From the NCBI GenBank assembly GCA_036504895.1, contig DASXUJ010000103.1, positions 1 through 60,734 of the forward strand: 60,734 nucleotides of DNA. The letters are read 5' to 3'. Shown piece by piece: positions 1 through 60,734 of the stretch. The notes below the pieces were generated by a model. It did no database searches, was not told the DNA's origin, and saw nothing but the letters and a program-made list of their open reading frames with translations. The first letter of the stretch is position 1. The number at the start of each line of letters is the position of its first letter. The position numbers were made by a program, and so were the translations under genes. Source of the stretch: Syntrophorhabdaceae bacterium. Lineage in GTDB: Bacteria > Desulfobacterota > Syntrophorhabdia > Syntrophorhabdales > Syntrophorhabdaceae.

Positions 1-236
1 CCATGGGGTACGATCCGATCTGGGCCTGCATCATGGTCTCCCTCACCGTCTGTGTGGGATCGGTTATCCCGCCGGTGGCCATGTGCGTCTTTGTGGTACG
101 GAATATCACCAAGGTGCCGATGAGCATAATTTATGCGGGTGTATACCCCTTCCTCATCGCACTCATTATCTGTATCTTGTTGTTCTTCGCCTTCCCGGAC
201 CTCATTCTCTATCTGCCAAGCGTATTCATGAAATAG
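1..236 (+). CDS. dctM: TRAP transporter large permease DctM, 3' end only
   Basis: This is the C-terminal 77 or so residues of a DctM-type large membrane subunit; the start lies left of the window. DctM forms the transmembrane channel of a tripartite ATP-independent periplasmic transporter for organic acids. The piece contains two hydrophobic segments and ends in YLPSVFMK, exactly like the complete DctM that ends at 3478. The two proteins differ by one residue (Ile versus Val) over the shared part. At DNA level the first 136 bases are identical to 3243-3378, after which about 22 of 100 bases differ, nearly all silently. The gene is followed by a strong terminator. It implies a further dctPQM operon just upstream. 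Confidence 0.9.
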   Translation, partial: MGYDPIWACIMVSLTVCVGSVIPPVAMCVFVVRNITKVPMSIIYAGVYPFLIALIICILLFFAFPDLILYLPSVFMK

Positions 237-257
237 TTTCGGACCGAAATATAGACC

Positions 258-307
258 GGATCAAAAAGATCCCGCCACTGATGCAAGGGGCGGGATCTTT
301 TTGATCC
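258..307. terminator. Strong terminator after first dctM
   Basis: A perfect 19-bp inverted repeat (arms 258-276 and 289-307) encloses a 12-base loop. Its A-rich and T-rich arms allow function in either direction. Between this hairpin and the sigma-54-like site near 471 I see no gene. Confidence 0.85.
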
Positions 308-470
308 AATTGTTTCCTATTGCTACACCTGTGCCGCATGCAGCGGTACAACCCCGATAATAACTGCAGATTTACATAGACCCCATGACCCCCTTTCTCT
401 GCGGGCGATTCCCGCCTGCGCGGGTTCCATACGCGGTCGAAGTCTTCCTTGCCGGCGAGCGCCCATGGTC

Positions 471-486
471 CGGCATCACCTTTGCA
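471..486 (+). promoter_or_regulatory. Candidate sigma-54 promoter for dctPQM
   Basis: The site CGGCATCACCTTTGCA has GG at 472-473 and GC at 484-485, exactly ten bases apart. It also carries the TTGCA of the -12 element, and the -24 element is partly degenerate. A transcript would start near 497, about 100 bases before dctP. It competes with the sigma-70-like site at 531-559 as the promoter of this operon. Confidence 0.45.
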
Positions 487-530
487 AGTCAGGATAGGTT
501 ATCCGTATTTTAGACCAATCGATTAATTAC

Positions 531-559
531 TTGGTTTACAAAAACAAATTTGTTATGCT
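531..559 (+). promoter_or_regulatory. Candidate sigma-70 promoter for dctPQM
   Basis: TTGGTT (531-536) and TATGCT (554-559) are separated by 17 bases, ending 39 bases before the dctP start. The match is moderate in both boxes. Confidence 0.4.
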
Positions 560-598
560 TTGTTGCAAGGCACACTAATTTTACTCAAAGGGGGTATT

Positions 599-1624
599 AT
601 GAAACGTATCAGTACAGTTGCGCTCTTGGCCTTTGCAGTAAGTTGTTTGTTCGTGACAGTCGCTTCAGCTCAGGACAAAGCCGTGTCGCTCCGGTTCTCC
701 GCTTTCCATCCTCCCACACACAAACTGGCGGTCATCACGGCCGACTGGTGTAAAGAGGTAGAGAAGAGAACCAACGGCAAAGTGAAAGTCCGCCATTATG
801 CAGGGGCCACTCTTACCCCTCCCGCCCAGACCTATGACAGCGTCGTCCAGGGCGTCGTAGACGTAGGCAACATCGTCCTCGGTTATACCATGGGCAAGTT
901 CCCCCTGACCGAGGTCCTTGACTACCCGATGGGATATCATGCCGACTCGGTATCGACGAGACTGGCGAACGCCTATTTTCAGAAGTTCAAACCGAAAGAA
1001 TTTGACGAAGTGAAGGTCATGTACTTTCACGCCCAGAGCCCCGGCATCCTCCATGCACGTAAACCGGTCAACAAGCTCGAAGACCTGAAGGGTATGAAGA
1101 TGAGGACCTTCGGCTCCAACGCACGCTTCATGTCACTCCTCGGCGGTACGCCCGTTGCCATGCCTATGGGCGATGCCTATGACGCCATCTCCAAGGGTGT
1201 CGCCGACGGCCTGCTCTGCGCCTATGAAGCCCTCGAAGGCTGGAAGTTGGGCGAAGTAATCAAGTATACGACGGAGAACTACGGAACTGCGTATACCGCC
1301 GTTTTCCTGGTCGCCATGAACAAGAAGAAATGGGACAGCATTCCTCCCGACAGCCAGAAGATCATCGAGCAGATCAACCAGGAATGGATCGAGAAGCAGA
1401 TCAAGGTATGGGATGCCATTGACGAGTCCGGCAAGCAGTTCTCCCTCAAGAGAGGCAATAAGATCATAAAGCTCTCCGATGAGGAACAGGCTCGATGGGC
1501 TGCGAAGGCTCAGCCCCTCTACGACGAATATTTAAAGAATATGAAGGCGAAGGGACTTCCCGGCGACGAAGTGTTGAAGTTTGCCCGGGATTTCATAAAG
1601 AAGAATAACCCTCCCATTAAGTAA
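599..1624 (+). CDS. dctP: TRAP substrate-binding protein DctP
   Basis: Periplasmic solute receptor of a TRAP transporter; it binds an organic acid and delivers it to the DctQM permease. The 341-residue product starts with a classic Sec signal peptide, with a likely cut after ASA at residue 24. The body carries the family landmarks: the KGMKMRTFGSNA stretch with the ligand-carboxylate arginine, then GGTPVAMPMGDAYDAISKGVADG. The chosen ATG has an AAAGGGGG ribosome site just upstream; an in-frame start 13 codons earlier would spoil the signal peptide. It is followed by an intercistronic hairpin and dctQ. It is a clear paralogue of the receptor at 18640. The substrate cannot be read from sequence. 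Confidence 0.95.
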   Translation: MKRISTVALLAFAVSCLFVTVASAQDKAVSLRFSAFHPPTHKLAVITADWCKEVEKRTNGKVKVRHYAGATLTPPAQTYDSVVQGVVDVGNIVLGYTMGKFPLTEVLDYPMGYHADSVSTRLANAYFQKFKPKEFDEVKVMYFHAQSPGILHARKPVNKLEDLKGMKMRTFGSNARFMSLLGGTPVAMPMGDAYDAISKGVADGLLCAYEALEGWKLGEVIKYTTENYGTAYTAVFLVAMNKKKWDSIPPDSQKIIEQINQEWIEKQIKVWDAIDESGKQFSLKRGNKIIKLSDEEQARWAAKAQPLYDEYLKNMKAKGLPGDEVLKFARDFIKKNNPPIK

Positions 1625-1654
1625 CCAGCTGAAAATATATTAGACATTACGACA

Positions 1655-1677
1655 GCCGGGGGGTCTTACTCCCCGGC
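1655..1677 (+). other. dctP-dctQ intercistronic hairpin
   Basis: A GC-rich stem (1655-1663 with 1669-1677) and a five-base loop sit between dctP and dctQ without a T run. By analogy with other binding-protein operons it may stabilise the dctP message or damp transcription into dctQM (inference). Confidence 0.6.
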
Positions 1678-1695
1678 GTCTCTTTAGGAGGTTTG

Positions 1696-2184
1696 ATGAA
1701 CGCATATCTTGCACTATTTAAGAGGCTCGTCGGCTGGATGAACGCGCTGGCGGGGGTCGTCCTCTTTTTCATGATGCTCCTTACGGTGGCGGATGTGATC
1801 CTGCGCGCGTTCGGCAGTGCGATCCTCGGCACCTATGAGCTGGTGGCCGTCTCGGGAGCGATAGTTGTCGGTTTCGCGGTACCAAAAACGACCTGGGACA
1901 AAGGCCATGTCTGCGTGGACTTCCTCGTGGAGAACCGCACGGAACGAGTGAAAAATATTGTATTTTTTATCACCCGCATCATGGGGATTTTACTCTTTTC
2001 CCTTCTTGCCGTTTTTTTGCTCAAAAAAGGGATCCATCTTTACAAGACCGGTGAGGTCTCCCTGACCCTCCACATACCTTATTTCCCTGCTGCCTGTGCG
2101 CTGGCCTTCTGCTTCTTCATAGAGGTCTTCGCCCTTATCGGAGATGTGTTCAAGATATTTATCGTGGAGAGAGAAAATGGATGA
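1696..2184 (+). CDS. dctQ: TRAP small permease DctQ
   Basis: Small membrane subunit of the TRAP transporter, 162 residues with four predicted transmembrane segments, which partners DctM at the cytoplasmic membrane. It shows the family pattern VADVILRAFGSAILGTYELV and the late HIPYFPAACALAFCFFIEVF segment. The ATG at 1696 is preceded by AGGAGG at 1686-1691; a TTG codon directly before it is in frame but less likely to be the start. The last eight bases overlap dctM, so the two are probably translated together. Confidence 0.93.
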   Translation: MNAYLALFKRLVGWMNALAGVVLFFMMLLTVADVILRAFGSAILGTYELVAVSGAIVVGFAVPKTTWDKGHVCVDFLVENRTERVKNIVFFITRIMGILLFSLLAVFLLKKGIHLYKTGEVSLTLHIPYFPAACALAFCFFIEVFALIGDVFKIFIVERENG

Positions 2185-3478
2185 AATAACCGTCGGAATT
2201 GTTGGAATTATCGTCTTATTAGGCTTGTTCATGACAGGCATCGAGCTCGCCTTTGCCATGGCGATCATCGGTGTGGTGGGCTATGCGGTCATCGTCGGCC
2301 CCGGCCCTGCCATGAATATACTGGCAAATGACTTCTACGATGCCCTCGAATCCTACAGCCTCACCGTAGTCCCCCTCTTCGTCCTGATGGGGCAGATTGC
2401 ATTTAACGCGGGTATCGCAAAGCGGCTCTACGACAGTGCCCACAGGTTCCTAGGGCATATCCCCGGCGGACTTGCCATGGCAACCGTCGCGGGCGCCACG
2501 GTCTTCAAGGCCATCTGCGGCTCCCAGGTTGCCACTTGCGCGACCTTCGCAAGCGTGGCAGTTCCTGAGATGGACCGCTTCAACTACAGTAAGAAACTTT
2601 CTACCGGCATCGTGGCTACCGTGGGTACCCTGGGTGTGCTCATCCCCCCGAGTGTCATTCTCATCATCCTCGGGATCGTTACCCAGCAGTCGATCGGCAA
2701 GCTCTTCATGGCAGGTATAATCCCCGGACTCATGCTTGCCTTCTTCTTTCTGGTAGTCATTTTCGGATGGGCGAGAATTAATCCGGAGATAGGCCCGGCC
2801 AGTGAGACCTACAGCTGGAAAGCACGGATGGAGACCATGCCGGCTATCATCTGGCCCATCGTGATCTTCTGCGTCATGATCGGGGGCCTCATGAAAGGCT
2901 TTTTCACTCCTACCGAAGCAGGCAGCATCGGGACTTTCGCGGTTCTCATCCTCTGCCTCGTTAAAAGGGACATCAATTTCGAAGGGGTGAAGCGCTCTAT
3001 CCTCGAGGCACTGCGTACCTCCTGTATGGTGCTCCTCATCGTCGCCTGCTCAAATGTACTCGGCCATTTCGTTGCCGTCACGAACATACCCGATATCGTA
3101 GCCCAGTGGGTGGTGACATTGCCTATTCACCGGCACTTCATCATGGGCATCATCTTTTTTGTCTACCTCATAGGCGGCTCCTTCATCGACGACCTCGCAT
3201 TCATGATCCTCGCCACGCCCATATTCTTCCCCGCCATTCTTTCCATGGGGTACGATCCGATCTGGGCCTGCATCATGGTCTCCCTCACCGTCTGTGTGGG
3301 ATCGGTTATCCCGCCGGTGGCCATGTGCGTCTTTGTGGTACGGAATATCACCAAGGTGCCGATGAGCATAATTTATGCCGGGGTATACCCGTTTCTCATA
3401 GCCCTGGTGATCTGCATTTTGCTCTTTTTTGCATTTCCCGATCTGATTCTCTATCTGCCGAGCGTGTTCATGAAATAG
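2177..3478 (+). CDS. dctM: TRAP large permease DctM
   Basis: Large transport subunit with 433 residues and about a dozen hydrophobic segments, normal length for the family. Landmarks are VPLFVLMGQIAFNAGIAKRL, the GATVFKAICGS loop, PPSVILIILGI and the C-terminal GGSFIDDLAFMILATPIFFP. The start at 2177 overlaps the dctQ stop and has a purine-rich GAGAGAGAAA leader. It is highly similar to the DctM ending at 21495. Part of its 3' end is base-for-base identical to the dctM fragment at the window start, which suggests recent gene conversion. Confidence 0.95.
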   Translation: MDEITVGIVGIIVLLGLFMTGIELAFAMAIIGVVGYAVIVGPGPAMNILANDFYDALESYSLTVVPLFVLMGQIAFNAGIAKRLYDSAHRFLGHIPGGLAMATVAGATVFKAICGSQVATCATFASVAVPEMDRFNYSKKLSTGIVATVGTLGVLIPPSVILIILGIVTQQSIGKLFMAGIIPGLMLAFFFLVVIFGWARINPEIGPASETYSWKARMETMPAIIWPIVIFCVMIGGLMKGFFTPTEAGSIGTFAVLILCLVKRDINFEGVKRSILEALRTSCMVLLIVACSNVLGHFVAVTNIPDIVAQWVVTLPIHRHFIMGIIFFVYLIGGSFIDDLAFMILATPIFFPAILSMGYDPIWACIMVSLTVCVGSVIPPVAMCVFVVRNITKVPMSIIYAGVYPFLIALVICILLFFAFPDLILYLPSVFMK

Positions 3479-3483
3479 TACAG

Positions 3484-3532
3484 AAGCCCTTCTCGGGGGC
3501 CGGCGCGTAAAGCGGTCCCCCGAGAAGGGCTT
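3484..3532. terminator. Terminator after dctPQM
   Basis: A 16-bp perfect stem (3484-3499 and 3517-3532) is followed by TTGTTGTTT. It closes the TRAP operon and isolates it from the acyl-CoA dehydrogenase promoters downstream. Confidence 0.85.
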
Positions 3533-3590
3533 GTTGTTTCCGGATCCTTTCTTCCCATTCCTTGAAACCATTGAAACTCATTAATTGTTC

Positions 3591-3625
3591 TTGACATCCC
3601 AAAATCGTTATTGTACTATTTTGGG
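3591..3625 (+). promoter_or_regulatory. Sigma-70-like promoter with embedded palindrome
   Basis: TTGACA (3591-3596), a 17-base spacer and TACTAT (3614-3619) form a good sigma-70-type promoter. An inverted repeat, CCCAAAAT (3598-3605) and ATTTTGGG (3618-3625), starts in the spacer and covers the -10 box, as a repressor operator would. The site lies about 340 bases before the acyl-CoA dehydrogenase and also upstream of a sigma-54 site, so it could instead be an activator site. I see no gene between this element and 3961. Confidence 0.6.
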
Positions 3626-3828
3626 TGCAGACAGGTATTCGACGATGCATATTCAACCGCCTTATTGCAGAGCTTTTTTATCCATTCATTGATGTTTCCA
3701 AAGGCACATGTGATGTAGTGAAAAGGCGCAACTGCTTCCTCAAAAAACAGATCGGAACCATAAAGGGGAGTTGATGTTTCTCGGAAGAAAGGTCGATCTC
3801 AGAAAAGAAATTTCATTCCCCCGGATCG

Positions 3829-3844
3829 TGGCACGGCAATTGCT
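3829..3844 (+). promoter_or_regulatory. Near-perfect sigma-54 promoter
   Basis: TGGCACG (3829-3835), four bases, then TTGCT (3840-3844) match the RpoN consensus at every scored position, with GG and GC ten bases apart. Transcription would start near 3855, about 105 bases before the acyl-CoA dehydrogenase ATG. This implies control by an AAA+ enhancer-binding activator, none of which is encoded in the window. Confidence 0.8.
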
Positions 3845-3960
3845 TTTATTTTTCAATTCGATAGGAACGGACCAGGGATGCACCGGATAATCCCTATGAC
3901 CATGGATCAAAGCAACCAGTAAAAATATTTCACTTATCACGGAGAAGGAGGAGATACAGT

Positions 3961-5106
3961 ATGCCGTTATTTACAGAAACCCAGGAACAAAATGATTTTA
4001 GGAAGGTGTTCAAGAAATTTGTGGCGAAAGAGGTTACCCCCCATCGCGAAGAATGGGAAAAAGCCGGTGTAGTACCCAGAGAACTCTGGCTGAAGATGGG
4101 CAAACAGGGTTTTCTGTGCCCCTGGCTGCCTGAAGAGTATGGTGGTTTGGATCTCGATGTCAGATATTCTCTCCTCATCATCAACGAGGAATTGGCATGG
4201 GGCGACGGGTTCCATGTAGGCGTACCCCTGCACAGCGATGTGGCAACCCCTTACCTTTACTCTTACGGCACGGAAGAACTGAAGAAAAGACTGCTCCCCA
4301 AGACGACAACGGGAGAAGGCATATGCGCCGTCGGCCTCACCGAGCCCGATGCGGGATCAGATCTCGGCTCGCTGCGCACGAAGGCGGTAAAAGACGGTGA
4401 TTCTTATATAATCAACGGTCAGAAAACCTTTATCACCAATGGCATGTCATGCGACATCATCATGACGGCCTGTAAAGTGGAGAATAGCATCGGCCAGAAA
4501 GGCATCAGCATGATCGTGGTCGAGGGAGACGCAGAGGGCCTTACCCGGCGCAGGCTCGAGAAAATGGGACAGCACGCCCAGGACACTGCCGAGCTCGCCT
4601 ACACGGATGTGCGCGTTCCCGCATCGAACCTGCTGGGCGAGGAAGGCATGGGCTTTAAGTACATGATGGAGAAGCTGGCGCGCGAGAGACTCGAAGTCTG
4701 CGTAAAATGCCAGGCCATGGCGGAATCGGCGTTCAAGGAAGGCCTTGAGTATGCGAAAGTCAGGGAAGCCTTCAAGAAGCCCATCGCTAATTTTCAGCAT
4801 AATGCATTCAAACTTGCAGAGATGGCCACCGATCTCGAGATCGGCCGGAATTTCCTCGAGACCCTGGTCCGGGAATACAGCAACGGCGACAATATCAATA
4901 CGAGAGTCTCCATGGCGAAAGCCTTCCTGGGCGAGATGGTCAACCGTATCGCCTATCAGTCGGTTCAGCTCCACGGCGGCTACGGCTACATGGAAGAGTA
5001 CAAGATCAGCCGCATCTACCGCGATGTCCGGGCCCTCTCGATCCTTGCGGGAACAACCGAGATCATGAAGCTCATCATCGCGAGAAGCCTCGGATTGAAT
5101 CCTTAA
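3961..5106 (+). CDS. Acyl-CoA dehydrogenase (LCAD/IVD-like active site)
   Basis: FAD enzyme of 381 residues that forms the 2,3-double bond of an acyl-CoA and gives its electrons to ETF in the cytoplasm. Family landmarks are GLTEPDAGSDLGS, FITNG, VREAFKKPIANFQ, QLHGGYGYMEEY and the C-terminal ILAGTTEIMK. In most members the last motif carries the catalytic glutamate (EGT). Here it is AGT, as in long-chain and isovaleryl-CoA dehydrogenases, which use a glutamate on another helix. The start has a GGAGAAGGAGGA ribosome site. It stands alone behind a sigma-54 promoter and converges on a second dehydrogenase gene. The substrate is unknown; a branched, long or cyclic acyl-CoA would fit the residue change. 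Confidence 0.93.
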   Translation: MPLFTETQEQNDFRKVFKKFVAKEVTPHREEWEKAGVVPRELWLKMGKQGFLCPWLPEEYGGLDLDVRYSLLIINEELAWGDGFHVGVPLHSDVATPYLYSYGTEELKKRLLPKTTTGEGICAVGLTEPDAGSDLGSLRTKAVKDGDSYIINGQKTFITNGMSCDIIMTACKVENSIGQKGISMIVVEGDAEGLTRRRLEKMGQHAQDTAELAYTDVRVPASNLLGEEGMGFKYMMEKLARERLEVCVKCQAMAESAFKEGLEYAKVREAFKKPIANFQHNAFKLAEMATDLEIGRNFLETLVREYSNGDNINTRVSMAKAFLGEMVNRIAYQSVQLHGGYGYMEEYKISRIYRDVRALSILAGTTEIMKLIIARSLGLNP

Positions 5107-5123
5107 TCGAAACTGATATCATG

Positions 5124-5157
5124 AGAAGGGGCCCGTGTAAATATACGGGCCCCTTCT
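5124..5157. terminator. Bidirectional terminator between convergent dehydrogenases
   Basis: A 13-bp stem (5124-5136 and 5145-5157) sits in the 73-base gap between the two convergent acyl-CoA dehydrogenase genes. Short A/T-rich flanks lie on both sides. Confidence 0.8.
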
Positions 5158-5179
5158 ATTTGAGACTTTCTTAGAGGGG

Positions 5180-6322
5180 TTAGAATTTTCCCAGCAGCTT
5201 TCTTCCGATAAGTATTTTCTCCACTTCCTTGGTCCCTTCGAATATCTCGAAAACCTTTGCATCCCTCCAGTAATGCTCCACGTTATATTCCTTGAGGATA
5301 CCGTACCCTCCGTGGAGCTGGATCGCCTCGTCGGAGATCTTGACTGCAAGCTCGCAGGTATACCATTTGGCCATGGCAATGAGAGAGGGGTCTACGTTCC
5401 CCTCGTCCAGGTCACGGGCGGCCCGATAGAGGAGGCTCCTGCCCGCCTCGAGGAGGGTTGCCATATCGGCGATCTTGGTCTGCACCGTGGGCAATGCGGC
5501 GAGAGGCGCGCCGAATTGTTTCCTCTTCTTTACATGGGCGATGGCCTTGTCAAGGGCGCCCTGGGCTGTGCCTATGGCGATGCCCCCAATGTCGATTCGG
5601 GCACGGTTGAAGAAATCCATCAGTATATAGAAGCCCCTGCCTTCCGGTCCGAGAAGGTTTTCCTTGGGTATCCTCAGGTTCTTGAACGCTACTTCACAGG
5701 TATCGGAACACCTGATGGAGAGCTTCCCGTGGAGCTTATTCGCCTCATATCCGGGCCTGTTGGTTTCCACGATGAAAGTGCTCAAGCGATTATGCTTCCT
5801 GGGATTACCGGGGTCTGTGACGGCGAGAACCACGAGGAAATCGCCGAGGCTCCCATTCGTGATGAACATCTTGTTGCCGTTCAATACATATTCATCGCCA
5901 TCTTTTATCGCGGTCGTGGCGATGGACGCCACATCGCTTCCCACATCCGGCTCCGTGGAAGCCATACCCGCCCTCCATTCCCCGCTTACGACTTTGGGGA
6001 GGTACTTCTGTTTCTGTTCTTCCGTTCCCACAGCCAGTATCATCTGGGTACCGAAGTAAGTGGCGATTAGGGTCTGGCCTATCCCCCCGTCCACCCTGCC
6101 GAATTCTTCTATAATCAGTGCCTGGTCCAGCTGCCCGAGGCCGGCCCCACCATATTTTTCGTCAATAAAGACCCCGAGAAAGCCGAGTTCCGCCGCCTTT
6201 TTCCATAGCCTGTCGTCGAACCGCTCCTCCTCATCCAGCACCCTGGCGATATCGGTGAACTCTTTCTCTGCAAACTCCCTTGCCGCCATCTTGATGTCCC
6301 GCTGTTCGTGAGTAAGTTCCAT
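5180..6322 (-). CDS. Acyl-CoA dehydrogenase (MCAD/SCAD-like active site)
   Basis: Second acyl-CoA dehydrogenase, 380 residues. It has the substrate- and FAD-loop signatures MASTEPDVGSDVAS, FITNGS and IQLHGGYGILKEY, and the C-terminal FEIFEGTKEVEKILIGRKLLG, whose EGT glutamate is the usual catalytic base. The protein therefore differs mechanistically from the enzyme at 3961. The start has a GGAGAA site a few bases upstream. It is divergent from the Hdr/Etf cluster at 6709, with an operator-like palindrome between them, which makes EtfAB its likely electron acceptor. Substrate specificity cannot be judged from the sequence alone. Confidence 0.93.
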   Translation of the reverse strand: MELTHEQRDIKMAAREFAEKEFTDIARVLDEEERFDDRLWKKAAELGFLGVFIDEKYGGAGLGQLDQALIIEEFGRVDGGIGQTLIATYFGTQMILAVGTEEQKQKYLPKVVSGEWRAGMASTEPDVGSDVASIATTAIKDGDEYVLNGNKMFITNGSLGDFLVVLAVTDPGNPRKHNRLSTFIVETNRPGYEANKLHGKLSIRCSDTCEVAFKNLRIPKENLLGPEGRGFYILMDFFNRARIDIGGIAIGTAQGALDKAIAHVKKRKQFGAPLAALPTVQTKIADMATLLEAGRSLLYRAARDLDEGNVDPSLIAMAKWYTCELAVKISDEAIQLHGGYGILKEYNVEHYWRDAKVFEIFEGTKEVEKILIGRKLLGKF

Positions 6323-6543
6323 TCAGTTCTCCTTTCTCGATTTTTACTCTCCCGTGGGATACGTTAAACCTCTATTCTTCGGAACGATTTCTTTCAAATA
6401 AGTGATTTCCAGGAAAAATCGGTCTGAGTTCATCTCACCTGTTCGTGTTTGTCTGTTACTCGCCCAGCAAATTCAGTGCCAGGAGAAAGGATGCCTGATA
6501 ATCGGACAATTTAGCCTGCGAGGCTGGATTCGATTTTTGTCCA

Positions 6544-6577
6544 TTGTGTATAAATAATTTACTATTGTATACAAAGT
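6544..6577 (+). promoter_or_regulatory. Promoter/operator of the Hdr-Etf cluster
   Basis: A perfect 10-bp palindrome, TTGTATACAA (6565-6574), sits inside a near-palindrome at 6561-6577. It matches the TNGTNNNACNA pattern known for FadR-type GntR regulators. It covers a plausible -10 box TATACA (6568-6573), with a weak -35 TTGTGT at 6544-6549. A reverse-strand promoter for the dehydrogenase ending at 6322 could share it. No GntR gene is in the window. The rest of 6323-6708 shows nothing further. Confidence 0.5.
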
Positions 6578-6708
6578 AGTCTCTTTTATGAACCATCCCG
6601 ATCCGCCTTAGGGGGAAAACACGTGTTATTGTGCGAAAATAGCCTCATGGCATTCATGTTGCAATGGACCTGGGAAAGCAGAAAAACGGTTCATCGGAGG
6701 TCGCCATA

Positions 6709-7803
6709 ATGGGTGAGCAGCAGACCAGCAGGCTCCTTACCTGTATCCAATGCGGGAAGTGCACGGGGAGCTGTCCGGAATCGGGAAGGACTCCCTTCAA
6801 TATAAGGATGCTCGTCAGGCGGAGGCAGTTCAAGCAGGGAATAGAAGAGTCGATCCCGTGGTACTGCACCTCCTGCGGCGCCTGCACATTGCGGTGCCCC
6901 CGCGACGTTAAACCCTCCGAAATCATTATCGATGTGAGATCACAGCTCGTGGAAGACGGGCAGATACCTGTGTCGATTCAGAAGGCCCTTGAGAATACCT
7001 TTGTCCAGAAGAACCCGTGGGGCCGCTCCAGGGCGAAGAGGGGCGCGTGGGCCGACAAGCTCGATATGGATATCCCTCACGTACGCGATACGGCATCAAA
7101 AAGGCTCCTTTTCACCTGCTGCATCCAGGCCTATGACCCCCGGTGCATGGTAATCCCTTCCAATGTGGCGAAGATATTGCGAATGGGCGGAGTGGAGTTC
7201 GGCATCCTCGGGGAAGAGGAAGCCTGTTGCGGCAATGAGATCCGCAGGATCGGCGAGTCGGGCCTTTTCGAGGAGCTGCGGGAAGAGAATAAGGCGGTCT
7301 TCGAGGAATACGGGGTAAAGGAGATCATTGCCCTGTCGCCCCATTGTATGAATGGCCTCAAGAAAGAGTACGGCGAGCTCGGTATCACCGTCTCCCATTA
7401 TACGGAGCTTGTGGCCCCTTTGATCGAGGAGGGCTTGATTACCATCAATACCCCTTTCGAAAAAAAGGTGATCTATCACGATCCCTGTTTTTTGGGTAAG
7501 CAAAACGGCATTTTCGACGCGCCCAGGAAGATCCTGAAATCGATACCGGGCCTCGAGCTTCTTGAATTCTCCCGCTCGCGAGAGACTTCCCTTTGCTGCG
7601 AAGGCGGAGGAGGGAGAATGTTTTACGAAACCGAGACGACCTCCCCGCGAAACAGTGAGATACGGGTGACCGAGGCGTTAATGAGAGGGGCGGAGGTAAT
7701 CGCCACAAGCTGCCCCTTTTGCGTGATGACCCTGGAGGACCCGGCCACGGAGAAAGGGCTTATCGTCAGGGAAATATCCGAGATACTCATGGAGGGAATA
7801 TGA
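6709..7803 (+). CDS. HdrC-HdrB-like fused iron-sulfur oxidoreductase
   Basis: Soluble 364-residue protein with an N-terminal HdrC-like ferredoxin part and a C-terminal HdrB-like part. Two CxxCxxCxxxCP motifs (C12/15/18/22 and C53/56/59/63) bind two [4Fe-4S] clusters. Two CCG-type blocks follow: ACCGNE with SPHC, and DPCFLG, LCCEGGGG and SCPFC. Such proteins (HdrD/GlcF/DUF224 group) pass electrons from flavoproteins. In syntrophs a membrane-bound relative accepts electrons from EtfAB; here no membrane segment is visible, so the acceptor should be soluble. The ATG at 6709 is preferred to one 45 bases upstream because GGAGG stands eight bases before it. It overlaps etfB by ATGA. Confidence 0.88.
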   Translation: MGEQQTSRLLTCIQCGKCTGSCPESGRTPFNIRMLVRRRQFKQGIEESIPWYCTSCGACTLRCPRDVKPSEIIIDVRSQLVEDGQIPVSIQKALENTFVQKNPWGRSRAKRGAWADKLDMDIPHVRDTASKRLLFTCCIQAYDPRCMVIPSNVAKILRMGGVEFGILGEEEACCGNEIRRIGESGLFEELREENKAVFEEYGVKEIIALSPHCMNGLKKEYGELGITVSHYTELVAPLIEEGLITINTPFEKKVIYHDPCFLGKQNGIFDAPRKILKSIPGLELLEFSRSRETSLCCEGGGGRMFYETETTSPRNSEIRVTEALMRGAEVIATSCPFCVMTLEDPATEKGLIVREISEILMEGI

Positions 7804-8576
7804 ACTTACTGGTCTTTACCAAAAGAGTTCCCGCAACCCAGGAAGAGGAAGTGCGCATCATCGATGACGGGAAGGGGATTGATCTTGCCAAAATCCCTTT
7901 CAAGGTGAATGATTGGGACAATTACTCGGTGGAGGAGGCGGTACGCATCGCGGAGAAGACTGAGGGCACGGTAACCGCCATCTCCATGGGGGACCGGGAA
8001 TCGGATGAGGTGCTGCGGAGAGCCATTGCCATGGGAGCCCACAACGGCTCTCTCCTTCAACTCACGGAACCGCTTCACGACCCTTCTCAGAGGGCTGCCA
8101 TTGCCTGTAATTTCATAAAGAAAGAAAATATCCCCTTTGATCTGATATTTACGGGCGTCCAGTCGGAAGACGACCAGTTCGCCGCCATGGGAGGGATCCT
8201 CGCGGCAAAGCTCGACCTCCCTTACGTTTCCATGGTGATTGGCATCGATGAGATCGAAAAAGAGTACGTCATCGTGCGAAGGGAGCTTGAAGGGGGGCTC
8301 CAGGAGAAGATAAGGGTCTCCCTTCCCGCAATACTTGCTATACAGAGCGGGATCAATGAACCCCGGTACGTATCGATCATGGGGGTGAGAAAAGCATCCA
8401 AGGTCGAGCGCAAGGTCTATGAGGCTGAAGTATATAATGACGCCCCCAGGCTTATCGAAGTGGAGAGATGGGTCTATCCGCCGAAAAAAGGAGGGGCCCG
8501 GATGCTCGCGGGAGAGCTCGATGCGGTATGCAAAGACCTTCTCGGGATCTTAAAAGAAAAGGGGGTATACCAATGA
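7800..8576 (+). CDS. etfB: Electron transfer flavoprotein beta subunit
   Basis: EtfB, 258 residues, the adenine-nucleotide-binding partner of EtfA. With EtfA it takes electrons from acyl-CoA dehydrogenases. Typical features are the N-terminal LVFTKRVPAT, NDWDNYSVEEAVRIAE, the GVQSEDDQFAAMGGILAAKL block and a C-terminal recognition-loop region. The start overlaps the preceding stop (ATGA) and has GGAGGGA upstream. It lies directly between the HdrCB fusion and etfA, which argues that EtfAB docks with that iron-sulfur protein. Whether this ETF bifurcates (second FAD) cannot be settled by eye. Confidence 0.95.
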   Translation: MNLLVFTKRVPATQEEEVRIIDDGKGIDLAKIPFKVNDWDNYSVEEAVRIAEKTEGTVTAISMGDRESDEVLRRAIAMGAHNGSLLQLTEPLHDPSQRAAIACNFIKKENIPFDLIFTGVQSEDDQFAAMGGILAAKLDLPYVSMVIGIDEIEKEYVIVRRELEGGLQEKIRVSLPAILAIQSGINEPRYVSIMGVRKASKVERKVYEAEVYNDAPRLIEVERWVYPPKKGGARMLAGELDAVCKDLLGILKEKGVYQ

Positions 8577-9502
8577 GCTACGCGCTGATCGTCGCCGAAG
8601 TGCGAAAAGGCATTTTCGAAGAGAGGAACCTCGACTCAGCGGGCTTTGCCTCCCTTCTCCAAAAAGAAACGGTGCTCCTTATCCCGGAAGGCCCCTATGA
8701 GATCCCCCCCATTACGGAGCGCGTGCTCAAAGTCCCGGTGGAAGAGGCAACTTTCCTGAACCCTCTTTTTATGTCCACCCTCATACAAAAAGTAACGGAA
8801 CTGAAGGGAAAGCCGGACGCGGTGATTTTCACCTCATCTTCCTCGGGCACGGAGCTTGCCTCGTATAGTGCAGGGAAACTCGGCCTCCCTCTTATCACCG
8901 ATTTATCTGCCTACGACAAAGAGCGGGCCGTCTTCTTCAAAAGCTATTATTCGGACAAGATCTTCGGAGAATTCAAAGTGAAAGGAGAAGGACAATTCAT
9001 AGCGACCGTGCGGAGCGGGAGCTTCAAGGAGTTCGCGGTCACGAAAATACCCGCCACGGAGGCCATGGAGGCTGTGGCCGCAGGAGGCGAGCGGACGTTC
9101 CTCGGTTATGTGGAAGAGGAGAAGGGCGAGATCGACATCACGAAGGCTGAATTCCTCCTTTCCGTGGGAAGGGGCATAGGAAGCAAGGACGAGATCGCCG
9201 ATTATGAAGAGCTCGCCGGGATTCTCAGGGCAGTGCTCTCCGGCTCGCGCCCTGTCATCGACAAGATGTGGCTTCCCAAGGTCCGGCAGGTGGGCACCTC
9301 GGGCAAGACGGTAAAGCCTAAGGTCTATCTCGCCATGGGCATAAGCGGGGCGTTTCAGCACATCGCGGGGATGAAAGATTCGGAGTGCATCATCGCGGTC
9401 AATAAAGATCCGGAAGCGCCAATTTTTCAATATGCCCATTTCGGTATTGTGAGCGATGTGCATAAGGTGAGGGATAAACTTAAGGATATCGTCAGGGGAT
9501 AA
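8573..9502 (+). CDS. etfA: Electron transfer flavoprotein alpha subunit
   Basis: EtfA, 309 residues, carrying the FAD domain in its C-terminal third. SRPVIDKMW, VGTSGKTVKPKVYLAMGISGAFQHIAGM and NKDPEAPIFQYAHFGIVSD are textbook EtfA segments. The ATG overlaps the etfB stop by four bases and follows GGGGGTATACCA. The stop TAA overlaps the next ATG by one base, so the Hdr-like flavoprotein that follows is probably translated in step. No ETF:quinone oxidoreductase or FixC/FixX is encoded nearby, so the outlet for electrons is likely the Hdr proteins. Confidence 0.95.
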   Translation: MSYALIVAEVRKGIFEERNLDSAGFASLLQKETVLLIPEGPYEIPPITERVLKVPVEEATFLNPLFMSTLIQKVTELKGKPDAVIFTSSSSGTELASYSAGKLGLPLITDLSAYDKERAVFFKSYYSDKIFGEFKVKGEGQFIATVRSGSFKEFAVTKIPATEAMEAVAAGGERTFLGYVEEEKGEIDITKAEFLLSVGRGIGSKDEIADYEELAGILRAVLSGSRPVIDKMWLPKVRQVGTSGKTVKPKVYLAMGISGAFQHIAGMKDSECIIAVNKDPEAPIFQYAHFGIVSDVHKVRDKLKDIVRG

Positions 9503-12204
9503 TGAACGACGAGAAGAGGGTCCTTGTAGTCGGTGGGGGTATAGGCGGGATCACCGCCGCCCTGGAGCTCGCCTCGTGCGGGGTGAGGGTCACCATGCTC
9601 GAAGAGGGGCCATCCATAGGGGGGAGGATGATTCAGCTCGATAAAACTTTCCCCACCCTCGACTGCTCTACCTGTACCCTGTCGCCCAAAATGGTGGAAG
9701 TGGCCCTTCAGAAGAGGATCGAGCTTCTCTCGTGGGCCATGCCCCGGGCCGTAAAAAAGGAGGAAAAAGGCTTTCTCGTGACCATTCATAAGAAGGCCCG
9801 GTTTGTAGACACGACGAAATGCAATGCCTGCGGGAGCTGCTCCGTCTTCTGTCCCGTGGTCATGAAGAGTGAATTCAACATGGGGACGGGCTCGAGAAAA
9901 GCGGTCTACATTCCCTTTCCCCAGGCCATACCTAATAAGGCCTCCATCGATAAGCGCGAAGACCGGCCCTGCAAAGCTGCCTGCGTCGACGCATGCCCGG
10001 TTCATACGAACGTGCTCGGATACGTGAAGCATATCCGGGAGGGGAGGTTCAATGATGCCTATCTCCTCATCAGGGAAACCAACCCCTTTCCCTCCGCATG
10101 CGGGAGGGTATGCTACGCACCCTGCGAAAAGGCCTGCAACAGGGGTCAGCTCGATCACCCCGTGGCAATCCGGGACCTCAAGCGCTTTGCCGTCGACCAG
10201 TTCGATCCCGCGAACCTTACAATCCCGCAGGTGCAGCGGACGGAGAAAAAGATTGCCGTCGTAGGCGCCGGCCCCGCCGGGCTCGCCTGTGCCCACGATC
10301 TTGCCCTCAATGGCCACGATGTAACGGTCTATGAAGCCCTTCCCGAACCGGGGGGCATGATGCGCTATGCCATACCGGAATACAGGCTGCCCAGGAAGGA
10401 GCTCGACCGGGAGATAGATTATATCGAGCGACTGGGTGTCACGATCGCGTGCGGCGTGCGGATAGGAGAAGAGATTACCCTTGCCGGCCTCAGGGAGAGA
10501 TTCGATGCGGTCTTTATCGCCGCGGGTGCGCCGGTGGGTCTCCTCCCCGGGATAGAAGGGGAAAACCTGCTAGGCGTCATAGACGGCCTCCGCTTTCTCA
10601 GGTCCGCCCGCAGCTCCGAGGTTCTCGCCCCGGGCAAAGTAACCGCCGTTATAGGCGGCGGCAATACGGCGGTAGACTGCGGGAGGACCGCAAAACGTCT
10701 GGGAAGTGAATCAGTTATCGTTATATACCGGAGGACCAGGGATGAAATGCCCGCCGCGGAAGAAGAGATAGAGGCCATGCTGCACGAAGGCATCGCCATA
10801 GAGTTTCTCGCTGCTCCAGTGCGTTTCCGTAAAGAGGGCAACAGGCTCGCCATAGAATGCATTCGCATGAAACTGGGCGACCCCGACCAGAGCGGCAGGA
10901 GGCGTCCCCAGCCTATGGAAGGATCGGAATTTACCCTTTCTGTGGATGCGGTCATCACCGCCCTCGGTCAGGCCGTGGAGACCTCTTTTGCTTCGGGATT
11001 GGCACGCAGCAGGAGCGGGACCATCATCGCGGACCCAACGGGTGCCACAAGCCTGGAAGACGTCTTTGCCGGAGGCGACGTGACCACGGGACCGGCCTAC
11101 GTGGTGGACGCCATCGCCGCAGGCAAAAAGGCCGCGCGCTCTATAGGGAAGTTTCTTAAGGGCGAAGAGATTATTTCTGAGCCGGAACCGGAACCTCAGG
11201 CGCTCCCAGACGACGAGCTTTCCGCTCTGTCGCAAAGATTCGCGAGGGAGGAGAGGCTCGCTATGCCGGAGCTTCCCGTGCCGGAAAGGACTGCGGGATT
11301 TGCTGAAGTTACCCTAGGGTTCAGCCCGGGGGAAGCGATTTCTGAAGCTTCCCGTTGTCTCGCGGGCGCGATCGATGGGTGCATCGAATGCGGGGAATGC
11401 GCGAAGCGCTGCGATGTTCACGCAATCGATTATGCCATGAAAGATGAGGTCGTGGAGCAATATTTCGACAGCATCGTCCTTGCCCCCGGCTTCGACCTTT
11501 ACGATCCGACGGAAAAGGGAGAATATGGCTATGGAACATTGCCCGGAGTGGTGACGGGCATAGAGTTCGAGCGCATCTGCTCCGTCACGGGCCCTACTGG
11601 GGGCGACATCCTCATCCAGGGAAAGACCCCCAAACGTTTCTTTTTCATCCAATGCGTCGGCTCCAGAGACCGTCAGAGCGGCGCCCGTTTTTGCTCCAGG
11701 GTCTGCTGCATGTATACGGCAAAACATGCGAGCATCGTGAAGGACAGGATTCCCGACGCGGAGGTGTACGTTTCTTACATCGATGTGAGGGCTTACGGCA
11801 AAAACTATGAGGAATTTTACAAGAGCACCCAGGAGAGCGGCGCCTCCTATATAAGGGGCATTCCGGGAGAGATCTCGAAAACCGCGGAGGGGCTCCTCGT
11901 CAGGGTAGAGGATATGCTGAGCGGGGAGCTTCGGGAGATAGAGGTGGACGTCGTGGTGCTGGCCACCGGCGTGAGGCCCCGCAAAGAGACTGAGAAGCTC
12001 CTCGACATTATGTCCGTGGAAAAGGATGAATACGGATTCGTCAAAGTAACATCGATCCATCCTTCCCGGACGAACGTGAAAGGCATATTCGCCTGCGGCA
12101 TGGCCTCGGGTCCGAAAGACGTTCCCGATACCGTGGCCTCCGGCGGTGAAGCAGCGGCACGATGCATGGAGTATATCCACGAGGAGAGGGTCTTTGGAAA
12201 CTGA
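9502..12204 (+). CDS. HdrA with inserted GltD-like NAD(P)H domain
   Basis: A 900-residue fusion. Residues 1-120 are the N-terminal HdrA flavin domain (VVGGGIGGITAALELA; LDCSTC; a CNACGSCSVFCP cluster at C107-117). Residues about 150-555 are a complete glutamate-synthase-small-subunit/NfnB-like module: the cysteine block C157/161/165 and C200/204/208/212, FAD motif VVGAGPAGLACA and second dinucleotide motif VIGGGNTAVDC. After a Pro/Glu linker, HdrA resumes with a CIECGECAKRC cluster (C627-637) and the HdrA signature CVGSRDRQSG...CSRVCC. HdrA is the flavin-bifurcating subunit of Hdr complexes, and GltD modules take electrons from NAD(P)H. The fusion suggests HdrA-type electron splitting coupled to NAD(P)H. 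It starts one base inside the etfA stop. Confidence 0.9.
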   Translation: MNDEKRVLVVGGGIGGITAALELASCGVRVTMLEEGPSIGGRMIQLDKTFPTLDCSTCTLSPKMVEVALQKRIELLSWAMPRAVKKEEKGFLVTIHKKARFVDTTKCNACGSCSVFCPVVMKSEFNMGTGSRKAVYIPFPQAIPNKASIDKREDRPCKAACVDACPVHTNVLGYVKHIREGRFNDAYLLIRETNPFPSACGRVCYAPCEKACNRGQLDHPVAIRDLKRFAVDQFDPANLTIPQVQRTEKKIAVVGAGPAGLACAHDLALNGHDVTVYEALPEPGGMMRYAIPEYRLPRKELDREIDYIERLGVTIACGVRIGEEITLAGLRERFDAVFIAAGAPVGLLPGIEGENLLGVIDGLRFLRSARSSEVLAPGKVTAVIGGGNTAVDCGRTAKRLGSESVIVIYRRTRDEMPAAEEEIEAMLHEGIAIEFLAAPVRFRKEGNRLAIECIRMKLGDPDQSGRRRPQPMEGSEFTLSVDAVITALGQAVETSFASGLARSRSGTIIADPTGATSLEDVFAGGDVTTGPAYVVDAIAAGKKAARSIGKFLKGEEIISEPEPEPQALPDDELSALSQRFAREERLAMPELPVPERTAGFAEVTLGFSPGEAISEASRCLAGAIDGCIECGECAKRCDVHAIDYAMKDEVVEQYFDSIVLAPGFDLYDPTEKGEYGYGTLPGVVTGIEFERICSVTGPTGGDILIQGKTPKRFFFIQCVGSRDRQSGARFCSRVCCMYTAKHASIVKDRIPDAEVYVSYIDVRAYGKNYEEFYKSTQESGASYIRGIPGEISKTAEGLLVRVEDMLSGELREIEVDVVVLATGVRPRKETEKLLDIMSVEKDEYGFVKVTSIHPSRTNVKGIFACGMASGPKDVPDTVASGGEAAARCMEYIHEERVFGN

Positions 12205-12219
12205 AGGAGAAGAACGCAG

Positions 12220-13908
12220 GTGAGGACGGGGATTTTCATCTGCCACTGCGGGCATAATATCAAACATACGGTAGATGTGAAGAAAGTGAGCCGCTTCTTC
12301 AAGGACTTTCCGACCGTGGTCGTCTCCGAGGATTATCCCTTCGTCTGCTCCGAGCCGGGACAGGACATGATCGAAGAAGCCATAAAGAAACATGGCCTCG
12401 ACCGCGTGCTCATCGCATCGTGCACCCCGTCTCTCCATGGCGAGCTATTCAAAGATCTACTCAAAAAATCGAATCTCAACCCCTTTCTTCTCCGCAGGGT
12501 GGGCATACGGGAGCACTGCTCGTGGGTGGGAGATGATCCCGGACCCAATACGGAAAAGGCAATAAAGCTCATCAAGGCAGGACTCTACGCCTCCGCCCAT
12601 TACGTGCCTCTGGAAGAGAAAAAGGTCGACGTAGTCAAATCTGCGCTCATCATCGGGGGAGGCGTCTCGGGCCTCAGTGCGGCCCTGTTTCTATCGAGGA
12701 TGGGCATGAAAGTGTACCTCGTGGAAAAGGCAGATCACCTCGGGGGGCACGTGGGGGCGCTTAAGAATATCTGGCCTGCGAGGGAGGATGGGAAATCGGC
12801 GGTGATCGATCCGATGGTAAGTGAGCTCGGGATAATGGAAAATGTGGAGATCTTCACGTCTACCACCCTGAGCGCCTTCGAAGGCTTTTTCGGTAATTAT
12901 CAGGCAACCCTGAATACCCCCGGGGGAGTCAAAACAGTTGTGGCGGGAGGGGTCATCGTGGCGGTCGGTTTTTCACCTTTCGACCCCCGGTTGAAGCCGG
13001 AGCTGAACTACGGCAGGGACGACAGGATCATGACCACCCTCGAATTCGAGGAAAGGAAGGAGGGGCTGTCCAAAGACCCGCGGGTCGCCATACTCCACTG
13101 CGTGGGCTCGAGGGACGAGCAGGTCAATAAGCCCTATTGCTCCCGGGTATGCTGCATCAATGCATTGCGGGCGGCTAATGCCATAAAAGTCAGGCACCCG
13201 GACGCGTATGTGGAGTCCTTTTACATGGATATGCGCGCCCATCCCAAAGGCGGGGAGGAGTTTTTCGAAGAGACCCAGGAACTGGGGGTGCTCTTTACGA
13301 GATCCAATATCGGTGAGATCATTCCCTCGTCCGGGGGACTGCTTTTGAGAGGAGAGGATACCCTTTTGGGGGAGACTTTCGAACGGGAATTCGACTATGC
13401 CGTACTCTCTACAGGCATGTCGTCCCCGGAGGACAGTAAGCTCATCTCATCCCTCCTCAAGGTAACTCTCGACAAGGACAAGTTTTTCCTCGAGGCCCAC
13501 ATAAAACTGAGGCCCTTCGACACGGCGGTAAAAGGCATCTTTATCGCGGGCACATGCTCGGGCCCCAAGGACATGGAGGAATCGATCAATCACGGCAGGG
13601 CATCGGCGCTCAAGCTATTCGGATTTCTGAACCTGGGATACGCCTTTGTCGATCCGTTCATATCGTGGGTCGATCCCAAAAGATGCAGCGGCTGCCGGAT
13701 GTGCGAGCAAGCCTGTGTGGCCAAAGCAATAAAATATGATGAACAAAAAAGGATCGCCCACGTGGAAGAAGCGGCCTGCATGGGCTGCGGCCTCTGCAAC
13801 GCCACCTGTCCCTCTTCATCGATCAGTCTGAAGGGGCATATGGACAGTGCGATAGATGACGAAATAGGAGCAATGATTGAGGGGCAGTCGCTAGTAGCTA
13901 GTCTCTAG
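12220..13908 (+). CDS. hdrA: HdrA-like flavoprotein (second copy)
   Basis: HdrA-like protein of 562 residues with a GTG start and GGAG 11 bases upstream. The N-terminal HdrA domain (IFICHCGHNI; CTPSLHGELF) is followed by the FAD motif IGGGVSGLSAALFLSRMG, the HdrA signature HCVGSRDEQ...CSRVCC and two C-terminal [4Fe-4S] motifs (CSGCRMCEQAC; CMGCGLCNATCP). It lacks the LDCSAC-type cysteines that usually follow the FAD site, so its central cluster may be missing. The final eight residues (GQSLVASL) and the stop codon are supplied by a repeat that runs into the intergenic space. It probably works with MvhD and the other Hdr proteins encoded next to it. Confidence 0.88.
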   Translation: MRTGIFICHCGHNIKHTVDVKKVSRFFKDFPTVVVSEDYPFVCSEPGQDMIEEAIKKHGLDRVLIASCTPSLHGELFKDLLKKSNLNPFLLRRVGIREHCSWVGDDPGPNTEKAIKLIKAGLYASAHYVPLEEKKVDVVKSALIIGGGVSGLSAALFLSRMGMKVYLVEKADHLGGHVGALKNIWPAREDGKSAVIDPMVSELGIMENVEIFTSTTLSAFEGFFGNYQATLNTPGGVKTVVAGGVIVAVGFSPFDPRLKPELNYGRDDRIMTTLEFEERKEGLSKDPRVAILHCVGSRDEQVNKPYCSRVCCINALRAANAIKVRHPDAYVESFYMDMRAHPKGGEEFFEETQELGVLFTRSNIGEIIPSSGGLLLRGEDTLLGETFEREFDYAVLSTGMSSPEDSKLISSLLKVTLDKDKFFLEAHIKLRPFDTAVKGIFIAGTCSGPKDMEESINHGRASALKLFGFLNLGYAFVDPFISWVDPKRCSGCRMCEQACVAKAIKYDEQKRIAHVEEAACMGCGLCNATCPSSSISLKGHMDSAIDDEIGAMIEGQSLVASL

Positions 13909-14055
13909 TAGCTAGTTAGAAAGGCAGTCGTTAGTCGTTAGTATATAGTTGTTAGTAGAGAGGCAGTCGATAGTCGTTGGTATATAGTCGTTGGTAGAAA
14001 AAAGCACGGGCGAGAGTATAGGTTTTAACTGACGACTAACGACTATACCAACGAC
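13885..14055. repeat. TAGTCGTTAGT-type degenerate repeat with inverted copy
   Basis: From 13885 to about 13997 the sequence is built from variants of CAGTCG/TAGTCGTT/GTAGCTAGT in one orientation. At 14028-14055 a reverse-complement copy occurs; TATACCAACGAC at 14044-14055 pairs perfectly with 13973-13984, so the unit can fold into a long hairpin. It spans the end of the preceding HdrA gene and the space before mvhD. The composition is unlike the surrounding coding DNA and suggests a dispersed intergenic repeat family. Confidence 0.8.
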
Positions 14056-14075
14056 CGGTTCTTCAAGGAGGCATA

Positions 14076-14483
14076 ATGACGGAAGAGAAAGAGAAGAATC
14101 CTGAGATCGTGGGTTTTGCCTGCTCTTTTTGCACTTTTAAGGCTTCGGAGATGGCGGGGAGCCTTCGTATGAAGTATCCCGATGGAATAAAGCTCATCCA
14201 GGTGCCCTGTTCGAGCAGGGTCGATCCTGCTTTTGTGATCAAGGCCATATTGGACGGCGCGGATGGCGCCTTTGTGGCGGGTTGTCATCCGGGCGACTGC
14301 CATTTTATTAAAGGGAACTACTTTACACGGAGGAAAATAGCCGCCCTGAAAGAGATGTTCGATGCTTTCTCTATGAAAGATAAGCTCCGCCTCTTCTGGG
14401 TAAGCGCCGCGGAAGCGAGGCGATTCGTAGAAAAGGTAACTGCCATGTATGGGGACATAAAGGAAAAGAAAAATGCTGGGTAA
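14076..14483 (+). CDS. mvhD: MvhD-like [2Fe-2S] electron-transfer subunit
   Basis: Small 135-residue protein of the MvhD/FlxD group, which links an electron-donating partner (hydrogenase, formate dehydrogenase or NADH module) to HdrA. It shows VGFACSFCTFKASE at the N-terminus, VPCSSRVDP in the middle and GCHPGDCHFIKGNY, the family cysteine set for a [2Fe-2S] cluster. The start has an AAGGAGG site. The last 11 bases overlap the next gene, so the MvhD and FdhB-like subunits are probably made together. Its presence is the best sign that this cluster encodes an HdrA-type complex with an additional redox partner. Confidence 0.9.
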   Translation: MTEEKEKNPEIVGFACSFCTFKASEMAGSLRMKYPDGIKLIQVPCSSRVDPAFVIKAILDGADGAFVAGCHPGDCHFIKGNYFTRRKIAALKEMFDAFSMKDKLRLFWVSAAEARRFVEKVTAMYGDIKEKKNAG

Positions 14484-15426
14484 AATGATCGGCAAGGTCG
14501 CCCTGGAACGGACCCTCGGCAAATTCCTGGAGGATGACTCCCATCTGGTCCTGGGATTCGAAGAGAAGGGGAAGGAAGTGGGCCATCGGATCTTCAAGAA
14601 TGATCTCAAGGGCTTCACTCTTGTAAACCCATTCTTCTCCGCAAACGGCGCACTCTACCTGCGCCGCCTCTTCTCCAAGGGGGCGGAGATTATCCTCATG
14701 CTGAGGCCTTGTGAAATCCGGGCATACCATGAACTGGTCAAGCTGAACCAGATCGAAGCGGAAAAGATCGTCGCCGTCTCCATCGACTGTGCGGGCGCCT
14801 CCTCTTTAAAAGATCCTGGAAAGCCCCGTACCGCGTGCCAATCATGCAGGGAAAAACGGGGAGTTATCGGCGACGCAGGCATAAGGTTCGATGCAAAAGG
14901 CGTTCCCTGGCTTCTCCCGTACACCGAAAAGGGTGAGGAGTTTACAAGGCTCATAGAGGGGGAAGCCGAAGAGATACCACCCTTTCCCGACAAGGAAGAG
15001 AGGGGGACGGAGAAGTTCTCCACCAATATGGAAGCCTTCTCCGAAGAATTGGCCCATTGCATCATGTGCCGGAACTGTAAGGCTATGTGTCCCGTCTGCT
15101 ACTGCATCGACTGCGTCTTCAACGGCGACGAGTACCTGCCGAAAGGGGACGCGCTCCTGAACAAGGTGTTCAGGTCCGGCTCCCTTGAGATGCCCCAGGG
15201 CAAAGAGCTTTTTCACATGATCCGGATGTTCCATGTGTCCCAGGTATGCGTAGGCTGCGGCGCCTGCGAGGAGGCATGTCCCCAGGGTATCCCCCTCACG
15301 AAATATTTCAAAGGCGTTTCCGAAAGGCTCCAGTCCATGTTCTCTTACATGTCGGGGAGAAGCCTCGAAGAGGAGATTCCCTATCTCTCGTTTCAAGAGG
15401 ATGAATTAAAAGATGCGGAAGATTGA
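14473..15426 (+). CDS. FdhB/FrhB-like iron-sulfur flavoprotein subunit
   Basis: A 317-residue protein whose middle (LRPCEIRAYHELVKLNQ; VAVSIDCAGA) matches the beta subunits of F420-hydrogenase/formate dehydrogenase-type enzymes. In HdrA-MvhD systems such proteins form the entry point for a hydride or electron donor. It has an unusual cysteine cluster, CIMCRNCKAMCPVCYCIDC, then CVGCGACEEACPQ, enough for two [4Fe-4S] clusters plus extra thiols. ACQSC near residue 117 adds two more. The start overlaps the mvhD end by 11 bases. The donor could be NAD(P)H, F420 or a partner protein; the sequence does not decide. Confidence 0.82.
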   Translation: MLGKMIGKVALERTLGKFLEDDSHLVLGFEEKGKEVGHRIFKNDLKGFTLVNPFFSANGALYLRRLFSKGAEIILMLRPCEIRAYHELVKLNQIEAEKIVAVSIDCAGASSLKDPGKPRTACQSCREKRGVIGDAGIRFDAKGVPWLLPYTEKGEEFTRLIEGEAEEIPPFPDKEERGTEKFSTNMEAFSEELAHCIMCRNCKAMCPVCYCIDCVFNGDEYLPKGDALLNKVFRSGSLEMPQGKELFHMIRMFHVSQVCVGCGACEEACPQGIPLTKYFKGVSERLQSMFSYMSGRSLEEEIPYLSFQEDELKDAED

Positions 15427-15463
15427 CACATACAGGGAACCCATTCCCTTAAGGCGGGTTTAA

Positions 15464-15943
15464 ATGCAGATCGATGCGATCATAGGACTCGCGGGGCATA
15501 AGAAAGAAGATCTCTCGGTTTGCATGGGATGCAGGATCTGCGCCTCCGTCTGCACGGTGAACGACCTGGGCAAAGATCCCCATAATGCCGACATCATGGT
15601 GAACCCCCAGGAGCTTCTCGTCCGCCTCTTTCTCGGTGAGGAAATATCGGCGGATAATCCCCTTGTGCGTTACTGTACGAGCTGCTACCGGTGCACCGAT
15701 GCCTGTCCGTGGAAGATCAGGATACCCGAGATAGTCCGGGGTTTGCGGGAGTCCCTGGAGATCGCATCTCCCTTCGAAAAAGCCTTCAAAGGATCGGTGA
15801 GAATCTGGGGCAGGGTGTACGAGCCTTACGTTTTCTTGATGTCCGTGCCTTTTCTCTTCAAGGAAGGATATATCAAGCATATGATGAAATGGACGGGGTA
15901 CATGAGCATCCATCTGCCCCATAAAGTGAAAGGCGGGTCATGA
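15464..15943 (+). CDS. hdrC: HdrC-like ferredoxin subunit
   Basis: A 159-residue HdrC homologue with two [4Fe-4S] motifs, CMGCRICASVC and CTSCYRCTDACP, separated by a helical stretch, as in the heterodisulfide reductase C subunit. HdrC carries electrons from HdrA to HdrB. The C-terminal third is aromatic-rich but shows no clear membrane span. The stop overlaps the hdrB start, so HdrC and HdrB are likely made in equal amounts. Confidence 0.9.
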   Translation: MQIDAIIGLAGHKKEDLSVCMGCRICASVCTVNDLGKDPHNADIMVNPQELLVRLFLGEEISADNPLVRYCTSCYRCTDACPWKIRIPEIVRGLRESLEIASPFEKAFKGSVRIWGRVYEPYVFLMSVPFLFKEGYIKHMMKWTGYMSIHLPHKVKGGS

Positions 15944-16611
15944 TGGAATACGGATACTATCCCGGCTGTTCTTTGACGGGCTCTGCCCGTAAGCTCGACA
16001 AAGGGGTGAAGCAAGTCCTGAAGCACCTCGGCCATACTTTGAGGGAGATACCCGATTGGAACTGCTGCGGCGCACTGGAATATGGGGATCGAAGCGAGCT
16101 CGTCTCTTTTTCGAAACAAAACCTTACGAAAGCCGGGGCCATGAAAGAGATTGTCGCCCCCTGTCCTGCATGCTACAAAAATCTCAAAGAGGCGGACGGG
16201 GAAGGGGCTTTCACCATCCTGAACCCTCTCGAGCTCCTAGATAAAGTGGATATAAAGGCTTCCAGAGACTTGAAGGGCATGGTCTTTACCCCTTATTACG
16301 GCTGTGTGCTCCTGAGGCCTGAGGGGACGGCGATCAAAAACAGGAACATTATGGAGGAGTTGATCACCTCCTTCGGGGGAGAAGTTGGTGGGGAGAAGAT
16401 AAAGGATCGCTGCTGCGGAGGGAACCAGTTTTTTGCGAATAAATGGGCGACCGCAAGGCTCTCCACCCTGATTCTCGATCAGTCGAAGGGAACGGTCGTG
16501 GTCTTCTGTCCCCTTTGCCATATGGCGCTCCACACTTTCTCGAAAGAGAAGAAGGTAATCTATCTTACGGACCTGATACTTTACGTCATGGGAGAGCAAA
16601 AGACGCTATGA
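15940..16611 (+). CDS. hdrB: HdrB-like CCG-domain subunit
   Basis: HdrB homologue of 223 residues, shorter than the roughly 290 of methanogen HdrB. Both CCG blocks are complete: YYPGCS, NCCGALEY and CPACY, then YYGCVLLRP, RCCGGNQFF and CPLCHM. In methanogens these bind two non-cubane [4Fe-4S] clusters that cleave a heterodisulfide. In bacteria the substrate is unknown and may be another disulfide or a protein. Two adjacent ATG codons (15940 and 15943) could both serve. It overlaps hdrC upstream and the third hdrA downstream. Confidence 0.9.
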   Translation: MMEYGYYPGCSLTGSARKLDKGVKQVLKHLGHTLREIPDWNCCGALEYGDRSELVSFSKQNLTKAGAMKEIVAPCPACYKNLKEADGEGAFTILNPLELLDKVDIKASRDLKGMVFTPYYGCVLLRPEGTAIKNRNIMEELITSFGGEVGGEKIKDRCCGGNQFFANKWATARLSTLILDQSKGTVVVFCPLCHMALHTFSKEKKVIYLTDLILYVMGEQKTL

Positions 16612-18314
16612 TACTCATAATCGGCGGCGGCATAAGCGGCATTTCCGCCGCAAAGGTGATTCTTAAAGGGGGCGGCGAGGCGACGATCCTCGAATCTTCT
16701 CCGGCGACGGGGGGACTCATGGCTCGTATCGCCAATTGCAGGGTCGGATTTTCCACTTTCTTTGACGAGATAAAAGATAATCCCCGCCTGAGGGTGATCA
16801 CGGGCCGCGGCATAGACTCCGTGAAGAAAAAAGACGGTTTTTTGGTGACCCTGGACGACGGGGAGACTCTCGAGGCAGAAAAGATAATCATCTCCACAGG
16901 CCTCACGCCTTACGATCCCGCCCGATACAAAGGGAAGAGGGTGCTCACGAGCCTCGAATATGACGCCCTTATCGACCAAAGGAATGGCGAGCTGCCTCCT
17001 GATTTTGAAAAGATCGCATTTGTGCTCTGCGTGGGCTCCCGCTCGGAGGAATACCCTCTGTGCTCCTCGGTCTGCTGCTCCTATTCGCTTCGGGAAATCA
17101 AGTGGACCCTTCAGAGGAGCGCCCCCGAGATCAAGGTGTTCTATAACGACCTCCGCTTTTTCGGACAGGAATTCTATCTGGAGAAATTGTATCGGGACAA
17201 TGGTGTGGGTTTTGTCCGGGCCAATACAAGGTATTTCGACGAAGACGAAGACGGGGTCACGATACGCTATTATACCGATACCCTCCATGTTGAGCGGTTC
17301 AATTATGTGGTCCTTGCCATAGGCTTGCGTCCTAATAAGGAGCTCGTGAGGCTGAGCGGGCTTTTCGGTTTTACCCTCAATGAATATGGATTCGTGAAAG
17401 AGGAGACGCCGCTGGCCGCCGATGCCCCGGGCCTTTTTGTCTCCGGAGGGGCACTCGAACCCATGAACATCAAAGATTCCATTCTTACGGGCTTCGGCGC
17501 CGCCATACGTGCCTTGGGTAAAGAGGAACATTCGGAGCTGATCTACCGGGAGCCCGAGCCCGAGCTTGTAATACCGGAGGATAAGGATTCCTATCTTTTC
17601 TTTATCGGTTCGGGGGAGCCTTCAATGGCTTTTTTCGCCGAATACCTCTCTTCCAGGTTCATCAGGATTGCTGCCGCTCTGATCCGGAAAGGAAAGAAGG
17701 TGTATGTGGTCACGAAAAATCTCGTGACCCCGTCCCTTGCGGAATTGGAATATGAAAAGGCGAGACGGGATGGGGTCTTCTTCATCCACTTGGAAGAGGG
17801 CGAGCAGATAACCTTCGATGGAGAAAGTATCCATATCTCAGGGAGAAACCTTTCGCTCGAAGCACAGCTTGTAGTGAAATCGGATGATTACGAACCTCTT
17901 TTCAGGGACAGGGAATTTCTTTCTCTCTACAGGTCGGAGCCCCAGCTGAGGTGGTCGCCCACCAAATGGGGACGGAAGAGATATCATGCAGGCTTTATCA
18001 GACATCCCCGCGAGAAAAGATGGGAGGAGCGGGAAGTTTACGGCGCCCTCGGTGAAATGCTCCTTGACCGGGAGGAGGAGCGGGTATTGCCCGCGGTCAA
18101 CGAGGAGCGCTGCTCCGGTTGCGGCTCGTGCAAAGATGCATGTCCCCATAGTGCGATCGAGATCCGTATCGAAGAGAAAAGTATCGCGGTCTTCGGCCCC
18201 CGTACCGTCTCCAGGGTGCCTGTCGCCCACGTGAAAGAGGACACCTGTGTGGGATGCGGCCTCTGCGCATCCACGTGCCCGTCGGATGTAATAAGCTATC
18301 CCGAAGCGAGCTGA
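16608..18314 (+). CDS. Third HdrA-like flavoprotein with unusual middle domain
   Basis: A 568-residue protein that begins directly with the FAD motif (MILIIGGGISGISAAKVIL), so the usual HdrA N-terminal domain is absent. It keeps the family signature CVGSRSEE...CSSVCC near residue 140, and ends in two [4Fe-4S] motifs (CSGCGSCKDACP; CVGCGLCASTCP). Residues about 320-480 (from YLFFIGSGEPSMAFF to the KRYHAGF region) are not typical HdrA and I do not recognise them. Like the copy at 12220, it lacks the central LDCSAC cluster motif. The start overlaps hdrB by four bases. It is the last gene of the cluster and presumably binds HdrBC. Confidence 0.85.
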   Translation: MILIIGGGISGISAAKVILKGGGEATILESSPATGGLMARIANCRVGFSTFFDEIKDNPRLRVITGRGIDSVKKKDGFLVTLDDGETLEAEKIIISTGLTPYDPARYKGKRVLTSLEYDALIDQRNGELPPDFEKIAFVLCVGSRSEEYPLCSSVCCSYSLREIKWTLQRSAPEIKVFYNDLRFFGQEFYLEKLYRDNGVGFVRANTRYFDEDEDGVTIRYYTDTLHVERFNYVVLAIGLRPNKELVRLSGLFGFTLNEYGFVKEETPLAADAPGLFVSGGALEPMNIKDSILTGFGAAIRALGKEEHSELIYREPEPELVIPEDKDSYLFFIGSGEPSMAFFAEYLSSRFIRIAAALIRKGKKVYVVTKNLVTPSLAELEYEKARRDGVFFIHLEEGEQITFDGESIHISGRNLSLEAQLVVKSDDYEPLFRDREFLSLYRSEPQLRWSPTKWGRKRYHAGFIRHPREKRWEEREVYGALGEMLLDREEERVLPAVNEERCSGCGSCKDACPHSAIEIRIEEKSIAVFGPRTVSRVPVAHVKEDTCVGCGLCASTCPSDVISYPEAS

Positions 18315-18639
18315 GGAAAGGGGGCCAGGGGGGTTGCAGGGGACGACAACACTCTGATGCCTTAAATGTAAAGTTGTTGATATTTCATGTATTGAATATC
18401 AGTCATTCTTCCCGCTATATCCGAGGGGCGAGGCAGGGAGGATATGTTTTCATTAGTCGCCCAAAATAAGAAAAAGAGGTGAAGAAAGGGGGTGGATACC
18501 GAAGACAGGGGTCTAAGAAAGGTGGGAGAGGGGGTTTTTGTCAATAGCTTCCATGACCGCTCCGACCCTTCCGCACGACAGTATTTGCACAAGATTGGGA
18601 AGAGAGTGCCAGGAAAACACAAATCATAAGGGAGGATTT
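18315..18639. other. Gene-free region before the third TRAP operon
   Basis: No coding signal is seen here. It holds an imperfect dyad, TGATATT (18378-18384) and AATATCA (18395-18401), overlapped by a weak promoter-like pair (TTGTTG 18374-18379, 17 bases, TATCAG). A G/A-rich stretch follows from about 18420 to 18535. No convincing sigma-54 site was found, unlike the upstream region of the first dctP. Confidence 0.4.
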
Positions 18640-19671
18640 ATGAAAAGATCATCATGGATGGTATGTTGTTTCGCGGTTGCCGCGTTTTTGGCTTCATTTC
18701 TCGTTCCCTCCTATAGTTCTGCCCAGGAGAAGGTAGTCACCCTGAAGGTAGCGAACTGGTTTCCCATTACCCATAAGCAGAGCCTTCTTCTCGATGCCTG
18801 GGGCAAGGAAGTAGAGAAGAAGACAGGCGGGAAAGTCAAGGTCAATTATTACGCGGCCGGTACGCTTGTGCCCGCAGCCCAGAGTTACGATGCAGTGACC
18901 AAAGGCATCAGTGATGTGGGCAACCATGTCCTCGGCTACACAGTGGGTAAGTTTCCCCTCATGGAGATTATAGACCTTCCCCTGGGTTACCCGAACAACA
19001 CGGTTCCCACGAAAATGGCCAATGCCTTCTACAATAAGTTCAAACCCAAAGAATTCGAAGATATAAAGATCCTCTGGTTCCATGCCCAGGCCCCCGGTAT
19101 AGTCCACACAAAAATAAAACCCATATCGAAACTCGAAGATTTGAAAGGCATGAAGATGAGGACCTACGGATCGAACGCTAAATTGATGGGATACCTCGGA
19201 GGAACCCCGGTCGCAATGCCCATGACGGATGTGTACGACTCCCTCTCGAGGGGCGTGGCTGACGGGCTGATGGCCGCCTACGAGGCCCTCGAAGGCTTCA
19301 GGGTCGGAGAGCAGGTAAAATACCATACGGAGAATTACGAGACATCTTATAGCGCCACCTTTGTGGTGGTCATGAACAAGAAGAAATGGAATTCCCTGTC
19401 GCCGGACGTGCAGAAGATAATAGACGGGATGAGTCCCCAGTATATCGAGAAGTTTGCCGTCATGTGGGACGAAATTGAGAAAAGCGGAAAGGAATATTGT
19501 ATAAAACGGGGCAACAAGATCATCACCCTCGATAAGGCGGAGCAGGCGAGATGGGTCGCAAAGGCGGAACCTCTTTTTGACGACTATACAAAGAGAATGA
19601 AGGCAAAAGGACTGCCCGGCGAGGAGGCATTGAAGTTCGTCCGTGATTACCTGAAACCTTTCAGGAAATAA
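18640..19671 (+). CDS. dctP: TRAP substrate-binding protein DctP (second complete copy)
   Basis: Periplasmic receptor, 343 residues, with a Sec signal peptide cut after SSA near residue 28. It is strongly similar along its length to the receptor at 599 (shared KGMKMRTYGSNA, GGTPVAMPM, GVADGL and AYEALEG). Binding residues near the conserved arginine are the same class, so the ligand may be related. The start has GGAGG at 18631-18635; upstream in-frame starts would hide the signal peptide. It begins a dctP-dctQ-dctM operon placed right after the Hdr cluster and before an acyl-CoA ligase, which suggests uptake of an acid that is then activated to a CoA ester. Confidence 0.95.
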   Translation: MKRSSWMVCCFAVAAFLASFLVPSYSSAQEKVVTLKVANWFPITHKQSLLLDAWGKEVEKKTGGKVKVNYYAAGTLVPAAQSYDAVTKGISDVGNHVLGYTVGKFPLMEIIDLPLGYPNNTVPTKMANAFYNKFKPKEFEDIKILWFHAQAPGIVHTKIKPISKLEDLKGMKMRTYGSNAKLMGYLGGTPVAMPMTDVYDSLSRGVADGLMAAYEALEGFRVGEQVKYHTENYETSYSATFVVVMNKKKWNSLSPDVQKIIDGMSPQYIEKFAVMWDEIEKSGKEYCIKRGNKIITLDKAEQARWVAKAEPLFDDYTKRMKAKGLPGEEALKFVRDYLKPFRK

Positions 19672-19715
19672 GGGGATATCAGCATCGCTTTCCATTCTAT
19701 CGAGGAGGTAAGGGA

Positions 19716-20201
19716 ATGCAGGTATTTCATTCCGTGGTTTTGAGAATCGGACGGGTGATGGACGTGGTCGGGGGGATTATTCTCACGCTCATGATGCTGA
19801 TTACCGTCCTTGATGTGATCCTGCGGTTTTTCAAGAAACCGATCACCGGCACCTATGAGCTTGTATTCTTGGGAGGCGCCGTGGTAATCGGCTGCGCCAT
19901 TCCCCTCACGTCGTGGGAAGGGGGGCATGTCGCCGTAGATTTCCTGCTCGAGCATTTTTCACCGGCTTTGAAGAAAATGATCAATATTATCACGAGAGTG
20001 ATGGGGATCGCATTTTTTGCGGTCCTCGGAGCCAACCTCGCCATTCTCGGCACCGAACACTTTAAATCCGGAGAGGTCTCCCTCACCCTCCACGTACCTT
20101 ATTACCCGGCTGCGTACATTCTGTCTTTATGCGCTTTCGTGGAATGTCTCGTGCTCATATCGTTGCTTATAAAAACTATTTCCGGGGGCGAACATGAATG
20201 A
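19716..20201 (+). CDS. dctQ: TRAP small permease DctQ (second complete copy)
   Basis: Small TRAP membrane subunit of 161 residues with four hydrophobic segments. It shares TVLDVILRFFKKPITGTYELV and the HVPYYPAAYILSLCAFVE end with the copy at 1696. The ribosome site GAGGAGGTAAGGG precedes the ATG. The stop overlaps the dctM start by eight bases, the same arrangement as in the first operon. Confidence 0.93.
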   Translation: MQVFHSVVLRIGRVMDVVGGIILTLMMLITVLDVILRFFKKPITGTYELVFLGGAVVIGCAIPLTSWEGGHVAVDFLLEHFSPALKKMINIITRVMGIAFFAVLGANLAILGTEHFKSGEVSLTLHVPYYPAAYILSLCAFVECLVLISLLIKTISGGEHE

Positions 20202-21495
20202 GACCGTCGTGGGAATCTTCGCACTCTGTCTGCTCCTGGGACTCTTTCTTACCGGTATCGAGCTGGCATTTGCCATGGGCATCATCGGCGTCGTGGGATT
20301 CGCGTACCTTGTCGACGTGCCGGCTGCCATGGGCCTTATTGCCAACGATTTTTTCGATGCCCTTGCCTCCTATGGGCTGACCGTGATCCCCCTCTTTGTC
20401 CTCATGGGCCAGATCGCCTTCAATGCGGGCATCGCGAAGCGTCTTTATGATTGTGCCCACAGGTTCCTCGGTCATATACCGGGCGGTCTCGCTATGGCCA
20501 CGGTCGCCGGGGCCACGGCTTTCAAGGCAATCTGCGGCTCAGTAGCGGCCACGTCGGCTACCTTTGCGAGCGTGGCGGTGCCGGAGATGACCAAATACGG
20601 TTACGACAAAAAACTCTCTACCGGCATCGTGGCCACCGTCGGGACCCTGGGATGTCTCATCCCGCCCAGCGTGGTCCTGATTATTTTCGGTATCGTGACC
20701 CAGCAGTCGATCGGCCGGCTTTTTCTGGCCGGTATATTTCCCGGGCTGCTCATTGCATTCTTTTTTGTGGTAGTCATCTTCGGCTGGTGCAGGATCAATC
20801 CCTCTCTCGGCCCTAAGTGTGAGGCATTCACGTGGAGCGCCCGGTGGAAGACGGTGCCGGATGTGATATGGCCTCTCGTCATTTTCCTGGTGATCATCGT
20901 GGGTATGATGAAAGGGGTTTTTACGCCCACTGAAGCGGGCAGTATAGGGGCATTTTCAGTCCTCGTGCTATGCATCGCAAAAAAGAATATGAATTTCAGA
21001 GGTTATGTGAAATCGGTGAGAGAGTCCCTCAGGACCGCGTGTATGGTGCTGCTCCTCATCGCTACTTCAAACATGCTCGGACATTTTATCGCGGTGACCA
21101 ATATGCCGGTCCTTCTCGGATCGTGGGTCCTGGGCCTCACGTTGCCTGCCTATGTGGTATGCTGCATGATTCTCCTCATTTACCTGATTGGGGGATCGTT
21201 CATCGATGACCTTGCCTTCATGATCCTGGCAACGCCTATATTTTTCCCCATCATCACCAAACTCGGGTACGATCCCCTATGGGCGGGCATAATGGTGGCG
21301 CTTACCGTCTGCATCGGCTCCGTGGTCCCCCCGGTGGCCATATGCGTCTTCATCGTCAAGAATATTACGAAAGTGCCTATGGGCATTATTTATGCCGGAG
21401 TCTATCCCTTTCTTATCGCTCTGGTGATGGTGGTTGTACTCTGTTTTTTATTTCCCCCGATCGTCCTTTACCTGCCTAATCTGCTTATGCCTTAA
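20194..21495 (+). CDS. dctM: TRAP large permease DctM (second complete copy)
   Basis: Large TRAP permease, 433 residues, the same length as the copy at 2177. It has the matching landmarks VPLFVLMGQIAFNAGIAKRL, GATAFKAICGS, PPSVVLIIFGI and GGSFIDDLAFMILATPIFFP. The two proteins are close paralogues, but their DNA has diverged throughout, in contrast to the fragment at the window start. No strong terminator follows; a hairpin lies between it and the ligase gene. Confidence 0.95.
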   Translation: MNETVVGIFALCLLLGLFLTGIELAFAMGIIGVVGFAYLVDVPAAMGLIANDFFDALASYGLTVIPLFVLMGQIAFNAGIAKRLYDCAHRFLGHIPGGLAMATVAGATAFKAICGSVAATSATFASVAVPEMTKYGYDKKLSTGIVATVGTLGCLIPPSVVLIIFGIVTQQSIGRLFLAGIFPGLLIAFFFVVVIFGWCRINPSLGPKCEAFTWSARWKTVPDVIWPLVIFLVIIVGMMKGVFTPTEAGSIGAFSVLVLCIAKKNMNFRGYVKSVRESLRTACMVLLLIATSNMLGHFIAVTNMPVLLGSWVLGLTLPAYVVCCMILLIYLIGGSFIDDLAFMILATPIFFPIITKLGYDPLWAGIMVALTVCIGSVVPPVAICVFIVKNITKVPMGIIYAGVYPFLIALVMVVVLCFLFPPIVLYLPNLLMP

Positions 21496-21550
21496 CGAGG
21501 ACGAGGGAGGCGGTGAAGAAGGGCCCTTAGCAATTAACGTGTGAAAAGAG

Positions 21551-21584
21551 GCGCGGGCGCTCGATCGTTGAGATGGGCCCGCGC
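21551..21584 (+). other. Hairpin between dctM and the acyl-CoA ligase
   Basis: GCGCGGGC (21551-21558) and GCCCGCGC (21577-21584) form an 8-bp GC-only stem without a T run. It may act as a partial terminator or RNA-stability element between the TRAP operon and the ligase. Confidence 0.5.
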
Positions 21585-21610
21585 AAGAACCATGAACAGG
21601 AGGAGGGAAA

Positions 21611-23158
21611 ATGACGATTGGCGATCTACTTACGAGAAATGCGAATAAATTTCCTAAAAAGCCGGCTGTCGTCGATGAGGGCGGACCACTCACTTTTCAA
21701 ACCCTGAATGAGCGGGTCAATCGGGTAGCCCGCTTCCTGATCGGTGCGGGTCTTAGGAAGGGAGATCGTATCGGGGCAGTGGTCCACAACTGCCATCAGT
21801 TTATGGAGATCTACTTTGCCGCGGCAAAAACGGGGGGAATTTTCTGTCCTTATAACAACCATCTGAAGGCCGAGGAACTGAAGGAGCTGATCGACTATTC
21901 CAGCCCCGCATTCCTCTTTCTCGATCAGGATTTTAGTGAAATGGTCGGGGCGATCAGGCCCGGCCTCAGTCCTTCTCTAAAGTATATCTGTCTGCAGGAA
22001 TCCAAATGGCAGGGGATGGAGCAGTATGAAGACATCGCATCCGTTGGGGTTGCGGTGGAGCCCGGCGTGAAGGTAACGGAAGATGATGTGCTGAGCATAA
22101 TCTTTACCGCCGGCACCACGGGGAGGCCCAAAGGCGCCATGAGGACTCATCGCCACCTGATGTCGGATGCGGTGGCGAGCGCCATAGAGTTGAGGGTCGA
22201 ATATGACGAAAAGGTGCTGATTACATTTCCCATGTATCACGTTGCCGCGGAAGACAATATCGTGCGCCATTCCTTTATGCCCAACACGATCTATATCAAG
22301 AAGGAAGGCGGATTTAACCCCGCCGAGGTGCTCGAATATATTGCCCGCGAGGGGATCACGAGGTGTCAGTTCGTCCCCACCATGATCCACAGCCTTCTTC
22401 AGATCCCGGATGTGAAGAAGTTCGATCTTTCCAGCTTGAGGCTGATCCTCTATGCGGGCTCTCCCATGCCAGTGGAACTCCTGAGGCAGGCCCTGGAGAT
22501 TTTCCCCTGCGGTTTTGCCCAGCTTTACGGTCAAACGGAAAGCGGCCCCTTTACCACGGTCCTCAAGCCTGAGGATCATATCGTGAGCGGTCCGGGGGCG
22601 AATCTGGAGAGACTCGCCTCTTCGGGAAAACCGGCGGTCAACTACGAGATCAGGATCGTCGATGAGAATGACCAGGACGTGGCCGTGGGAGAGGTAGGGG
22701 AGATCATATGCAGGAGCGAGGCTATGACGATCGGATACTGGCAGATGCCGGAGGCGACCGAAGAGAAGCTGAGGGGAGGATGGCTTCGCACCGGGGACCT
22801 CGGAAAATTCGATTCCGAAGGCTTCATCTATATCGTGGAACGAAAGAATGACATGATCATATCGGGCGGCGTCAATATTTATCCAAGGGAAGTGGAGGAG
22901 GTTCTCTACCGGCATCCGGCGGTTTCGGAAGTCTCCGTCATAGGCATACCGGACGAGCACTGGGGGGAGGTGGTCAAGGCCGCGGTGGTACTGAAAAACG
23001 GCTCCGCTGCCACAGACGCCGAGCTTATCGCCTTCTGCGGCGAGCGGCTGGCAGGGTACAAGAAGCCCAAGTCAGTCGATTTCTGGAAAGAGCTGCCCAA
23101 GAGCCCCCAGGGGAAGATATTGAAAAAGGAAATCAGGAAGTTCTACGGGAATAATTGA
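21611..23158 (+). CDS. AMP-forming acyl-CoA ligase
   Basis: Adenylate-forming CoA ligase of 515 residues; it activates a carboxylic acid through an acyl-AMP in the cytoplasm. All core motifs are present: TAGTTGRPKGA (phosphate loop), YGQTESG, the hinge region GWLRTGDLGKFDSEGFIYIVERKNDMII (given here in parts: GWLRTGDLG, ERKND), and the catalytic lysine in KSPQGKILKKEIR. The group includes long-chain fatty-acid and aromatic-acid CoA ligases. The start has GAGGAGGGAAA. Its place behind a TRAP operon suggests it activates the imported acid. Nothing in the motifs alone fixes chain length or ring substrate. Confidence 0.92.
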   Translation: MTIGDLLTRNANKFPKKPAVVDEGGPLTFQTLNERVNRVARFLIGAGLRKGDRIGAVVHNCHQFMEIYFAAAKTGGIFCPYNNHLKAEELKELIDYSSPAFLFLDQDFSEMVGAIRPGLSPSLKYICLQESKWQGMEQYEDIASVGVAVEPGVKVTEDDVLSIIFTAGTTGRPKGAMRTHRHLMSDAVASAIELRVEYDEKVLITFPMYHVAAEDNIVRHSFMPNTIYIKKEGGFNPAEVLEYIAREGITRCQFVPTMIHSLLQIPDVKKFDLSSLRLILYAGSPMPVELLRQALEIFPCGFAQLYGQTESGPFTTVLKPEDHIVSGPGANLERLASSGKPAVNYEIRIVDENDQDVAVGEVGEIICRSEAMTIGYWQMPEATEEKLRGGWLRTGDLGKFDSEGFIYIVERKNDMIISGGVNIYPREVEEVLYRHPAVSEVSVIGIPDEHWGEVVKAAVVLKNGSAATDAELIAFCGERLAGYKKPKSVDFWKELPKSPQGKILKKEIRKFYGNN

Positions 23159-23214
23159 CGGAAGGCCATCCCGGCTGAAGGACGGCCCCCATAGGTCCTT
23201 TCCATAAAGGCAGA

Positions 23215-23254
23215 CCCCTTGCCGGCTCCAGGCAGACGCCATTCCGGCAAGGGG
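23215..23254 (+). terminator. Terminator-like hairpin after the ligase
   Basis: An 11-bp perfect GC-rich stem (23215-23225 and 23244-23254) with an 18-base loop. The following stretch is A/T-rich but not a clean T run. Confidence 0.6.
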
Positions 23255-23283
23255 CGAATTTGATCTCTTATTCCATTTCTAAT

Positions 23284-23370
23284 TCAAAGCGCTCTCTTCG
23301 TTGCCTTCGTCATCCGCTCCTCGATGTACTGGTAGTACACCTTCGTCGCGCCTTCCTCGTCGCCTCGATA
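23284..23370 (-). pseudogene. Possible remnant of a coding sequence
   Basis: On the reverse strand 28 codons read RGDEEGATKVYYQYIEERMT then KATKRAL and a stop, with a natural-looking charged helical composition. The frame is closed upstream by TGA at 23371-23373, and no start or ribosome site is present. It lies just downstream of the CBS gene on the same strand. It may be the tail of a decayed gene, or chance. I do not recognise a family. Confidence 0.25.
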
Positions 23371-23394
23371 TCATCTTTGACTTAAGAATTGGAA

Positions 23395-23838
23395 TTACAC
23401 GTACGTGCCTGCGATATAATCGCTTAAATGCTTGATCTCGATCTTCTGCTCCTTGACTATTGCTTTGACCACGTCGCCGATTGAGATCACCCCCGCGAGG
23501 CGCCCGTGTTCAAACACGGGAAGGTGGCGGACCCGTTTCTCCGTCATAAGGGAGATGCATTCGTCTACTGTAGTCGAGGGCGACACGACATAAAGATCGC
23601 TCGTCATAATATCTTTGGTAAAGGTTTCCTTTGAGGACCGGCCTTCAAGTATGACTTTTCGCGCATAATCGCGTTCCGACACAATCCCCGCAACTTTTCC
23701 CCCATCGTCGAGCACGATGAGGGCGCCTATGCCTTTGTCCTGCATGAGCCCCAGTGCCCTGTAGACCAGTGTGTCGGTCGAGACGGTGGATACTTCACCA
23801 CCCTTGCGTTTCAAGATCTGTTCCACGGTAGTTTTCAT
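23395..23838 (-). CDS. CBS-pair domain protein
   Basis: Stand-alone protein of 147 residues made of two CBS motifs, which in other proteins bind adenosine nucleotides (AMP, ATP, SAM) and act as energy or redox sensors. The repeats are LVYRALGLMQDKGIGALIVLDDGG...GIVSERDYARKVIL and LYVVSPSTTVDECISLMTEKRVRHLPVFEHGRLAGVISIGDVVK. I place the start at MKTTVEQILKRKGG because it follows GAGGAGGTAAG and aligns with the start of the paralogue at 30921. It is divergent from the NDP-forming acyl-CoA synthetase. A role as an adenylate sensor for a partner is inferred only. Confidence 0.9.
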   Translation of the reverse strand: MKTTVEQILKRKGGEVSTVSTDTLVYRALGLMQDKGIGALIVLDDGGKVAGIVSERDYARKVILEGRSSKETFTKDIMTSDLYVVSPSTTVDECISLMTEKRVRHLPVFEHGRLAGVISIGDVVKAIVKEQKIEIKHLSDYIAGTYV

Positions 23839-23970
23839 CTTACCTCCTCTGTTATGGTCCGGTACACCGAACGGACATGAGCATAAGGTGCTCCTCAAGC
23901 TCCCGCTCCTTCTCCTGAAAGGGACGAAGGCCGGCGCCCTGTAAATGGATTCGGTTATCCTGTTCATGAT

Positions 23971-23999
23971 ATTGTATACGGGAGTTGTTTAAAAGTCAA
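23971..23999 (-). promoter_or_regulatory. Sigma-70 promoter of the CBS gene
   Basis: Read on the reverse strand, TTGACT (23999-23994), 17 bases and TACAAT (23976-23971) form a good promoter about 130 bases before the CBS start. The spacer ends in ACTCCCGTA, nearly the same as in the promoter of the second CBS gene. The rest of the gap up to 24145 is A/T-rich and gene-free. Confidence 0.65.
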
Positions 24000-24145
24000 T
24001 ATACATATTATCAATAATTTGAATATCAATTAATTTAGTTTGATGAAACCATGGTGGTTTAAAGCCGGGAGAGCGATCTTTTTCTTTTACCGGCAATTCC
24101 ATTTGTGGTATCTTCAGGTAACTTTCATATAATTCCGGGGTGCCT

Positions 24146-26200
24146 ATGAATAGCATGAAAAGCATGTTTTTTCCCGACACGGTGGCGATAATCGGCGTCT
24201 CCAATTCTCCTGCGAATAACGGCAAGATCATTGTTGAAAACATGGACCGCTTCGGGTTCAAGGGGACTCTCTACCTGGTAGGGGGAAGAAGGGATTTTTT
24301 GGGGGCAAGGCCAATATATTCGGGGATCCGCGAAATTCCGGTAGTGCCCGACCTGACCGTAATCCTGATCCCTGCCCGTGGATTGAGGGAGACCCTGGAG
24401 GAGTGCGGGGAAAAAGGCATACGGCAGGTGGTGATTGAAACCGGGGGATTCTCTGAATTCGGCGAGGAGCGCAAGGGCCTGGAAGAGGAGATCCTGAAGG
24501 TCGCGCATAAATGGGGCATGCAGATCATAGGTCCGAATTGCGTGGGAATTGTCAATGTGGAAAACGGGCTTATCCTGCCTTTTTACCCCCTCTATCCCCA
24601 TGAAGCGGAAAAAGGACCGGTCTCCGTGGTGAGCCAGAGTGGAGGGCTCGTCCATGACATTATTATCCTCAGCAATACGGAAAATGTAGGGGTGAATAAG
24701 CTTGTAAGTATCGGAAATAAGCTTGTCTGCGATGAAAACGATATTCTCGAATACCTCATTTCCGATCCGACCACCGATATGATAGGCCTCTATCTCGAAA
24801 ACATCAGGGACGGGAGGAGGCTTATGGATCTGGCAGCCTCCACCGCAAAACCATTGATACTTCTCAAATCGAACAGGAGTCCGGGCAGCACGCATATTGC
24901 CAAATTCCACACGTCCGCCCTGGCCGGAGACGACAGAGTGGGAGATGAGGCGTTGAAACAGGCCGGTATTATTCGGGTGGGAAACCTGCCGGAAATGGTG
25001 AACTGCTTCAAGGCTTTTACCCTGCCCCCCCTTAAAGGGCGAAGGCTCGCCGTAATGGCCCGCTCCGGAGGACATGCCGTTTTGGCCGCCGATAGCGTCT
25101 ACCTTCACGGTTTCACCCTCGCCTCTTTCTCGGACGAGTTTTTCGGGATGCTCTCCGAAAAGACCAGGGCAGGGGTAATACGAAGGACAAACCCTCTCGA
25201 CCTGGGGGATGTATTCGATTTTAACGTGTATATGGAGATTACGGAAAAGGCCCTGAAAGAGGAGGGCGTCGACGGGGTCCTCTTGCTCCATTCCTATGCC
25301 CTCGGAGGCGATCTCGAGCCGACCCTCAACTATATCGCGAGCTGTGGTTCCCTGACAAGAAAGTACGGCAAACCGATCATCTTCTGTACCGTGCCCCATC
25401 GGGAGCACCTGCTTACCCTGAGAGAGGTAAAAGAATTCCCCATATTCAACCAGGTGGATGACGCCCTTGCCGCAGTTTGGAAGGCATACCTCCATCATCG
25501 GTCTATCGAAGAGGCATCATCGGGCCGTGACAGGGTGCGATACAAGGAAGGGCGGGCCTTGCCTCCCCGTCTGCCCGAAGGGGTGATGGCGCCCGCAGAA
25601 GTATTCGAGCTTCTCAAAAATTTTGATCTTCAGGTTGTGGATTATAAGGTGGCGGATGGCCTTGAGTCGGGGATCAAAGCTGCCCGCGAGCTGGGCTATC
25701 CGGTGGCGCTGAAAACAGCTTCCCCGAATATCCTCCACAAGACGGAAAAAGGCGGGGTTCTCCTTAACCTGGTGGATGAGCCTGCCCTTTCACTCGCATT
25801 CGGCAGTATGGAGGCGGACTCGTACCTCCTTCAGAAAATGGCGCCAACCGGTCTGGAAATAATCATAGGGGGAAAATACGACTCTGAATTCGGGCCCGTA
25901 GTATTGTGCGGAATGGGCGGCATATTTGTAGAGGTTTACAAGGACGTCTCCCTGCGGGTTGCCCCTGTCGATGAAAAAGGGGCACGGGAGATGATCGAAT
26001 CGCTCAAGGGCGCGCCGATCCTCACGGGCTTCAGGGGAAGGCCGGGGTATGACCTGGAATACCTTGTGACGGCCCTCGTCCGTGTCTCGACGCTCCTGGT
26101 CAGTCATCCCGAGATCGGGGCGCTGGACATTAACCCCCTCATATTATTCGAAGAAGGGAAGGGAGGGGTGATAGTGGACGGGAAGATCGAGGTCCGATAA
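24146..26200 (+). CDS. NDP-forming acyl-CoA synthetase, fused alpha-beta
   Basis: Protein of 684 residues with the order CoA-binding domain, succinyl-CoA-ligase-like domains and C-terminal ATP-grasp domain (ATP-grasp_5). This group interconverts acyl-CoA plus ADP and phosphate with acid, CoA and ATP, usually making ATP from acyl-CoA in anaerobes. VAIIGVSNSPANNG starts the CoA-binding domain and IIGPNCVGIVN follows. The phosphohistidine loop is present as KFHTSALAGDD, with the active histidine. The ATP-grasp part contains ALKTASPNILHKTEKGGV. GTG at 24140 is also possible; ATG at 24146 has GGGG at a better distance. It may conserve energy at the end of the acyl-CoA pathway (inference). Confidence 0.9.
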   Translation: MNSMKSMFFPDTVAIIGVSNSPANNGKIIVENMDRFGFKGTLYLVGGRRDFLGARPIYSGIREIPVVPDLTVILIPARGLRETLEECGEKGIRQVVIETGGFSEFGEERKGLEEEILKVAHKWGMQIIGPNCVGIVNVENGLILPFYPLYPHEAEKGPVSVVSQSGGLVHDIIILSNTENVGVNKLVSIGNKLVCDENDILEYLISDPTTDMIGLYLENIRDGRRLMDLAASTAKPLILLKSNRSPGSTHIAKFHTSALAGDDRVGDEALKQAGIIRVGNLPEMVNCFKAFTLPPLKGRRLAVMARSGGHAVLAADSVYLHGFTLASFSDEFFGMLSEKTRAGVIRRTNPLDLGDVFDFNVYMEITEKALKEEGVDGVLLLHSYALGGDLEPTLNYIASCGSLTRKYGKPIIFCTVPHREHLLTLREVKEFPIFNQVDDALAAVWKAYLHHRSIEEASSGRDRVRYKEGRALPPRLPEGVMAPAEVFELLKNFDLQVVDYKVADGLESGIKAARELGYPVALKTASPNILHKTEKGGVLLNLVDEPALSLAFGSMEADSYLLQKMAPTGLEIIIGGKYDSEFGPVVLCGMGGIFVEVYKDVSLRVAPVDEKGAREMIESLKGAPILTGFRGRPGYDLEYLVTALVRVSTLLVSHPEIGALDINPLILFEEGKGGVIVDGKIEVR

Positions 26201-26311
26201 CGCCCGGCGAGGTTTTGAGGAGTGTCGGCGGGGTTGCCGAAACAGGTTTTCGGTCTACCGCGATGACATATTTGTACGAGCGGGAGGAGTAGCCCGATCC
26301 TCAGGCCTTCC

Positions 26312-26340
26312 TTGACAAGGGCCGGAATAGCTGGTATAGT
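26312..26340 (+). promoter_or_regulatory. Strong sigma-70 promoter for the KAS III-like gene
   Basis: TTGACA (26312-26317), a 17-base spacer and TATAGT (26335-26340) match the consensus in all but one position. It lies 129 bases before the preferred start of the next gene, which therefore begins its own transcript. Confidence 0.75.
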
Positions 26341-26469
26341 TTGCATTCGAACAGGCTTATCTAAAAAGAAGACTAAGGTTTTCCGAGATCACTTCACCCG
26401 ATGGTTTTCTCACTTCTTTGGCTGATATCCCGCACAACTCAAAAGGGCTCGGAAAAGGGTCCTATTACC

Positions 26470-27441
26470 ATGGAATGGAGGGATTCCAGAGCCTCTATGT
26501 ATATCAATGCCGTCGCACATTATTTGCCCGCAACATTACTTCCCAGTGAATACTACACAAAGCTCACAGGCCTGACGGAAGAATGGATTTATTCACGTTC
26601 AGGGATTCGCACCAGAAGGAGAGCACAGTCGGGAGAGAATACGAATACCATGTCCGTTGAGGCGGTGAAAGCCGCGCTCGACAGGCTTCCCTATCCGATC
26701 AGGGATATCGATCTTATCGTGGGCGCCACTTATACGCCTTACGATACCGTCGGTACCCTCGCCCATGCGGTGCAGAGCGGTTTTGATATTTCGAAGGCAC
26801 GGGCGATCTCCGTATCTTCCGCCTGCTCTTCTTTTCTGAACGCCCTGGAGATCGTGGAAGGGTATTTCGCCACCCATAAGGCACGAAAGGCCCTTGTAAT
26901 CGCGGCGGAGCATAACAGCGCCTACAGCGACGACAGCGACGGCCAATCGGGCCATCTGTGGGGTGACGGCGCCGCTGCGGTCTTTGTCTCAAAAGAACGG
27001 TACGGAAACGACGGCCTTGAAATACTCGATATTCATACCGCGGGACTGGGGCATGTGGGAAAGGGTCCCGAAGCAGTCTATCTGCGACCCAATGAGGGGG
27101 GGCTGAAGATGCCCCACGGTCGGGATATCTTCGTCCACGCCACGAAATATATGGTATCTGAAATGGAGAGCCTCCTGGCGCGGAACCATGTCGCCCTCGA
27201 GGATGTGACCTACCTCATACCCCATCAGGCGAATATGAGGATCATCAATCACATTACCCAAAGCCTTGCATTGCGGGATAACCAGGTAATAATAAATATC
27301 GAAGACGCCGGAAACACGGGTTCTGCAAGCACGGCCATAGCGCTGTCCCAGAACTGGGATCGCTTTAATACGGGGGATTTTATTGCAATCACCGTATTCG
27401 GAGGCGGGTATTCGAGCGGTGCAATGCTCCTGAGGAAGTAA
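26470..27441 (+). CDS. Ketoacyl-ACP synthase III-like thiolase-fold enzyme
   Basis: Product of about 323 residues in the FabH/KAS III family, which condenses an acyl-CoA with a malonyl thioester. The catalytic triad is present: Cys in SSACSSFLNALE, His in IPHQANMRIINHI and Asn in EDAGNTGSASTA. The N-terminal segment FITGRRTR-like equivalent reads YSRSGIRTRRRA. The start is uncertain: ATG 26470 or ATG 26497 (MYINAVAHYLP), the second aligning better with the family. No other fatty-acid synthesis gene is adjacent, so it may be a stand-alone FabH or make a specialised product such as a beta-ketoacid. It has its own promoter. Confidence 0.85.
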   Translation: MEWRDSRASMYINAVAHYLPATLLPSEYYTKLTGLTEEWIYSRSGIRTRRRAQSGENTNTMSVEAVKAALDRLPYPIRDIDLIVGATYTPYDTVGTLAHAVQSGFDISKARAISVSSACSSFLNALEIVEGYFATHKARKALVIAAEHNSAYSDDSDGQSGHLWGDGAAAVFVSKERYGNDGLEILDIHTAGLGHVGKGPEAVYLRPNEGGLKMPHGRDIFVHATKYMVSEMESLLARNHVALEDVTYLIPHQANMRIINHITQSLALRDNQVIINIEDAGNTGSASTAIALSQNWDRFNTGDFIAITVFGGGYSSGAMLLRK

Positions 27442-27567
27442 CCCACCAGTTGTCTGACCCCCTTCTATACCCTTCTGTAAGAGTTTTTGACCGGTCCGAA
27501 ATGAATCGGTTACCCTGTATAGCCTGCGACCGGCGCGAATGGCGATCACGGAAGGACTGATGAAGTT

Positions 27568-28353
27568 ATGAAAGTGCTGGAGATAAAGAATGCCACTGTG
27601 TACCGCGGCGATGTTCCGGTTTTCAGGCAATTGTCCCTCGAAATAGAAGCCGGGCGGAGCACCGCTATTCTCGGGCCTAACGGTGCGGGTAAGTCTACCC
27701 TCCTCAAGCTCCTGACCAGGGAGATCTACCCTGTACAGGAGCGGGGCAGCTGGGTGAAAGTGCTCGGCCACGGGCTCTGGAATGTGTGGGATATCCGCTC
27801 CCATCTCGGGATCGTATCGTCCGATCTGCAGGGGGAATATTTAGGTGATGCGGAAGGTTTTGCCGTGCTCCTATCCGGCCTTTATTCGAGCATCGGCATC
27901 TGGGACCATCAGAAGTTCACCCTCGCCGACCGGGAGCGTGCCGAAGAGCTGCTTCGTACCCTCGGGGCATGGGATTGCCGGAAGAAGCTCTTTTCCCGCA
28001 TGTCCACGGGAGAGCAGCGCAGGCTCCTCCTCGGCCGTGCATTGATCAGCGACCCCGATATACTGGTTCTCGACGAACCGACCAGCGGTCTCGATCTCAA
28101 GGCATCATTCCAGTACCTGGACATGATCGAGACACTCATCAATTCCGGGAAAACGGTGGTCCTCGTGACCCACCACGTCCACGAGATCCCCCCTTCCATT
28201 TTGCGCGTACTATTGCTCAAGAAAGGCAAAGTTGTGCGCGACGGGGCAAAGGACGAAGTGCTTACAAGCCGTAATCTTACAAGCCTCTTCGACATACCGG
28301 TTGAGGTCATAGAGGTGAACGGCTTTTTTCAGGCCCTGCCCGGACGCGCCTGA
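27568..28353 (+). CDS. ABC transporter ATP-binding protein
   Basis: ATPase subunit of 261 residues with Walker A GPNGAGKST, signature MSTGEQRR, Walker B ILVLDEPT and H-loop VTHHVHE. The signature LSGGQ is replaced by MSTGE, as in ModF/YlmA-type stand-alone ATPases. No permease or binding-protein gene lies on either side, so the partner is unknown; a housekeeping non-transport role is possible. GGAAGGA precedes the ATG by about 11 bases. Confidence 0.9.
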   Translation: MKVLEIKNATVYRGDVPVFRQLSLEIEAGRSTAILGPNGAGKSTLLKLLTREIYPVQERGSWVKVLGHGLWNVWDIRSHLGIVSSDLQGEYLGDAEGFAVLLSGLYSSIGIWDHQKFTLADRERAEELLRTLGAWDCRKKLFSRMSTGEQRRLLLGRALISDPDILVLDEPTSGLDLKASFQYLDMIETLINSGKTVVLVTHHVHEIPPSILRVLLLKKGKVVRDGAKDEVLTSRNLTSLFDIPVEVIEVNGFFQALPGRA

Positions 28354-28580
28354 TCTGCTCCATATATTGCCCTGCCGACCTTGCTCCTCGCCCGAAAGAC
28401 CTCGTTTTTATTGAAAGACGGCTTTCTTTTTTCCTTGAATTTGACGCAATAATGATACATATTAGCTATTGTTGCCCTGTGTGAGCATGGGGCGCGAAAA
28501 AGGGGTCGTCTGTTCCGGGAGGGCAGGCGTTCGCGAAGGACAGAGCGGAGCTTCTATCCCTAACTTCAAGGAGGAGACGC

Positions 28581-30353
28581 ATGGCAACAGCCGTCGAGCA
28601 GTGGGTCGAAGAGCAGGCAAGGCTTACCAAGCCGGATAAAATTTACTGGGTCCAGGGCACTGAAAATGAGATGCGGGATCTCATTAAAGTGGGAATCGAG
28701 ACGGAGAAGACAGGTTTTCACCATACCTTTCAGGAGCTGAACGAAAAGGCGTTTGCCAACTCCTATCTCCACCGGAGCCACCCGAATGATGTGGCGAGGA
28801 CCGAGCAGCTCACCTTCGTCTGCACACCCTCCAAAGATGAGGCAGGACCCAATAATAACTGGATGGAGCCGGCGAAGGCAAAAGAGATGGTGAGTGCCAT
28901 CTTCGACGGGTGCATGAAAGGGCGCACCCTTTACGTGATCCCTTACATGATGGGCCATCCTGATTCTCCTTACGCGAAGCCGTGCATCCAGGTCACCGAT
29001 TCCATTTACGTGGTCGTAAGCATGTACATCATGACGCGGGTCGGGAATGCCACCATCAAGCGGATCGGAGATTCCACGGCCTTCGTAAAAGGTCTCCACT
29101 CGATCGCAGACTTGAACCCTGAGAGGCGCTACGTCATGCATTTCCCTCAGGAGGACCTCGTAATGAGCATCGGCTCGGGGTACGGCGGAAACGCCCTTCT
29201 GGGCAAGAAGTGTTTTTCCCTCAGGATCGCCTCTTACCAGGGGAGGACCGAGGGGTGGCTGGCGGAGCATATGATCATTATGGGTGTGGAAGATGAGAAG
29301 ACCGGAGAGACGGTGTATATCCTCGGATCTTTTCCTTCTGCCTGCGGCAAAACGAACCTCGCCATGATTGACCCTATTCTCAAGGGCTACAAGGTCACCA
29401 CTTTAGGGGATGATATCGCGTGGATCAACGTAGGCGCCGACGGCAGGCTTTATGCCATCAATCCCGAGGCCGGCTTCTTCGGCGTTGCCCCGGGGACCTC
29501 GGACAAAACGAATCCCCAGATGATAAAGACCCTTAAGGCGGGTATATCATACCCCACGCTCTTCACCAACACGGGACTCGACCTCGATACGAATTCTCCC
29601 TGGTGGGAAGGTCTCAGCGACATCCCCCCCCGCAACATGCTCGATTGGCAGGGTAATCCCTGGGATGCCGCGTCCGGAAAAGTAGCGGCCCACCCCAATT
29701 CCCGTTTTACGGTAGCTGCCCGCAATTGCCCGACCCTGTCGCCGGAGTTCGACAACCCGGGCGGCGTTCCCATCTCCGCGATCCTCTTCGGCGGAAGACG
29801 GTCCGATACTGTGCCCCTGGTCTCGGAGAGTTTCGATTGGAACCACGGCGTTTTCAAGGCCTCCTCTCTCGGCTCGGAGACCACCACCGCCGCTGCCGGC
29901 CAGGTGGGCGTGGTCAGGCGTGATCCCATGGCTATGCTCCCCTTTTGCGGGTACAATATGGCCGATTATTTTGCCCATTGGATGAAGATAGGCGGCAGAC
30001 TAAAGAATCCGCCGAAGATGTTTTTCGTAAACTGGTTTAAGAAGGACAAAGAGGGCCGCTTTATCTGGCCCGGGTTCAGGGATAATTTCCGTGTTATAAA
30101 ATGGATGATGGACAGGGTGAAGGGTGTGGCGGAAGCGAGAAAAACTCCTCTCGGCCTGCTCCCGAACCCTTCCGACCTCGATTTGTCGGGTCTTAATCTC
30201 TCGCAAGAGGTAATCGATACACTCTTTGAGTTCAAAAAGGATGACTGGAAGAGGGAAGCTGATGGGATCGAGGAGTTCTATGCCCGATTCGGCGGTAGAA
30301 TACCCCGGGAGATGGTGGAGCACCTTGCGAAGCTGAGACAGGGCCTGGAGTAG
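28581..30353 (+). CDS. pckG: Phosphoenolpyruvate carboxykinase (GTP)
   Basis: PckG, 590 residues, the full length for the GTP-dependent class; it interconverts oxaloacetate and phosphoenolpyruvate. The GTP-class signature FPSACGKTNLAM, with its reactive cysteine, is at about residue 253. GGNALLGKKCFSLRIAS, TTLGDDIAWI and the downstream R/H metal and substrate segments are all in place. It has a strong AAGGAGGAGA ribosome site. In an acetate- or acyl-CoA-using anaerobe it would feed gluconeogenesis. The 227-base leader is gene-free with only weak promoter-like boxes near 28437-28465. Confidence 0.97.
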   Translation: MATAVEQWVEEQARLTKPDKIYWVQGTENEMRDLIKVGIETEKTGFHHTFQELNEKAFANSYLHRSHPNDVARTEQLTFVCTPSKDEAGPNNNWMEPAKAKEMVSAIFDGCMKGRTLYVIPYMMGHPDSPYAKPCIQVTDSIYVVVSMYIMTRVGNATIKRIGDSTAFVKGLHSIADLNPERRYVMHFPQEDLVMSIGSGYGGNALLGKKCFSLRIASYQGRTEGWLAEHMIIMGVEDEKTGETVYILGSFPSACGKTNLAMIDPILKGYKVTTLGDDIAWINVGADGRLYAINPEAGFFGVAPGTSDKTNPQMIKTLKAGISYPTLFTNTGLDLDTNSPWWEGLSDIPPRNMLDWQGNPWDAASGKVAAHPNSRFTVAARNCPTLSPEFDNPGGVPISAILFGGRRSDTVPLVSESFDWNHGVFKASSLGSETTTAAAGQVGVVRRDPMAMLPFCGYNMADYFAHWMKIGGRLKNPPKMFFVNWFKKDKEGRFIWPGFRDNFRVIKWMMDRVKGVAEARKTPLGLLPNPSDLDLSGLNLSQEVIDTLFEFKKDDWKREADGIEEFYARFGGRIPREMVEHLAKLRQGLE

Positions 30354-30445
30354 GGAAAAGAGGCAGGTAGAGCCAAAGGCAGAGAAAAAGAAAGGTTGAG
30401 GTTGAGGTAGAGGAAAAGCGGTAGAGAAAAAATATGGATGGCGCG

Positions 30446-30477
30446 TGGGCCTGCCGGCTTTGAATCCGGCAGGCCCA
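30446..30477. terminator. Bidirectional terminator between pckG and CBS gene
   Basis: A 12-bp perfect stem (30446-30457 and 30466-30477) is followed by TTTTTA. It lies between convergent genes. The 85 bases just upstream are almost purely G and A, a low-complexity run without visible function. Confidence 0.9.
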
Positions 30478-30483
30478 TTTTTA

Positions 30484-30921
30484 TCACGTTCTCTTTATGT
30501 GCTTATTCAAGGTTTCGATCTCCAGGCGCTGTTCCCGGACGATTGCCTTTACTACATCGCCCATGGAGACCAGTCCGGCGAGCTTGCCGTGATCGAGTAC
30601 CGGAAGATGCCTGATCCGCTTCTCCGTCATGAGAGAGATGCACTCGTCGACGGTGGTGGAGGGAAAGACCACGTAAAGGTCTCTCACCATAATCTCTCTT
30701 GCCTCGGTCTCTTTCGATGACCTCCCGTCGAGTATAACCTTTCGCGCATAATCCCGCTCCGAGAGAATTCCCGCGGGGCTGCCCTGTTCCCCAAGCACGA
30801 CTACGGCCCCTATTCCCTTTTCCTGCATCAACATGAGCGCCTTATATACGATAGTATCAAGGGTGACGGTCCACACCTCGTTTCCCTTTCGCTCGAGAAT
30901 CTGACTCACCGTTGTTTTCAC
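30484..30921 (-). CDS. CBS-pair domain protein (second copy)
   Basis: Protein of 145 residues with two CBS motifs, a close paralogue of the 23395 product (shared ILSERDYARKVILDGRSSKET and VDECISLMTEKRIRHLPV, written in parts). The start MKTTVSQILERKGN has GGAGGCACTG upstream. The two genes lie 7 kb apart on the same strand with related promoters, so a duplication is likely. Ligand and target are unknown; proximity to pckG and the NDP-forming synthetase makes an adenylate-sensing role attractive but unproven. Confidence 0.9.
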   Translation of the reverse strand: MKTTVSQILERKGNEVWTVTLDTIVYKALMLMQEKGIGAVVVLGEQGSPAGILSERDYARKVILDGRSSKETEAREIMVRDLYVVFPSTTVDECISLMTEKRIRHLPVLDHGKLAGLVSMGDVVKAIVREQRLEIETLNKHIKRT

Positions 30922-30979
30922 AGTGCCTCCTTAAAGCTTTATCGGCGCCCGAAGGGCCGAAGAGTTCTATCTTCTATCT

Positions 30980-31008
30980 GTTTACTATGGGAGTCGGTAT
31001 TTAGTCAA
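30980..31008 (-). promoter_or_regulatory. Candidate promoter of the second CBS gene
   Basis: On the reverse strand TTGACT (31008-31003), 17 bases and GTAAAC (30985-30980). The -35 and the GACTCCCATA spacer resemble the promoter of the paralogue at 23971-23999. The -10 box is poor, so the conserved part may be a regulator site. Confidence 0.45.
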
Positions 31009-31086
31009 TACTTTTAATATCAAAACGTAGAATATATACGCCGGAAAAGAATGGGAAGATCTCAAAAGATGAAGGCACGACCCCTG

Positions 31087-34000
31087 TTACGGGTAATAAT
31101 CCTGTAATGCCCTTACCTGGAGCTTCTCCTTTTTCATGCACTCTATGGCGTTCACTACCGCCTGGGCGCCTGAGAGCGTGGTGGTGTAGGGTATTTTATA
31201 CTGCACCGCTCCGGACCGTATAAGGACTTCATCCTGTTTCGGATTTCTGCCGCTCGGCGTGTTGATGATGAAGTTGATCTCACCGTTCTTGATCATGTCG
31301 ACTATGTGAGGTCTTCCTTCGGAAACCTTGTGGACGAACTTCACTTCAATCCCATTGTTCGCCAACACCTTTCCCGTGCCCCTTGTGGCATAGATACGGA
31401 AACCGAGGTCGGAGAGTTTCTTGGTAATGAATATGACGTTTCTTTTATCTTTGTTCTTGACGCTCACGAAGACGTTTCCCTCGGACGGGAGGTCCTGGCC
31501 GGCCCCGAGCTGGGCCTTCCAGAAGGCGGCCCCGAAGTTCACGTCGATGCCCATTACCTCTCCCGTAGACTTCATCTCGGGACCGAGGATCGTATCGACA
31601 CCCGCAAACTTGTTAAAGGGAAAGACCGATTCTTTCACCGCCACGTGGGTGATCTCGATTTCTTTCGTGATGCCGAGGTCCTTGAGCTTCATGCCCACCA
31701 TCAGTTTGGCAGCCACCTTGGCCCACTGTATGCCCGTGGCCTTGCTTACGAAGGGGATGGTCCGGCTGGCCCTGGGATTTACCTCGAGCACATAGACGAC
31801 ATCGTTCTTGACCGCATATTGGATATTCATGAGCCCGATGACATGAAGCTCCTTCGCGAGCATGTAAGTATCCTTCTTTATCCTCTCTATGACCGCATCA
31901 TCCAGAGAGTAAGGGGGAAGGGCGCAGGCGCTGTCGCCCGAATGGATGCCCGCTTCCTCGATATGCTCCATGATCCCTGCAACCACGCACGTTTCGCCGT
32001 CAGAAACGGCATCCACGTCGATTTCGAGAGCGTCTTCGAGGAACTTGTCGATCAGTATGGGGCGGTCCGGCGACGCTTCGGCGGCTTTTATCATGAATGA
32101 TTTGAGGTCCGTCTCATCGTACACGATCTCCATGGCTCTTCCGCCCAAAACATATGAAGGTCTCACTACCACGGGATAGCCGATGGTGTTGGCCACCTCT
32201 TGTGCCTCATTAAAGCTGACGGCGATGCCGTTCTCCGGTTGGGTCAGGCGGAGCTTCTGGAGCATGGTCTTGAATTTGTCCCTGTCTTCGGCGACGTCGA
32301 TACTTTCGGGCGTGGTGCCGATGATCGGGGCGCCTGCCTTCTGGAGCGAGACGGCGAGATTGAGGGGAGTCTGGCCGCCGAACTGGACGATCACTCCCGC
32401 AGGTTTTTCTTTCTGAATGATATCCAGCACGTTTTCGTAGGTGAGAGGCTCGAAATAGAGCTTATCGGAGGTATCGTAGTCGGTACTCACCGTCTCGGGG
32501 TTACTGTTCACCATTATGGTCTCATAACCCAGGTCTTTCAGGGCGAAGGCGGCATGGACGCAGCAGTAGTCGAACTCTATGCCCTGACCGATCCGGTTGG
32601 GACCGCCCCCCAGGATCATGATCTTTTCTTTGGTCGACTCCCTTGACTCGTCTTCGATCTCATAGGTGGAGTAATAATAAGGGGTATAGGCCTCGAATTC
32701 AGCGGCGCAGGTATCGACGAGCTTAAAGACGCTCCGTATGCCTTTGCCGAGTCTCCATGCCCGCACCTCTTCCTCCGAATGGCCCAGGATGGCGCCCAAT
32801 TGGCGGTCTGAGAATCCGAACTTCTTTGCCTTTATCATCAGTTCTTCCGAGAGGACCTGCCTGGAATCGGAAAAGAGGGGCAGCTCTTTTCGGTAGAGCT
32901 CCAACTCCCGCTCAAAGGTGACGATGTCCTCGATGTTCTTGAGAAACCATCGGTCGATGCCGGAGATCGCATTTATCTCATCGATATCGAAGCCCAGGCG
33001 GATCGCATGGCGTATATAAAAAACACGGTCTTTGTTGGGCCTGATAAGCTTCTGTTTTATCCACTCATGGTCGTCGATGCCGGGCAGGCGGTCGTCATTC
33101 AGACCGAAGACCCCTGTTTCAAGCGATCTTAATCCCTTCTGCAGGGCCTCCTTGAAAGTCCTTCCGATGGCCATTGCCTCTCCCACCGATTTCATGGAAA
33201 CCGTGAGGGTCTCGTCTGCGCCCCTGAATTTTTCGAAGGTGAAGCGCGGTATCTTGACCACGCAGTAATCGATCGTGGGCTCGAAGGAGGCAGGGGTCTT
33301 TTTTGTGATGTCGTTGGGTATCTCGTCAAGGGTATAGCCGACAGCGAGCTTTGCGGCAATCTTTGCGATAGGGAAGCCGGTTGCCTTTGACGCGAGGGCG
33401 GAGCTTCTCGATACCCTCGGGTTCATCTCGATCACCACCATCCTTCCTGTTGCAGGGTTTACAGCGAACTGGATGTTGGAGCCCCCGGTCTCAACGCCTA
33501 TTTCCCTGATAATGCGGATGGAGGCATCGCGCATGTTATGATATTCCTTATCGGTCAAGGTCTGGGCCGGGGCCACGGTAATGCTGTCGCCTGTATGGAC
33601 GCCCATGGGGTCAAAATTCTCTATGGAGCAGATGATGACCACATTGTCGTTCTTGTCCCTCATGACCTCGAGCTCATATTCCTTCCAGCCGATCACGGAC
33701 TCCTCGATGAGGATCTCGCTGATCATGCTGCTTTCGAGGCCTCTTTGGGCGAGGGATTCAAACTCTTCGATATTATATGCCACCGATGCGCCGGTGCCGC
33801 CCAGGGTATAGCTCGGCCGGATGATGAGGGGGAAGCCGATTTCTTTAGTTACCTTTTTGGCGTCCTTCATGTTATGGGCAAGGCCGCTTCTCGGCACCTC
33901 CAGGTTGATTCTTTCCATTGCCGCCTTGAACTCTTCGCGGTCTTCGGCTTTTCTGATGGCCGCATAATCGGCCCCGATAAGCTCAACATTATAACGGCCG

Positions 34001-34323
34001 AGGATGCCCCGTTCAGAGAGAATTGTGGCGAGATTGAGGCCGGTCTGTCCGCCTATGGTGGGCAGAATGGTGTCGGGTCTCTCCTTTTTTATAATCTCTT
34101 CGAGTATCTCGGGGATAAGGGGCTCAACATATACCCTGTCGGCCATATCAGGATCGGTCATGATGGTCGCGGGGTTACTGTTTACGAGAATCACCCGGTA
34201 CCCTTCTTCCCTCAGCGCCTTGCATGCCTGACTGCCCGAGTAGTCGAACTCGCACGCCTGGCCGATTACGATGGGTCCCGATCCTATAATGAGGACGCTC
34301 TTGATATCTGTTCTCTTAGGCAT
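31087..34323 (-). CDS. carB: Carbamoyl-phosphate synthase large subunit
   Basis: CarB of 1078 residues, normal length. It makes carbamoyl phosphate for pyrimidines and arginine from bicarbonate, ammonia (from CarA) and two ATP. Two ATP-grasp halves are visible: [20 protein letters not shown] near the start and [20 protein letters not shown] in the second half. An MGS-like allosteric domain follows at the C-terminus (ending RALQDYYP). The start overlaps the carA stop by eight bases. It is the last gene of a four-gene reverse-strand operon. Confidence 0.98.
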
Positions 34324-35413
34324 ACTTCTCCTTCTTGAATGATTCCATCATATCTCTGAATTTTCTGAATAAGCCATAGCAATCATGGGGTCCGGGAGAG
34401 GCTTCGGGATGAAACTGAACGGAAAATATCGGATACACCTCGTGCTCAATCCCCTCTACCGTATTATCGTTAAGATTGACATGGGTCACCCTCACGGGCT
34501 GGTCTTTTATGGAATTCACGTCGACCGCGAAGCCATGATTCTCCGAGGCGATATGGACCCTGCCGGTCTTGAGGTCTTTTATGGGTTGATTGGCTCCCCT
34601 GTGTCCGAATTTCAGCTTATAGGTGACGCCGCCGTAGGCGAGGCCGAGGAGTTGCTGACCCAGGCAGATACCGAAGAGGGGGACCTTTCCGAGAAGTTTC
34701 CTTATCTCCTCGATCGCGTAGGTGACTGCTTCGGGATCGCCGGGACCATTGGACAGGAGGATGCCGTCAGGCGCCATGGCCAGAATATCCTCCGCCTTCA
34801 TATCGGCCGGCGCTACCGTGACATGGCAACCTTCGTTCTTGAGCATTTTCGGAATATTGGCTTTCACCCCGTAATCCATGACCACGCACCTGAGGTCGCC
34901 TGAATCTTCGCCGAATACGTAAGGCGTCTTGCATGTCACTTCCCGCACGAGGTCCCTGCCCACGATGCTCCTGGAAGTGCGGGCTTTCTCGATGAGACTC
35001 TCAGGATTGAGATCGAGAGTGGAGATGATGCCTCTCATGGCTCCTTTTACCCTCAGGTGCTTTGTCAGGGCCCTCGTATCGATCTCTTCGATGGCTGTGA
35101 TGCCGTGTTCTTTGAAATAATTTGATAAATCGTCCTCGGCCCTGTGATTGCTCGTGAGCCTGCTGAATTCACGGGCAATAAACCCTTCGATCTTGGGGAT
35201 GTCCGATTCCACATCCTCGGCGTTCACTCCATAGTTGCCGATAAGAGGATAGGTCATGGTGACGATCTGCCCTTTATAGGACGGGTCGGTCATGATCTCC
35301 TGATATCCTGTCATGCTCGTGTTGAAGACGACTTCGCCTTCCTTCTCGCCTTCCGCGCCAAAGGCCCTGCCTTCGAATATGGTGCCGTCTTCAAGTGCAA
35401 TGAGCGCCTTCAT
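34316..35413 (-). CDS. carA: Carbamoyl-phosphate synthase small subunit
   Basis: CarA of 365 residues, the glutaminase that supplies ammonia to CarB. The class I amidotransferase domain shows [15 protein letters not shown] with the catalytic cysteine and [12 protein letters not shown] with the histidine. The N-terminal CarA domain reads [21 protein letters not shown] place the start at [11 protein letters not shown], which has GGGGTAAG upstream and overlaps the preceding gene by ATGA, rather than five codons earlier. Confidence 0.97.
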
Positions 35414-36081
35414 CTTACCCCCTTGCAAGCCTCAACGCATATCCCGCAGATATGGTGGCCGATATTTCTCTTATTTTTTAATTCCGTAATCATGTGATAA
35501 CACCCCATATGGTCGAATTGAACCGGGTCGTCTTTTATCGCGCCCGCCGGGCAGACCTCTGCGCAGGCCCTGCAGTTTCCGCAGCCCTCGTCCAGCGGCA
35601 CGGAGGCCTCGAGGGGCATATCGGTGAGTACTGTATTGTAGCGGAGATGGGAACCGAAAGAAGGATGTACGAGAAGATTATTCCTTCCGATCCAGCCCAG
35701 CCCTGCCAATACCCCCACGTGCTTGTGAGAAAGATGTGCTTTCTGGTTCCTCCAGTCGACGACCTGGGATGCCCCCAGGGGCAGGCTTCTATAGCCCGCC
35801 CTCTCGATTTCCCGGGAGAGGAGGTATGCAATCCGGTCGAGGCGGCTGTTTGCCTGGCGGTAATGGTGGAGATAGAGGGGATTGGGTCCTTTCCGCACCG
35901 TCTCCAGCACCCCCCGCGATAGAACCATGCCGAAAGATATGGCAAAGGGATAAAGGGAGCGCACGTCATCAGGGAGATCCACGACCTCCTTGTCATATTT
36001 GGAAAAATCTGCAATTCCGAAAACATCCACATCGAATCGTGAGAGATATTCGATGACGGCGTTCTTCTCCTCTTTGATCAT
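35410..36081 (-). CDS. QueG-like [4Fe-4S] protein
   Basis: A 223-residue iron-sulfur protein related to the epoxyqueuosine reductase/reductive dehalogenase C-terminal region. It has GVLAGLGWIGRNNLLVHP followed by CGNCRACAEVCPAGAI and a second cysteine set CYHMIT...CGICVEAC. It is much shorter than true QueG (about 350 residues) and stops just after the last cluster motif, so it is probably not a full epoxyqueuosine reductase. It sits between mnmG (tRNA modification) and carA with four-base coupling, so it may still act in tRNA modification (inference). Exact function unknown. Confidence 0.75.
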   Translation of the reverse strand: MIKEEKNAVIEYLSRFDVDVFGIADFSKYDKEVVDLPDDVRSLYPFAISFGMVLSRGVLETVRKGPNPLYLHHYRQANSRLDRIAYLLSREIERAGYRSLPLGASQVVDWRNQKAHLSHKHVGVLAGLGWIGRNNLLVHPSFGSHLRYNTVLTDMPLEASVPLDEGCGNCRACAEVCPAGAIKDDPVQFDHMGCYHMITELKNKRNIGHHICGICVEACKGVR

Positions 36082-36083
36082 AT

Positions 36084-37946
36084 CTATAAAATGCCCTTCT
36101 TTTTAAAATGAATGAGCAATGCCGTAATGGAAGCGGGAGTGACTCCCGGTATCCGGGAAGCCTGGCCCAGAGAAAAGGGTCTTATGCGCGAGAATTTTTC
36201 CACCATTTCCCTGGAAAGCCCTGAAATTTCCGCGTATTCCAAGCCTGAAGGGATTCTCTGGTCCTCCAGTCTCTTCGCTTTCCTTACCATATCGAGCTGT
36301 CTGTCCGTATAACCACGGTATTTTACATTCAACTCAACGTGATAAGCAATATCTTCTTCAACGAGGAGGAGCCTTTTTTCCAGCCTCTTTATATTCTCCA
36401 TGGTGCATTCGGGTTTCTTCAGCAACTCCTCGAGGGTGGCGGGGTTCTTTATCCCCTCCATGCCGGCTTCCCTGAGCAGGGAATTGGTCTCTTTTGTGGG
36501 GGTGAATCTTACCGACCGGAGCAGGGCATGGGCATTCCCGATCTTTGCCGCCTTTTCCCTGGTTGCCTCGTATCTTTCTTTTCTCACCAGTCCTATTTCA
36601 TAGCCCTTCCCGGTAAGCCGGAGGTCTGCGTTATCCTCCCGGAGAAGGAGCCTGTGCTCCGCCCTCGAGGTAAACATCCGGTAGGGCTCGTCCACGCCTT
36701 TCGTGACGAGATCGTCTATCATCACACCTATGTATGCCTCCTCCCTGCCGAGGATGAATTCTCCCTCCCCACTAGCCTTGAGGGCCGCATTGATGCCCGC
36801 CATAAGACCCAGGGCGCCCGCTTCCTCATAGCCGGTGGTGCCGTTTATCTGTCCCGCGAGAAAGAGGTTCTTTATATTTTTTGTTTCCAGTGTCGGCATC
36901 AGCTGGGTCGGGGGTACGTAATCGTATTCTATGGCATATCCGGGGCGTGTAATCTCTACGTGCTCCAGTCCCGTAACCGTCCGCAGCATGGCAAGCTGGA
37001 TATCGAGAGGAAGGCTCGTGGAGAGGCCGTTGGGATAGTACTCGGCGGTGTCGAGCCCTTCGGGTTCCACGAAAATACGATGTCGCTCCCTTTCTTTGAA
37101 GCGGACGATTTTATCCTCTATAGAAGGGCAATACCGTACTCCCGTCCCTTTTATTTTTCCCGTATAGAGGGGCGAGCGGTCGAGACCCGATCTGATGACG
37201 TCATGGGTGGAAGCGTTCGTATACCCTATGTAACAGGGCACCCTTCTCATGGGCAGGGATGAAGTGAGGAAAGAAAAGGGCTTTGGCGGGTCATCGCTGT
37301 GCTGGGGCTCCAGCCTTGAGAAATCGATGGTCCTGCCGTCGAGACGGGGACATGTCCCTGTTTTGAGTCTTCCCATCTCGAATCCGAGGTCGCGAAGGCA
37401 GAGCGAGAGATTCACCGACGGCGAATCACCCATTCGTCCCGCCTCGAAAGTCTCGAGTCCCACATGGATGAGCCCCCTCAGAAACGTGCCCGCAGTAATG
37501 ACCACGGTCGTCGATTCGAATTCTTCGCCCCAAAGCGTGGAAACTCCCCTCACCCTATCGTTCTCGACAAGGAGACGCTCCACGAGGCCCTGCCTGACGA
37601 AGAGGTTCTCCTGTGACTCGACCCGCTGCTTCATCCGCAAAGAATAACGCGCCTTATCAGCCTGGATTCTCGTGGAGCGGACTGCGGGACCTTTCTTCAT
37701 GTTCAGCACCCTGAACTGAATTCCGGTGGCGTCGATATTTTTCGCCATCTCGCCGTCCAGGGCATCGATCTCTTTCACGAGATGACCTTTGCCGAGACCG
37801 CCTATGGCGGGATTGCAGGACATTAGCGCCACGTGATCGAGATTCATGGTGATAAGCAGTGTTCTGCTCCCCATCCTGGATGCGGCGAGTGCGGCCTCGC
37901 AGCCCGCGTGGCCCGCTCCTATGACAATGACATCGTATGTATCCAT
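36084..37946 (-). CDS. mnmG: tRNA uridine-5-carboxymethylaminomethyl enzyme MnmG
   Basis: MnmG (GidA), 620 residues, full length. With MnmE it installs the carboxymethylaminomethyl group on wobble uridine-34 of tRNA. The FAD motif IGAGHAGCEAALAASRMG opens the protein, SCNPAIGGLGKGHLVKEIDALDG and GTFLRGLIHVG follow, and the C-terminal helical MnmE-binding region ends in ITALLIHFKKKGIL. It is the first gene of the reverse-strand operon and diverges from the sensor kinase gene. Confidence 0.97.
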   Translation of the reverse strand: MDTYDVIVIGAGHAGCEAALAASRMGSRTLLITMNLDHVALMSCNPAIGGLGKGHLVKEIDALDGEMAKNIDATGIQFRVLNMKKGPAVRSTRIQADKARYSLRMKQRVESQENLFVRQGLVERLLVENDRVRGVSTLWGEEFESTTVVITAGTFLRGLIHVGLETFEAGRMGDSPSVNLSLCLRDLGFEMGRLKTGTCPRLDGRTIDFSRLEPQHSDDPPKPFSFLTSSLPMRRVPCYIGYTNASTHDVIRSGLDRSPLYTGKIKGTGVRYCPSIEDKIVRFKERERHRIFVEPEGLDTAEYYPNGLSTSLPLDIQLAMLRTVTGLEHVEITRPGYAIEYDYVPPTQLMPTLETKNIKNLFLAGQINGTTGYEEAGALGLMAGINAALKASGEGEFILGREEAYIGVMIDDLVTKGVDEPYRMFTSRAEHRLLLREDNADLRLTGKGYEIGLVRKERYEATREKAAKIGNAHALLRSVRFTPTKETNSLLREAGMEGIKNPATLEELLKKPECTMENIKRLEKRLLLVEEDIAYHVELNVKYRGYTDRQLDMVRKAKRLEDQRIPSGLEYAEISGLSREMVEKFSRIRPFSLGQASRIPGVTPASITALLIHFKKKGIL

Positions 37947-38066
37947 ATTTGCACCGAAATAACCGGTATATTCTAGCAGAAATCGTTTGTATTTGCCATA
38001 CTTATTACGAACGTGGGGGGGGCTCCCCGGGTCCGGCCTTTTGAGTTTTTGACTTTATTAAAAGTA

Positions 38067-38096
38067 TTTACAAGGAGGGTCAAAGGGAATTATAAT
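38067..38096 (+). promoter_or_regulatory. Sigma-70 promoter of the sensor kinase
   Basis: TTTACA (38067-38072), 18 bases and a consensus TATAAT (38091-38096), ending 50 bases before the kinase start. Confidence 0.7.
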
Positions 38097-38146
38097 TTAT
38101 ATGCCCTTGAGAAGGGGGGGCTAAAACGGCATTCCCGGACAATTCC

Positions 38147-40540
38147 ATGAGAGATGAGGAGAAACCGAAGGAGCAGCTCGTAAAGGAGATTCGTTCCCTT
38201 CGTGAGCGCCTTGAGTATGCCCGGAAAAAGGCGGGCGCCGCGGACGAGGCGGAAATTCCGCTTCAGGCCCAGATCCATTTTCTTCAGACCCTTATAGACG
38301 CCGTCCCTGCACCCGTCTTCTACAAAGGAGCCGACTTCAGGTACCTCGGAGCGAACAATGCATTCCTCGAATATCACGGTCTGGCCCGTAAGGATATTAT
38401 CGGCCAATCCGTCTCCGATATACTTCCGAAGGATGAGGCCCGGATGCATCATGACGAAGACCTCGACCTCATGAGCAACGGAGGCAGGGTGAGCCGTGAA
38501 TACCGATTCACCCATGCCGACGGCAGTGTCCGCAACGTGGTGAACAATAAAGGATTATTCAAAAAATCTGACGGCTCCGTCGGGGGCATCGTGGGGGTAA
38601 TAATCGATGTGACCGAAAGGAAGAAGACCCAGGAGGAGCTCGAGCACCAGAGCCGTATCCTCGATATCATGACGGGCCAGATGGAGGATATGGTCTATTA
38701 CAAAGACAAAGATTTCAGATATGTATTCAGCAGCAAGCCCCATTGCCGGAGGGTCCTCAGATGTTCCCAGGACGAATGCCTCGGCAGGACCGACAGGGAG
38801 ATCACCCTTCTCGGCGGGCACGGTGATGAGACTGCTCCTGAAAATATTTACGGCGCCGGCGACGTGGAGACGAAGAACGCCTGCAGGCCTTTCAAATTCG
38901 AAAGGATGATCACCCTGGAGGGTGAGAAAGTGTGGCTCGAGATCTACAATGCCCCCGTCTATGACGATAGAGAACAATTTGCGGGGATTGTGGGTTGCTC
39001 CCGGGATATTACGGAACGGAAACGGGGCGAGCAGAGGCTTAAAGAGTCGGAAGAGCGTCTGAGGCTCCTTATCGAGGGCACGAATGACGTCATAACCCTT
39101 CAGGACAGGAAAGGGACTTTCCTCTATTACAACGGCACCCACCGGTACGGCTATGAAAGCGATACGATCCTCGGCAAAACGCCCCACCTGGTTTTCCAGC
39201 CTACCGAGGCATCGAGGATGATGCAGCACCTGAATTACGTGTTCGAGACAGGCAAGAGCCTCACCACCGAAGAGGAGATTACGGTCGATGGGGATAAGCT
39301 CTGGTATAATGTAAACCGCTACCCTATCAAAGACGAAAGATCGACTATCGTGTCGGTAGCCACCATTTCCCGCAACATCACCGACCGGAAACGGATGGAG
39401 GAAAATCTGATCAAGTCCCAGAAGCTGGAATCGATAGGAACCCTTGCAGGCGGCATTGCCCATGATTTCAATAACATCCTGACCGTCATGCTGGGGAACA
39501 TAACCCTGGCCAGGATGTCCATCGACCCGGAAAACAAAGCGGTAAAACGATTGAAAGATGCGGAAAAAGCGACAATGAGAGCCAAGGATTTGACTCAGCA
39601 ATTATTGACTTTTGCAAAGGGGGGAGAACCTTTCAAGCGGGTCGTCTCCATAAACCGCCTGATAGAGGATTCGGTAAACCTGTCTTTAAGCGGGTCGAAT
39701 GTAAAATGTGACTATGAAATCTCGGACGATCTCTTCCCTGTGGAGATCGATGAGGGGCAGATTCGGCAGGTGATTCACAACGTAATCGTCAATGCAAAGG
39801 AGGCCATGCCTTCAGGCGGCGTCGTATCGATCCGTGCAAAAAATATCGCCCTCGGGGCGGACAACGACCTCTCCCTCGATCAGGGCCTTTACGTGCGCAT
39901 CGATATTAACGACCGGGGACCGGGAATTCCGGGGACCTACCTGCCGAAGATCTTCGATCCCTATTTCACGACGAAAGAGATGGGAAGCAAGAAAGGAACG
40001 GGCCTGGGGCTCGCGATCTGTTATTCCATTGTGAGGAAGCATAGCGGATATATCAAGGTCGAATCGATCGTAGGAGAGGGGACCACTTTTGCCGTCTATC
40101 TTCCTGCCTATGAAAGCGATTCAACTGAAGGCAACGGGGCGGATGGGGTTCAATCGCCGCACAAAGGCCGGGTGCTGCTCATGGACGACGAAGAGATGAT
40201 CCGGGAAATCACAGCCGAGATATTAGGGGCCCTGGGATATGACGCCGCCTTTGCGAAGAACGGGGACGAGGCGATCGAAATGTACGAGGAGGAGAGAAAT
40301 TCCGGCCGGCCCTTTGACGTCGTGATTCTCGACCTCACCATACCCGGCGGGATGGGCGGAAAGGAGACGATCCAGAAGCTGATCGACCTTGACCCGCGTG
40401 TCAAAGGGATTGTCTCGAGCGGGTATTCGAATGATCCGGTCATGGCGGAATTCAGAAAGTACGGATTTTCCGGCATCATCACCAAGCCTTTCAAGATAGA
40501 GGAACTGAGCGAAGTCCTGCGTACCATCATCTCCGAATAG
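38147..40540 (+). CDS. PAS-domain hybrid histidine kinase
   Basis: Soluble hybrid sensor of 797 residues, with no transmembrane segment seen. After a coiled-coil start, three PAS domains lie at about 45-160, 170-290 and 300-415 (each ending in DVTERK/DITERK/NITDRK-type linkers). Then come the HisKA box GTLAGGIAHDFNNILT with the phosphohistidine, an HATPase domain (VNAKEAMPSGG; DRGPGIPG; GTGLGLAICYSIV) and a C-terminal receiver with the acidic pocket DDEE and VVILDLTIPGG, the phospho-aspartate, and the lysine in ITKPFK. The signal is unknown; PAS domains could bind a redox or ligand cofactor. No clear ribosome site precedes the ATG, so translation may be weak or the start different. Confidence 0.93.
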   Translation: MRDEEKPKEQLVKEIRSLRERLEYARKKAGAADEAEIPLQAQIHFLQTLIDAVPAPVFYKGADFRYLGANNAFLEYHGLARKDIIGQSVSDILPKDEARMHHDEDLDLMSNGGRVSREYRFTHADGSVRNVVNNKGLFKKSDGSVGGIVGVIIDVTERKKTQEELEHQSRILDIMTGQMEDMVYYKDKDFRYVFSSKPHCRRVLRCSQDECLGRTDREITLLGGHGDETAPENIYGAGDVETKNACRPFKFERMITLEGEKVWLEIYNAPVYDDREQFAGIVGCSRDITERKRGEQRLKESEERLRLLIEGTNDVITLQDRKGTFLYYNGTHRYGYESDTILGKTPHLVFQPTEASRMMQHLNYVFETGKSLTTEEEITVDGDKLWYNVNRYPIKDERSTIVSVATISRNITDRKRMEENLIKSQKLESIGTLAGGIAHDFNNILTVMLGNITLARMSIDPENKAVKRLKDAEKATMRAKDLTQQLLTFAKGGEPFKRVVSINRLIEDSVNLSLSGSNVKCDYEISDDLFPVEIDEGQIRQVIHNVIVNAKEAMPSGGVVSIRAKNIALGADNDLSLDQGLYVRIDINDRGPGIPGTYLPKIFDPYFTTKEMGSKKGTGLGLAICYSIVRKHSGYIKVESIVGEGTTFAVYLPAYESDSTEGNGADGVQSPHKGRVLLMDDEEMIREITAEILGALGYDAAFAKNGDEAIEMYEEERNSGRPFDVVILDLTIPGGMGGKETIQKLIDLDPRVKGIVSSGYSNDPVMAEFRKYGFSGIITKPFKIEELSEVLRTIISE

Positions 40541-40606
40541 TTTTCCCGAGGGAAACACAGTGAGGGTACAGGGAAAATTTTTTGCCGCTCTCTTTTTGCA
40601 AGTCTG

Positions 40607-40635
40607 CTGACATACGGCGCTTCGTATGCTATAAA
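40607..40635 (+). promoter_or_regulatory. Sigma-70 promoter of the PhoU-like gene
   Basis: CTGACA (40607-40612), 17 bases and TATAAA (40630-40635), ending 34 bases before the start codon. Confidence 0.65.
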
Positions 40636-40669
40636 TAGGAATCCAATGCGCTTATCTTGAGGAGGGGTT

Positions 40670-41254
40670 ATGGAAGAAAGAGAGATGGACCAGAAATTCA
40701 GCGAACTGTTCAAAGATATGTTGACCGTGATGGAAAGCGTCAGGCGGGGCTTCTTCTCGGTAAACGTCAAAATGGTAAAAGAAGAGCACGAAAAATTCAG
40801 GAATCTCCTGAAGGCGCGTCTCGATTATGCCGAAAAAATTATAGGCGAAGTAGACAAGGGGGAAACGGAAAAGAAATTCGTGAGCCTCGTGATCGCCTTT
40901 CAAACCGTTGCCCTTGGCCTGGACAACGTCATGGACAGGATGGAGATTAAAATCGAATCGAATACGCTTTTCAGTGAGAAGGCCCAGAAGGAATTGAAAG
41001 GGCTTTTCGGTCTCATTGGCGGACAGGTAAAAGATTTAATCGATTACGTGGTTACAAAGAACCCCCACCTGCTGGCGGCGATCAAGAAAGGCAAGGAAGA
41101 TCTGAACAACCTTGTGGACGAGTATTCGGTGGTCCATCAGAACCGCCTCATCACGGGTGTCTGCATGCCCAAGGCATCCTATCTCTATATCGACATTACC
41201 GATTCCGTAAAGCGGATGGCGAGAGGCCTCGTGGAATTCGCCGAGAAGGTATAG
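40670..41254 (+). CDS. PhoU-like helical protein
   Basis: All-helical protein of 194 residues with the spacing and length of a PhoU-type domain pair, as found in phosphate-signalling proteins and at the end of Na/phosphate transporters. It has no transmembrane segment. No pst or phosphate-sensor gene lies nearby, so a phosphate role is only by resemblance. The ATG has GAGGAGGGG upstream, and six bases separate it from the next gene, so they may be co-transcribed. Confidence 0.6.
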   Translation: MEEREMDQKFSELFKDMLTVMESVRRGFFSVNVKMVKEEHEKFRNLLKARLDYAEKIIGEVDKGETEKKFVSLVIAFQTVALGLDNVMDRMEIKIESNTLFSEKAQKELKGLFGLIGGQVKDLIDYVVTKNPHLLAAIKKGKEDLNNLVDEYSVVHQNRLITGVCMPKASYLYIDITDSVKRMARGLVEFAEKV

Positions 41255-41260
41255 CGTTCA

Positions 41261-42631
41261 TTGTCGGACGTACTGCTTCGCGACCTCACCGAGAGGATCA
41301 AAGAACAGGCGGTCATAAAGAAAGTAGGAAGCGGGTGTTTCGAGGGCAATATCTATCTGGTAGGGGGCGCGATCAGGGAGATAGCACTGGGAAGTTCCCC
41401 CCGTGATTATGATTTTATTATCGATCAGGAAAAGGACCTCAAGGTATTCGAGGTCCTTTTCGGCGCCTCCTCGTTCGTTCTCGGGAAGAAGCCGATCCAT
41501 ACCCACAGAATAATCGTCGGAACCCTTTCCCTTGATATTAATTCCTTCGAAGGCACGGTGGAGGATGACTGCCGGAGGCGTGATTTTACGGTCAATGCCA
41601 TTGCCTACGATTTGAAGCGCGATATGATCGTAGATCCCCTCGGGGGACTCACGGATCTCGCGAGAAGGACCATCAGATGCCCGCGCAGCCAGGTGTTGCT
41701 CGATGATCCGCTAAGGATGCTCAAGGCGGTCCGTCATTATGCGACCCTGGAGAATTTTTCCCTCGACCCGGAACTTATCGCCGCCGTAACCGTGCTGAAA
41801 GGCCATATCCACGAGTCCGCTCCCGAAAGGATAAAATCCGAATTCGACCAGATCATAACCTCTCCGATGCCCCATGAGGGGATAAAGATGTTGGAGGAGA
41901 CGGGTCTCCTTTTCGAATTTATCCCCGATCTCGAGGCTCTCCGGAAGATGGACGAGGAAAAGGGATTCGCTCTTGGGACTTATCGACACATGGTGGAGGG
42001 ATTCAGGTACCTGAAAAAATACGGCGCCCTCTACGGGTTGCCTGAAAAGGATCTGAAGAGCGTAGGTTATGCATTCCTTTTCCACGATTTGGGGAAGGCG
42101 GTCACTTTTTCCTACGATCCCGAGAAAGAGGCGGTCCATTTCTTTTACCACGAAAAATATTCCTGCAATATGGCAGAGCGCGTCATGGAGGGGTTGCGGT
42201 TCAGCGCCCACGAGATAAAAGCTGTTCTCACTCTCATAGAGCACCACATGAGGGTTTTTCTCATAAGCGGCAGCGAGTCGACCGAGAGGGCGGTGCGACG
42301 GCTCGTGTATAAAATGGGGGAATTGACCCCGCTCCTTCTCGTTCACACCATGTGCGACATGTACGGCAGTTCGGGCGGGAGCGAAAATGAATCGACAGCC
42401 CGCGTCGAATCCAGATGCAAGGACGTGCTTCACATGTACTTCGATTGGAAAAGAGAGCCCCTGCCGGTCCTGGTGAGCGGCCGCGATCTGCTCTCCCTCG
42501 GATTCAGGGCCGGCCCGCTGGTGGGGATGATCCTGGCGGACATCCGGGAGAGGCAGATCTCCGGAGAGATAAGGGATAAGGGTGAGGCACTCGAATACGC
42601 GGAATCTTTTCTTAGCCCCGGAACGCAATAG
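41261..42631 (+). CDS. CCA-adding/poly(A) polymerase family enzyme with HD domain
   Basis: Nucleotidyltransferase of 456 residues in the class II tRNA nucleotidyltransferase/poly(A) polymerase group. The N-terminal domain has GGAIREIALG and DYDFII (metal-binding aspartates), then RRRDFTVNAIAYDL and RMLKAVRHYA for nucleotide and RNA contact. The C-terminal half has an HD phosphohydrolase core (FHDLGKA; HHMRVF). Such enzymes repair the 3' CCA end of tRNA; HD versions can also hydrolyse 2',3'-cyclic phosphate. The start is read as TTG at 41261 with GAGAAGG upstream, but a later start is possible. Confidence 0.88.
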   Translation: MSDVLLRDLTERIKEQAVIKKVGSGCFEGNIYLVGGAIREIALGSSPRDYDFIIDQEKDLKVFEVLFGASSFVLGKKPIHTHRIIVGTLSLDINSFEGTVEDDCRRRDFTVNAIAYDLKRDMIVDPLGGLTDLARRTIRCPRSQVLLDDPLRMLKAVRHYATLENFSLDPELIAAVTVLKGHIHESAPERIKSEFDQIITSPMPHEGIKMLEETGLLFEFIPDLEALRKMDEEKGFALGTYRHMVEGFRYLKKYGALYGLPEKDLKSVGYAFLFHDLGKAVTFSYDPEKEAVHFFYHEKYSCNMAERVMEGLRFSAHEIKAVLTLIEHHMRVFLISGSESTERAVRRLVYKMGELTPLLLVHTMCDMYGSSGGSENESTARVESRCKDVLHMYFDWKREPLPVLVSGRDLLSLGFRAGPLVGMILADIRERQISGEIRDKGEALEYAESFLSPGTQ

Positions 42632-42753
42632 AATCGGTTTTTTTCGACTTACTCCGGATCGAAGGGCGGTCAAGGGCACGCAAATGCCCAACCCCGTCTG
42701 GCGGAGCACGTGCAGGTCGGCCATCTCCCGAAACGAAGAGGACGCCAATTTAC

Positions 42754-42781
42754 CCCCGGGCCGGGTTGTAAGGGACCGGGG
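42754..42781 (+). terminator. Weak hairpin after the nucleotidyltransferase
   Basis: CCCCGG (42754-42759) and CCGGGG (42776-42781) with a long loop, followed by ATTATTG. A poor terminator candidate. The rest of 42632-42864 holds nothing I recognise. Confidence 0.3.
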
Positions 42782-42864
42782 ATTATTGTATATTAAAATA
42801 ATAGGGATAGCAGCTTTGGGTCCTCGGATTCTCACCCGCAAAAGCACGCTTTCCCGGGTCGCCC

Positions 42865-43683
42865 ATGGACAGAAGAGAGATAATCGTAAAATCGATCCTC
42901 ACCCGCACCGGAATCGAAGGCTTTGATTACTGCATCAATCCTTACGTGGGATGTGAGCACTCCTGCGCCTATTGCTATGCCACATTTATGAAACGCTTCA
43001 CCGGCCATATGGAGCCCTGGGGCTCGTTTGTGGACGTGAAGGTGAACGGACCGGAAGTGCTCCGGAGGCAGGTCGCGAGGAAGAAAGGCGGGTCCCTCCT
43101 TGTAGGCACGGTCACCGACCCCTACCAGCCTGCCGAGAGAGAGTACCGGATTACGAGAGGATGTCTCGAGGCGCTCCGAGATTCGCCTTTCGAGGTGAAT
43201 ATTCTTACCCGCTCCCCCTTATGTACCAGGGATAAAGACCTCTTCAAAGCCCTCCCTTCCATCAAAGTAGGCATCACGGTCACCACGGATAGTGATGAGG
43301 TGAGAGAATTGTTCGAACCCTCCGCTCCGCCGATTGAATCGAGGGTAAAAGCGCTGAAAGTTCTCCATGGGGAAGGCATTCGCACCTATGCCTTCATAGG
43401 ACCCATGCTCCCCCTTGACCCGGATCGCCTCGCAGGGCTCCTTTACGGTGTGGTCGATGAAGTGTGTATCGATAAGCTCAATTATTCACGAAAAGTAATA
43501 GGTCTCTACCGCCTGCAGGGGTTGACCCGGTTCCTCGAGGAAGATTATTTTGTGGATACGGCGCAGGCATTGAAAGAATCCTTTGAGAAGAACGGGGTGG
43601 CGGCTTCCGTCTTTTTTGACTGCTGCGGCAGCCGCGCTGGGAGCGCTATTGATTCCCCGAATGAATCAGGAGGCTGGGCATGA
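42865..43683 (+). CDS. SPL-like radical SAM protein
   Basis: Radical SAM enzyme of 272 residues. The cluster motif is CEHSCAYCYATF (CxxxCxxC), placed near residue 30 as in spore-photoproduct-lyase (SPL)-family proteins. The core beta-barrel signatures GTVTDPYQPAEREYRITR and GITVTTDSDEV follow. In the C-terminus there are extra cysteines (FFDCCGSR). SPL-family members outside sporeformers act on unknown substrates, possibly nucleic acids. The stop overlaps the next gene start by ATGA. Confidence 0.88.
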   Translation: MDRREIIVKSILTRTGIEGFDYCINPYVGCEHSCAYCYATFMKRFTGHMEPWGSFVDVKVNGPEVLRRQVARKKGGSLLVGTVTDPYQPAEREYRITRGCLEALRDSPFEVNILTRSPLCTRDKDLFKALPSIKVGITVTTDSDEVRELFEPSAPPIESRVKALKVLHGEGIRTYAFIGPMLPLDPDRLAGLLYGVVDEVCIDKLNYSRKVIGLYRLQGLTRFLEEDYFVDTAQALKESFEKNGVAASVFFDCCGSRAGSAIDSPNESGGWA

Positions 43684-44534
43684 AAACAGGATTTATCGGA
43701 CTCGGTACTCTCGGAAAGACGATTGCGAAAAGACTTGTTTCCCGGGGCGTGGAGCTTATGGTCTGGAACCGGACCAGGGCGAAGGCGGTTGAATTCGGCG
43801 CCCCCGTGGCAGAAAGCCCCGTAAAGGTTCTCGGGGAAGTGGACGTAGTCTTTCTCAACCTCTTTGACAGCAAGGCAGTGGAAGAGGTGATTTTTGGTCC
43901 CGGTGGTTTTATGGAAGGGGACCTTTCAGGAAAAACGATCATCGATACCACCACCAATCATTTCGACCGGGTGGCTGCCTTTCATCAAAGGGTCCGGGAG
44001 AAGGGCGGCCGATATCTCGAGGCCCCCGTACTGGGAAGCGTGGTGCCTGCCTCGGAAGGTAACCTGACCGTCCTCGTAAGCGGAGAGAAGGATGCCTATG
44101 AGCAGCAAAGGCCGCTCATCGAAATTATAGGGAAAAATATATTTTATCTTCCCCGGCCTTCAACGGCGACAAAGATGAAACTGATAAATAACCTCCTCCT
44201 CGGCACATTTATGGCCGCTATTTCGGAGGCAATGGTTTTCGGGGAGGCGGCCGGGGTGGACAAAGAGCAGGTCCTCGATATATTCGCTGCAGGTGCGGGG
44301 AATTCCGGCGTCCTCAATGCAAAGAGAAAGAAGCTTCTGACCGGGGATTTCTCCCCCCATTTCTCATCCGCCCTCATATACAAAGATCTCCATTACCTGG
44401 AAGACCTTGCAAGGACGTTAAAAAGGCCCCTCTTCACGGGTAGTCCGGTGAAGGAGCTATTTGCCCTGACTTTTAAAGGCGGCAAAGACCAGCTCGATTT
44501 TTCGGTCCTCTACGAGGTGCTCAAAGGATTGTAA
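43680..44534 (+). CDS. 3-hydroxyisobutyrate dehydrogenase-family enzyme
   Basis: NAD(P)-dependent beta-hydroxyacid dehydrogenase of 284 residues. The Rossmann motif GFIGLGTLGKTIAKRL is at the N-terminus and the catalytic lysine is in KMKLINNLLLG. The substrate loop has PVLGSVVPASEGNLTVLVSG. Relatives oxidise 3-hydroxyisobutyrate or reduce succinic or glyoxylic semialdehyde. It is coupled by four bases to the radical SAM gene. The substrate is not fixed by these motifs. Confidence 0.9.
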   Translation: MKTGFIGLGTLGKTIAKRLVSRGVELMVWNRTRAKAVEFGAPVAESPVKVLGEVDVVFLNLFDSKAVEEVIFGPGGFMEGDLSGKTIIDTTTNHFDRVAAFHQRVREKGGRYLEAPVLGSVVPASEGNLTVLVSGEKDAYEQQRPLIEIIGKNIFYLPRPSTATKMKLINNLLLGTFMAAISEAMVFGEAAGVDKEQVLDIFAAGAGNSGVLNAKRKKLLTGDFSPHFSSALIYKDLHYLEDLARTLKRPLFTGSPVKELFALTFKGGKDQLDFSVLYEVLKGL

Positions 44535-44628
44535 CCCCCCGGGTGCAGGTGAGGGCCCTATTGACAAGGAGCAGGATACGTGAAAATCTATTGTCGCATC
44601 TACACGGGCGACCTGGAGGTAAGGTACC

Positions 44629-45507
44629 ATGAAACGAAGAGATTTTTTGAAATTTGCCCTCTCATCGGTGGTGCTCGGCAGTCTGCCGGCACGAGCCTTT
44701 GCCAAAGACCCGTCAATAGTCGCCCTCTCGGAAGGCACTGATTACGCCGCCATCACAAGGAATGTGGTTGCCGCCCTGGGCGGTTTTCAGAAGTTCGTGA
44801 AGCCCGGCGACGTAGTGGTCATCAAGCCGAATATCGGCTGGGACAGAAAACCCGAATTCGCCGCATGCACCCATCCCGTGGTAGTGAAAACCATAGCCGA
44901 GGAGTGCGTCAAGGCGGGGGCAAAAAAGGTGAAGGTCTTCGATAATACATGCAATGACCCGAGAAGGTGCTACGAGAACAGCGGGATTCAGACCGCGCTC
45001 AAAGGGCTCAAAAATGTGGAGATGAAGCACGTGGAGAGCGAGCGGTATAAGATGACGAAGCTCAACGGCATTTTTCTCAAGGAATGGGAGCTCTACGACG
45101 AGGCCCTGAGTGCCAACGTGTTCATTAATGTCCCCGTTGCCAAGCACCATAATCTCACGAAGCTGACTCTTGGACTCAAGAATATGATGGGCATCATGGG
45201 GGGAAACAGGGGCTACCTGCACCGGGGCATGGACGACGCCCTTTCGGACGTGAGCAGCGTGGTGAAAAGCCACCTCGTCATTATCGATGCCACCAGGATC
45301 CTTCTTAACCATGGACCCCAGGGGGGAAGCCTCAAGGACGTGAAAGTCCTCAACAAGATAATTGCCTCCACCGATATCGTGGCTGCCGATGCGTATGGGA
45401 CAACATTTTTCAACCTCAGTCCCCAGGATATTTCCACCACCCTTACCGCGTATAAAAGGGGGCTCGGTGAAATGAACCTTAATAAGATTAAGATAATAAA
45501 AGCCTGA
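44629..45507 (+). CDS. DUF362 protein with Tat-type signal
   Basis: A 292-residue DUF362 protein, a family often encoded beside iron-sulfur oxidoreductases but of unproven function. The N-terminus MKRRDFLKFALSSVVLGSL has the twin-arginine RRDFLK motif and a hydrophobic core, with a likely cut after ARAFA, so it is probably exported folded and may carry a cofactor. The body shows VVIKPNIGWDRKPEF and KHHNLTKLTLGLKNMMGIMG. No clustered cysteine motif is visible. It is followed, 18 bases later, by the NapH-NapG-like polyferredoxin, with which it may form an enzyme complex. Confidence 0.75.
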   Translation: MKRRDFLKFALSSVVLGSLPARAFAKDPSIVALSEGTDYAAITRNVVAALGGFQKFVKPGDVVVIKPNIGWDRKPEFAACTHPVVVKTIAEECVKAGAKKVKVFDNTCNDPRRCYENSGIQTALKGLKNVEMKHVESERYKMTKLNGIFLKEWELYDEALSANVFINVPVAKHHNLTKLTLGLKNMMGIMGGNRGYLHRGMDDALSDVSSVVKSHLVIIDATRILLNHGPQGGSLKDVKVLNKIIASTDIVAADAYGTTFFNLSPQDISTTLTAYKRGLGEMNLNKIKIIKA

Positions 45508-45525
45508 TCACGAGAAGGAAAAACG

Positions 45526-47064
45526 GTGAACAACGAACAACCCCGTAAGGCAAGGATAAACATTGCTTTTATATCTCAGCTCATCTTTCTCTTCCTTTTC
45601 CTTATACTCTTCGTCACTACCGAGTATAGAGGGAAGGATGAGATTTCCATTGCCATCAACAGTTTCTTCAGGGCAAATCCCCTTGTGACCGCGAGTTACC
45701 TCTTCGCGGAAAAGGCCCTGACCTGGCTTTTGCTCCCGGGCGTGCTCATGATCGTTTTTTCCGCAATCCTGGGAAGATTTTTCTGCGGGTGGATCTGCCC
45801 CCTCGGAACCATAATCGACATGGCGACAAGAAAGATCAGAAAAAAGGGACCCATAAGAATGTTACAGGGGAACGTCAAGTACTACCTCCTTCTCCCCCTG
45901 CTTTTCGCCGCCCTCTTTAATGTGAATCTTGCAGGTATTCTCGATCCCATCGCCATATTGGTGAGGGCCCTCACCTTCTTTCTCTACCCGCTCCTCGGTT
46001 ATACGGTCCGCTCGGGCTGGACCGGCCTCTATGGCCTCATCGGGGAAAAGAGAGATTTTATCGAGCCGGCTTACGGGTTCATCAGGGATTATGTACTGCC
46101 TTTTCGGGAGACTTTCTATCCTCTCGCATTCCTCTCCTTCGGTCTTTTTCTCTTCATCCTTTTTCTCGAAAGGTATGAATCCCGGAATTGGTGCCGCAAC
46201 CTCTGCCCTCTCGGCGCCCTCCTCGGTTTATTGAGTAAATTTTCCATTTTCAGACGGCGTCCGGGAAAGGTCTGTGCCGATTGCGGACAGTGCGCCGACA
46301 TATGCCCCACCAGCTTCGATTCTGAGATTCTCAAGAAGGAAGAATGCATACTCTGCATGGAGTGTGAGGTGAAATGTAGGTTCCATCGCGTCAATTTCAC
46401 GTTGAAGAGGCCAAAAGGGGCAGTCGCGAAGGAGGCACCCCCCGTGATGGAGAGAAGAGTTCTCCTGGGCGGACTTGCCTCCGGGTTTTTTCTCAGCCGC
46501 GCCTTCTCCTTTTCTTCCCCCTCCAATCAGGAGAGGCTTTTGAGGCCGCCGGGGGCTCAAAATGAGGCGGAGTTTCTGAAAAAATGCGTGCGGTGCGGTG
46601 AGTGTATGAAGGTGTGCCTTAAGAGCGCCCTTTATCCCGATTATCATAAGGCCGGCCTCTACGGCTTTTTTATGCCCGTCCTGATCCCCCGTCTCGGCTA
46701 TTGTGAGTATAACTGCAACCTCTGCGGCCAGGTCTGCCCCACCGGGGCCATACCGAACCAACCATTGGAAAAGAAGAAGAAAAATATCATAGGCGCTGCC
46801 GCCTTCGATAAGAACCACTGTCTCCCCTATGCGAAGAAGATAGATTGCATTGTGTGCGAAGAGCACTGTCCCATCCCCGAGAAGGCCATCCGGACCGAAC
46901 CTGTGGAAATGAAGAATTTTGAGGGGAAGACTGTCACGGTGAAGCAGCCTTACATCGTGGAGGACCTCTGCAACGGATGCGGGATCTGCGAGTATGTCTG
47001 CCCCCTGGAGGGGAAATCCGCGGTAGAGGTCTACGCGAAGGTGAAGCGGAAAATCAAGCAATAA
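45526..47064 (+). CDS. NapH-NapG-like membrane polyferredoxin
   Basis: A 512-residue fusion with a GTG start. The N-terminal half is NapH-like: hydrophobic segments and the CGWICPLGT and CRNLCPLGALLG motifs of quinol-dehydrogenase membrane proteins. The C-terminal half is NapG/MauM-like, with repeated ferredoxin motifs (CADCGQCADICP, CILCMECEVKC, CVRCGECMKVC, CNLCGQVCP, CIVCEEHCP and CNGCGICEYVCP), so six or so [4Fe-4S] clusters. A hydrophobic signal-like anchor precedes the second half. It probably moves electrons between the quinone pool and the DUF362 protein or a periplasmic enzyme. A fused NapHG is uncommon but known in anaerobes. Confidence 0.85.
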   Translation: MNNEQPRKARINIAFISQLIFLFLFLILFVTTEYRGKDEISIAINSFFRANPLVTASYLFAEKALTWLLLPGVLMIVFSAILGRFFCGWICPLGTIIDMATRKIRKKGPIRMLQGNVKYYLLLPLLFAALFNVNLAGILDPIAILVRALTFFLYPLLGYTVRSGWTGLYGLIGEKRDFIEPAYGFIRDYVLPFRETFYPLAFLSFGLFLFILFLERYESRNWCRNLCPLGALLGLLSKFSIFRRRPGKVCADCGQCADICPTSFDSEILKKEECILCMECEVKCRFHRVNFTLKRPKGAVAKEAPPVMERRVLLGGLASGFFLSRAFSFSSPSNQERLLRPPGAQNEAEFLKKCVRCGECMKVCLKSALYPDYHKAGLYGFFMPVLIPRLGYCEYNCNLCGQVCPTGAIPNQPLEKKKKNIIGAAAFDKNHCLPYAKKIDCIVCEEHCPIPEKAIRTEPVEMKNFEGKTVTVKQPYIVEDLCNGCGICEYVCPLEGKSAVEVYAKVKRKIKQ

Positions 47065-47071
47065 TAAGTGC

Positions 47072-47100
47072 TTGACACTCCATTTTAGCGTGTGTTAAAC
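47072..47100 (+). promoter_or_regulatory. Candidate promoter of the Old-Yellow-Enzyme gene
   Basis: TTGACA (47072-47077), 17 bases and a weak TTAAAC (47095-47100), ending about 40 bases before the start codon. Confidence 0.45.
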
Positions 47101-47142
47101 GTGTGCAGGACATGATTTAAAAATTAACCGCAAGGACGTGAC

Positions 47143-49065
47143 ATGGAAAAATACCCCCACATCTTTTCCCCGGGCCGGATCGGGAAACTTACCGCAAAGA
47201 ACAGGGTCAAATATGCAGCAACGGAGACAAATTTTCCCTTTGGAGACGGCTTTGTCAGTGACAGGGAAATAGCCTATATGGAGGCCCAGGCGAGGGGCGG
47301 CGCCGGCATTGTCACGACCCAGGGCGCCTATCCGGACCCGAAGGGGGAGGGAAAGGGCTTTAAGGGAATGATGGCTATCTATGACGATGCCTTTGTTCCG
47401 GGTCTCGCGCGTATTGCCGATGTGATACGAGACAACGGGGCCCTCTCGTGCCTGCAGATCCTGCACTGCGGGAGAGAAGGCGGGGTGGAGCTTGACTACA
47501 GCCTCATGGCTTCGCCCGTCGCACAGAAGCTCTCGTACTTCAAGAAACCAAGGGAGATTACCGCGGCAGAGATCAGGCAATCGATCACGGACCATGTGAA
47601 AGCTGCGAGAAGAGGGGTTGATGCGGGGTACGACATGATAGAGATTTCAGGGATCGTGGGGTATCTCATCTCCACTTTCGTCTCCCGCTATACCAATAAA
47701 AGAGAGGACGCATACGGGGGAAATATCCGGGACCGTTGCCGCCTTATGGTAGAGATACTCGGCGCAATCAAGGAAGAGGTCGGTCATACCTTCCCCGTGG
47801 GCATACGGCTTTGCGGGCTCGAGCTTCTCGACGACAGGGGAGGGAACAGTTTTGAAGAGAGCCTGGAAAGCTTCAAGATCGCGGAACAGGCCGGCGCGGA
47901 TTATCTCAGTGTTACCATCGGGTGGCACGAATCGTCCCAGTCGGTGATTACGAGAGACGTGCCGATGGGCCATTGGCTTTACGTGGCGGAGGCAATAAAG
48001 AAAGAGGTCAAAGTCCCGGTCATGATGGCCTTTCGCCAGTTTCTACCCTCCATACCCGAAAAAGCCATTTCCGAGGGGAGGATTGACTTCTGGGAGGCGT
48101 GCCGTCCCATGATCGCGGACCCGGAGCTTCCGAAGAAGGCGCGGGAAGGGAGAGAAGAGGAGATCATTCCGTGCATCGCCTGCAATCTCTGTTTTTCGAG
48201 GCTCTATTTCCACCAGCCCATCGGGTGCTCGGTCCGGCCCACCCTGGGCAGGGAAAGGGATCCTGAATGGGGATATTACGGTTTCTCAAAAGTGGAGGCG
48301 CCGAAGAAGGTGATTGTGGTCGGCGGCGGTCCGGCAGGTCTTCAATGCGCGGCCGTGGCCGCTGAAAGGGGCCACAAGGTAACGGTTTTCGAAAAGAACG
48401 GCTTGCTCGGGGGTGCGGTGCTTCTCGCAGCGAAGGTCGACGAGGGGGCCGCGGAGCTTCTGCGGCCCGTCCGCATGCTCGAAGGCCAATGCAGGCGTCA
48501 TGGGGTCGACTTCCGTCTCGGCATTGAATGTACGCCTCAAATGATTGCCGGGGAAGGGGCGGATGTGGTGGTTATGGCCCACGGCGCAGCTCCGGCGCCC
48601 CTCGGGTCCGCCATGCAGGTGCTCTCACCGGAACAGGTCATGCTCCAGGGGGTAGAGCCTCCCGGGAGATTGGCTATCATAGGGGGAAAAGGGGTAGGGC
48701 TTGGGGTTGCCGTATTCCTCCTGCGGAATGGCAATTTCGAGATCACCATTCTGGAAGAGGGGAGCCGCCTCGGACGGGACGTGAACCCCTTCTATCTATG
48801 GCAATACGTGAGATTTATGAAGGAGAAGAAGGTCAGGCTCCTGACGGGTACCCGCATTCTTGACATTACCGGAGAGGGGATCCGGATTACAGGTCCTTCG
48901 GGAGAGACCACGATCGCCTGTGAAGGCATAGTAAATGCCAGGCAGGAGCCGGGAGCGGTATGGGACGGGTCAGCACGGGAAGTCTATTATATCGGAGACG
49001 GCAAGATGCCGAGACGAATAAATAACGCGATCCATGACGGTTATCGCGTGGGGATGAAAATCTGA
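47143..49065 (+). CDS. OYE/2,4-dienoyl-CoA reductase-like oxidoreductase
   Basis: Flavoprotein of 640 residues with an N-terminal FMN TIM-barrel of the Old Yellow Enzyme class (residues about 1-340). A [4Fe-4S] site CIACNLC...PIGC follows, then a C-terminal FAD/NAD(P)-binding domain (VVGGGPAGLQCAAVAAERGH). This is the layout of 2,4-dienoyl-CoA reductase and trimethylamine dehydrogenase. In anaerobes relatives reduce enoate or enone groups, including cyclic ones. CIACNLC lacks the last cysteine spacing of some FadH proteins but keeps four cysteines. The stop overlaps the ferredoxin start (TGATG), so the ferredoxin was probably its partner. Confidence 0.9.
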   Translation: MEKYPHIFSPGRIGKLTAKNRVKYAATETNFPFGDGFVSDREIAYMEAQARGGAGIVTTQGAYPDPKGEGKGFKGMMAIYDDAFVPGLARIADVIRDNGALSCLQILHCGREGGVELDYSLMASPVAQKLSYFKKPREITAAEIRQSITDHVKAARRGVDAGYDMIEISGIVGYLISTFVSRYTNKREDAYGGNIRDRCRLMVEILGAIKEEVGHTFPVGIRLCGLELLDDRGGNSFEESLESFKIAEQAGADYLSVTIGWHESSQSVITRDVPMGHWLYVAEAIKKEVKVPVMMAFRQFLPSIPEKAISEGRIDFWEACRPMIADPELPKKAREGREEEIIPCIACNLCFSRLYFHQPIGCSVRPTLGRERDPEWGYYGFSKVEAPKKVIVVGGGPAGLQCAAVAAERGHKVTVFEKNGLLGGAVLLAAKVDEGAAELLRPVRMLEGQCRRHGVDFRLGIECTPQMIAGEGADVVVMAHGAAPAPLGSAMQVLSPEQVMLQGVEPPGRLAIIGGKGVGLGVAVFLLRNGNFEITILEEGSRLGRDVNPFYLWQYVRFMKEKKVRLLTGTRILDITGEGIRITGPSGETTIACEGIVNARQEPGAVWDGSAREVYYIGDGKMPRRINNAIHDGYRVGMKI

Positions 49066-49259
49066 TGATACCTGTTATCGATAAGGAAGAATGCACGGGA
49101 TGCGGAAACTGCGTGGAGGTGTGTCCTCCGGGGGCCCTGACCTGAGAGGACGGCAAGGCTCATGTGAGGGAGGACCTCTGCGAGGAGTGCGGGTTTTGCG
49201 CCCCCGAATGTCCCGTCGAAATCATCGATATTCCCTTCCCCCTTTCGAGGGGCGCCTGA
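49065..49259 (+). pseudogene. Two-cluster ferredoxin with in-frame TGA
   Basis: Read through, the 64-codon frame encodes a typical 2[4Fe-4S] ferredoxin: CTGCGNCVEVCP (C10/13/16/20) and CEECGFCAPECP (C39/42/45/49). Codon 27 is TGA (49143-49145), between GALT and EDGKAHV. Both halves keep all cysteines and normal codon use, so the stop is recent, recoded or a sequence error. It sits where ferredoxins carry a variable residue, not a cysteine, which argues against selenocysteine. It follows the flavoprotein gene with one base of overlap. If not rescued, only the first cluster half is made. Confidence 0.7.
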
Positions 49260-49300
49260 CGCACTTCCATCTTATGTTCAGGGGCGGAGCCGAAGAGTTC

Positions 49301-49759
49301 TCAGGGTATTCTTCTGCTGTTTTTAATAAGAAGTTTGAGATGCTCCAGGAGGGCGAGTTTCTCGTCGTCGGCAAACTCTCTCAGCATGGCGTGCATATAA
49401 TCGTCACGCTCCTTCTCGATATAGGTGAGCGTCCTTTTTCCCTTTGGCGTGATCTCAAGGATGGTGACCCGTTCATCGGTGGGATCCGACTTCCTGACTA
49501 TGAAACCGTTTTTCTCCAGACGCCGCGCGATGCCGGTCATATTGGCCACCGGCACGAGCATGATCCTGCTCACATGGGTGATGCGGCTCTGCCCGCCCTT
49601 GGATGCATCGAGTACCCTCAACATATTATATTGGGGAAAAGAGAGCGAATGCTTCCGGAAGATATTGGAGACCACTCTCTTGAAAGTCTCTGCGGCCCTT
49701 ACGAGGGCCATCAGCACGTTTTCATCGGCGCTCAGGTCGCTTCGATAGGTAATTCCCAT
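49301..49759 (-). CDS. MarR-family transcriptional regulator
   Basis: Winged-helix regulator of 152 residues. The recognition part runs SLSFPQYNMLRVLDASKGGQ and GIARRLEKNGFIVRKSDP, followed by the wing DERVTILEITPKGKR. MarR proteins are usually repressors released by small aromatic or oxidising ligands. The start has GAGGTGACAAC. It is divergent from the FAD-oxidase operon at 50130, with a repeated element in between, so it probably controls that operon and itself. The inducer may be the substrate or product of the enzymes to its right (inference). Confidence 0.9.
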   Translation of the reverse strand: MGITYRSDLSADENVLMALVRAAETFKRVVSNIFRKHSLSFPQYNMLRVLDASKGGQSRITHVSRIMLVPVANMTGIARRLEKNGFIVRKSDPTDERVTILEITPKGKRTLTYIEKERDDYMHAMLREFADDEKLALLEHLKLLIKNSRRIP

Positions 49760-49804
49760 GTTGTCACCTCATCTTGACTATAAATAATGCTTGAAGGATT
49801 CTGC

Positions 49805-49833
49805 ATTATAGCAGCTTGCGAATCGATTCTCCA
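49805..49833 (-). promoter_or_regulatory. Promoter of the marR gene
   Basis: On the reverse strand TGGAGA (49833-49828), 17 bases and a consensus TATAAT (49810-49805). It lies about 45 bases before the marR start. Confidence 0.65.
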
Positions 49834-49845
49834 GAGATAAATGCA

Positions 49846-49905
49846 TTGACAGTAAATATATTGATAGTTAACGTATTGACTTTTTATTGTTCCTTATGGT
49901 ATTCG
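49846..49905 (+). promoter_or_regulatory. Triple 15-bp repeat and promoter in marR/FAD-oxidase gap
   Basis: Three consecutive 15-base units, TTGACAGTAAATATA, TTGATAGTTAACGTA and TTGACTTTTTATTGT, start at 49846, 49861 and 49876. The third TTGACT (49876-49881) doubles as the -35 of a forward promoter with TATTCG at 49900-49905 (18-base spacer). The regular phasing suggests a MarR-protein binding region that controls both directions. Confidence 0.55.
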
Positions 49906-49950
49906 AATAATACACCGGGGCAGGGACCAGGTTCCGACTTATCCGGCCGG

Positions 49951-50035
49951 CTCGCGCGATCCCGTCCTTAAAGGGACGGGCGGCCGAAGGAGAGGCAAAA
50001 TCCCATAACGGTGCGCGAGGTCCGTTACTCCGAGG
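49951..50035 (+). ncRNA. Structured 5' leader of the FAD-oxidase operon
   Basis: CTCGCGC (49951-49957) can pair with GCGCGAG (50013-50019), enclosing a hairpin (CCCGTCC 49961-49967 with GGACGGG 49974-49980). An unpaired, purine-rich GCCGAAGGAGAGGCAAA stretch follows. A further short stem, GGTCC with GGACC, follows at about 50019-50038. The layout resembles a riboswitch-like leader, but I cannot assign it to a known class. The leader continues about 90 more bases to the start codon. Confidence 0.4.
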
Positions 50036-50129
50036 GACCGGCAATTCAGTCTTAAATAAAGAGCAGTGGGTAGTGCGGACGAAGTGTAGTACAAAGAGAA
50101 GAAAAAACGGTTAAGAACAAGGAGGTACA

Positions 50130-51587
50130 ATGCAAATCAAGAATGAGCTTGCAAAGATTGTAGGCAACGATTACGTCAGTGACAGCATGAAGGATCGCGA
50201 GAAATATTCGCGGGATTACAGCCTCCTTCCTCCCGGCCTCCCCGATGCCGTAGTATGGCCCGGAAGCTCCGAAGAGGTAGGTAAGATTGTAACATGGGCA
50301 AACGAAAAGGATATTCCCGTCGTCCCGGTAAGCTCCGCGGTCCATTTTCACGGCAGCAGCATACCGAAGCAGGGCGGCCTTGTCGTCGACCTTAAGAGAA
50401 TGAACAAGATTTTTGAAATCGACACTGACAACCGTCTGGTAAGGTTCGAGGCGGGCGTCACGTGGGAACAGCTCACCAAAGAGCTGGCCAAGAAAGGCCA
50501 CAGGGTAATTATGCCGTTGCTTCCCCATGGAGAACGGTCCGTGCTTACCGATACATTGGAGAGGGAAGTGCCCACCAATATCGTGTATGATTACGGCGAG
50601 CCCATGCAGTCGATCGAAGTCGTATGGCCTACCGGTGAATTGTTCAGATGCGGCTCCGCAAGCGTAAACGGATTTCCCGATTCAAAATCAAGAGGCGCCA
50701 ATCCTTCCGGACCCGGCCTCGATTTCTACAGGCTTTTTCAGCAGGCCCAGGGAACCATGGGAATCGTTACCTGGATGAGCTTGAAAATGGAGACAATCCC
50801 CACCATGGACAAGATCTTCTTCGCGCCGGTCTATGATCTTGAATATGCAATCAATTTCCTTTACAGGATCCTTCCCAGAAGGATCGGTCAGGAATGTCTG
50901 CTGTTGAACAATGTAGACCTCGCGGCTATCGCGGCCGACGCTTCGGGTGAAGATTTCGACGAACTGAGAGCGAAGCTTCCCCCCTGGGCCCTCATTCTCA
51001 CTATCAGCGGTCTCGTAAGAAGGCCGGAAGAGAAGCTCGCCTATGAAGAGAAGTTCCTTACCGATGTATTGAAAAATGAGTTCCCGAAAATGGGTCTCAC
51101 CGACAACCTGCCCGGTTTTCCCGGACTCGGCCGTAAGCTGATGCCCATGCTCAGGGCGCCGTGGCCGACGGACGTGCCTTACTGGAAGAACAGTGTGAAG
51201 GGTGGATGTCAGAACCTTTTCTTCATTACGAAACCGAATCGCGTGCCCATGTTCATGGAAGTCATGGAGCTCGTGGCCTCGAGATACGATTATCCTATGG
51301 GCGAGATAGGAAGCCACATTCAGCCTATCGAGCACAACAGGGCCTGCCAGGTAGAGTTCAGCTTTTTCTATGATGCCGATGACGCAGAGGAAAAAGAGCT
51401 TGTGGCAGCAATATATAAAGACGCAGCAACAGCGCTGTTCAACGAAGGCGCATTCTTTTCAAGGCCGTATGGAGTCCTTGCCCCCATGGTTTTCGACAAG
51501 GCCGCAGGATATACGGCAGCTTTAAAACGGGTGAAGAAAGTCGTCGATCCGAAGAACGTTCTCAACCCCGGAAATTTGGTCTTCTAA
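50130..51587 (+). CDS. FAD-linked oxidase (GlcD/VAO superfamily)
   Basis: Flavoprotein of 485 residues with an FAD_binding_4 domain (AVVWPGSSEEVGKIVTWANEKD; PVSSAVHFHGSS) and the FAD-linked oxidase C-terminal domain ending VDPKNVLNPGNLVF. The group includes D-lactate and glycolate dehydrogenases and vanillyl-alcohol/p-cresol-type enzymes that oxidise alpha-hydroxy acids or para-alkyl phenols. The start follows AAGGAGG. It is followed by a CCG iron-sulfur protein, the usual electron acceptor of such flavoproteins in anaerobes, and by a second flavoprotein. Substrate unknown; the neighbouring molybdenum hydroxylase makes an aromatic or aldehyde pathway conceivable. Confidence 0.88.
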   Translation: MQIKNELAKIVGNDYVSDSMKDREKYSRDYSLLPPGLPDAVVWPGSSEEVGKIVTWANEKDIPVVPVSSAVHFHGSSIPKQGGLVVDLKRMNKIFEIDTDNRLVRFEAGVTWEQLTKELAKKGHRVIMPLLPHGERSVLTDTLEREVPTNIVYDYGEPMQSIEVVWPTGELFRCGSASVNGFPDSKSRGANPSGPGLDFYRLFQQAQGTMGIVTWMSLKMETIPTMDKIFFAPVYDLEYAINFLYRILPRRIGQECLLLNNVDLAAIAADASGEDFDELRAKLPPWALILTISGLVRRPEEKLAYEEKFLTDVLKNEFPKMGLTDNLPGFPGLGRKLMPMLRAPWPTDVPYWKNSVKGGCQNLFFITKPNRVPMFMEVMELVASRYDYPMGEIGSHIQPIEHNRACQVEFSFFYDADDAEEKELVAAIYKDAATALFNEGAFFSRPYGVLAPMVFDKAAGYTAALKRVKKVVDPKNVLNPGNLVF

Positions 51588-51597
51588 GGAGGGAAAA

Positions 51598-52914
51598 ATG
51601 CCAAGCGATCGCTATGATACACCAAAAACACCAGTAGATCTTGATATAAGGAAACTGGATACTTTCAGGTATGACATGGACCATTGCATCAAGTGCAAAG
51701 GCTGCTATTGGGTCGAGCATACCTACATGCCGGGCGTGAATTGGTCGGTACGATGCCCGAGCAATTACTGGAACGATTTCGACTCTTATGGAGCTTTCGG
51801 TAAGATGAGAATAGGTCTCGGCATTATCGATAAGAAGCTGGAGTGGACCCCGAAGCTCCTCGAAATAGTCTACGCAGATCCTCTATGCGGCGCGTGCGAC
51901 GTAGCCTGCAAGCGTAACCTCGACCTTGAAATAGGTCTGACCCTCGAGGCTATGAGAGTAAGGGCAGTGCAGGACGGCGCGGGCCCGATGCCGGCGCACA
52001 AAGAGATTGCCAAGAACATCGCCACCAAACATAATCAATTCGGCGCTCCCCACGAGAACAGAAAGAAATGGATCACAAAAGACATCAAGGTTGCCGACAA
52101 AGCGGACATGCTCTATTTCGTCGGTTGTTCCGCCTCCTACAGACACCCTGAGATCGCGAAGGCGACGGCGAAGATCTTCAACGCCTCCAAAACGCCCTTC
52201 ATGCTGATGGCAGATGAGTGGTGCTGTGGAAATACCCTCTCCTCCGTCGGTATGCTCGACGAGGCCAGGGAGTTGGCGAAACGCAATATCGAAGCAGTAA
52301 AGGCATCAGGAGCGAAAAAAGTCGTATTGAGCTGCGCGGAAGGCTACCGCATGTGGAAAGTAGATTACCCGAAGCTCCTCAACATCAACACGGCAGACCT
52401 CGGTTTTGAGGTAATTCATCTGGTAGAGTTCGCCGATGCGGCAATCAAGGCCGGTTCGTTGAAACTCACCAAGCCCGTGGACGTACGATTTACCTACCAT
52501 GATTCCTGCGGCGTGAGCAGACTTGCCGATCCGTGGATCGAATGGAAAGGCACCCGGGGCTGGATGGGCTGTGTGGAGCCCGAACTGAAGAGAAGGCGCG
52601 GGACCAAGGGTCTCTATATCCAGACGAGAGACATCCTGAATGCCATACCCGGCGCAAAATTCGTCGAGATGCCCAGGACGAGAGAGAATGCGTTCTGCTG
52701 TGGAGCAGGCAGGGGGACCATGGAGGCCTATCCTGATCTCGCCTCAGTATCGGCAAAACACAGGATCGATGAAGTGAAGCATGTGAGTGCCGAGGCCGTC
52801 GTGGCCGCGTGTCCATGGTGCAAGAGCAATTTCTCCCAGGCAGTCAAAGAGAATGGCGACAGCGTGAAAGTAATGGATATTGCGGAGCTCATATCTGCCG
52901 CAGTTGAATTATAA
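51598..52914 (+). CDS. CCG-domain iron-sulfur protein (GlcF/HdrD-like)
   Basis: Protein of 438 residues with an N-terminal iron-sulfur region and two CCG-type blocks. CIKCKGC and a distant CP form the first site with an unusually long spacer; PLCGACDVACK forms the second. CCG block one is FVGCSASYR, EWCCGN and LSCAEGY (the usual CPxC is altered). Block two is complete: HDSCGVSRL, FCCGAGRG and CPWCKSN. It probably takes electrons from the two flanking flavoproteins and passes them to an Hdr- or quinone-linked acceptor. The start has AGGAGG. No membrane segment is seen. Confidence 0.88.
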   Translation: MPSDRYDTPKTPVDLDIRKLDTFRYDMDHCIKCKGCYWVEHTYMPGVNWSVRCPSNYWNDFDSYGAFGKMRIGLGIIDKKLEWTPKLLEIVYADPLCGACDVACKRNLDLEIGLTLEAMRVRAVQDGAGPMPAHKEIAKNIATKHNQFGAPHENRKKWITKDIKVADKADMLYFVGCSASYRHPEIAKATAKIFNASKTPFMLMADEWCCGNTLSSVGMLDEARELAKRNIEAVKASGAKKVVLSCAEGYRMWKVDYPKLLNINTADLGFEVIHLVEFADAAIKAGSLKLTKPVDVRFTYHDSCGVSRLADPWIEWKGTRGWMGCVEPELKRRRGTKGLYIQTRDILNAIPGAKFVEMPRTRENAFCCGAGRGTMEAYPDLASVSAKHRIDEVKHVSAEAVVAACPWCKSNFSQAVKENGDSVKVMDIAELISAAVEL

Positions 52915-52925
52915 GGAGGAAGGCT

Positions 52926-54536
52926 ATGAGTATAGTGAAAGCAGCTTACAATGCAATAGAGCAGGTAGTCGGGGCTAAATATATCTCCGAAGATCCGGCA
53001 CTGTGTGAAGGCTACCGCTCAGGGCCCGGAGGCTACGAGAGCGGTCTCGGATATGAGCGGGTCATGACCACCATTCCTCACGCGGTGGCATTACCGAAGA
53101 CAACCGAAGATGTACAGAAAATCGTAAAGATATGCAACCGGTATAAAGTTCCTTACGTACCGTACGCGACAGGTTTCTATGGCCCCCGTTCACACTGCCA
53201 TGTCGAAAACGAGCTTCTTATCGACCTGAAGAGACTCAATGACTTCGAAATCGACGAGAAACATTTCTGCATCAATGTCGGCGCAGGCGTGATCTACTCC
53301 CCGATCCAGCAGGAGTGCCTTAACAAAGGCGCTTATGTAGTTATCGGCGGCGGCGGCGCGCAGGCATCGGCGATCGCCAACCTGCTGGGCGACGGTTGGT
53401 CCCCTCTGAGCCACAGGATCGGCCTTCCCCACAGGCGTATTCTCGGAACTGAGCTCGTTCTGCCTGACGGCGAGCTGGTCAAGATGGGTTCCCTGGCGAA
53501 CGGTGACGACCCCTTCTGGGGCGACGGACCGGGACCGGACCTGAGGGCGATACTCAGGGGTTTCACGGGAGTCCGCGGCTGTCTCGGTATCGTGACGAAG
53601 ATGGCAATAAAGACCCTGCCCTTCCAGCCGGAGCCGCTCGTTCCCACGGGGATCTCTCCCAATACGGGACTTGCGCTGCCCACCAACCGCGTGAAATGGA
53701 TCAACTATCAGGTGCCGAGCAAGGCAGACCAGGTAAAGGCCATGTTCGAGGTGGGAAAGGCAGAGATTGCCGGCGCCATCACGAAGGTGCCTCTCTTCTG
53801 GCGCGCTATCAACAAGGCGGAGTGCAAGGAAGAGTTCTGGCAGTTGTGGGGCAAGGAGAACGAGGATACGATCAAGAATTTCTTCATCGTCCGCGTCCTT
53901 CTTATCGGCTACACCTCGGAAGAGCAGATGCAGTATGACGAAAACGTATTGAATGACATCATGGCCGAATGCGGCGCAGTACCCAGAGCAACGAGACCCC
54001 TCGATGAGTCGTGGATCAAGAATGCCGACTCCGCGGGTATGTGGCTCATGTGCGGTTCCTACGTGTCGGTCGATTATATTATCGAGTCTCTCTCTCAGGC
54101 GACGACTCATGGCGAAAGCTATGCGGAGACCAAGAAGAGATATACTCCGCCCCTTATGCCCGATTACGGCGATCCGGGCTGGTTCCAGAGCTTCGAGTGC
54201 GGCCACCAGGGATACTCGGAATTTCTCGTCTACTGGGATCAGGATGAGGACACCAACGGCGTCGACCAGTTCTATCTCGAAACCTCTAAGATGAACATCA
54301 GGGAGCGGTTCTATACCTCCCTGCTCGGACCTCACCAGCCCATGTACCTCACGGGCCCGATGTACGGACCGAATTACCACCAGTGGATGCTCAAAATAAA
54401 GGACGAATTCGATCCTCTGTGGGTATGCCATCCGCCGGTACCTCTGGCGCATGACGAGTTTGTGGACCGCGCCGAGTGGATGAAACCCATGAAGGACTGG
54501 GAAGCCCCGAAAGAGCTCCCCATGCCCAAGTGGTAG
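52926..54536 (+). CDS. FAD-linked oxidase (second, VAO-like)
   Basis: Flavoprotein of 536 residues, related to but longer than the 50130 product. The FAD_binding_4 domain reads ALPKTTEDVQKIVKICNRYK and YVPYATGFYGPRSH, with the pyrophosphate site IGGGGAQASAIANLLGDG. The substrate region (GVDQFYLETS; GPMYGPNYHQWMLKIKDEFDPLW) resembles vanillyl-alcohol/p-cresol-type enzymes in length, but I cannot confirm covalent-FAD residues by eye. The ending is rich in Trp and Pro. It closes the three-gene operon before a terminator. The two flavoproteins may be isoenzymes or a heterodimer; an aryl-alkyl oxidation is only a hypothesis. Confidence 0.85.
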   Translation: MSIVKAAYNAIEQVVGAKYISEDPALCEGYRSGPGGYESGLGYERVMTTIPHAVALPKTTEDVQKIVKICNRYKVPYVPYATGFYGPRSHCHVENELLIDLKRLNDFEIDEKHFCINVGAGVIYSPIQQECLNKGAYVVIGGGGAQASAIANLLGDGWSPLSHRIGLPHRRILGTELVLPDGELVKMGSLANGDDPFWGDGPGPDLRAILRGFTGVRGCLGIVTKMAIKTLPFQPEPLVPTGISPNTGLALPTNRVKWINYQVPSKADQVKAMFEVGKAEIAGAITKVPLFWRAINKAECKEEFWQLWGKENEDTIKNFFIVRVLLIGYTSEEQMQYDENVLNDIMAECGAVPRATRPLDESWIKNADSAGMWLMCGSYVSVDYIIESLSQATTHGESYAETKKRYTPPLMPDYGDPGWFQSFECGHQGYSEFLVYWDQDEDTNGVDQFYLETSKMNIRERFYTSLLGPHQPMYLTGPMYGPNYHQWMLKIKDEFDPLWVCHPPVPLAHDEFVDRAEWMKPMKDWEAPKELPMPKW

Positions 54537-54590
54537 GAAGTTGCTGAGAAAGATATCGGCATGAGCCGGTAGAGCACCTTACGTTCTGAG

Positions 54591-54625
54591 ACTGGGCAGG
54601 CTTCTCATCAATGGGCCTGTCCAGT
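54591..54625 (+). terminator. Terminator of the FAD-oxidase operon
   Basis: An 11-bp stem with one G-T pair (54591-54601 and 54615-54625) is followed by TTTCTT. Confidence 0.8.
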
Positions 54626-54655
54626 TTTCTTGAGCGTCAGACCGCCGCGAGAGTA

Positions 54656-54675
54656 CTGTTCATAATTATGAACAG
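54656..54675. promoter_or_regulatory. Perfect 20-bp palindrome, likely operator
   Basis: CTGTTCATAATTATGAACAG is a perfect inverted repeat with no spacer. It is centred about 42 bases upstream of the -35 box at 54705, a common place for an activator. I find no equal site elsewhere in the window and cannot name the regulator. Confidence 0.7.
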
Positions 54676-54704
54676 AAAGTTATGGAAAGGGATTACAAAA
54701 TTAC

Positions 54705-54734
54705 TTGATATACGGATAAAACATATTGTATACT
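54705..54734 (+). promoter_or_regulatory. Promoter of the molybdenum hydroxylase operon
   Basis: TTGATA (54705-54710), 18 bases and TATACT (54729-54734). It is about 124 bases before the first small gene. Confidence 0.65.
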
Positions 54735-54857
54735 CAAAATGCCGGGTGAATTCGGGTGCCTAATATAACAACGGAAACAGCGGCGGAAGACAAGCCGATA
54801 TTATAAATTGGGTTCAAATTAGACACAATAAAGTATGCGTTTGAAGGAGGTGACAAG

Positions 54858-55118
54858 ATGACAAAAGTTTCAACTGCCTGCCCATTTTCAAGCCGGTCGT
54901 GCCGTGAGTGCCCGATCTATATCGGCAGGCACTCACAGCTTTGTATTGCAGCGCGATATCAGAACGGAGTGAAGCCGAAGCCCACGTATGGGTGTACCCA
55001 TCTGAAATTCGAGTTTCCTTCGGAACTCGTGTACAGCGAGAAACGATGCACAAACCTTGAAGACAGAGATGAAAACCTCAATGAAGCAAAGATAGTATGG
55101 AAAGGCGAAAAAACGTGA
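54858..55118 (+). CDS. Small Cys-rich protein, unknown function
   Basis: An 86-residue protein with six cysteines in a tight pattern: CPFSSRSCRECPIY, LCIAARYQ, YGCTHL and RCTNL. This could hold a zinc or iron-sulfur site. It has no signal peptide or membrane span. The ribosome site AAGGAGGTGA (54844-54853) is an unusually perfect anti-Shine-Dalgarno match, so translation should be high. It stands first in the molybdenum hydroxylase operon. A role in cofactor handling or as a small electron carrier is conceivable, but I do not recognise the family. Confidence 0.75.
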   Translation: MTKVSTACPFSSRSCRECPIYIGRHSQLCIAARYQNGVKPKPTYGCTHLKFEFPSELVYSEKRCTNLEDRDENLNEAKIVWKGEKT

Positions 55119-55223
55119 CCTACAGGTATTAGTCCCCGGACATTCCGGTTTGCCCGTTCGGACTATTCAAAAATGACGAAGTACAGCTGAGGACAGCGAA
55201 AGTCTTATGGAAAGGAGATAAGC

Positions 55224-56093
55224 ATGATACATGATTTTACGTACCTTAAACCCGGCACGGTTCAGGAAGCCCTGGCCATGCTCACCGACCACGTGGATGA
55301 CTGTAAGATTATCTGCGGCGGCCAGTCACTTCTTATCGTCATGCGGCAGGGCCTTATCGTAGTGAACTACCTGATCGACATCAAGGGATTGAAAGAACTT
55401 GATTACATCAAGTACGACGACAAAGAGGGCCTCAAAATTGGCGCAACGACGACCCACAGATCCATCGAATTCTCAAAACTGCTGAAAGAGAAGTACCCGA
55501 TCCTGCCAAAAATGGAAGAAAGGCTCGCCTCTACGCAGACCCGTAACTGGGGAACAATCGGCGGCAACCTTGCTCACGCCGATGCGGCCGGCGACCCGGC
55601 TCCCGTTCTCATTACTCTTGGCGCAAAAGTAAAGGTAGCATCCAAGAAGGGCGAGAAGGTTTATGATCTCGGAGAGTTCTACACCGACCTGTTCGAATCA
55701 GCCATGGAACATGACGAAATGATCGTCGAAATCCAGGTTCCTCCTATGGCCCCGAAGACCGGCTGCGCATACAAGAAGTTCAACCTCCTCCAGAACGACA
55801 TGGGCGTTGTGGGTGTGGCTGCGAAAGTGACGGTCGATGCAAGCGGAACCATCACTGACGCAAGAATCGTTCTCGGTAACGCAGGCGTGACCCCGATCCG
55901 TGCGACAAGCGCAGAGAAGGTTCTCATCGGAAAGAAACCCGATGACGCAATTTTTGCAGCGGCCGGAGAAGCAGCAGGCGCCGATGCAGACCCTGTGTCC
56001 GATATCCACGCGTCCGACGACTTCAGGCGCCACCTGATCAAAGTCCTGTCTAAGCGCATGGCAAAGCAGGCCTGGGAACAGGCAGTGAAATAA
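55224..56093 (+). CDS. Molybdenum hydroxylase FAD subunit (CoxM-like)
   Basis: Medium subunit, 289 residues, that binds FAD. The first FAD site is KIICGGQSLLIVMRQGL, the second TRNWGTIGGNLAHADAAGD. The C-terminal CO-dehydrogenase-flavoprotein domain runs to the end. It lacks the roughly 40-residue insert with four cysteines that carries the extra [4Fe-4S] cluster of 4-hydroxybenzoyl-CoA reductase, so electrons should flow the usual way, out to an acceptor. AAAGGAGATA precedes the ATG. Subunit order (M, S, L) and tight spacing show a single enzyme. Confidence 0.92.
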   Translation: MIHDFTYLKPGTVQEALAMLTDHVDDCKIICGGQSLLIVMRQGLIVVNYLIDIKGLKELDYIKYDDKEGLKIGATTTHRSIEFSKLLKEKYPILPKMEERLASTQTRNWGTIGGNLAHADAAGDPAPVLITLGAKVKVASKKGEKVYDLGEFYTDLFESAMEHDEMIVEIQVPPMAPKTGCAYKKFNLLQNDMGVVGVAAKVTVDASGTITDARIVLGNAGVTPIRATSAEKVLIGKKPDDAIFAAAGEAAGADADPVSDIHASDDFRRHLIKVLSKRMAKQAWEQAVK

Positions 56094-56114
56094 GGGTAGG
56101 GAGGCATAGACGAT

Positions 56115-56600
56115 ATGGAAAAATATGAGATAAAGTTATCAGTCAATAAAGTGGAATATGAGATTTACATCAACCCCAAGACTCTTCTCGTCGAGGCTAT
56201 CAGGGATTTCATAGGCCTTACGGGAACGAAGAGGGGTTGTGAGACGGTCTCCTGCGGCGCATGCACCGTGCTGGTAGACGGCGCTGCGGTCAAGGGATGC
56301 TCAGTGCTTGCCATGCAGTGCATAGGCAAGGAGATCACCACGTCCGAGGGTCTCGAGACGAACGGCAAGCTGGCTCCGATCCAGAAGGCCTTTCTCGACG
56401 AGGGCTCCTATCAGTGCGGTTTCTGCACATCCGGTATGCTCATGGCAACTACCGGGCTGTTGAACGAGACCAAGAACCCTTCACCCGACGAAATCAAAGA
56501 AGCTATTGAAGGAAATATCTGCCGCTGCACAGGTTACAATAGTATAGTTCGTGCTGTCGAGCGAGTGGCAAAAGGTATGTACAAGGAGGATTCACTATGA
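56115..56600 (+). CDS. Molybdenum hydroxylase 2[2Fe-2S] subunit (CoxS-like)
   Basis: Small subunit of 161 residues with both [2Fe-2S] clusters: the plant-type N-terminal site GCETVSCGACTVLVDG...GC and the helical C-terminal site CGFCTSGM and CRCTGY. It links the molybdenum and FAD subunits. Its length equals that of the small subunit of 4-hydroxybenzoyl-CoA reductase, but also of many aldehyde and CO-type enzymes. The last four bases overlap the large-subunit gene. Confidence 0.95.
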   Translation: MEKYEIKLSVNKVEYEIYINPKTLLVEAIRDFIGLTGTKRGCETVSCGACTVLVDGAAVKGCSVLAMQCIGKEITTSEGLETNGKLAPIQKAFLDEGSYQCGFCTSGMLMATTGLLNETKNPSPDEIKEAIEGNICRCTGYNSIVRAVERVAKGMYKEDSL

Positions 56601-58906
56601 CAACCACGAGTCTAGCGAAGGAAAAATTACACGTTATTAATACTCACGTCCACAATATCGACGGTTGGGCGAAGGTAACGGGCCGCGCCACATACAGCTT
56701 TGACGTAAAGCTGCCCGGTATGCTCTATGGAAGAATCCTCCGGAGCCCCCATCCCCACGCAAAGATATTGAAGATAGACGCAAGCAAAGCCCTCGCCATG
56801 AACGGCGTAAAGGCTGTAGTTACCGGAAAGGACACCCTCGGCGTAAAACAGGGTATCTGGCGTCGGTTCAACGAGCTCTGCGATGAGCAGATCCTTCCTG
56901 TAGAGAAGGTCCGCTACATCGGCGAGCCGGTATGCGCAGTCGCAGCGACGACTGACGAGATCGCAGAGAAGGCCCTCGACCTCATCGAAGTAGAGTATGA
57001 GGTTCTCGAAGGCGTATTCGAGCCTTATGAGGCAATGAAGAAAGGCGCCCCCGAGCTTCACGACGGCGTCGAGAGAAACATCAACGTCACCCGCCACATC
57101 GAGTGGGGCGATGTTGAGACCGGATTCGAAAAAGCAGACTACATCAGGGAAGACCACTTCTTCTGCGGCGGCCAGGCACATATGTGCATGGAGACAAGAG
57201 CGGCAGTAGCAAGCTTCACCCCTGACAAGAAACTCACCATCTGGCACTCAAACCAGTCCGCATATTATATGCAGGGCCTTATGGCAGGCGTTCTCGGCAT
57301 GAGAGAGGGCGACATCCGCGTGATCGCACAGTACGTGGGCGGCGGGTTCGGCGGTAAGTTCGAGCTCGACGGCGCAATCTTCTGCTCCTCCATCCTCAGC
57401 ATGAAGACTTTCAGGCCTGTAAAAGTTATCTATTCAAGGGAAGAAGACTTCATCGCTTCCAAGCGCAGGACCCCCATGCACTACTGGGTCCGCACCGGCG
57501 TCTCCAAAGACGGTAAGTTCCTCGCCCGTGAGTCCAGGGTCGTGAGCAACGGCGGCGCATACACCGGTATGGGCGCAACAGCTCTCTACCTGACGGGTTT
57601 CTTCCACTCCTTCCCCTACAGATGGGGCGGATACCGTTATGACGGCTACAGGGTTTACACCAATACCCTTCCGTCAACCTCCATGCGCGGATTCGGCGCA
57701 CCTCAGGCCCTGTTCTGCTCCGAGCAGCAGCTCGAGTGGATCGCCAACGACCTCAAGCTCGATCCGATCGAAATGAGGCGCCAGAACGGTCACTATGCCG
57801 GCTACGAAGTCCCGGGCCAGGCATTTATCGCAAGCTGCGGTCTTGACGAAGCCTTCACGATCATGCAGGAATGGCTCGACAAGAAGAAAGCGGGCGGCCT
57901 GCCTGCCAACAGAGGTCTCGGCTTCTCGGCTGCGGGTTTTATGTCAGGCGGTATCTTCAACTGGTTCGACACACCCTATTCATTCTCGTCAGCAGTAGTA
58001 ACCATCAACCAGGACGCGACCGTTGAGCTTCATATCGGCGCTACCGAAATCGGCCAGGGCTCGAACACCACGATGGCAATCATCGCGGCAGAGACCCTCG
58101 GAGTAAAGGTTGAGGACATCAAAGTACACTCAGGCGACACCGACCATTGCCCGGCTGACCTCGGCGCATGGGGTTCCAGACAGACCCTCATGACCGGTAA
58201 TGCCACGAAGAGGGCATGCGAGGATGCAAAAAACCAGCTTCTCGAGTTCGCACTCGCGAAGATGGGCCTGAACATCGTGTATGACCTGGACATCGCAGAT
58301 CGCTGGGTACATATCGTAGCCCGTCCGGAAAGGGGCATGCCCTTTGAAGAACTGGTAAAGATTGCACTTCGCGGCAAAGACGGCCAGAGGATCGTCGGCA
58401 GGGGCTACTACACTCCTCACCGGAAGGGTATGATCTCCCCTGCGTACAGCTACATGCTTCAGGGCGTCGAAATCGAAATCGATCAGGAAACCGGAAAGAT
58501 CGACCTGATCGACAGCCTTACCGCGCATGACTGCGGCACTCCCATCAACCACCTGGGCCTCATCGGCCAGTTGGAAGGCGCCTTCTCGATGGCAGCCGGC
58601 TATGGCTACCTCGAGTACATGCCGTATGAAGATGGCAAGCTCATGAACCCGAACCTGGTCGACTATAAGATGATCAGGGCCACGGAAATGCCTCCTACCC
58701 CGATCGCCGAGATCGACACCTACGAGCCGGAAGGTCCCTACGGTGCGAAGGAAGCAGGCGAAGGTCTGACCAACCCGACGGCAGCCGCCATTGGGAACGC
58801 AATCTTCAACTGCCTCGGAATCCAGATGAAGGAATGCCCGATCAGGCCGCATATGGTCGTGGAAGCCCTCAGGGAAAAAGCTGAGAAAGAGAAAGCAGGG
58901 AAGTAA
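56597..58906 (+). CDS. Molybdenum hydroxylase large catalytic subunit
   Basis: Molybdopterin-binding subunit of the xanthine-oxidase family, 769 residues. It has GGGFGGKFE near the cofactor, the RGFGAPQ loop at about residue 365 that CO dehydrogenases replace with a selanylcysteine loop, GATEIGQGSN, and the catalytic glutamate loop GPYGAKEAGEG. It is therefore not a CO dehydrogenase. Typical substrates are aldehydes, N-heterocycles and aromatic CoA esters. The start follows AAGGAGG and overlaps the small subunit. No XdhC/CoxF-type maturation gene is seen in the window. Substrate unknown; an aromatic aldehyde or CoA ester would suit the setting (inference). Confidence 0.94.
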   Translation: MTTTSLAKEKLHVINTHVHNIDGWAKVTGRATYSFDVKLPGMLYGRILRSPHPHAKILKIDASKALAMNGVKAVVTGKDTLGVKQGIWRRFNELCDEQILPVEKVRYIGEPVCAVAATTDEIAEKALDLIEVEYEVLEGVFEPYEAMKKGAPELHDGVERNINVTRHIEWGDVETGFEKADYIREDHFFCGGQAHMCMETRAAVASFTPDKKLTIWHSNQSAYYMQGLMAGVLGMREGDIRVIAQYVGGGFGGKFELDGAIFCSSILSMKTFRPVKVIYSREEDFIASKRRTPMHYWVRTGVSKDGKFLARESRVVSNGGAYTGMGATALYLTGFFHSFPYRWGGYRYDGYRVYTNTLPSTSMRGFGAPQALFCSEQQLEWIANDLKLDPIEMRRQNGHYAGYEVPGQAFIASCGLDEAFTIMQEWLDKKKAGGLPANRGLGFSAAGFMSGGIFNWFDTPYSFSSAVVTINQDATVELHIGATEIGQGSNTTMAIIAAETLGVKVEDIKVHSGDTDHCPADLGAWGSRQTLMTGNATKRACEDAKNQLLEFALAKMGLNIVYDLDIADRWVHIVARPERGMPFEELVKIALRGKDGQRIVGRGYYTPHRKGMISPAYSYMLQGVEIEIDQETGKIDLIDSLTAHDCGTPINHLGLIGQLEGAFSMAAGYGYLEYMPYEDGKLMNPNLVDYKMIRATEMPPTPIAEIDTYEPEGPYGAKEAGEGLTNPTAAAIGNAIFNCLGIQMKECPIRPHMVVEALREKAEKEKAGK

Positions 58907-58938
58907 GACTAATACCTAATGCCTAAAGGAGGTATACA

Positions 58939-59172
58939 ATGGCAATAGAATTAAAATTTAAATGTCCTGTTTGCGGCAAGCAGTATGAGATAAGCCTGCA
59001 GGCAGCACGCCATATATTCGGAACGGGCGACAAGAAGCACCGTGACTGGGTGGATGCACAGGGCGTAAACTTCAAAGACCTTCTGGTCGAGCAGGCCCTG
59101 AATCCCGGTAATGCCAGCTATCAGATCGTAGCCGATCTCGTTGAGAAAGCACAGGCAAGCCTGAAGAAGTAA
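58939..59172 (+). CDS. Small zinc-ribbon-like protein, unknown function
   Basis: A 77-residue protein with one CPVCGKQYE motif at the N-terminus (a single pair, so possibly a half site in a dimer), followed by a charged helical part. It has an AAAGGAGGT ribosome site and is in line with the molybdenum hydroxylase genes and the CoxG-like gene. It may aid assembly of that enzyme; no family is recognised. Confidence 0.7.
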   Translation: MAIELKFKCPVCGKQYEISLQAARHIFGTGDKKHRDWVDAQGVNFKDLLVEQALNPGNASYQIVADLVEKAQASLKK

Positions 59173-59209
59173 GGAAAGAATCAGTCATTTTTGAATAGAG
59201 GAGGCTTTC

Positions 59210-59662
59210 ATGTTAATTGAAGGTGGATTCACACTCAAAGCACCGATCGAGAAGCTGTATGATTTCCTTATGCAGCCTGAGACCGTGATGACCTGCATAC
59301 CCGGTACGGAATCGGTGAAGGTTATCGACGATAAGAGCTTTGAAAGCGTAGTGAAACAGCGCGTAGGCATCATCTCGGTAAAGCTGAAGTTCGTCACGAA
59401 GACGGTAAAGGCCGAGAGACCTACGTATGCCCAGTTTGAGGGCGAAGGCGAGGACATGACGAAGCTTGGACACTTCAAGCAGAAAACCGAGCTTTTCCTC
59501 AAAGAAGTCGCTCCCGGCGAAGTCGAGTTCTCCTATAAAGTCGATGTGGCTATCGTAGGAAAGCTGGCAATGTTCGGCGACCGTGTCATGAAGCAGAAAG
59601 CAAAAGATACAGAGAAGGTTTTCACCGCCAACCTGCAGGAAAAACTGAAGGCAATGGCATAA
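59210..59662 (+). CDS. CoxG-like SRPBCC protein
   Basis: A 150-residue protein of the CoxG/SRPBCC (START-like) family: GGFTLKAPIEKLYDFLMQPE opens the fold and the helix-grip pattern continues with VMTCIPGTESVKV and GKLAMFGDRVMKQKAK. CoxG proteins accompany molybdenum hydroxylases; in CO dehydrogenase it helps attach the enzyme to the membrane or bring quinone to it. Here it is the last gene before a terminator. GAGGAGG precedes the ATG. Confidence 0.88.
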   Translation: MLIEGGFTLKAPIEKLYDFLMQPETVMTCIPGTESVKVIDDKSFESVVKQRVGIISVKLKFVTKTVKAERPTYAQFEGEGEDMTKLGHFKQKTELFLKEVAPGEVEFSYKVDVAIVGKLAMFGDRVMKQKAKDTEKVFTANLQEKLKAMA

Positions 59663-59690
59663 CAGGACCTTTTCAAAAAGGCCGTTAAAA

Positions 59691-59724
59691 GAGGGTTTCC
59701 CGAAAGGGAGACCCTCTTTTTTTT
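59691..59724 (+). terminator. Strong terminator of the molybdenum hydroxylase operon
   Basis: An 11-bp stem (59691-59701 and 59706-59716, one G-T pair) with a GAAA tetraloop is followed by eight T residues: a textbook intrinsic terminator. Confidence 0.95.
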
Positions 59725-59756
59725 CAACCCTTTCTCCTGGAAAGGCGGCTCATCTG

Positions 59757-59786
59757 TTGATTTGATGTGGTAGTGATATGTAGAAT
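59757..59786 (+). promoter_or_regulatory. Candidate promoter of folD
   Basis: TTGATT (59757-59762), 18 bases and TAGAAT (59781-59786), 53 bases before the folD start. A second TATAAA at 59794-59799 lacks a -35 partner. Confidence 0.5.
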
Positions 59787-59839
59787 GATATGGTATAAAA
59801 CGGTACGGGAACGGACCCCCATACCCCAAAGGAGCAACC

Positions 59840-60718
59840 ATGACCGCACGCATCATAAAAGGCGCCGAGATCGCCGAAGAGATCCGGGAAGAGATAAAGA
59901 GGGACACCCTGCTCTTACGGCAGACCCATGGCATCACCCCGGGTCTCGTCACCATTATCGTGGGCAAGAACCCCGCCTCGATAAGCTACGTCTCGGCCAA
60001 GCAGAAGACCGCCCATGACCTCTTATTTCATTCAGTCCAGGAGGACCTCCCCGAAGACGTCACCGAGGAAGGGTTGCTCGCCCTCGTAGCGCGCTATAAC
60101 CGCGATCCCCTCATCCACGGCATCCTCGTGCAGTTGCCCTTGCCTCCCCATATCAACGAGACAAAGATCCTTTATGCCATTAACCCCGATAAGGACGTAG
60201 ACGGCTTCCACCCGGTCAACATGGGCAAGCTCATGATAGGGGAGGGAAGGTTCTACCCCTGCACCCCTTACGGGATTCGCGAGATGCTTATCCGGAGCAA
60301 TATACCCATCCCCGGCTCTGAAGTCGTGGTCGTAGGCAGAAGCAACATTGTAGGCAAGCCCATCGCCATGATGCTCATGCAGAAGGGCCCCCATGCCAAT
60401 GCCACGGTCACCGTATGCCATACCGCCACCAGGGACCTCGCCTTCCACACGAAAAGAGCCGACATCCTGATCGTTGCCGCGGGCAGGCCTAAAGCCATTA
60501 CTGCCGACATGGTAAAGGTTGGGGCGATAGTCATAGACGTGGGGGTGAACCGGATCGGCATGACCCCGGAGGGAAAGGCGAAGCTCGTGGGGGATGTGGA
60601 CTTCGAGGGAGTCGCGGAAAAGGCATCGGCCATTACCCCTGTTCCCGGCGGGGTAGGGCCCATGACCATCACCATGCTCATGCTCAATACCCTGAACGCG
60701 GCACAGCCTATATTATAA
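59840..60718 (+). CDS. folD: Methylenetetrahydrofolate dehydrogenase/cyclohydrolase FolD
   Basis: Bifunctional FolD of 292 residues. It converts methylene-THF to methenyl-THF with NADP and then to formyl-THF. The folate site has YVSAKQKTAHDL, with the catalytic YxxxK, and VQLPLPPHI. The dinucleotide site has VVVGRSNIVGKPIAMML and ends with PVPGGVGPMTITML. In anaerobes it also serves the Wood-Ljungdahl methyl branch. GGAGCAACC precedes the ATG. The next gene starts 13 bases later, so it may be the first gene of an operon. Confidence 0.97.
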   Translation: MTARIIKGAEIAEEIREEIKRDTLLLRQTHGITPGLVTIIVGKNPASISYVSAKQKTAHDLLFHSVQEDLPEDVTEEGLLALVARYNRDPLIHGILVQLPLPPHINETKILYAINPDKDVDGFHPVNMGKLMIGEGRFYPCTPYGIREMLIRSNIPIPGSEVVVVGRSNIVGKPIAMMLMQKGPHANATVTVCHTATRDLAFHTKRADILIVAAGRPKAITADMVKVGAIVIDVGVNRIGMTPEGKAKLVGDVDFEGVAEKASAITPVPGGVGPMTITMLMLNTLNAAQPIL

Positions 60719-60731
60719 GCGAGGAGGAAGG

Positions 60732-60734
60732 ATG
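60732..60734 (+). CDS. Start codon of the next gene
   Basis: GAGGAGGAAGG at 60721-60731 is an excellent ribosome site directly before an ATG that ends the window, so a further gene probably begins here in step with folD. Nothing can be said about its product. Confidence 0.5.

Follow-up and report, generated by a model that had tools for sequence, protein, structure and literature searches.

What reaction might be carried out by two different FAD-linked proteins that are encoded on either side of a single CCG-type iron-sulfur protein, beside a molybdenum hydroxylase, in the genome of a Syntrophorhabdaceae bacterium? The same FAD-CCG-FAD gene order was reported in 2026 for an abundant heterotrimer proposed to activate benzene in BzS1 (BzS1_12970/80/90) and ORM2 ('Magic' proteins 24-26), in both cases from enrichment cultures (PMC13416013, PMC13101534). 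In our literature searches we recognised, beyond these two papers, no description of the clade to which the present genes belong. Here we analyse the locus within the window, by which we mean the whole stretch of 60,734 nucleotides. Its core consists of three genes:

50130-51587, + strand: FAD-A, a VAO/PCMH-fold flavoprotein of 485 aa and 54.5 kDa (PF01565, E 8e-24; AlphaFold2; VIA-align)
51598-52914, + strand: CCG / HdrD-like iron-sulfur protein of 438 aa and 48.9 kDa (PF02754, E 8.5e-27; cysteine map)
52926-54536, + strand: FAD-B, a second VAO/PCMH-fold flavoprotein of 536 aa and 60.2 kDa (PF01565, E 2e-21; VIA-align)

The genes share one strand and are separated by only 10 bp (FAD-A/CCG) and 11 bp (CCG/FAD-B), spacing that suggests an operon. 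Both flavoproteins exceed the Pfam cut-off for FAD_binding_4, and they are about 30 % identical to each other in the FAD domain only. The A-CCG-B order is common to loci from Desulfobacterota and Bacillota; such conservation across phyla argues that the arrangement is not due to chance. In one genome (G050) the CCG protein and FAD-B form a single reading frame of 992 aa with both matches in frame, which favours a physical complex. A preliminary description of this DNA had noted two dissimilar flavoproteins around one CCG protein, and this holds with exact coordinates. It had also presented the pair as unusual, against a background of lactate/glycolate systems with one GlcD-like and one GlcF-like protein. 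That background is only partly right and the conclusion is wrong as stated: E. coli GlcDEF glycolate oxidase likewise has two FAD subunits and one CCG iron-sulfur protein, according to PMC13101534, and the benzene trios also have two flavoproteins. We thus reject the twin flavoproteins as a novelty in themselves.

In a tree of FAD-A sequences the window falls within a clade of 35 rows (SH-aLRT 100) spread over Desulfobacterota and Bacillota. Its members, found in many public genomes at 54-93 % identity to the window, include Desulfosporosinus sp. I2 and relatives of Syntrophorhabdus and, according to record titles, some gut and rumen genomes. Downstream of the trio lie three genes that identify by Pfam the molybdenum hydroxylase named in the preliminary description:

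55224-56093, + strand: molybdenum hydroxylase FAD subunit, 289 aa (PF00941, PF03450)
56115-56600, + strand: molybdenum hydroxylase [2Fe-2S] subunit, 161 aa (PF01799, PF00111)
56597-58906, + strand: molybdenum hydroxylase large subunit, 769 aa, 4-hydroxybenzoyl-CoA reductase-like (TIGR03194, 650.5 bits, cut-off 994.55)

The association between this enzyme and the trio is a property of the clade. A locus was assigned to the clade if one of its trio proteins reached 54 % identity; the window and fourteen loci fetched from relatives were left out. On this basis 22 of 47 clade loci have molybdenum hydroxylase genes no more than 7 kb from the trio, vs none of the 63 loci that belong to other clades. 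Removing loci that are the same contigs by length (L068 and L155, L085 and L137, L078 and L133) gives 21/46 vs 0/61. The Fisher p value of 2e-10 overstates independence, since the loci are related. The label requires 9 changes on the FAD-A tree, and a molybdenum hydroxylase lies within 7 kb of the trio in 8 of 10 loci fetched later without regard to their neighbours. These counts support the earlier suggestion that trio and molybdenum enzyme form one set. No molybdenum hydroxylase is in view at the other 25 of the 47 clade loci, many of them cut by contig ends, so the enzyme is not obligatory.

The large subunit has its best PDB match in 1rm6 (E 2.8e-122), and for two different types of molybdenum large subunit the closest relative of solved structure is the alpha subunit of 4-hydroxybenzoyl-CoA reductase. 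Like that reductase, the neighbour has three separate subunits; unlike it, all three score below their NCBIfam cut-offs (650.5/994.55, 119.2/404.55 and 164.3/257.8 bits). Genome-wide, the 4-hydroxybenzoyl-CoA reductase alpha model has 15 matches, all below its cut-off, and we reject the neighbour as a true 4-hydroxybenzoyl-CoA reductase on its scores. It is nonetheless more like a dehydroxylase of CoA thioesters than like an aldehyde oxidase.

Besides the molybdenum hydroxylase, the neighbours of the trio in the window are a MarR-type regulator, a CoxG protein and OYE. Further features of interest are:

49301-49759, - strand: divergent MarR/HpaR-like regulator (PF12802/PF01047; HpaR 54.6 bits, under the cut-off of 121.2)
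49845-49889, + strand: three ATTGA direct repeats in 15-bp steps, upstream of FAD-A
59210-59662, + strand: CoxG/SRPBCC protein (PF06240, E 1.8e-17)
7719-9502: electron-transfer-flavoprotein-like genes, as read from the sequence, 40 kb from the trio

In Syntrophorhabdaceae-type genomes the marR gene stays next to the trio, and the genome-contig set has 7 loci with it close to FAD-A. Between the two genes, the run of three ATTGA repeats was matched in 0 of 300 shuffles, and runs of at least two occur in 9 of 11 intergenic regions; the last TTGAC could possibly serve as a -35 box. No shared inverted repeat was found between marR and FAD-A across the regions compared. On the + strand between the trio and the molybdenum genes, a consensus scan returned 7 promoter-like sites vs a shuffle mean of 4.2, and no terminator-like site. 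The CoxG/SRPBCC gene also adjoins trio and molybdenum genes in two other loci (L059 and L061). Beyond the molybdenum genes the neighbours vary (PtsI, PurF, FeoB, two-component systems), and in the rumen and gut members of the clade their place is taken by CoA transferase, GntR and others, so a single substrate common to the whole clade is not proven.

An AMP ligase lies near the trio in 12/47 clade loci vs 6/63 others. TRAP genes directly follow the trio in L139 and L149, and the window carries two related TRAP systems whose DctM proteins are 70 % and 68 % identical to that of L139, TRAP proximity as such being unspecific (5/47 clade vs 4/63 other loci). Taken together, the CoA ligases and, in some loci, the TRAP transporters point to a carboxylate. 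The host genome also encodes an AFOR-type protein of 656 aa with an Hdr-like cluster, which we read as a Bam-like benzoyl-CoA reductase cluster. Combined with 4-hydroxybenzoyl-CoA reductase alpha as the best relative of the molybdenum subunit, this makes an aromatic substrate likely.

On balance we lean towards the trio being a cytochrome-free heterotrimeric dehydrogenase of the VAO/PCMH kind, which would act on an aromatic, probably carboxylated substrate and so catalyse one reaction of a peripheral aromatic-acid pathway shared with the molybdenum enzyme. It would have a GlcDEF-type architecture and is probably cytoplasmic. One flavoprotein, most likely FAD-B, would take a hydride from the substrate, and FAD-A and the CCG protein would pass the electrons through iron-sulfur clusters to the Hdr/Etf/quinone network. 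The remaining steps may comprise uptake by TRAP transporters, CoA activation by the AMP ligase and hydroxylation or dehydroxylation by the molybdenum hydroxylase, leading to benzoyl-CoA and then to a Bam-type reductase. The choice of FAD-B is consistent with its conservation: found at 74-100 % identity in 18 of 37 genomes of its own family (its own genome counted), it is the best conserved of the three subunits within the clade and the least conserved beyond it, as expected for a substrate-specific subunit.

The flavoprotein fold supports the family assignment. The AlphaFold2 model of FAD-A (mean pLDDT 89.6) matches vanillyl alcohol oxidase 9ffk (Z 36.5), p-cresol methylhydroxylase (PCMH) 1dii (Z 35.1) and LctD (Z 33.0) in VIA-align; that of FAD-B (mean pLDDT 83.7, residues 190-218 mostly below 50) matches 1dii at Z 27.2 and has D-lactate dehydrogenases as its top matches (Z 28.9). 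FAD-A, FAD-B, PchF-type and D-lactate-dehydrogenase-type proteins thus share one common fold, and both flavoproteins belong to the VAO/PCMH superfamily by PF01565 and by whole-chain fold (Z 27-36 to 1dii and 9ffk).

These matches, with PCMH/VAO as the best full-length profile match, raise the possibility that FAD-A or FAD-B hydroxylates a p-cresol-like methyl group through a quinone methide as PCMH does, the CCG protein replacing the cytochrome and the molybdenum enzyme oxidising the aldehyde. The active site speaks both for and against it. In PchF we take Tyr95, Tyr473, Arg474, Glu380 and His436 to be substrate or catalytic residues and Tyr384 the covalent FAD site. Only Arg474 is invariant across the 46 aligned FAD-A rows (R445 in the window), mapping onto FAD-B being unreliable. 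The Tyr95 position holds His, Tyr or other residues, with Tyr or His in many clade members. By contrast, Tyr473 is replaced by Ser/Thr; Glu380 is Pro in the window; and His436 is Gln in the window and mostly Gln or His, also Arg, in other rows. Tyr384 aligns to N354, which is variable in the 46 rows, a near-invariant Tyr351 lying three columns off. The partner is moreover a CCG protein rather than a c-type cytochrome, both in the window and, judging from annotated neighbours, in most loci, and the nearest relative of the molybdenum enzyme is a CoA-thioester reductase and not an aldehyde oxidase. We therefore consider this chemistry unlikely. The loss of most PCMH catalytic residues from FAD-A also counts against the reading that we favour. 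For the conjecture in the preliminary description, that the set oxidises a methyl- or hydroxy-aromatic from alcohol to aldehyde to acid, the outcome is mixed: the pairing with the molybdenum enzyme stands and an aromatic substrate is likely, but the stepwise scheme finds no support in the FAD-A residues, nor does its aldehyde step in the type of molybdenum enzyme or in the ligases and TRAP systems, which suggest a carboxylate.

The iron-sulfur protein differs from known relatives at several positions. Pfam recognises CCG in two stretches, with Fer4_8 below cut-off. Like HdrD, TfrB and GlpC, it combines a dicluster ferredoxin-like part with two CCG domains; unlike them, it has an altered spacer and two replaced cysteines, and it falls below all NCBIfam cut-offs (best match TfrB, 146.3 bits; GlcF 36.7 bits vs a cut-off of 333). 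The long spacer of the first cluster and the altered first CCG block, both pointed out previously, are confirmed: the first motif reads C30-x2-C33-x2-C36-x16-C53-P, and the first block consists of C177, C209-C210 and C246-A-E-G249, with Gly replacing the expected last Cys. This substitution is recurrent: Gly occupies the position in 9 of 46 aligned rows, window included, and Cys is present in L041, a near relative. All cysteines of the second CCG block are in place (C304, C367-C368, C405, C408). In the second ferredoxin motif the first Cys is replaced by Asp94, as in 16 of 46 rows; this substitution was absent from the preliminary description. In one row (L073) every CCG cysteine is missing from the alignment; this row is either misaligned or degenerate.

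A more speculative and rather unlikely proposal is that the trio represents a more frequent sister lineage of the benzene-activating flavoprotein and shares its unexplained chemistry, in which two flavins and a CCG protein would dehydrogenate C-H bonds of aromatic rings or side chains without a cytochrome or radical enzyme. It may then prepare an aromatic acid or its CoA ester for the molybdenum enzyme, with D94 and the altered CCG block tuning the cluster potentials.

An ordinary GlcDEF relative acting as a D-2-hydroxyacid dehydrogenase of the glycolate/lactate type is quite improbable. The subunit set agrees with that of GlcDEF (PMC13101534), the window genes forming a likely operon, and D-lactate dehydrogenases are the top fold matches of FAD-B. 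The NCBIfam GlcD model matches both flavoproteins, but at 83.5 and 56.5 bits, far under its cut-off of 567.9, and Pfam finds no FAD-oxidase_C in either. We take E-H-G-x-G to be the C-terminal-domain motif of D-2-hydroxyacid dehydrogenases; it is visible in a D-lactate dehydrogenase (LDHD) sequence. It occurs in 0 of 46 FAD-A and 0 of 42 FAD-B rows, and on its absence we reject this assignment.

Electron bifurcation as in LctD-EtfAB, an analogy that the BzS1 authors proposed for their trio (BzS1 report, among PMC13416013, PMC13101534), is very improbable here: LctD is a fold relative of FAD-A and bifurcation would make sense in an anaerobic host, but unlike LctD the trio has no EtfAB beside it in the window, the Etf-like genes being those at 7719-9502.

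The benzene trios remain the closest architectural parallel. They share with the window the gene order, the PCMH-type FAD domains, iron-sulfur motifs lacking expected cysteines (PMC13101534) and similar sizes (54.5/46.5/65.8 kDa there, 54.5/48.9/60.2 kDa here). Orthology is nonetheless extremely improbable, given a larger third subunit in BzS1, different neighbours (CoA transferases, MaoC, ligase and beta-oxidation genes there; molybdenum hydroxylase and MarR here, the CoA-transferase pair and MaoC being absent among the neighbours of the window's trio), clade members in gut and rumen genomes and a very different frequency. For the ORM2 trio only ten public contigs, at 51-76 % identity, were reported (ORM2 report, among PMC13416013, PMC13101534), vs many public genomes for the window's clade, which should therefore fall below that range from ORM2. 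By this indirect argument from frequency, made without direct sequence comparison, the clade is probably distinct from the benzene clade. Phylum-wide searches with the window's FAD-B and a 589-aa FAD-B of another clade, together with 20 contexts, revealed no recognisable CoA-transferase-pair/MaoC cluster, a weak result obtained without a CoA-transferase III or MaoC reference.

Which enzyme activates benzene in the absence of oxygen has long been a puzzle. This clade brings a trio of the same architecture, repeatedly tied to a molybdenum hydroxylase, into many genomes, where its substrate is open to ordinary growth, proteomic and expression tests. The function of the window's branch would show the range of the FAD-CCG-FAD engine and the residues by which it differs from the benzene branch.

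The trio consists of two flavoproteins (FAD-A and FAD-B) with a CCG iron-sulfur protein between them, and as a gene set it is real, conserved and functionally linked. It lies in a 4.35 Mb genome, on contig C103, with intergenic gaps of 10 and 11 bp. The preliminary description had placed the three reading frames exactly, and its arrangement of two flavoproteins around one CCG protein is borne out by FAD_binding_4 in both flanking proteins and CCG in the middle one. The molybdenum hydroxylase that it named as a neighbour is likewise present.

Genes of the trio and its surroundings in the window
49301-49759, divergent, upstream of the trio: MarR gene
50130-51587, + strand: FAD-A, 485 aa, FAD_binding_4
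51598-52914, + strand: CCG protein, 438 aa, two CCG stretches
52926-54536, + strand: FAD-B, 536 aa, FAD_binding_4
55224-58906, 687 bp beyond the trio: molybdenum hydroxylase

A CoxG-like protein gene comes next after the molybdenum hydroxylase. Three ATTGA repeats in 15-bp steps (49845-49889), between marR and FAD-A, are a possible operator of the divergent MarR; runs of at least two ATTGA occur in 9 of 11 intergenic regions, related genomes included, with a GTTGA variant in loci L044 and L048 that the ATTGA pattern does not catch. Directly upstream of marR is an old-yellow-enzyme family flavoprotein (47143-49065; mycofactocin OYE / BaiCD-like, below cut-offs). The window also encodes a 512-aa polyferredoxin (45526-47064), matching NapH in its N-terminal half and NapG in its C-terminal half, and a second CCG protein (379 aa) followed by electron-transfer-flavoprotein-like genes (6664-9502).

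Among the loci counted, the link to molybdenum is seen only in the clade that holds the window's trio. Counting all loci, a molybdenum hydroxylase lies within 7 kb of the trio in 22 of 47 clade loci versus 0 of 63 outside, or 21 of 46 versus 0 of 61 once three loci fetched twice are removed. In the first locus set, 12 of 39 nearer loci had the molybdenum hydroxylase FAD subunit next to the trio, and none of the 41 distant ones had a labelled molybdenum hydroxylase match; among 10 further clade loci, chosen irrespective of neighbours, 8 carry molybdenum genes. This presence/absence label requires 9 changes on the FAD-A tree, and two molybdenum enzyme types occur near trios, their large subunits being 63-90 % identical to the window's in some loci and 35-47 % elsewhere. 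Thus, the association has been kept or made repeatedly. A YqeC/MocA-like gene, of a type with a role in molybdenum cofactor handling, adjoins the trio in L138 and L147. The best solved relative of both types is the alpha subunit of 4-hydroxybenzoyl-CoA reductase (1rm6); the window's molybdenum subunits all fall below the cut-offs of that family, which none of the genome's 15 large-subunit family matches, spread over several contigs, passes.

Scanning genome_contigs (84,980 species genomes) by FAD-A alignment gave 289 relatives, of which the best 80 were used. Among these 80 are Desulfosporosinus sp. I2 (70 %), Dethiobacter (69 %), a Pelotomaculum MAG (67 %), and gut or rumen Bacillota (54-59 %, habitat from record titles). 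Dehalococcoidia, Acidobacteria and archaea have more distant trios (36-44 %). Quick maximum-likelihood analysis of 86 FAD-A rows recovers the window's clade (35 rows) with SH-aLRT 100. Of the 37 genomes in the window's family, 18 have FAD-B at 74 % identity or more (a nineteenth, G011, holds only a 53-aa fragment at a contig end), as do 24 of 395 genomes sampled from the phylum, the own genome being counted in both figures. The A-CCG-B order is conserved in most intact loci; FAD-B comes first in some distant ones (L091, L098, L104, L107, L096), several of them archaeal. In genome G050 (L032:7793-10771) the CCG protein and FAD-B are a single 992-aa reading frame, a fusion that suggests physical contact between the two. 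Desulfobacterium sp. TRIP AH-1 (L078) has two complete tandem trios.

Of the other neighbours, AMP ligases lie within 7 kb of the trio in 12 of 47 clade loci versus 6 of 63 outside, and acyl-CoA dehydrogenases in 10 of 47 versus 3 of 63; the window's AMP ligase is at 21.6 kb. TRAP transporters (5 of 47 versus 4 of 63) are not specific. DctP, DctQ and DctM directly follow the trio in L139, and the DctM proteins of the window's two TRAP systems are 70 % and 68 % identical to that of L139. Those two similar sets (560-3478 and 18538-21495) each have acyl-CoA dehydrogenase or ligase genes nearby. Four Bacillota loci (L053, L055, L065, L072) carry after the trio a MadB-type AAA ATPase, a CoxE-like VWA protein and a 186-190-aa gene, perhaps a maturation system. 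In three Syntrophorhabdaceae-type loci (L044, L045, L046), FAD-B is followed by a 608-aa protein matching AAA_5 only and a protein of about 400 aa without Pfam match.

The CCG protein departs from expectation in several motifs. Its first motif, C30-x2-C33-x2-C36-x16-C53-P, contains the long spacer noticed earlier, and the first CCG block is indeed altered, closing with CxxG instead of CxxC, as in 9 of 46 aligned rows (L041, a near relative, retains CxxC); the second block is complete. The second motif, D94-x2-C97-x2-C100-x3-C104, has Asp94 in place of the first Cys, with Asp in 16 of 46 rows including the window and Cys in the remainder. Since Asp can serve as a ligand to a [4Fe-4S] cluster or else give rise to a [3Fe-4S] one, D94 may shift the potential of this cluster.

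Confident AlphaFold2 models of FAD-A (mean pLDDT 89.6) and FAD-B (83.7; residues 190-218 mostly below 50) were compared with solved structures by VIA-align. FAD-A matches vanillyl alcohol oxidase 9ffk (Z 36.5, 2.7 Å, 463 residues), p-cresol methylhydroxylase 1dii (Z 35.1) and, in a tie within 1, D-lactate dehydrogenases (Z up to 35.6), and FAD-B matches D-lactate dehydrogenase 8jde (Z 28.9) and 1dii (Z 27.2). These scores indicate that the modelled flavoproteins share the VAO/PCMH fold, which does not choose between substrates. Of the two flavoproteins, only FAD-A maps reliably onto PchF (the PCMH flavoprotein). R445, invariant across 46 rows, corresponds to PchF Arg474; His, Tyr or another residue stands at the Tyr95 site; Tyr473 is replaced by Ser/Thr; Glu380 and His436 align with Pro350 and Gln407, and Tyr384 with the variable Asn354. 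The proposed stepwise oxidation of an aromatic through alcohol, aldehyde and acid may still apply, though neither these residues nor the molybdenum enzyme type favour it. Lactate or glycolate is disfavoured by the absence of E-H-G-x-G, a functional motif of D-2-hydroxyacid dehydrogenases visible in the LDHD sequence, from all 46 FAD-A and 42 FAD-B rows.

The three-gene order has been described in two 2026 papers on benzene degraders (PMC13416013, PMC13101534). In BzS1 on benzene, roughly one-fifth of the proteome detected belongs to the trio, which is a proposed benzene dehydrogenase, and homologs in NaphS2 and Desulfosarcina variabilis (23-42 % identity) are said to have other functions (PMC13416013). 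The most abundant proteins of ORM2 are 24-26; protein 25, like the window's CCG protein, has Fe-S motifs without expected cysteines (two of four), and the closest characterised architecture is GlcDEF (PMC13101534). According to that paper, only ten public contigs showed either 51-76 % identity or close synteny. Because members of the window's clade are common among public genomes, the clade should fall below that range, an indirect argument from abundance.

FAD-B may be the substrate-binding subunit, since it is the most conserved subunit inside the clade and the fastest diverging outside. Substrate hydride would pass to its FAD, and electrons onward via FAD-A and the CCG-protein clusters to a cellular acceptor. 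The substrate would be an aromatic compound, probably in the form of a carboxylate or CoA ester, on which the molybdenum hydroxylase may act jointly with the trio en route to benzoyl-CoA. The host genome encodes a 656-aa AFOR-type protein followed by 179-aa, TfrB-like (383 aa), HdrA-like (947 aa) and NuoE-like genes, in our own reading a class II benzoyl-CoA reductase (Bam) cluster, a name that the family models did not give. The FAD-CCG-FAD heterotrimer itself was recently described; what is new here is its molybdenum-associated form.

What the first reader, a model, noticed from the sequence alone, without database searches (positions are those of the whole stretch)
54858..59662. Molybdenum hydroxylase operon with two small unknown proteins and CoxG
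Beside M, S and L subunits the operon has an 86-residue six-Cys protein with an exceptional ribosome site, a 77-residue CPVCGK protein and a CoxG-like protein. The FAD subunit lacks the extra cluster of 4-hydroxybenzoyl-CoA reductase and the large subunit lacks the CO-dehydrogenase loop, so this is neither of those enzymes. The two small proteins could be new accessory or electron-carrier factors.
Basis: partly seen in the sequence, partly recalled or inferred. Interest (0 to 1): 0.7.

Follow-up and report, generated by a model that had tools for sequence, protein, structure and literature searches.

The report
Conserved molybdenum-enzyme cassette with zinc-finger partner
A six-gene cassette, found in at least four phyla of mostly uncultured anaerobes, encodes an uncharacterised molybdenum hydroxylase-type enzyme together with its own small zinc-finger-like protein, a small four-cysteine protein and a CoxG protein; its substrate is still unknown.

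Summary
The operon is real and correctly placed. Six genes (54858-59662) run co-directionally and end at a strong terminator (59687-59720). It belongs to a conserved cassette, not a local oddity: six-M-S-L-cpv-coxG occurs in nearly all Syntrophorhabdales genomes searched and in Desulfomonile-like bacteria, Aminicenantes, Bacteroidota and Dehalococcoidia. [quoted passage not shown] The 77-aa protein follows L in 56 of 57 testable loci. In 30 genomes it occurs exactly once per cassette, twice only where L is duplicated. It is predicted to be a C2H2-type zinc finger plus helices (pLDDT 91), so an electron carrier is unlikely. The 86-aa protein keeps four, not six, conserved Cys and has relatives outside the cassette. 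The FAD subunit lacks the 4Fe-4S insert of 4-HBCR; an insert-bearing beta subunit lies elsewhere in this genome. Known menaquinone genes are missing from 27 of 30 cassette genomes, weakening a CoxG-menaquinone route. Most likely: a new molybdenum hydroxylase subfamily acting on an aromatic or acyl-CoA-linked substrate, with cpv as dedicated partner of L. Substrate, reaction direction and electron acceptor are not established.

The parts
54858..55118 (+). 86-aa 'six' protein, four conserved Cys (CP[FI]Sx3CxxCx[IV]YRGRHxxxC), first gene of the operon
   Evidence: no Pfam/NCBIfam hit; upstream of M in 43 of 47 testable loci
55224..56093 (+). M subunit, FAD-binding, without the 4Fe-4S insert of 4-HBCR beta
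   Evidence: Pfam PF00941/PF03450; alignment with insert-bearing beta subunits; best PDB matches 7dqx, 4zoh, CutM
56115..56600 (+). S subunit, two [2Fe-2S] domains
   Evidence: Pfam Fer2, Fer2_2
56597..58906 (+). L subunit, molybdopterin-binding, catalytic Glu722, Gln193, Arg364
   Evidence: Pfam; PDB best 1rm6_A 4-HBCR alpha; clade 100/100; motif alignment
58939..59172 (+). 77-aa 'cpv' protein, predicted C2H2-type zinc finger plus helices, immediately downstream of L
59210..59662 (+). CoxG-like SRPBCC protein, 150 aa, the COXG domain alone
   Evidence: Pfam PF06240 1.8e-17, residues 5-146 of 150; within 4.5 kb of L in 35 of 37 testable loci
59687..59720 (+). intrinsic terminator closing the operon
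   Evidence: fold -25.8 kcal/mol, z -4.5, followed by a T run
50130..54536 (+). upstream module FAD_binding_4 / CCG Fe-S / FAD_binding_4 (VAO/PCMH-type flavoproteins), often linked to the cassette but not obligatory
   Evidence: present in 13 of 30 cassette genomes; adjacent in Syntrophorhabdales and Dehalococcoidia

Best explanation
The operon encodes a distinct, uncharacterised subfamily of the xanthine-oxidase family: an (L-M-S) molybdenum enzyme with its own accessory proteins. By family rules (inferred), L holds a molybdopterin cofactor, probably the cytosine dinucleotide form (MCD), and most likely hydroxylates an aromatic or acyl-CoA-linked substrate. Electrons pass to the two [2Fe-2S] clusters of S and then to FAD on M. 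The cpv protein is a dedicated partner of L, most likely a zinc-stabilised assembly factor or small structural subunit. The 86-aa protein is a Cys4 metal-binding accessory. CoxG is a hydrophobic-ligand (SRPBCC) protein that docks the enzyme at the membrane or handles a hydrophobic substrate or acceptor. Shown: gene set, conservation, clade, missing 4Fe-4S insert, 1:1 L-cpv pairing. Inferred: zinc, MCD, direction of reaction, roles of the accessory proteins, substrate class.
For: Cassette in 61 loci from several phyla. L clade 100/100 on a long branch, sister to 4-HBCR-like enzymes. cpv after L in 55 of 57 testable loci, 56 with L138, whose cpv lies just past L; exactly one cpv per genome in 29 of 30, two where L is duplicated (L140 in G206). 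cpv and L distances track each other (Spearman 0.90 over 44 loci). None of the nine other Mo-hydroxylase loci of this genome has six, cpv or coxG. cpv model pLDDT 91, matching zinc fingers by profile. Gln193 (XDH-type GGQxH) where 4-HBCR has Val, and catalytic Glu722 kept. MocA-like and XdhC maturation genes beside the cassette in L126. Aromatic context: VAO-type flavoproteins, UbiD, CoA ligases.
Against: L is nearest to a reductase (4-HBCR). Gln193 is Met in L146. Neighbouring catabolic genes differ between phyla, so the substrate class is weakly supported. No direct evidence of protein contact between cpv and L. The model of the 86-aa protein is poor (pLDDT 65). The tree holds only three characterised references.
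Confidence: 0.5

Rival explanations
1. A variant 4-HBCR-like enzyme that works reductively: it removes a phenolic hydroxyl from an aromatic acyl-CoA or similar compound, taking electrons through FAD without the extra 4Fe-4S cluster, as the NADH-using urolithin dehydroxylase Ucdh may do.
For: 4-HBCR alpha is the best PDB match by 150 bits; L is sister to 4-HBCR alpha; shared IGQGSNT and GAKEA-EG motifs. Ucdh, 32.7% identical to 4-HBCR, dehydroxylates with NADH (PMC12771579). A putative 4-HBCR was annotated in a Dehalococcoidia single cell (PMC4959651; not verified to be this clade).
Against: Gln193 is XDH-like whereas 4-HBCR has Val; M lacks the cluster that 4-HBCR uses; the genome carries another 4-HBCR-type beta subunit with the insert.
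Confidence: 0.28
2. A quinone-linked dehydrogenase like Mo-CO dehydrogenase, with CoxG shuttling menaquinone to the enzyme.
For: CoxG is almost always in the cassette; CoxG is described as a menaquinone-binding protein delivering electrons from Mo-CODH (PMC13240472, citing Kropp et al. 2025) and as a membrane anchor for G3PDH (PMC11962113).
Against: 27 of 30 cassette genomes have neither MqnA/MqnD nor MenD over cut-off, including 14 of the 15 best-quality genomes; this CoxG is only 150 aa, all of it COXG domain, with no room for a membrane extension.
Confidence: 0.15
3. cpv and/or the 86-aa protein are regulators: cpv a single-finger DNA-binding protein controlling the operon, the 86-aa protein a sensor domain.
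For: cpv matches C2H2 zinc fingers; 86-aa-like domains lie at the N-terminus of longer proteins of about 200-225 aa in other Desulfobacterota that read like receiver-domain proteins.
Against: cpv sits inside the operon directly after L, is duplicated with L, and tracks L divergence most closely; a single finger rarely gives specific DNA binding on its own (general knowledge).
Confidence: 0.15

Closest known systems
4-hydroxybenzoyl-CoA reductase (HcrABC, 1rm6)
   Same: Three-subunit XO-family architecture; L 35% identical to the alpha subunit; shared IGQGSNT and GAKEA-EG motifs; likely MCD cofactor
   Different: No 4Fe-4S insert in M; Gln193 instead of Val; 86-aa, cpv and coxG genes in the operon; separate clade
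Mo-CO dehydrogenase (CoxLMS + CoxG)
   Same: LMS subunits and a CoxG gene
   Different: L lacks the Cys-containing active-site loop, is 30% identical, and lies in another part of the tree
Urolithin C dehydroxylase Ucdh (Enterocloster bolteae)
   Same: 4-HBCR-like XO-family enzyme of an anaerobe
   Different: Sequence not held here, so not compared; no six/cpv/coxG cassette mentioned in the passages read
DUF5810 (PF19126) and C2H2 zinc fingers
   Same: 30 of 35 cpv homologues match DUF5810 (best 1.1e-8); CxxC...H...H pattern
   Different: The window protein itself is below the DUF5810 cut-off; DUF5810 has no known function
N-terminal domain of the Sulfolobus TENA/THI-4 protein SSO2700 (4lqx)
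   Same: Covers 61 residues of the cpv model (Z 7.7, rmsd 2.5); weak profile hit (E 0.32)
   Different: Z below 8 is not decisive; no TENA domain here

Membership tests
Xanthine oxidase (molybdenum hydroxylase) family | LMS subunits with MoCoBD, FAD_binding_5 and two [2Fe-2S] domains | tested here: met
   Pfam hits above cut-offs for all three subunits
Xanthine oxidase (molybdenum hydroxylase) family | catalytic Glu in the GxKxxGEG motif | tested here: met
   Glu722, invariant in the cassette members aligned
4-hydroxybenzoyl-CoA reductase | alpha subunit over the TIGR03194 cut-off (994.55 bits) | tested here: not met
   650.5 bits
4-hydroxybenzoyl-CoA reductase | [4Fe-4S] insert with four Cys in the beta subunit | tested here: not met
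   insert absent in M; cassette M lengths almost all 287-299 aa
4-hydroxybenzoyl-CoA reductase | reduction of 4-hydroxybenzoyl-CoA with ferredoxin | not testable with these tools
   needs enzyme assay
Aerobic Mo-CO dehydrogenase | Cys-bearing active-site loop of CoxL (AxxCSFR type) | tested here: not met
   L has SMRGFGAP where CoxL 8uem has AYACSFR
CoxG family (PF06240) | COXG domain over cut-off | tested here: met
   63.8 bits against 22.2
CoxG family (PF06240) | menaquinone binding | tested here: inconclusive
   not measurable; menaquinone genes missing from 27 of 30 genomes
C2H2-type zinc finger (cpv) | CxxC plus two His in hairpin-helix geometry | tested here: inconclusive
   invariant C9, C12, H25, H34; model pLDDT 91; zinc-finger matches; His spacing longer than usual and no metal data
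DUF5810 (cpv) | PF19126 score over 26.9 bits | tested here: inconclusive
   window protein 17.1 bits, below the cut-off; 30 of 35 homologues match at E up to 0.1, best 1.1e-8

The most novel reading that the evidence does not exclude
A new class of molybdenum hydroxylase in which a small zinc-finger protein is an obligatory subunit or assembly factor of the catalytic subunit, carrying out a so far unknown step in anaerobic aromatic breakdown in sediment and subsurface bacteria of several phyla.
Probability: 0.35. Interest if true: 0.75.

Novelty: new variant of a known kind. Interest (0 to 1): 0.5.

Why it matters
The cassette is close to universal in the Syntrophorhabdales genomes searched and recurs in Aminicenantes and Dehalococcoidia, groups that are largely uncultured and whose carbon sources are debated. 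A dedicated partner for the catalytic subunit would be a new ingredient in molybdenum-enzyme biogenesis or structure, where XdhC-type chaperones are the known helpers. It also cautions against annotating such operons as 4-hydroxybenzoyl-CoA reductase or CO dehydrogenase and inferring pathways from that.

Tried and rejected
Selenocysteine: TGA flags in two paralogous L genes were only their terminal stops. A six-DUF35 fusion in L141 is an assembly gap, not a fusion. AlphaFold of the 86-aa protein gave pLDDT 65 and nothing in PDB. Rfam: no RNA element in 54300-60000. The sigma-70-like site at 54705-54734 is no better than chance for the region. The first L tree held three wrong-frame rows and was rebuilt without them. 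Foldseek gave no match of cpv below E 1e-3. Literature searches found no description of the cassette in the held papers; subscription papers, including the S. aromaticivorans UI genome paper and Kropp et al. 2025, could not be read.

Full report
The observation. Window 54858-59662 holds six co-directional genes: an 86-aa protein ('six'), M, S, L, a 77-aa protein ('cpv') and CoxG. Gaps are 105, 21, -4, 32 and 37 bases, and the unit ends in a strong hairpin with a T run at 59687-59720. Pfam and NCBIfam identify M, S, L and CoxG; the two small proteins have no curated family above cut-off. The 86-aa gene has a full AAGGAGGTGA ribosome site, but only the nearest relatives share that strength. Both small genes are under purifying selection where dN and dS could be computed, for example cpv dN 0.04 and dS 2.4 between two Aminicenantes.

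Conservation. Searches of 198 related genomes found cpv in 43, once per genome, and six in 49; where the surroundings were mapped, cpv lies in the same operon. A scan of 84,980 species genomes with the L alignment returned 61 loci: Syntrophorhabdales, Desulfomonile-like bacteria, Aminicenantes, Bacteroidota and Dehalococcoidia. Gene mapping shows six-M-S-L-cpv-coxG in most, and six-coxG-M-S-L-cpv in the Dehalococcoidia. Where flanking sequence allows a test, cpv follows L in 55 of 57 loci (56 with L138, whose cpv starts just past L), six is upstream in 43 of 47 and coxG nearby in 35 of 37. L130 is the one clear loss of cpv. In 30 cassette genomes the cpv profile finds exactly one copy in 29 and two in G206, where L itself is duplicated and each L has its own cpv. 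None of nine other Mo-hydroxylase loci of the window's genome has any of the three accessory genes.

Phylogeny. 25 cassette L proteins form one clade with support 100/100 on a long branch, next to 4-HBCR alpha and two other L proteins of this genome. The window's L is 59-95% identical to clade members and 35% to 4-HBCR alpha, 30% to CoxL and 28% to quinoline oxidoreductase. A Bacteroidota copy (L126) groups with Aminicenantes, and L138, titled deltaproteobacterial, groups with Dehalococcoidia and has their gene order, which suggests transfer of the whole cassette, though contig misassignment in metagenome bins cannot be excluded.

Not 4-HBCR, not CODH, by the tests available. L reaches 650 of 994 bits for TIGR03194. 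M lacks the insert with four Cys that carries the extra cluster; another locus of this genome (C106:6636-7595) has a beta subunit with it. L keeps the catalytic Glu722 and Arg364 and has the XDH-type Gln193 where 4-HBCR has Val; one divergent member (L146) has Met. It has SMRGFGAP in place of the Cys-bearing loop of CoxL. Kinship to 4-HBCR means reductive chemistry stays open: a 4-HBCR-like enzyme, Ucdh, removes a phenolic hydroxyl using NADH (PMC12771579).

The small proteins. cpv has invariant C9, C12, H25, H34 and the motif ARHxxGxGDxxHxxW. AlphaFold gives a confident model (pLDDT 91) of a hairpin plus four helices. Profile searches match C2H2 zinc fingers and, for 30 of 35 members, the unknown family DUF5810. 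The best structural match is the N-terminus of Sulfolobus SSO2700 (4lqx; Z 7.7, rmsd 2.5, 61 residues), not decisive. The 86-aa family keeps four Cys (C8, C15, C18, C29) and a YRGRH motif; its model is poor. It is not exclusive to the cassette: a 74% identical orphan copy lies at C19:21218-21472, and related domains begin longer, receiver-like proteins elsewhere (judged by eye, not scanned against Pfam).

CoxG and electrons. CoxG is described as a menaquinone-binding protein linking Mo-CODH to the quinone pool (PMC13240472, citing Kropp et al. 2025) and as a membrane anchor (PMC11962113). But 27 of 30 cassette genomes lack MqnA/MqnD, and none has MenD over cut-off. Draft genomes can miss genes, but 14 of the 15 best-quality ones agree. 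A ligand-handling or anchoring role, or another acceptor, is therefore more likely than menaquinone in most of these organisms.

Substrate. Evidence is indirect. An upstream FAD/CCG/FAD module related to vanillyl-alcohol oxidase and p-cresol methylhydroxylase lies beside the cassette in Syntrophorhabdales and Dehalococcoidia, and occurs in 13 of 30 cassette genomes. CoA ligases, UbiD, RACo and TRAP transporters appear near some copies. Aminicenantes copies instead neighbour an ADP-forming acyl-CoA synthetase and a sodium symporter. An aromatic or acyl-CoA-linked substrate is the best guess, no more.

Verdict. A conserved, uncharacterised subfamily of molybdenum hydroxylases with a dedicated zinc-finger-like partner: a new variant of a known kind. 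The gene set and its conservation are well shown; chemistry, metals and roles are inferred.

Noticed in passing
window 50130-54536: FAD_binding_4 / CCG Fe-S / FAD_binding_4 module related to vanillyl-alcohol oxidase and p-cresol methylhydroxylase; its last protein is 71-93% identical across Syntrophorhabdales and Dehalococcoidia, and the module is often beside the cassette.
   Followed up: partly
G000:C106:3842-7595 (L185): A 4-HBCR-type enzyme with the 4Fe-4S insert in beta, whose L subunit has GAKESGMS where the catalytic Glu motif is expected; genes that look like acyl-CoA dehydrogenases lie beside it.
   Followed up: partly
G000, ten loci: The window's genome encodes ten molybdenum-hydroxylase large subunits, a rich set.
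   Followed up: partly
L025, L026, L036, L039, L043: Domains like the 86-aa protein form the N-terminus of longer proteins that read like receiver-domain (response-regulator-like) proteins in other Desulfobacterota.
   Followed up: no
L004:9219-9473 (G000:C19:21218-21472): An orphan 74% identical paralogue of the 86-aa protein, away from any Mo-hydroxylase, upstream of a gene that looks like a multicopper oxidase.
   Followed up: no
L126:2978-6398: FmdE, DUF364, MocA-like and XdhC genes lie between the cassette and a second 4-HBCR-like enzyme in a Bacteroidota genome.
   Followed up: partly
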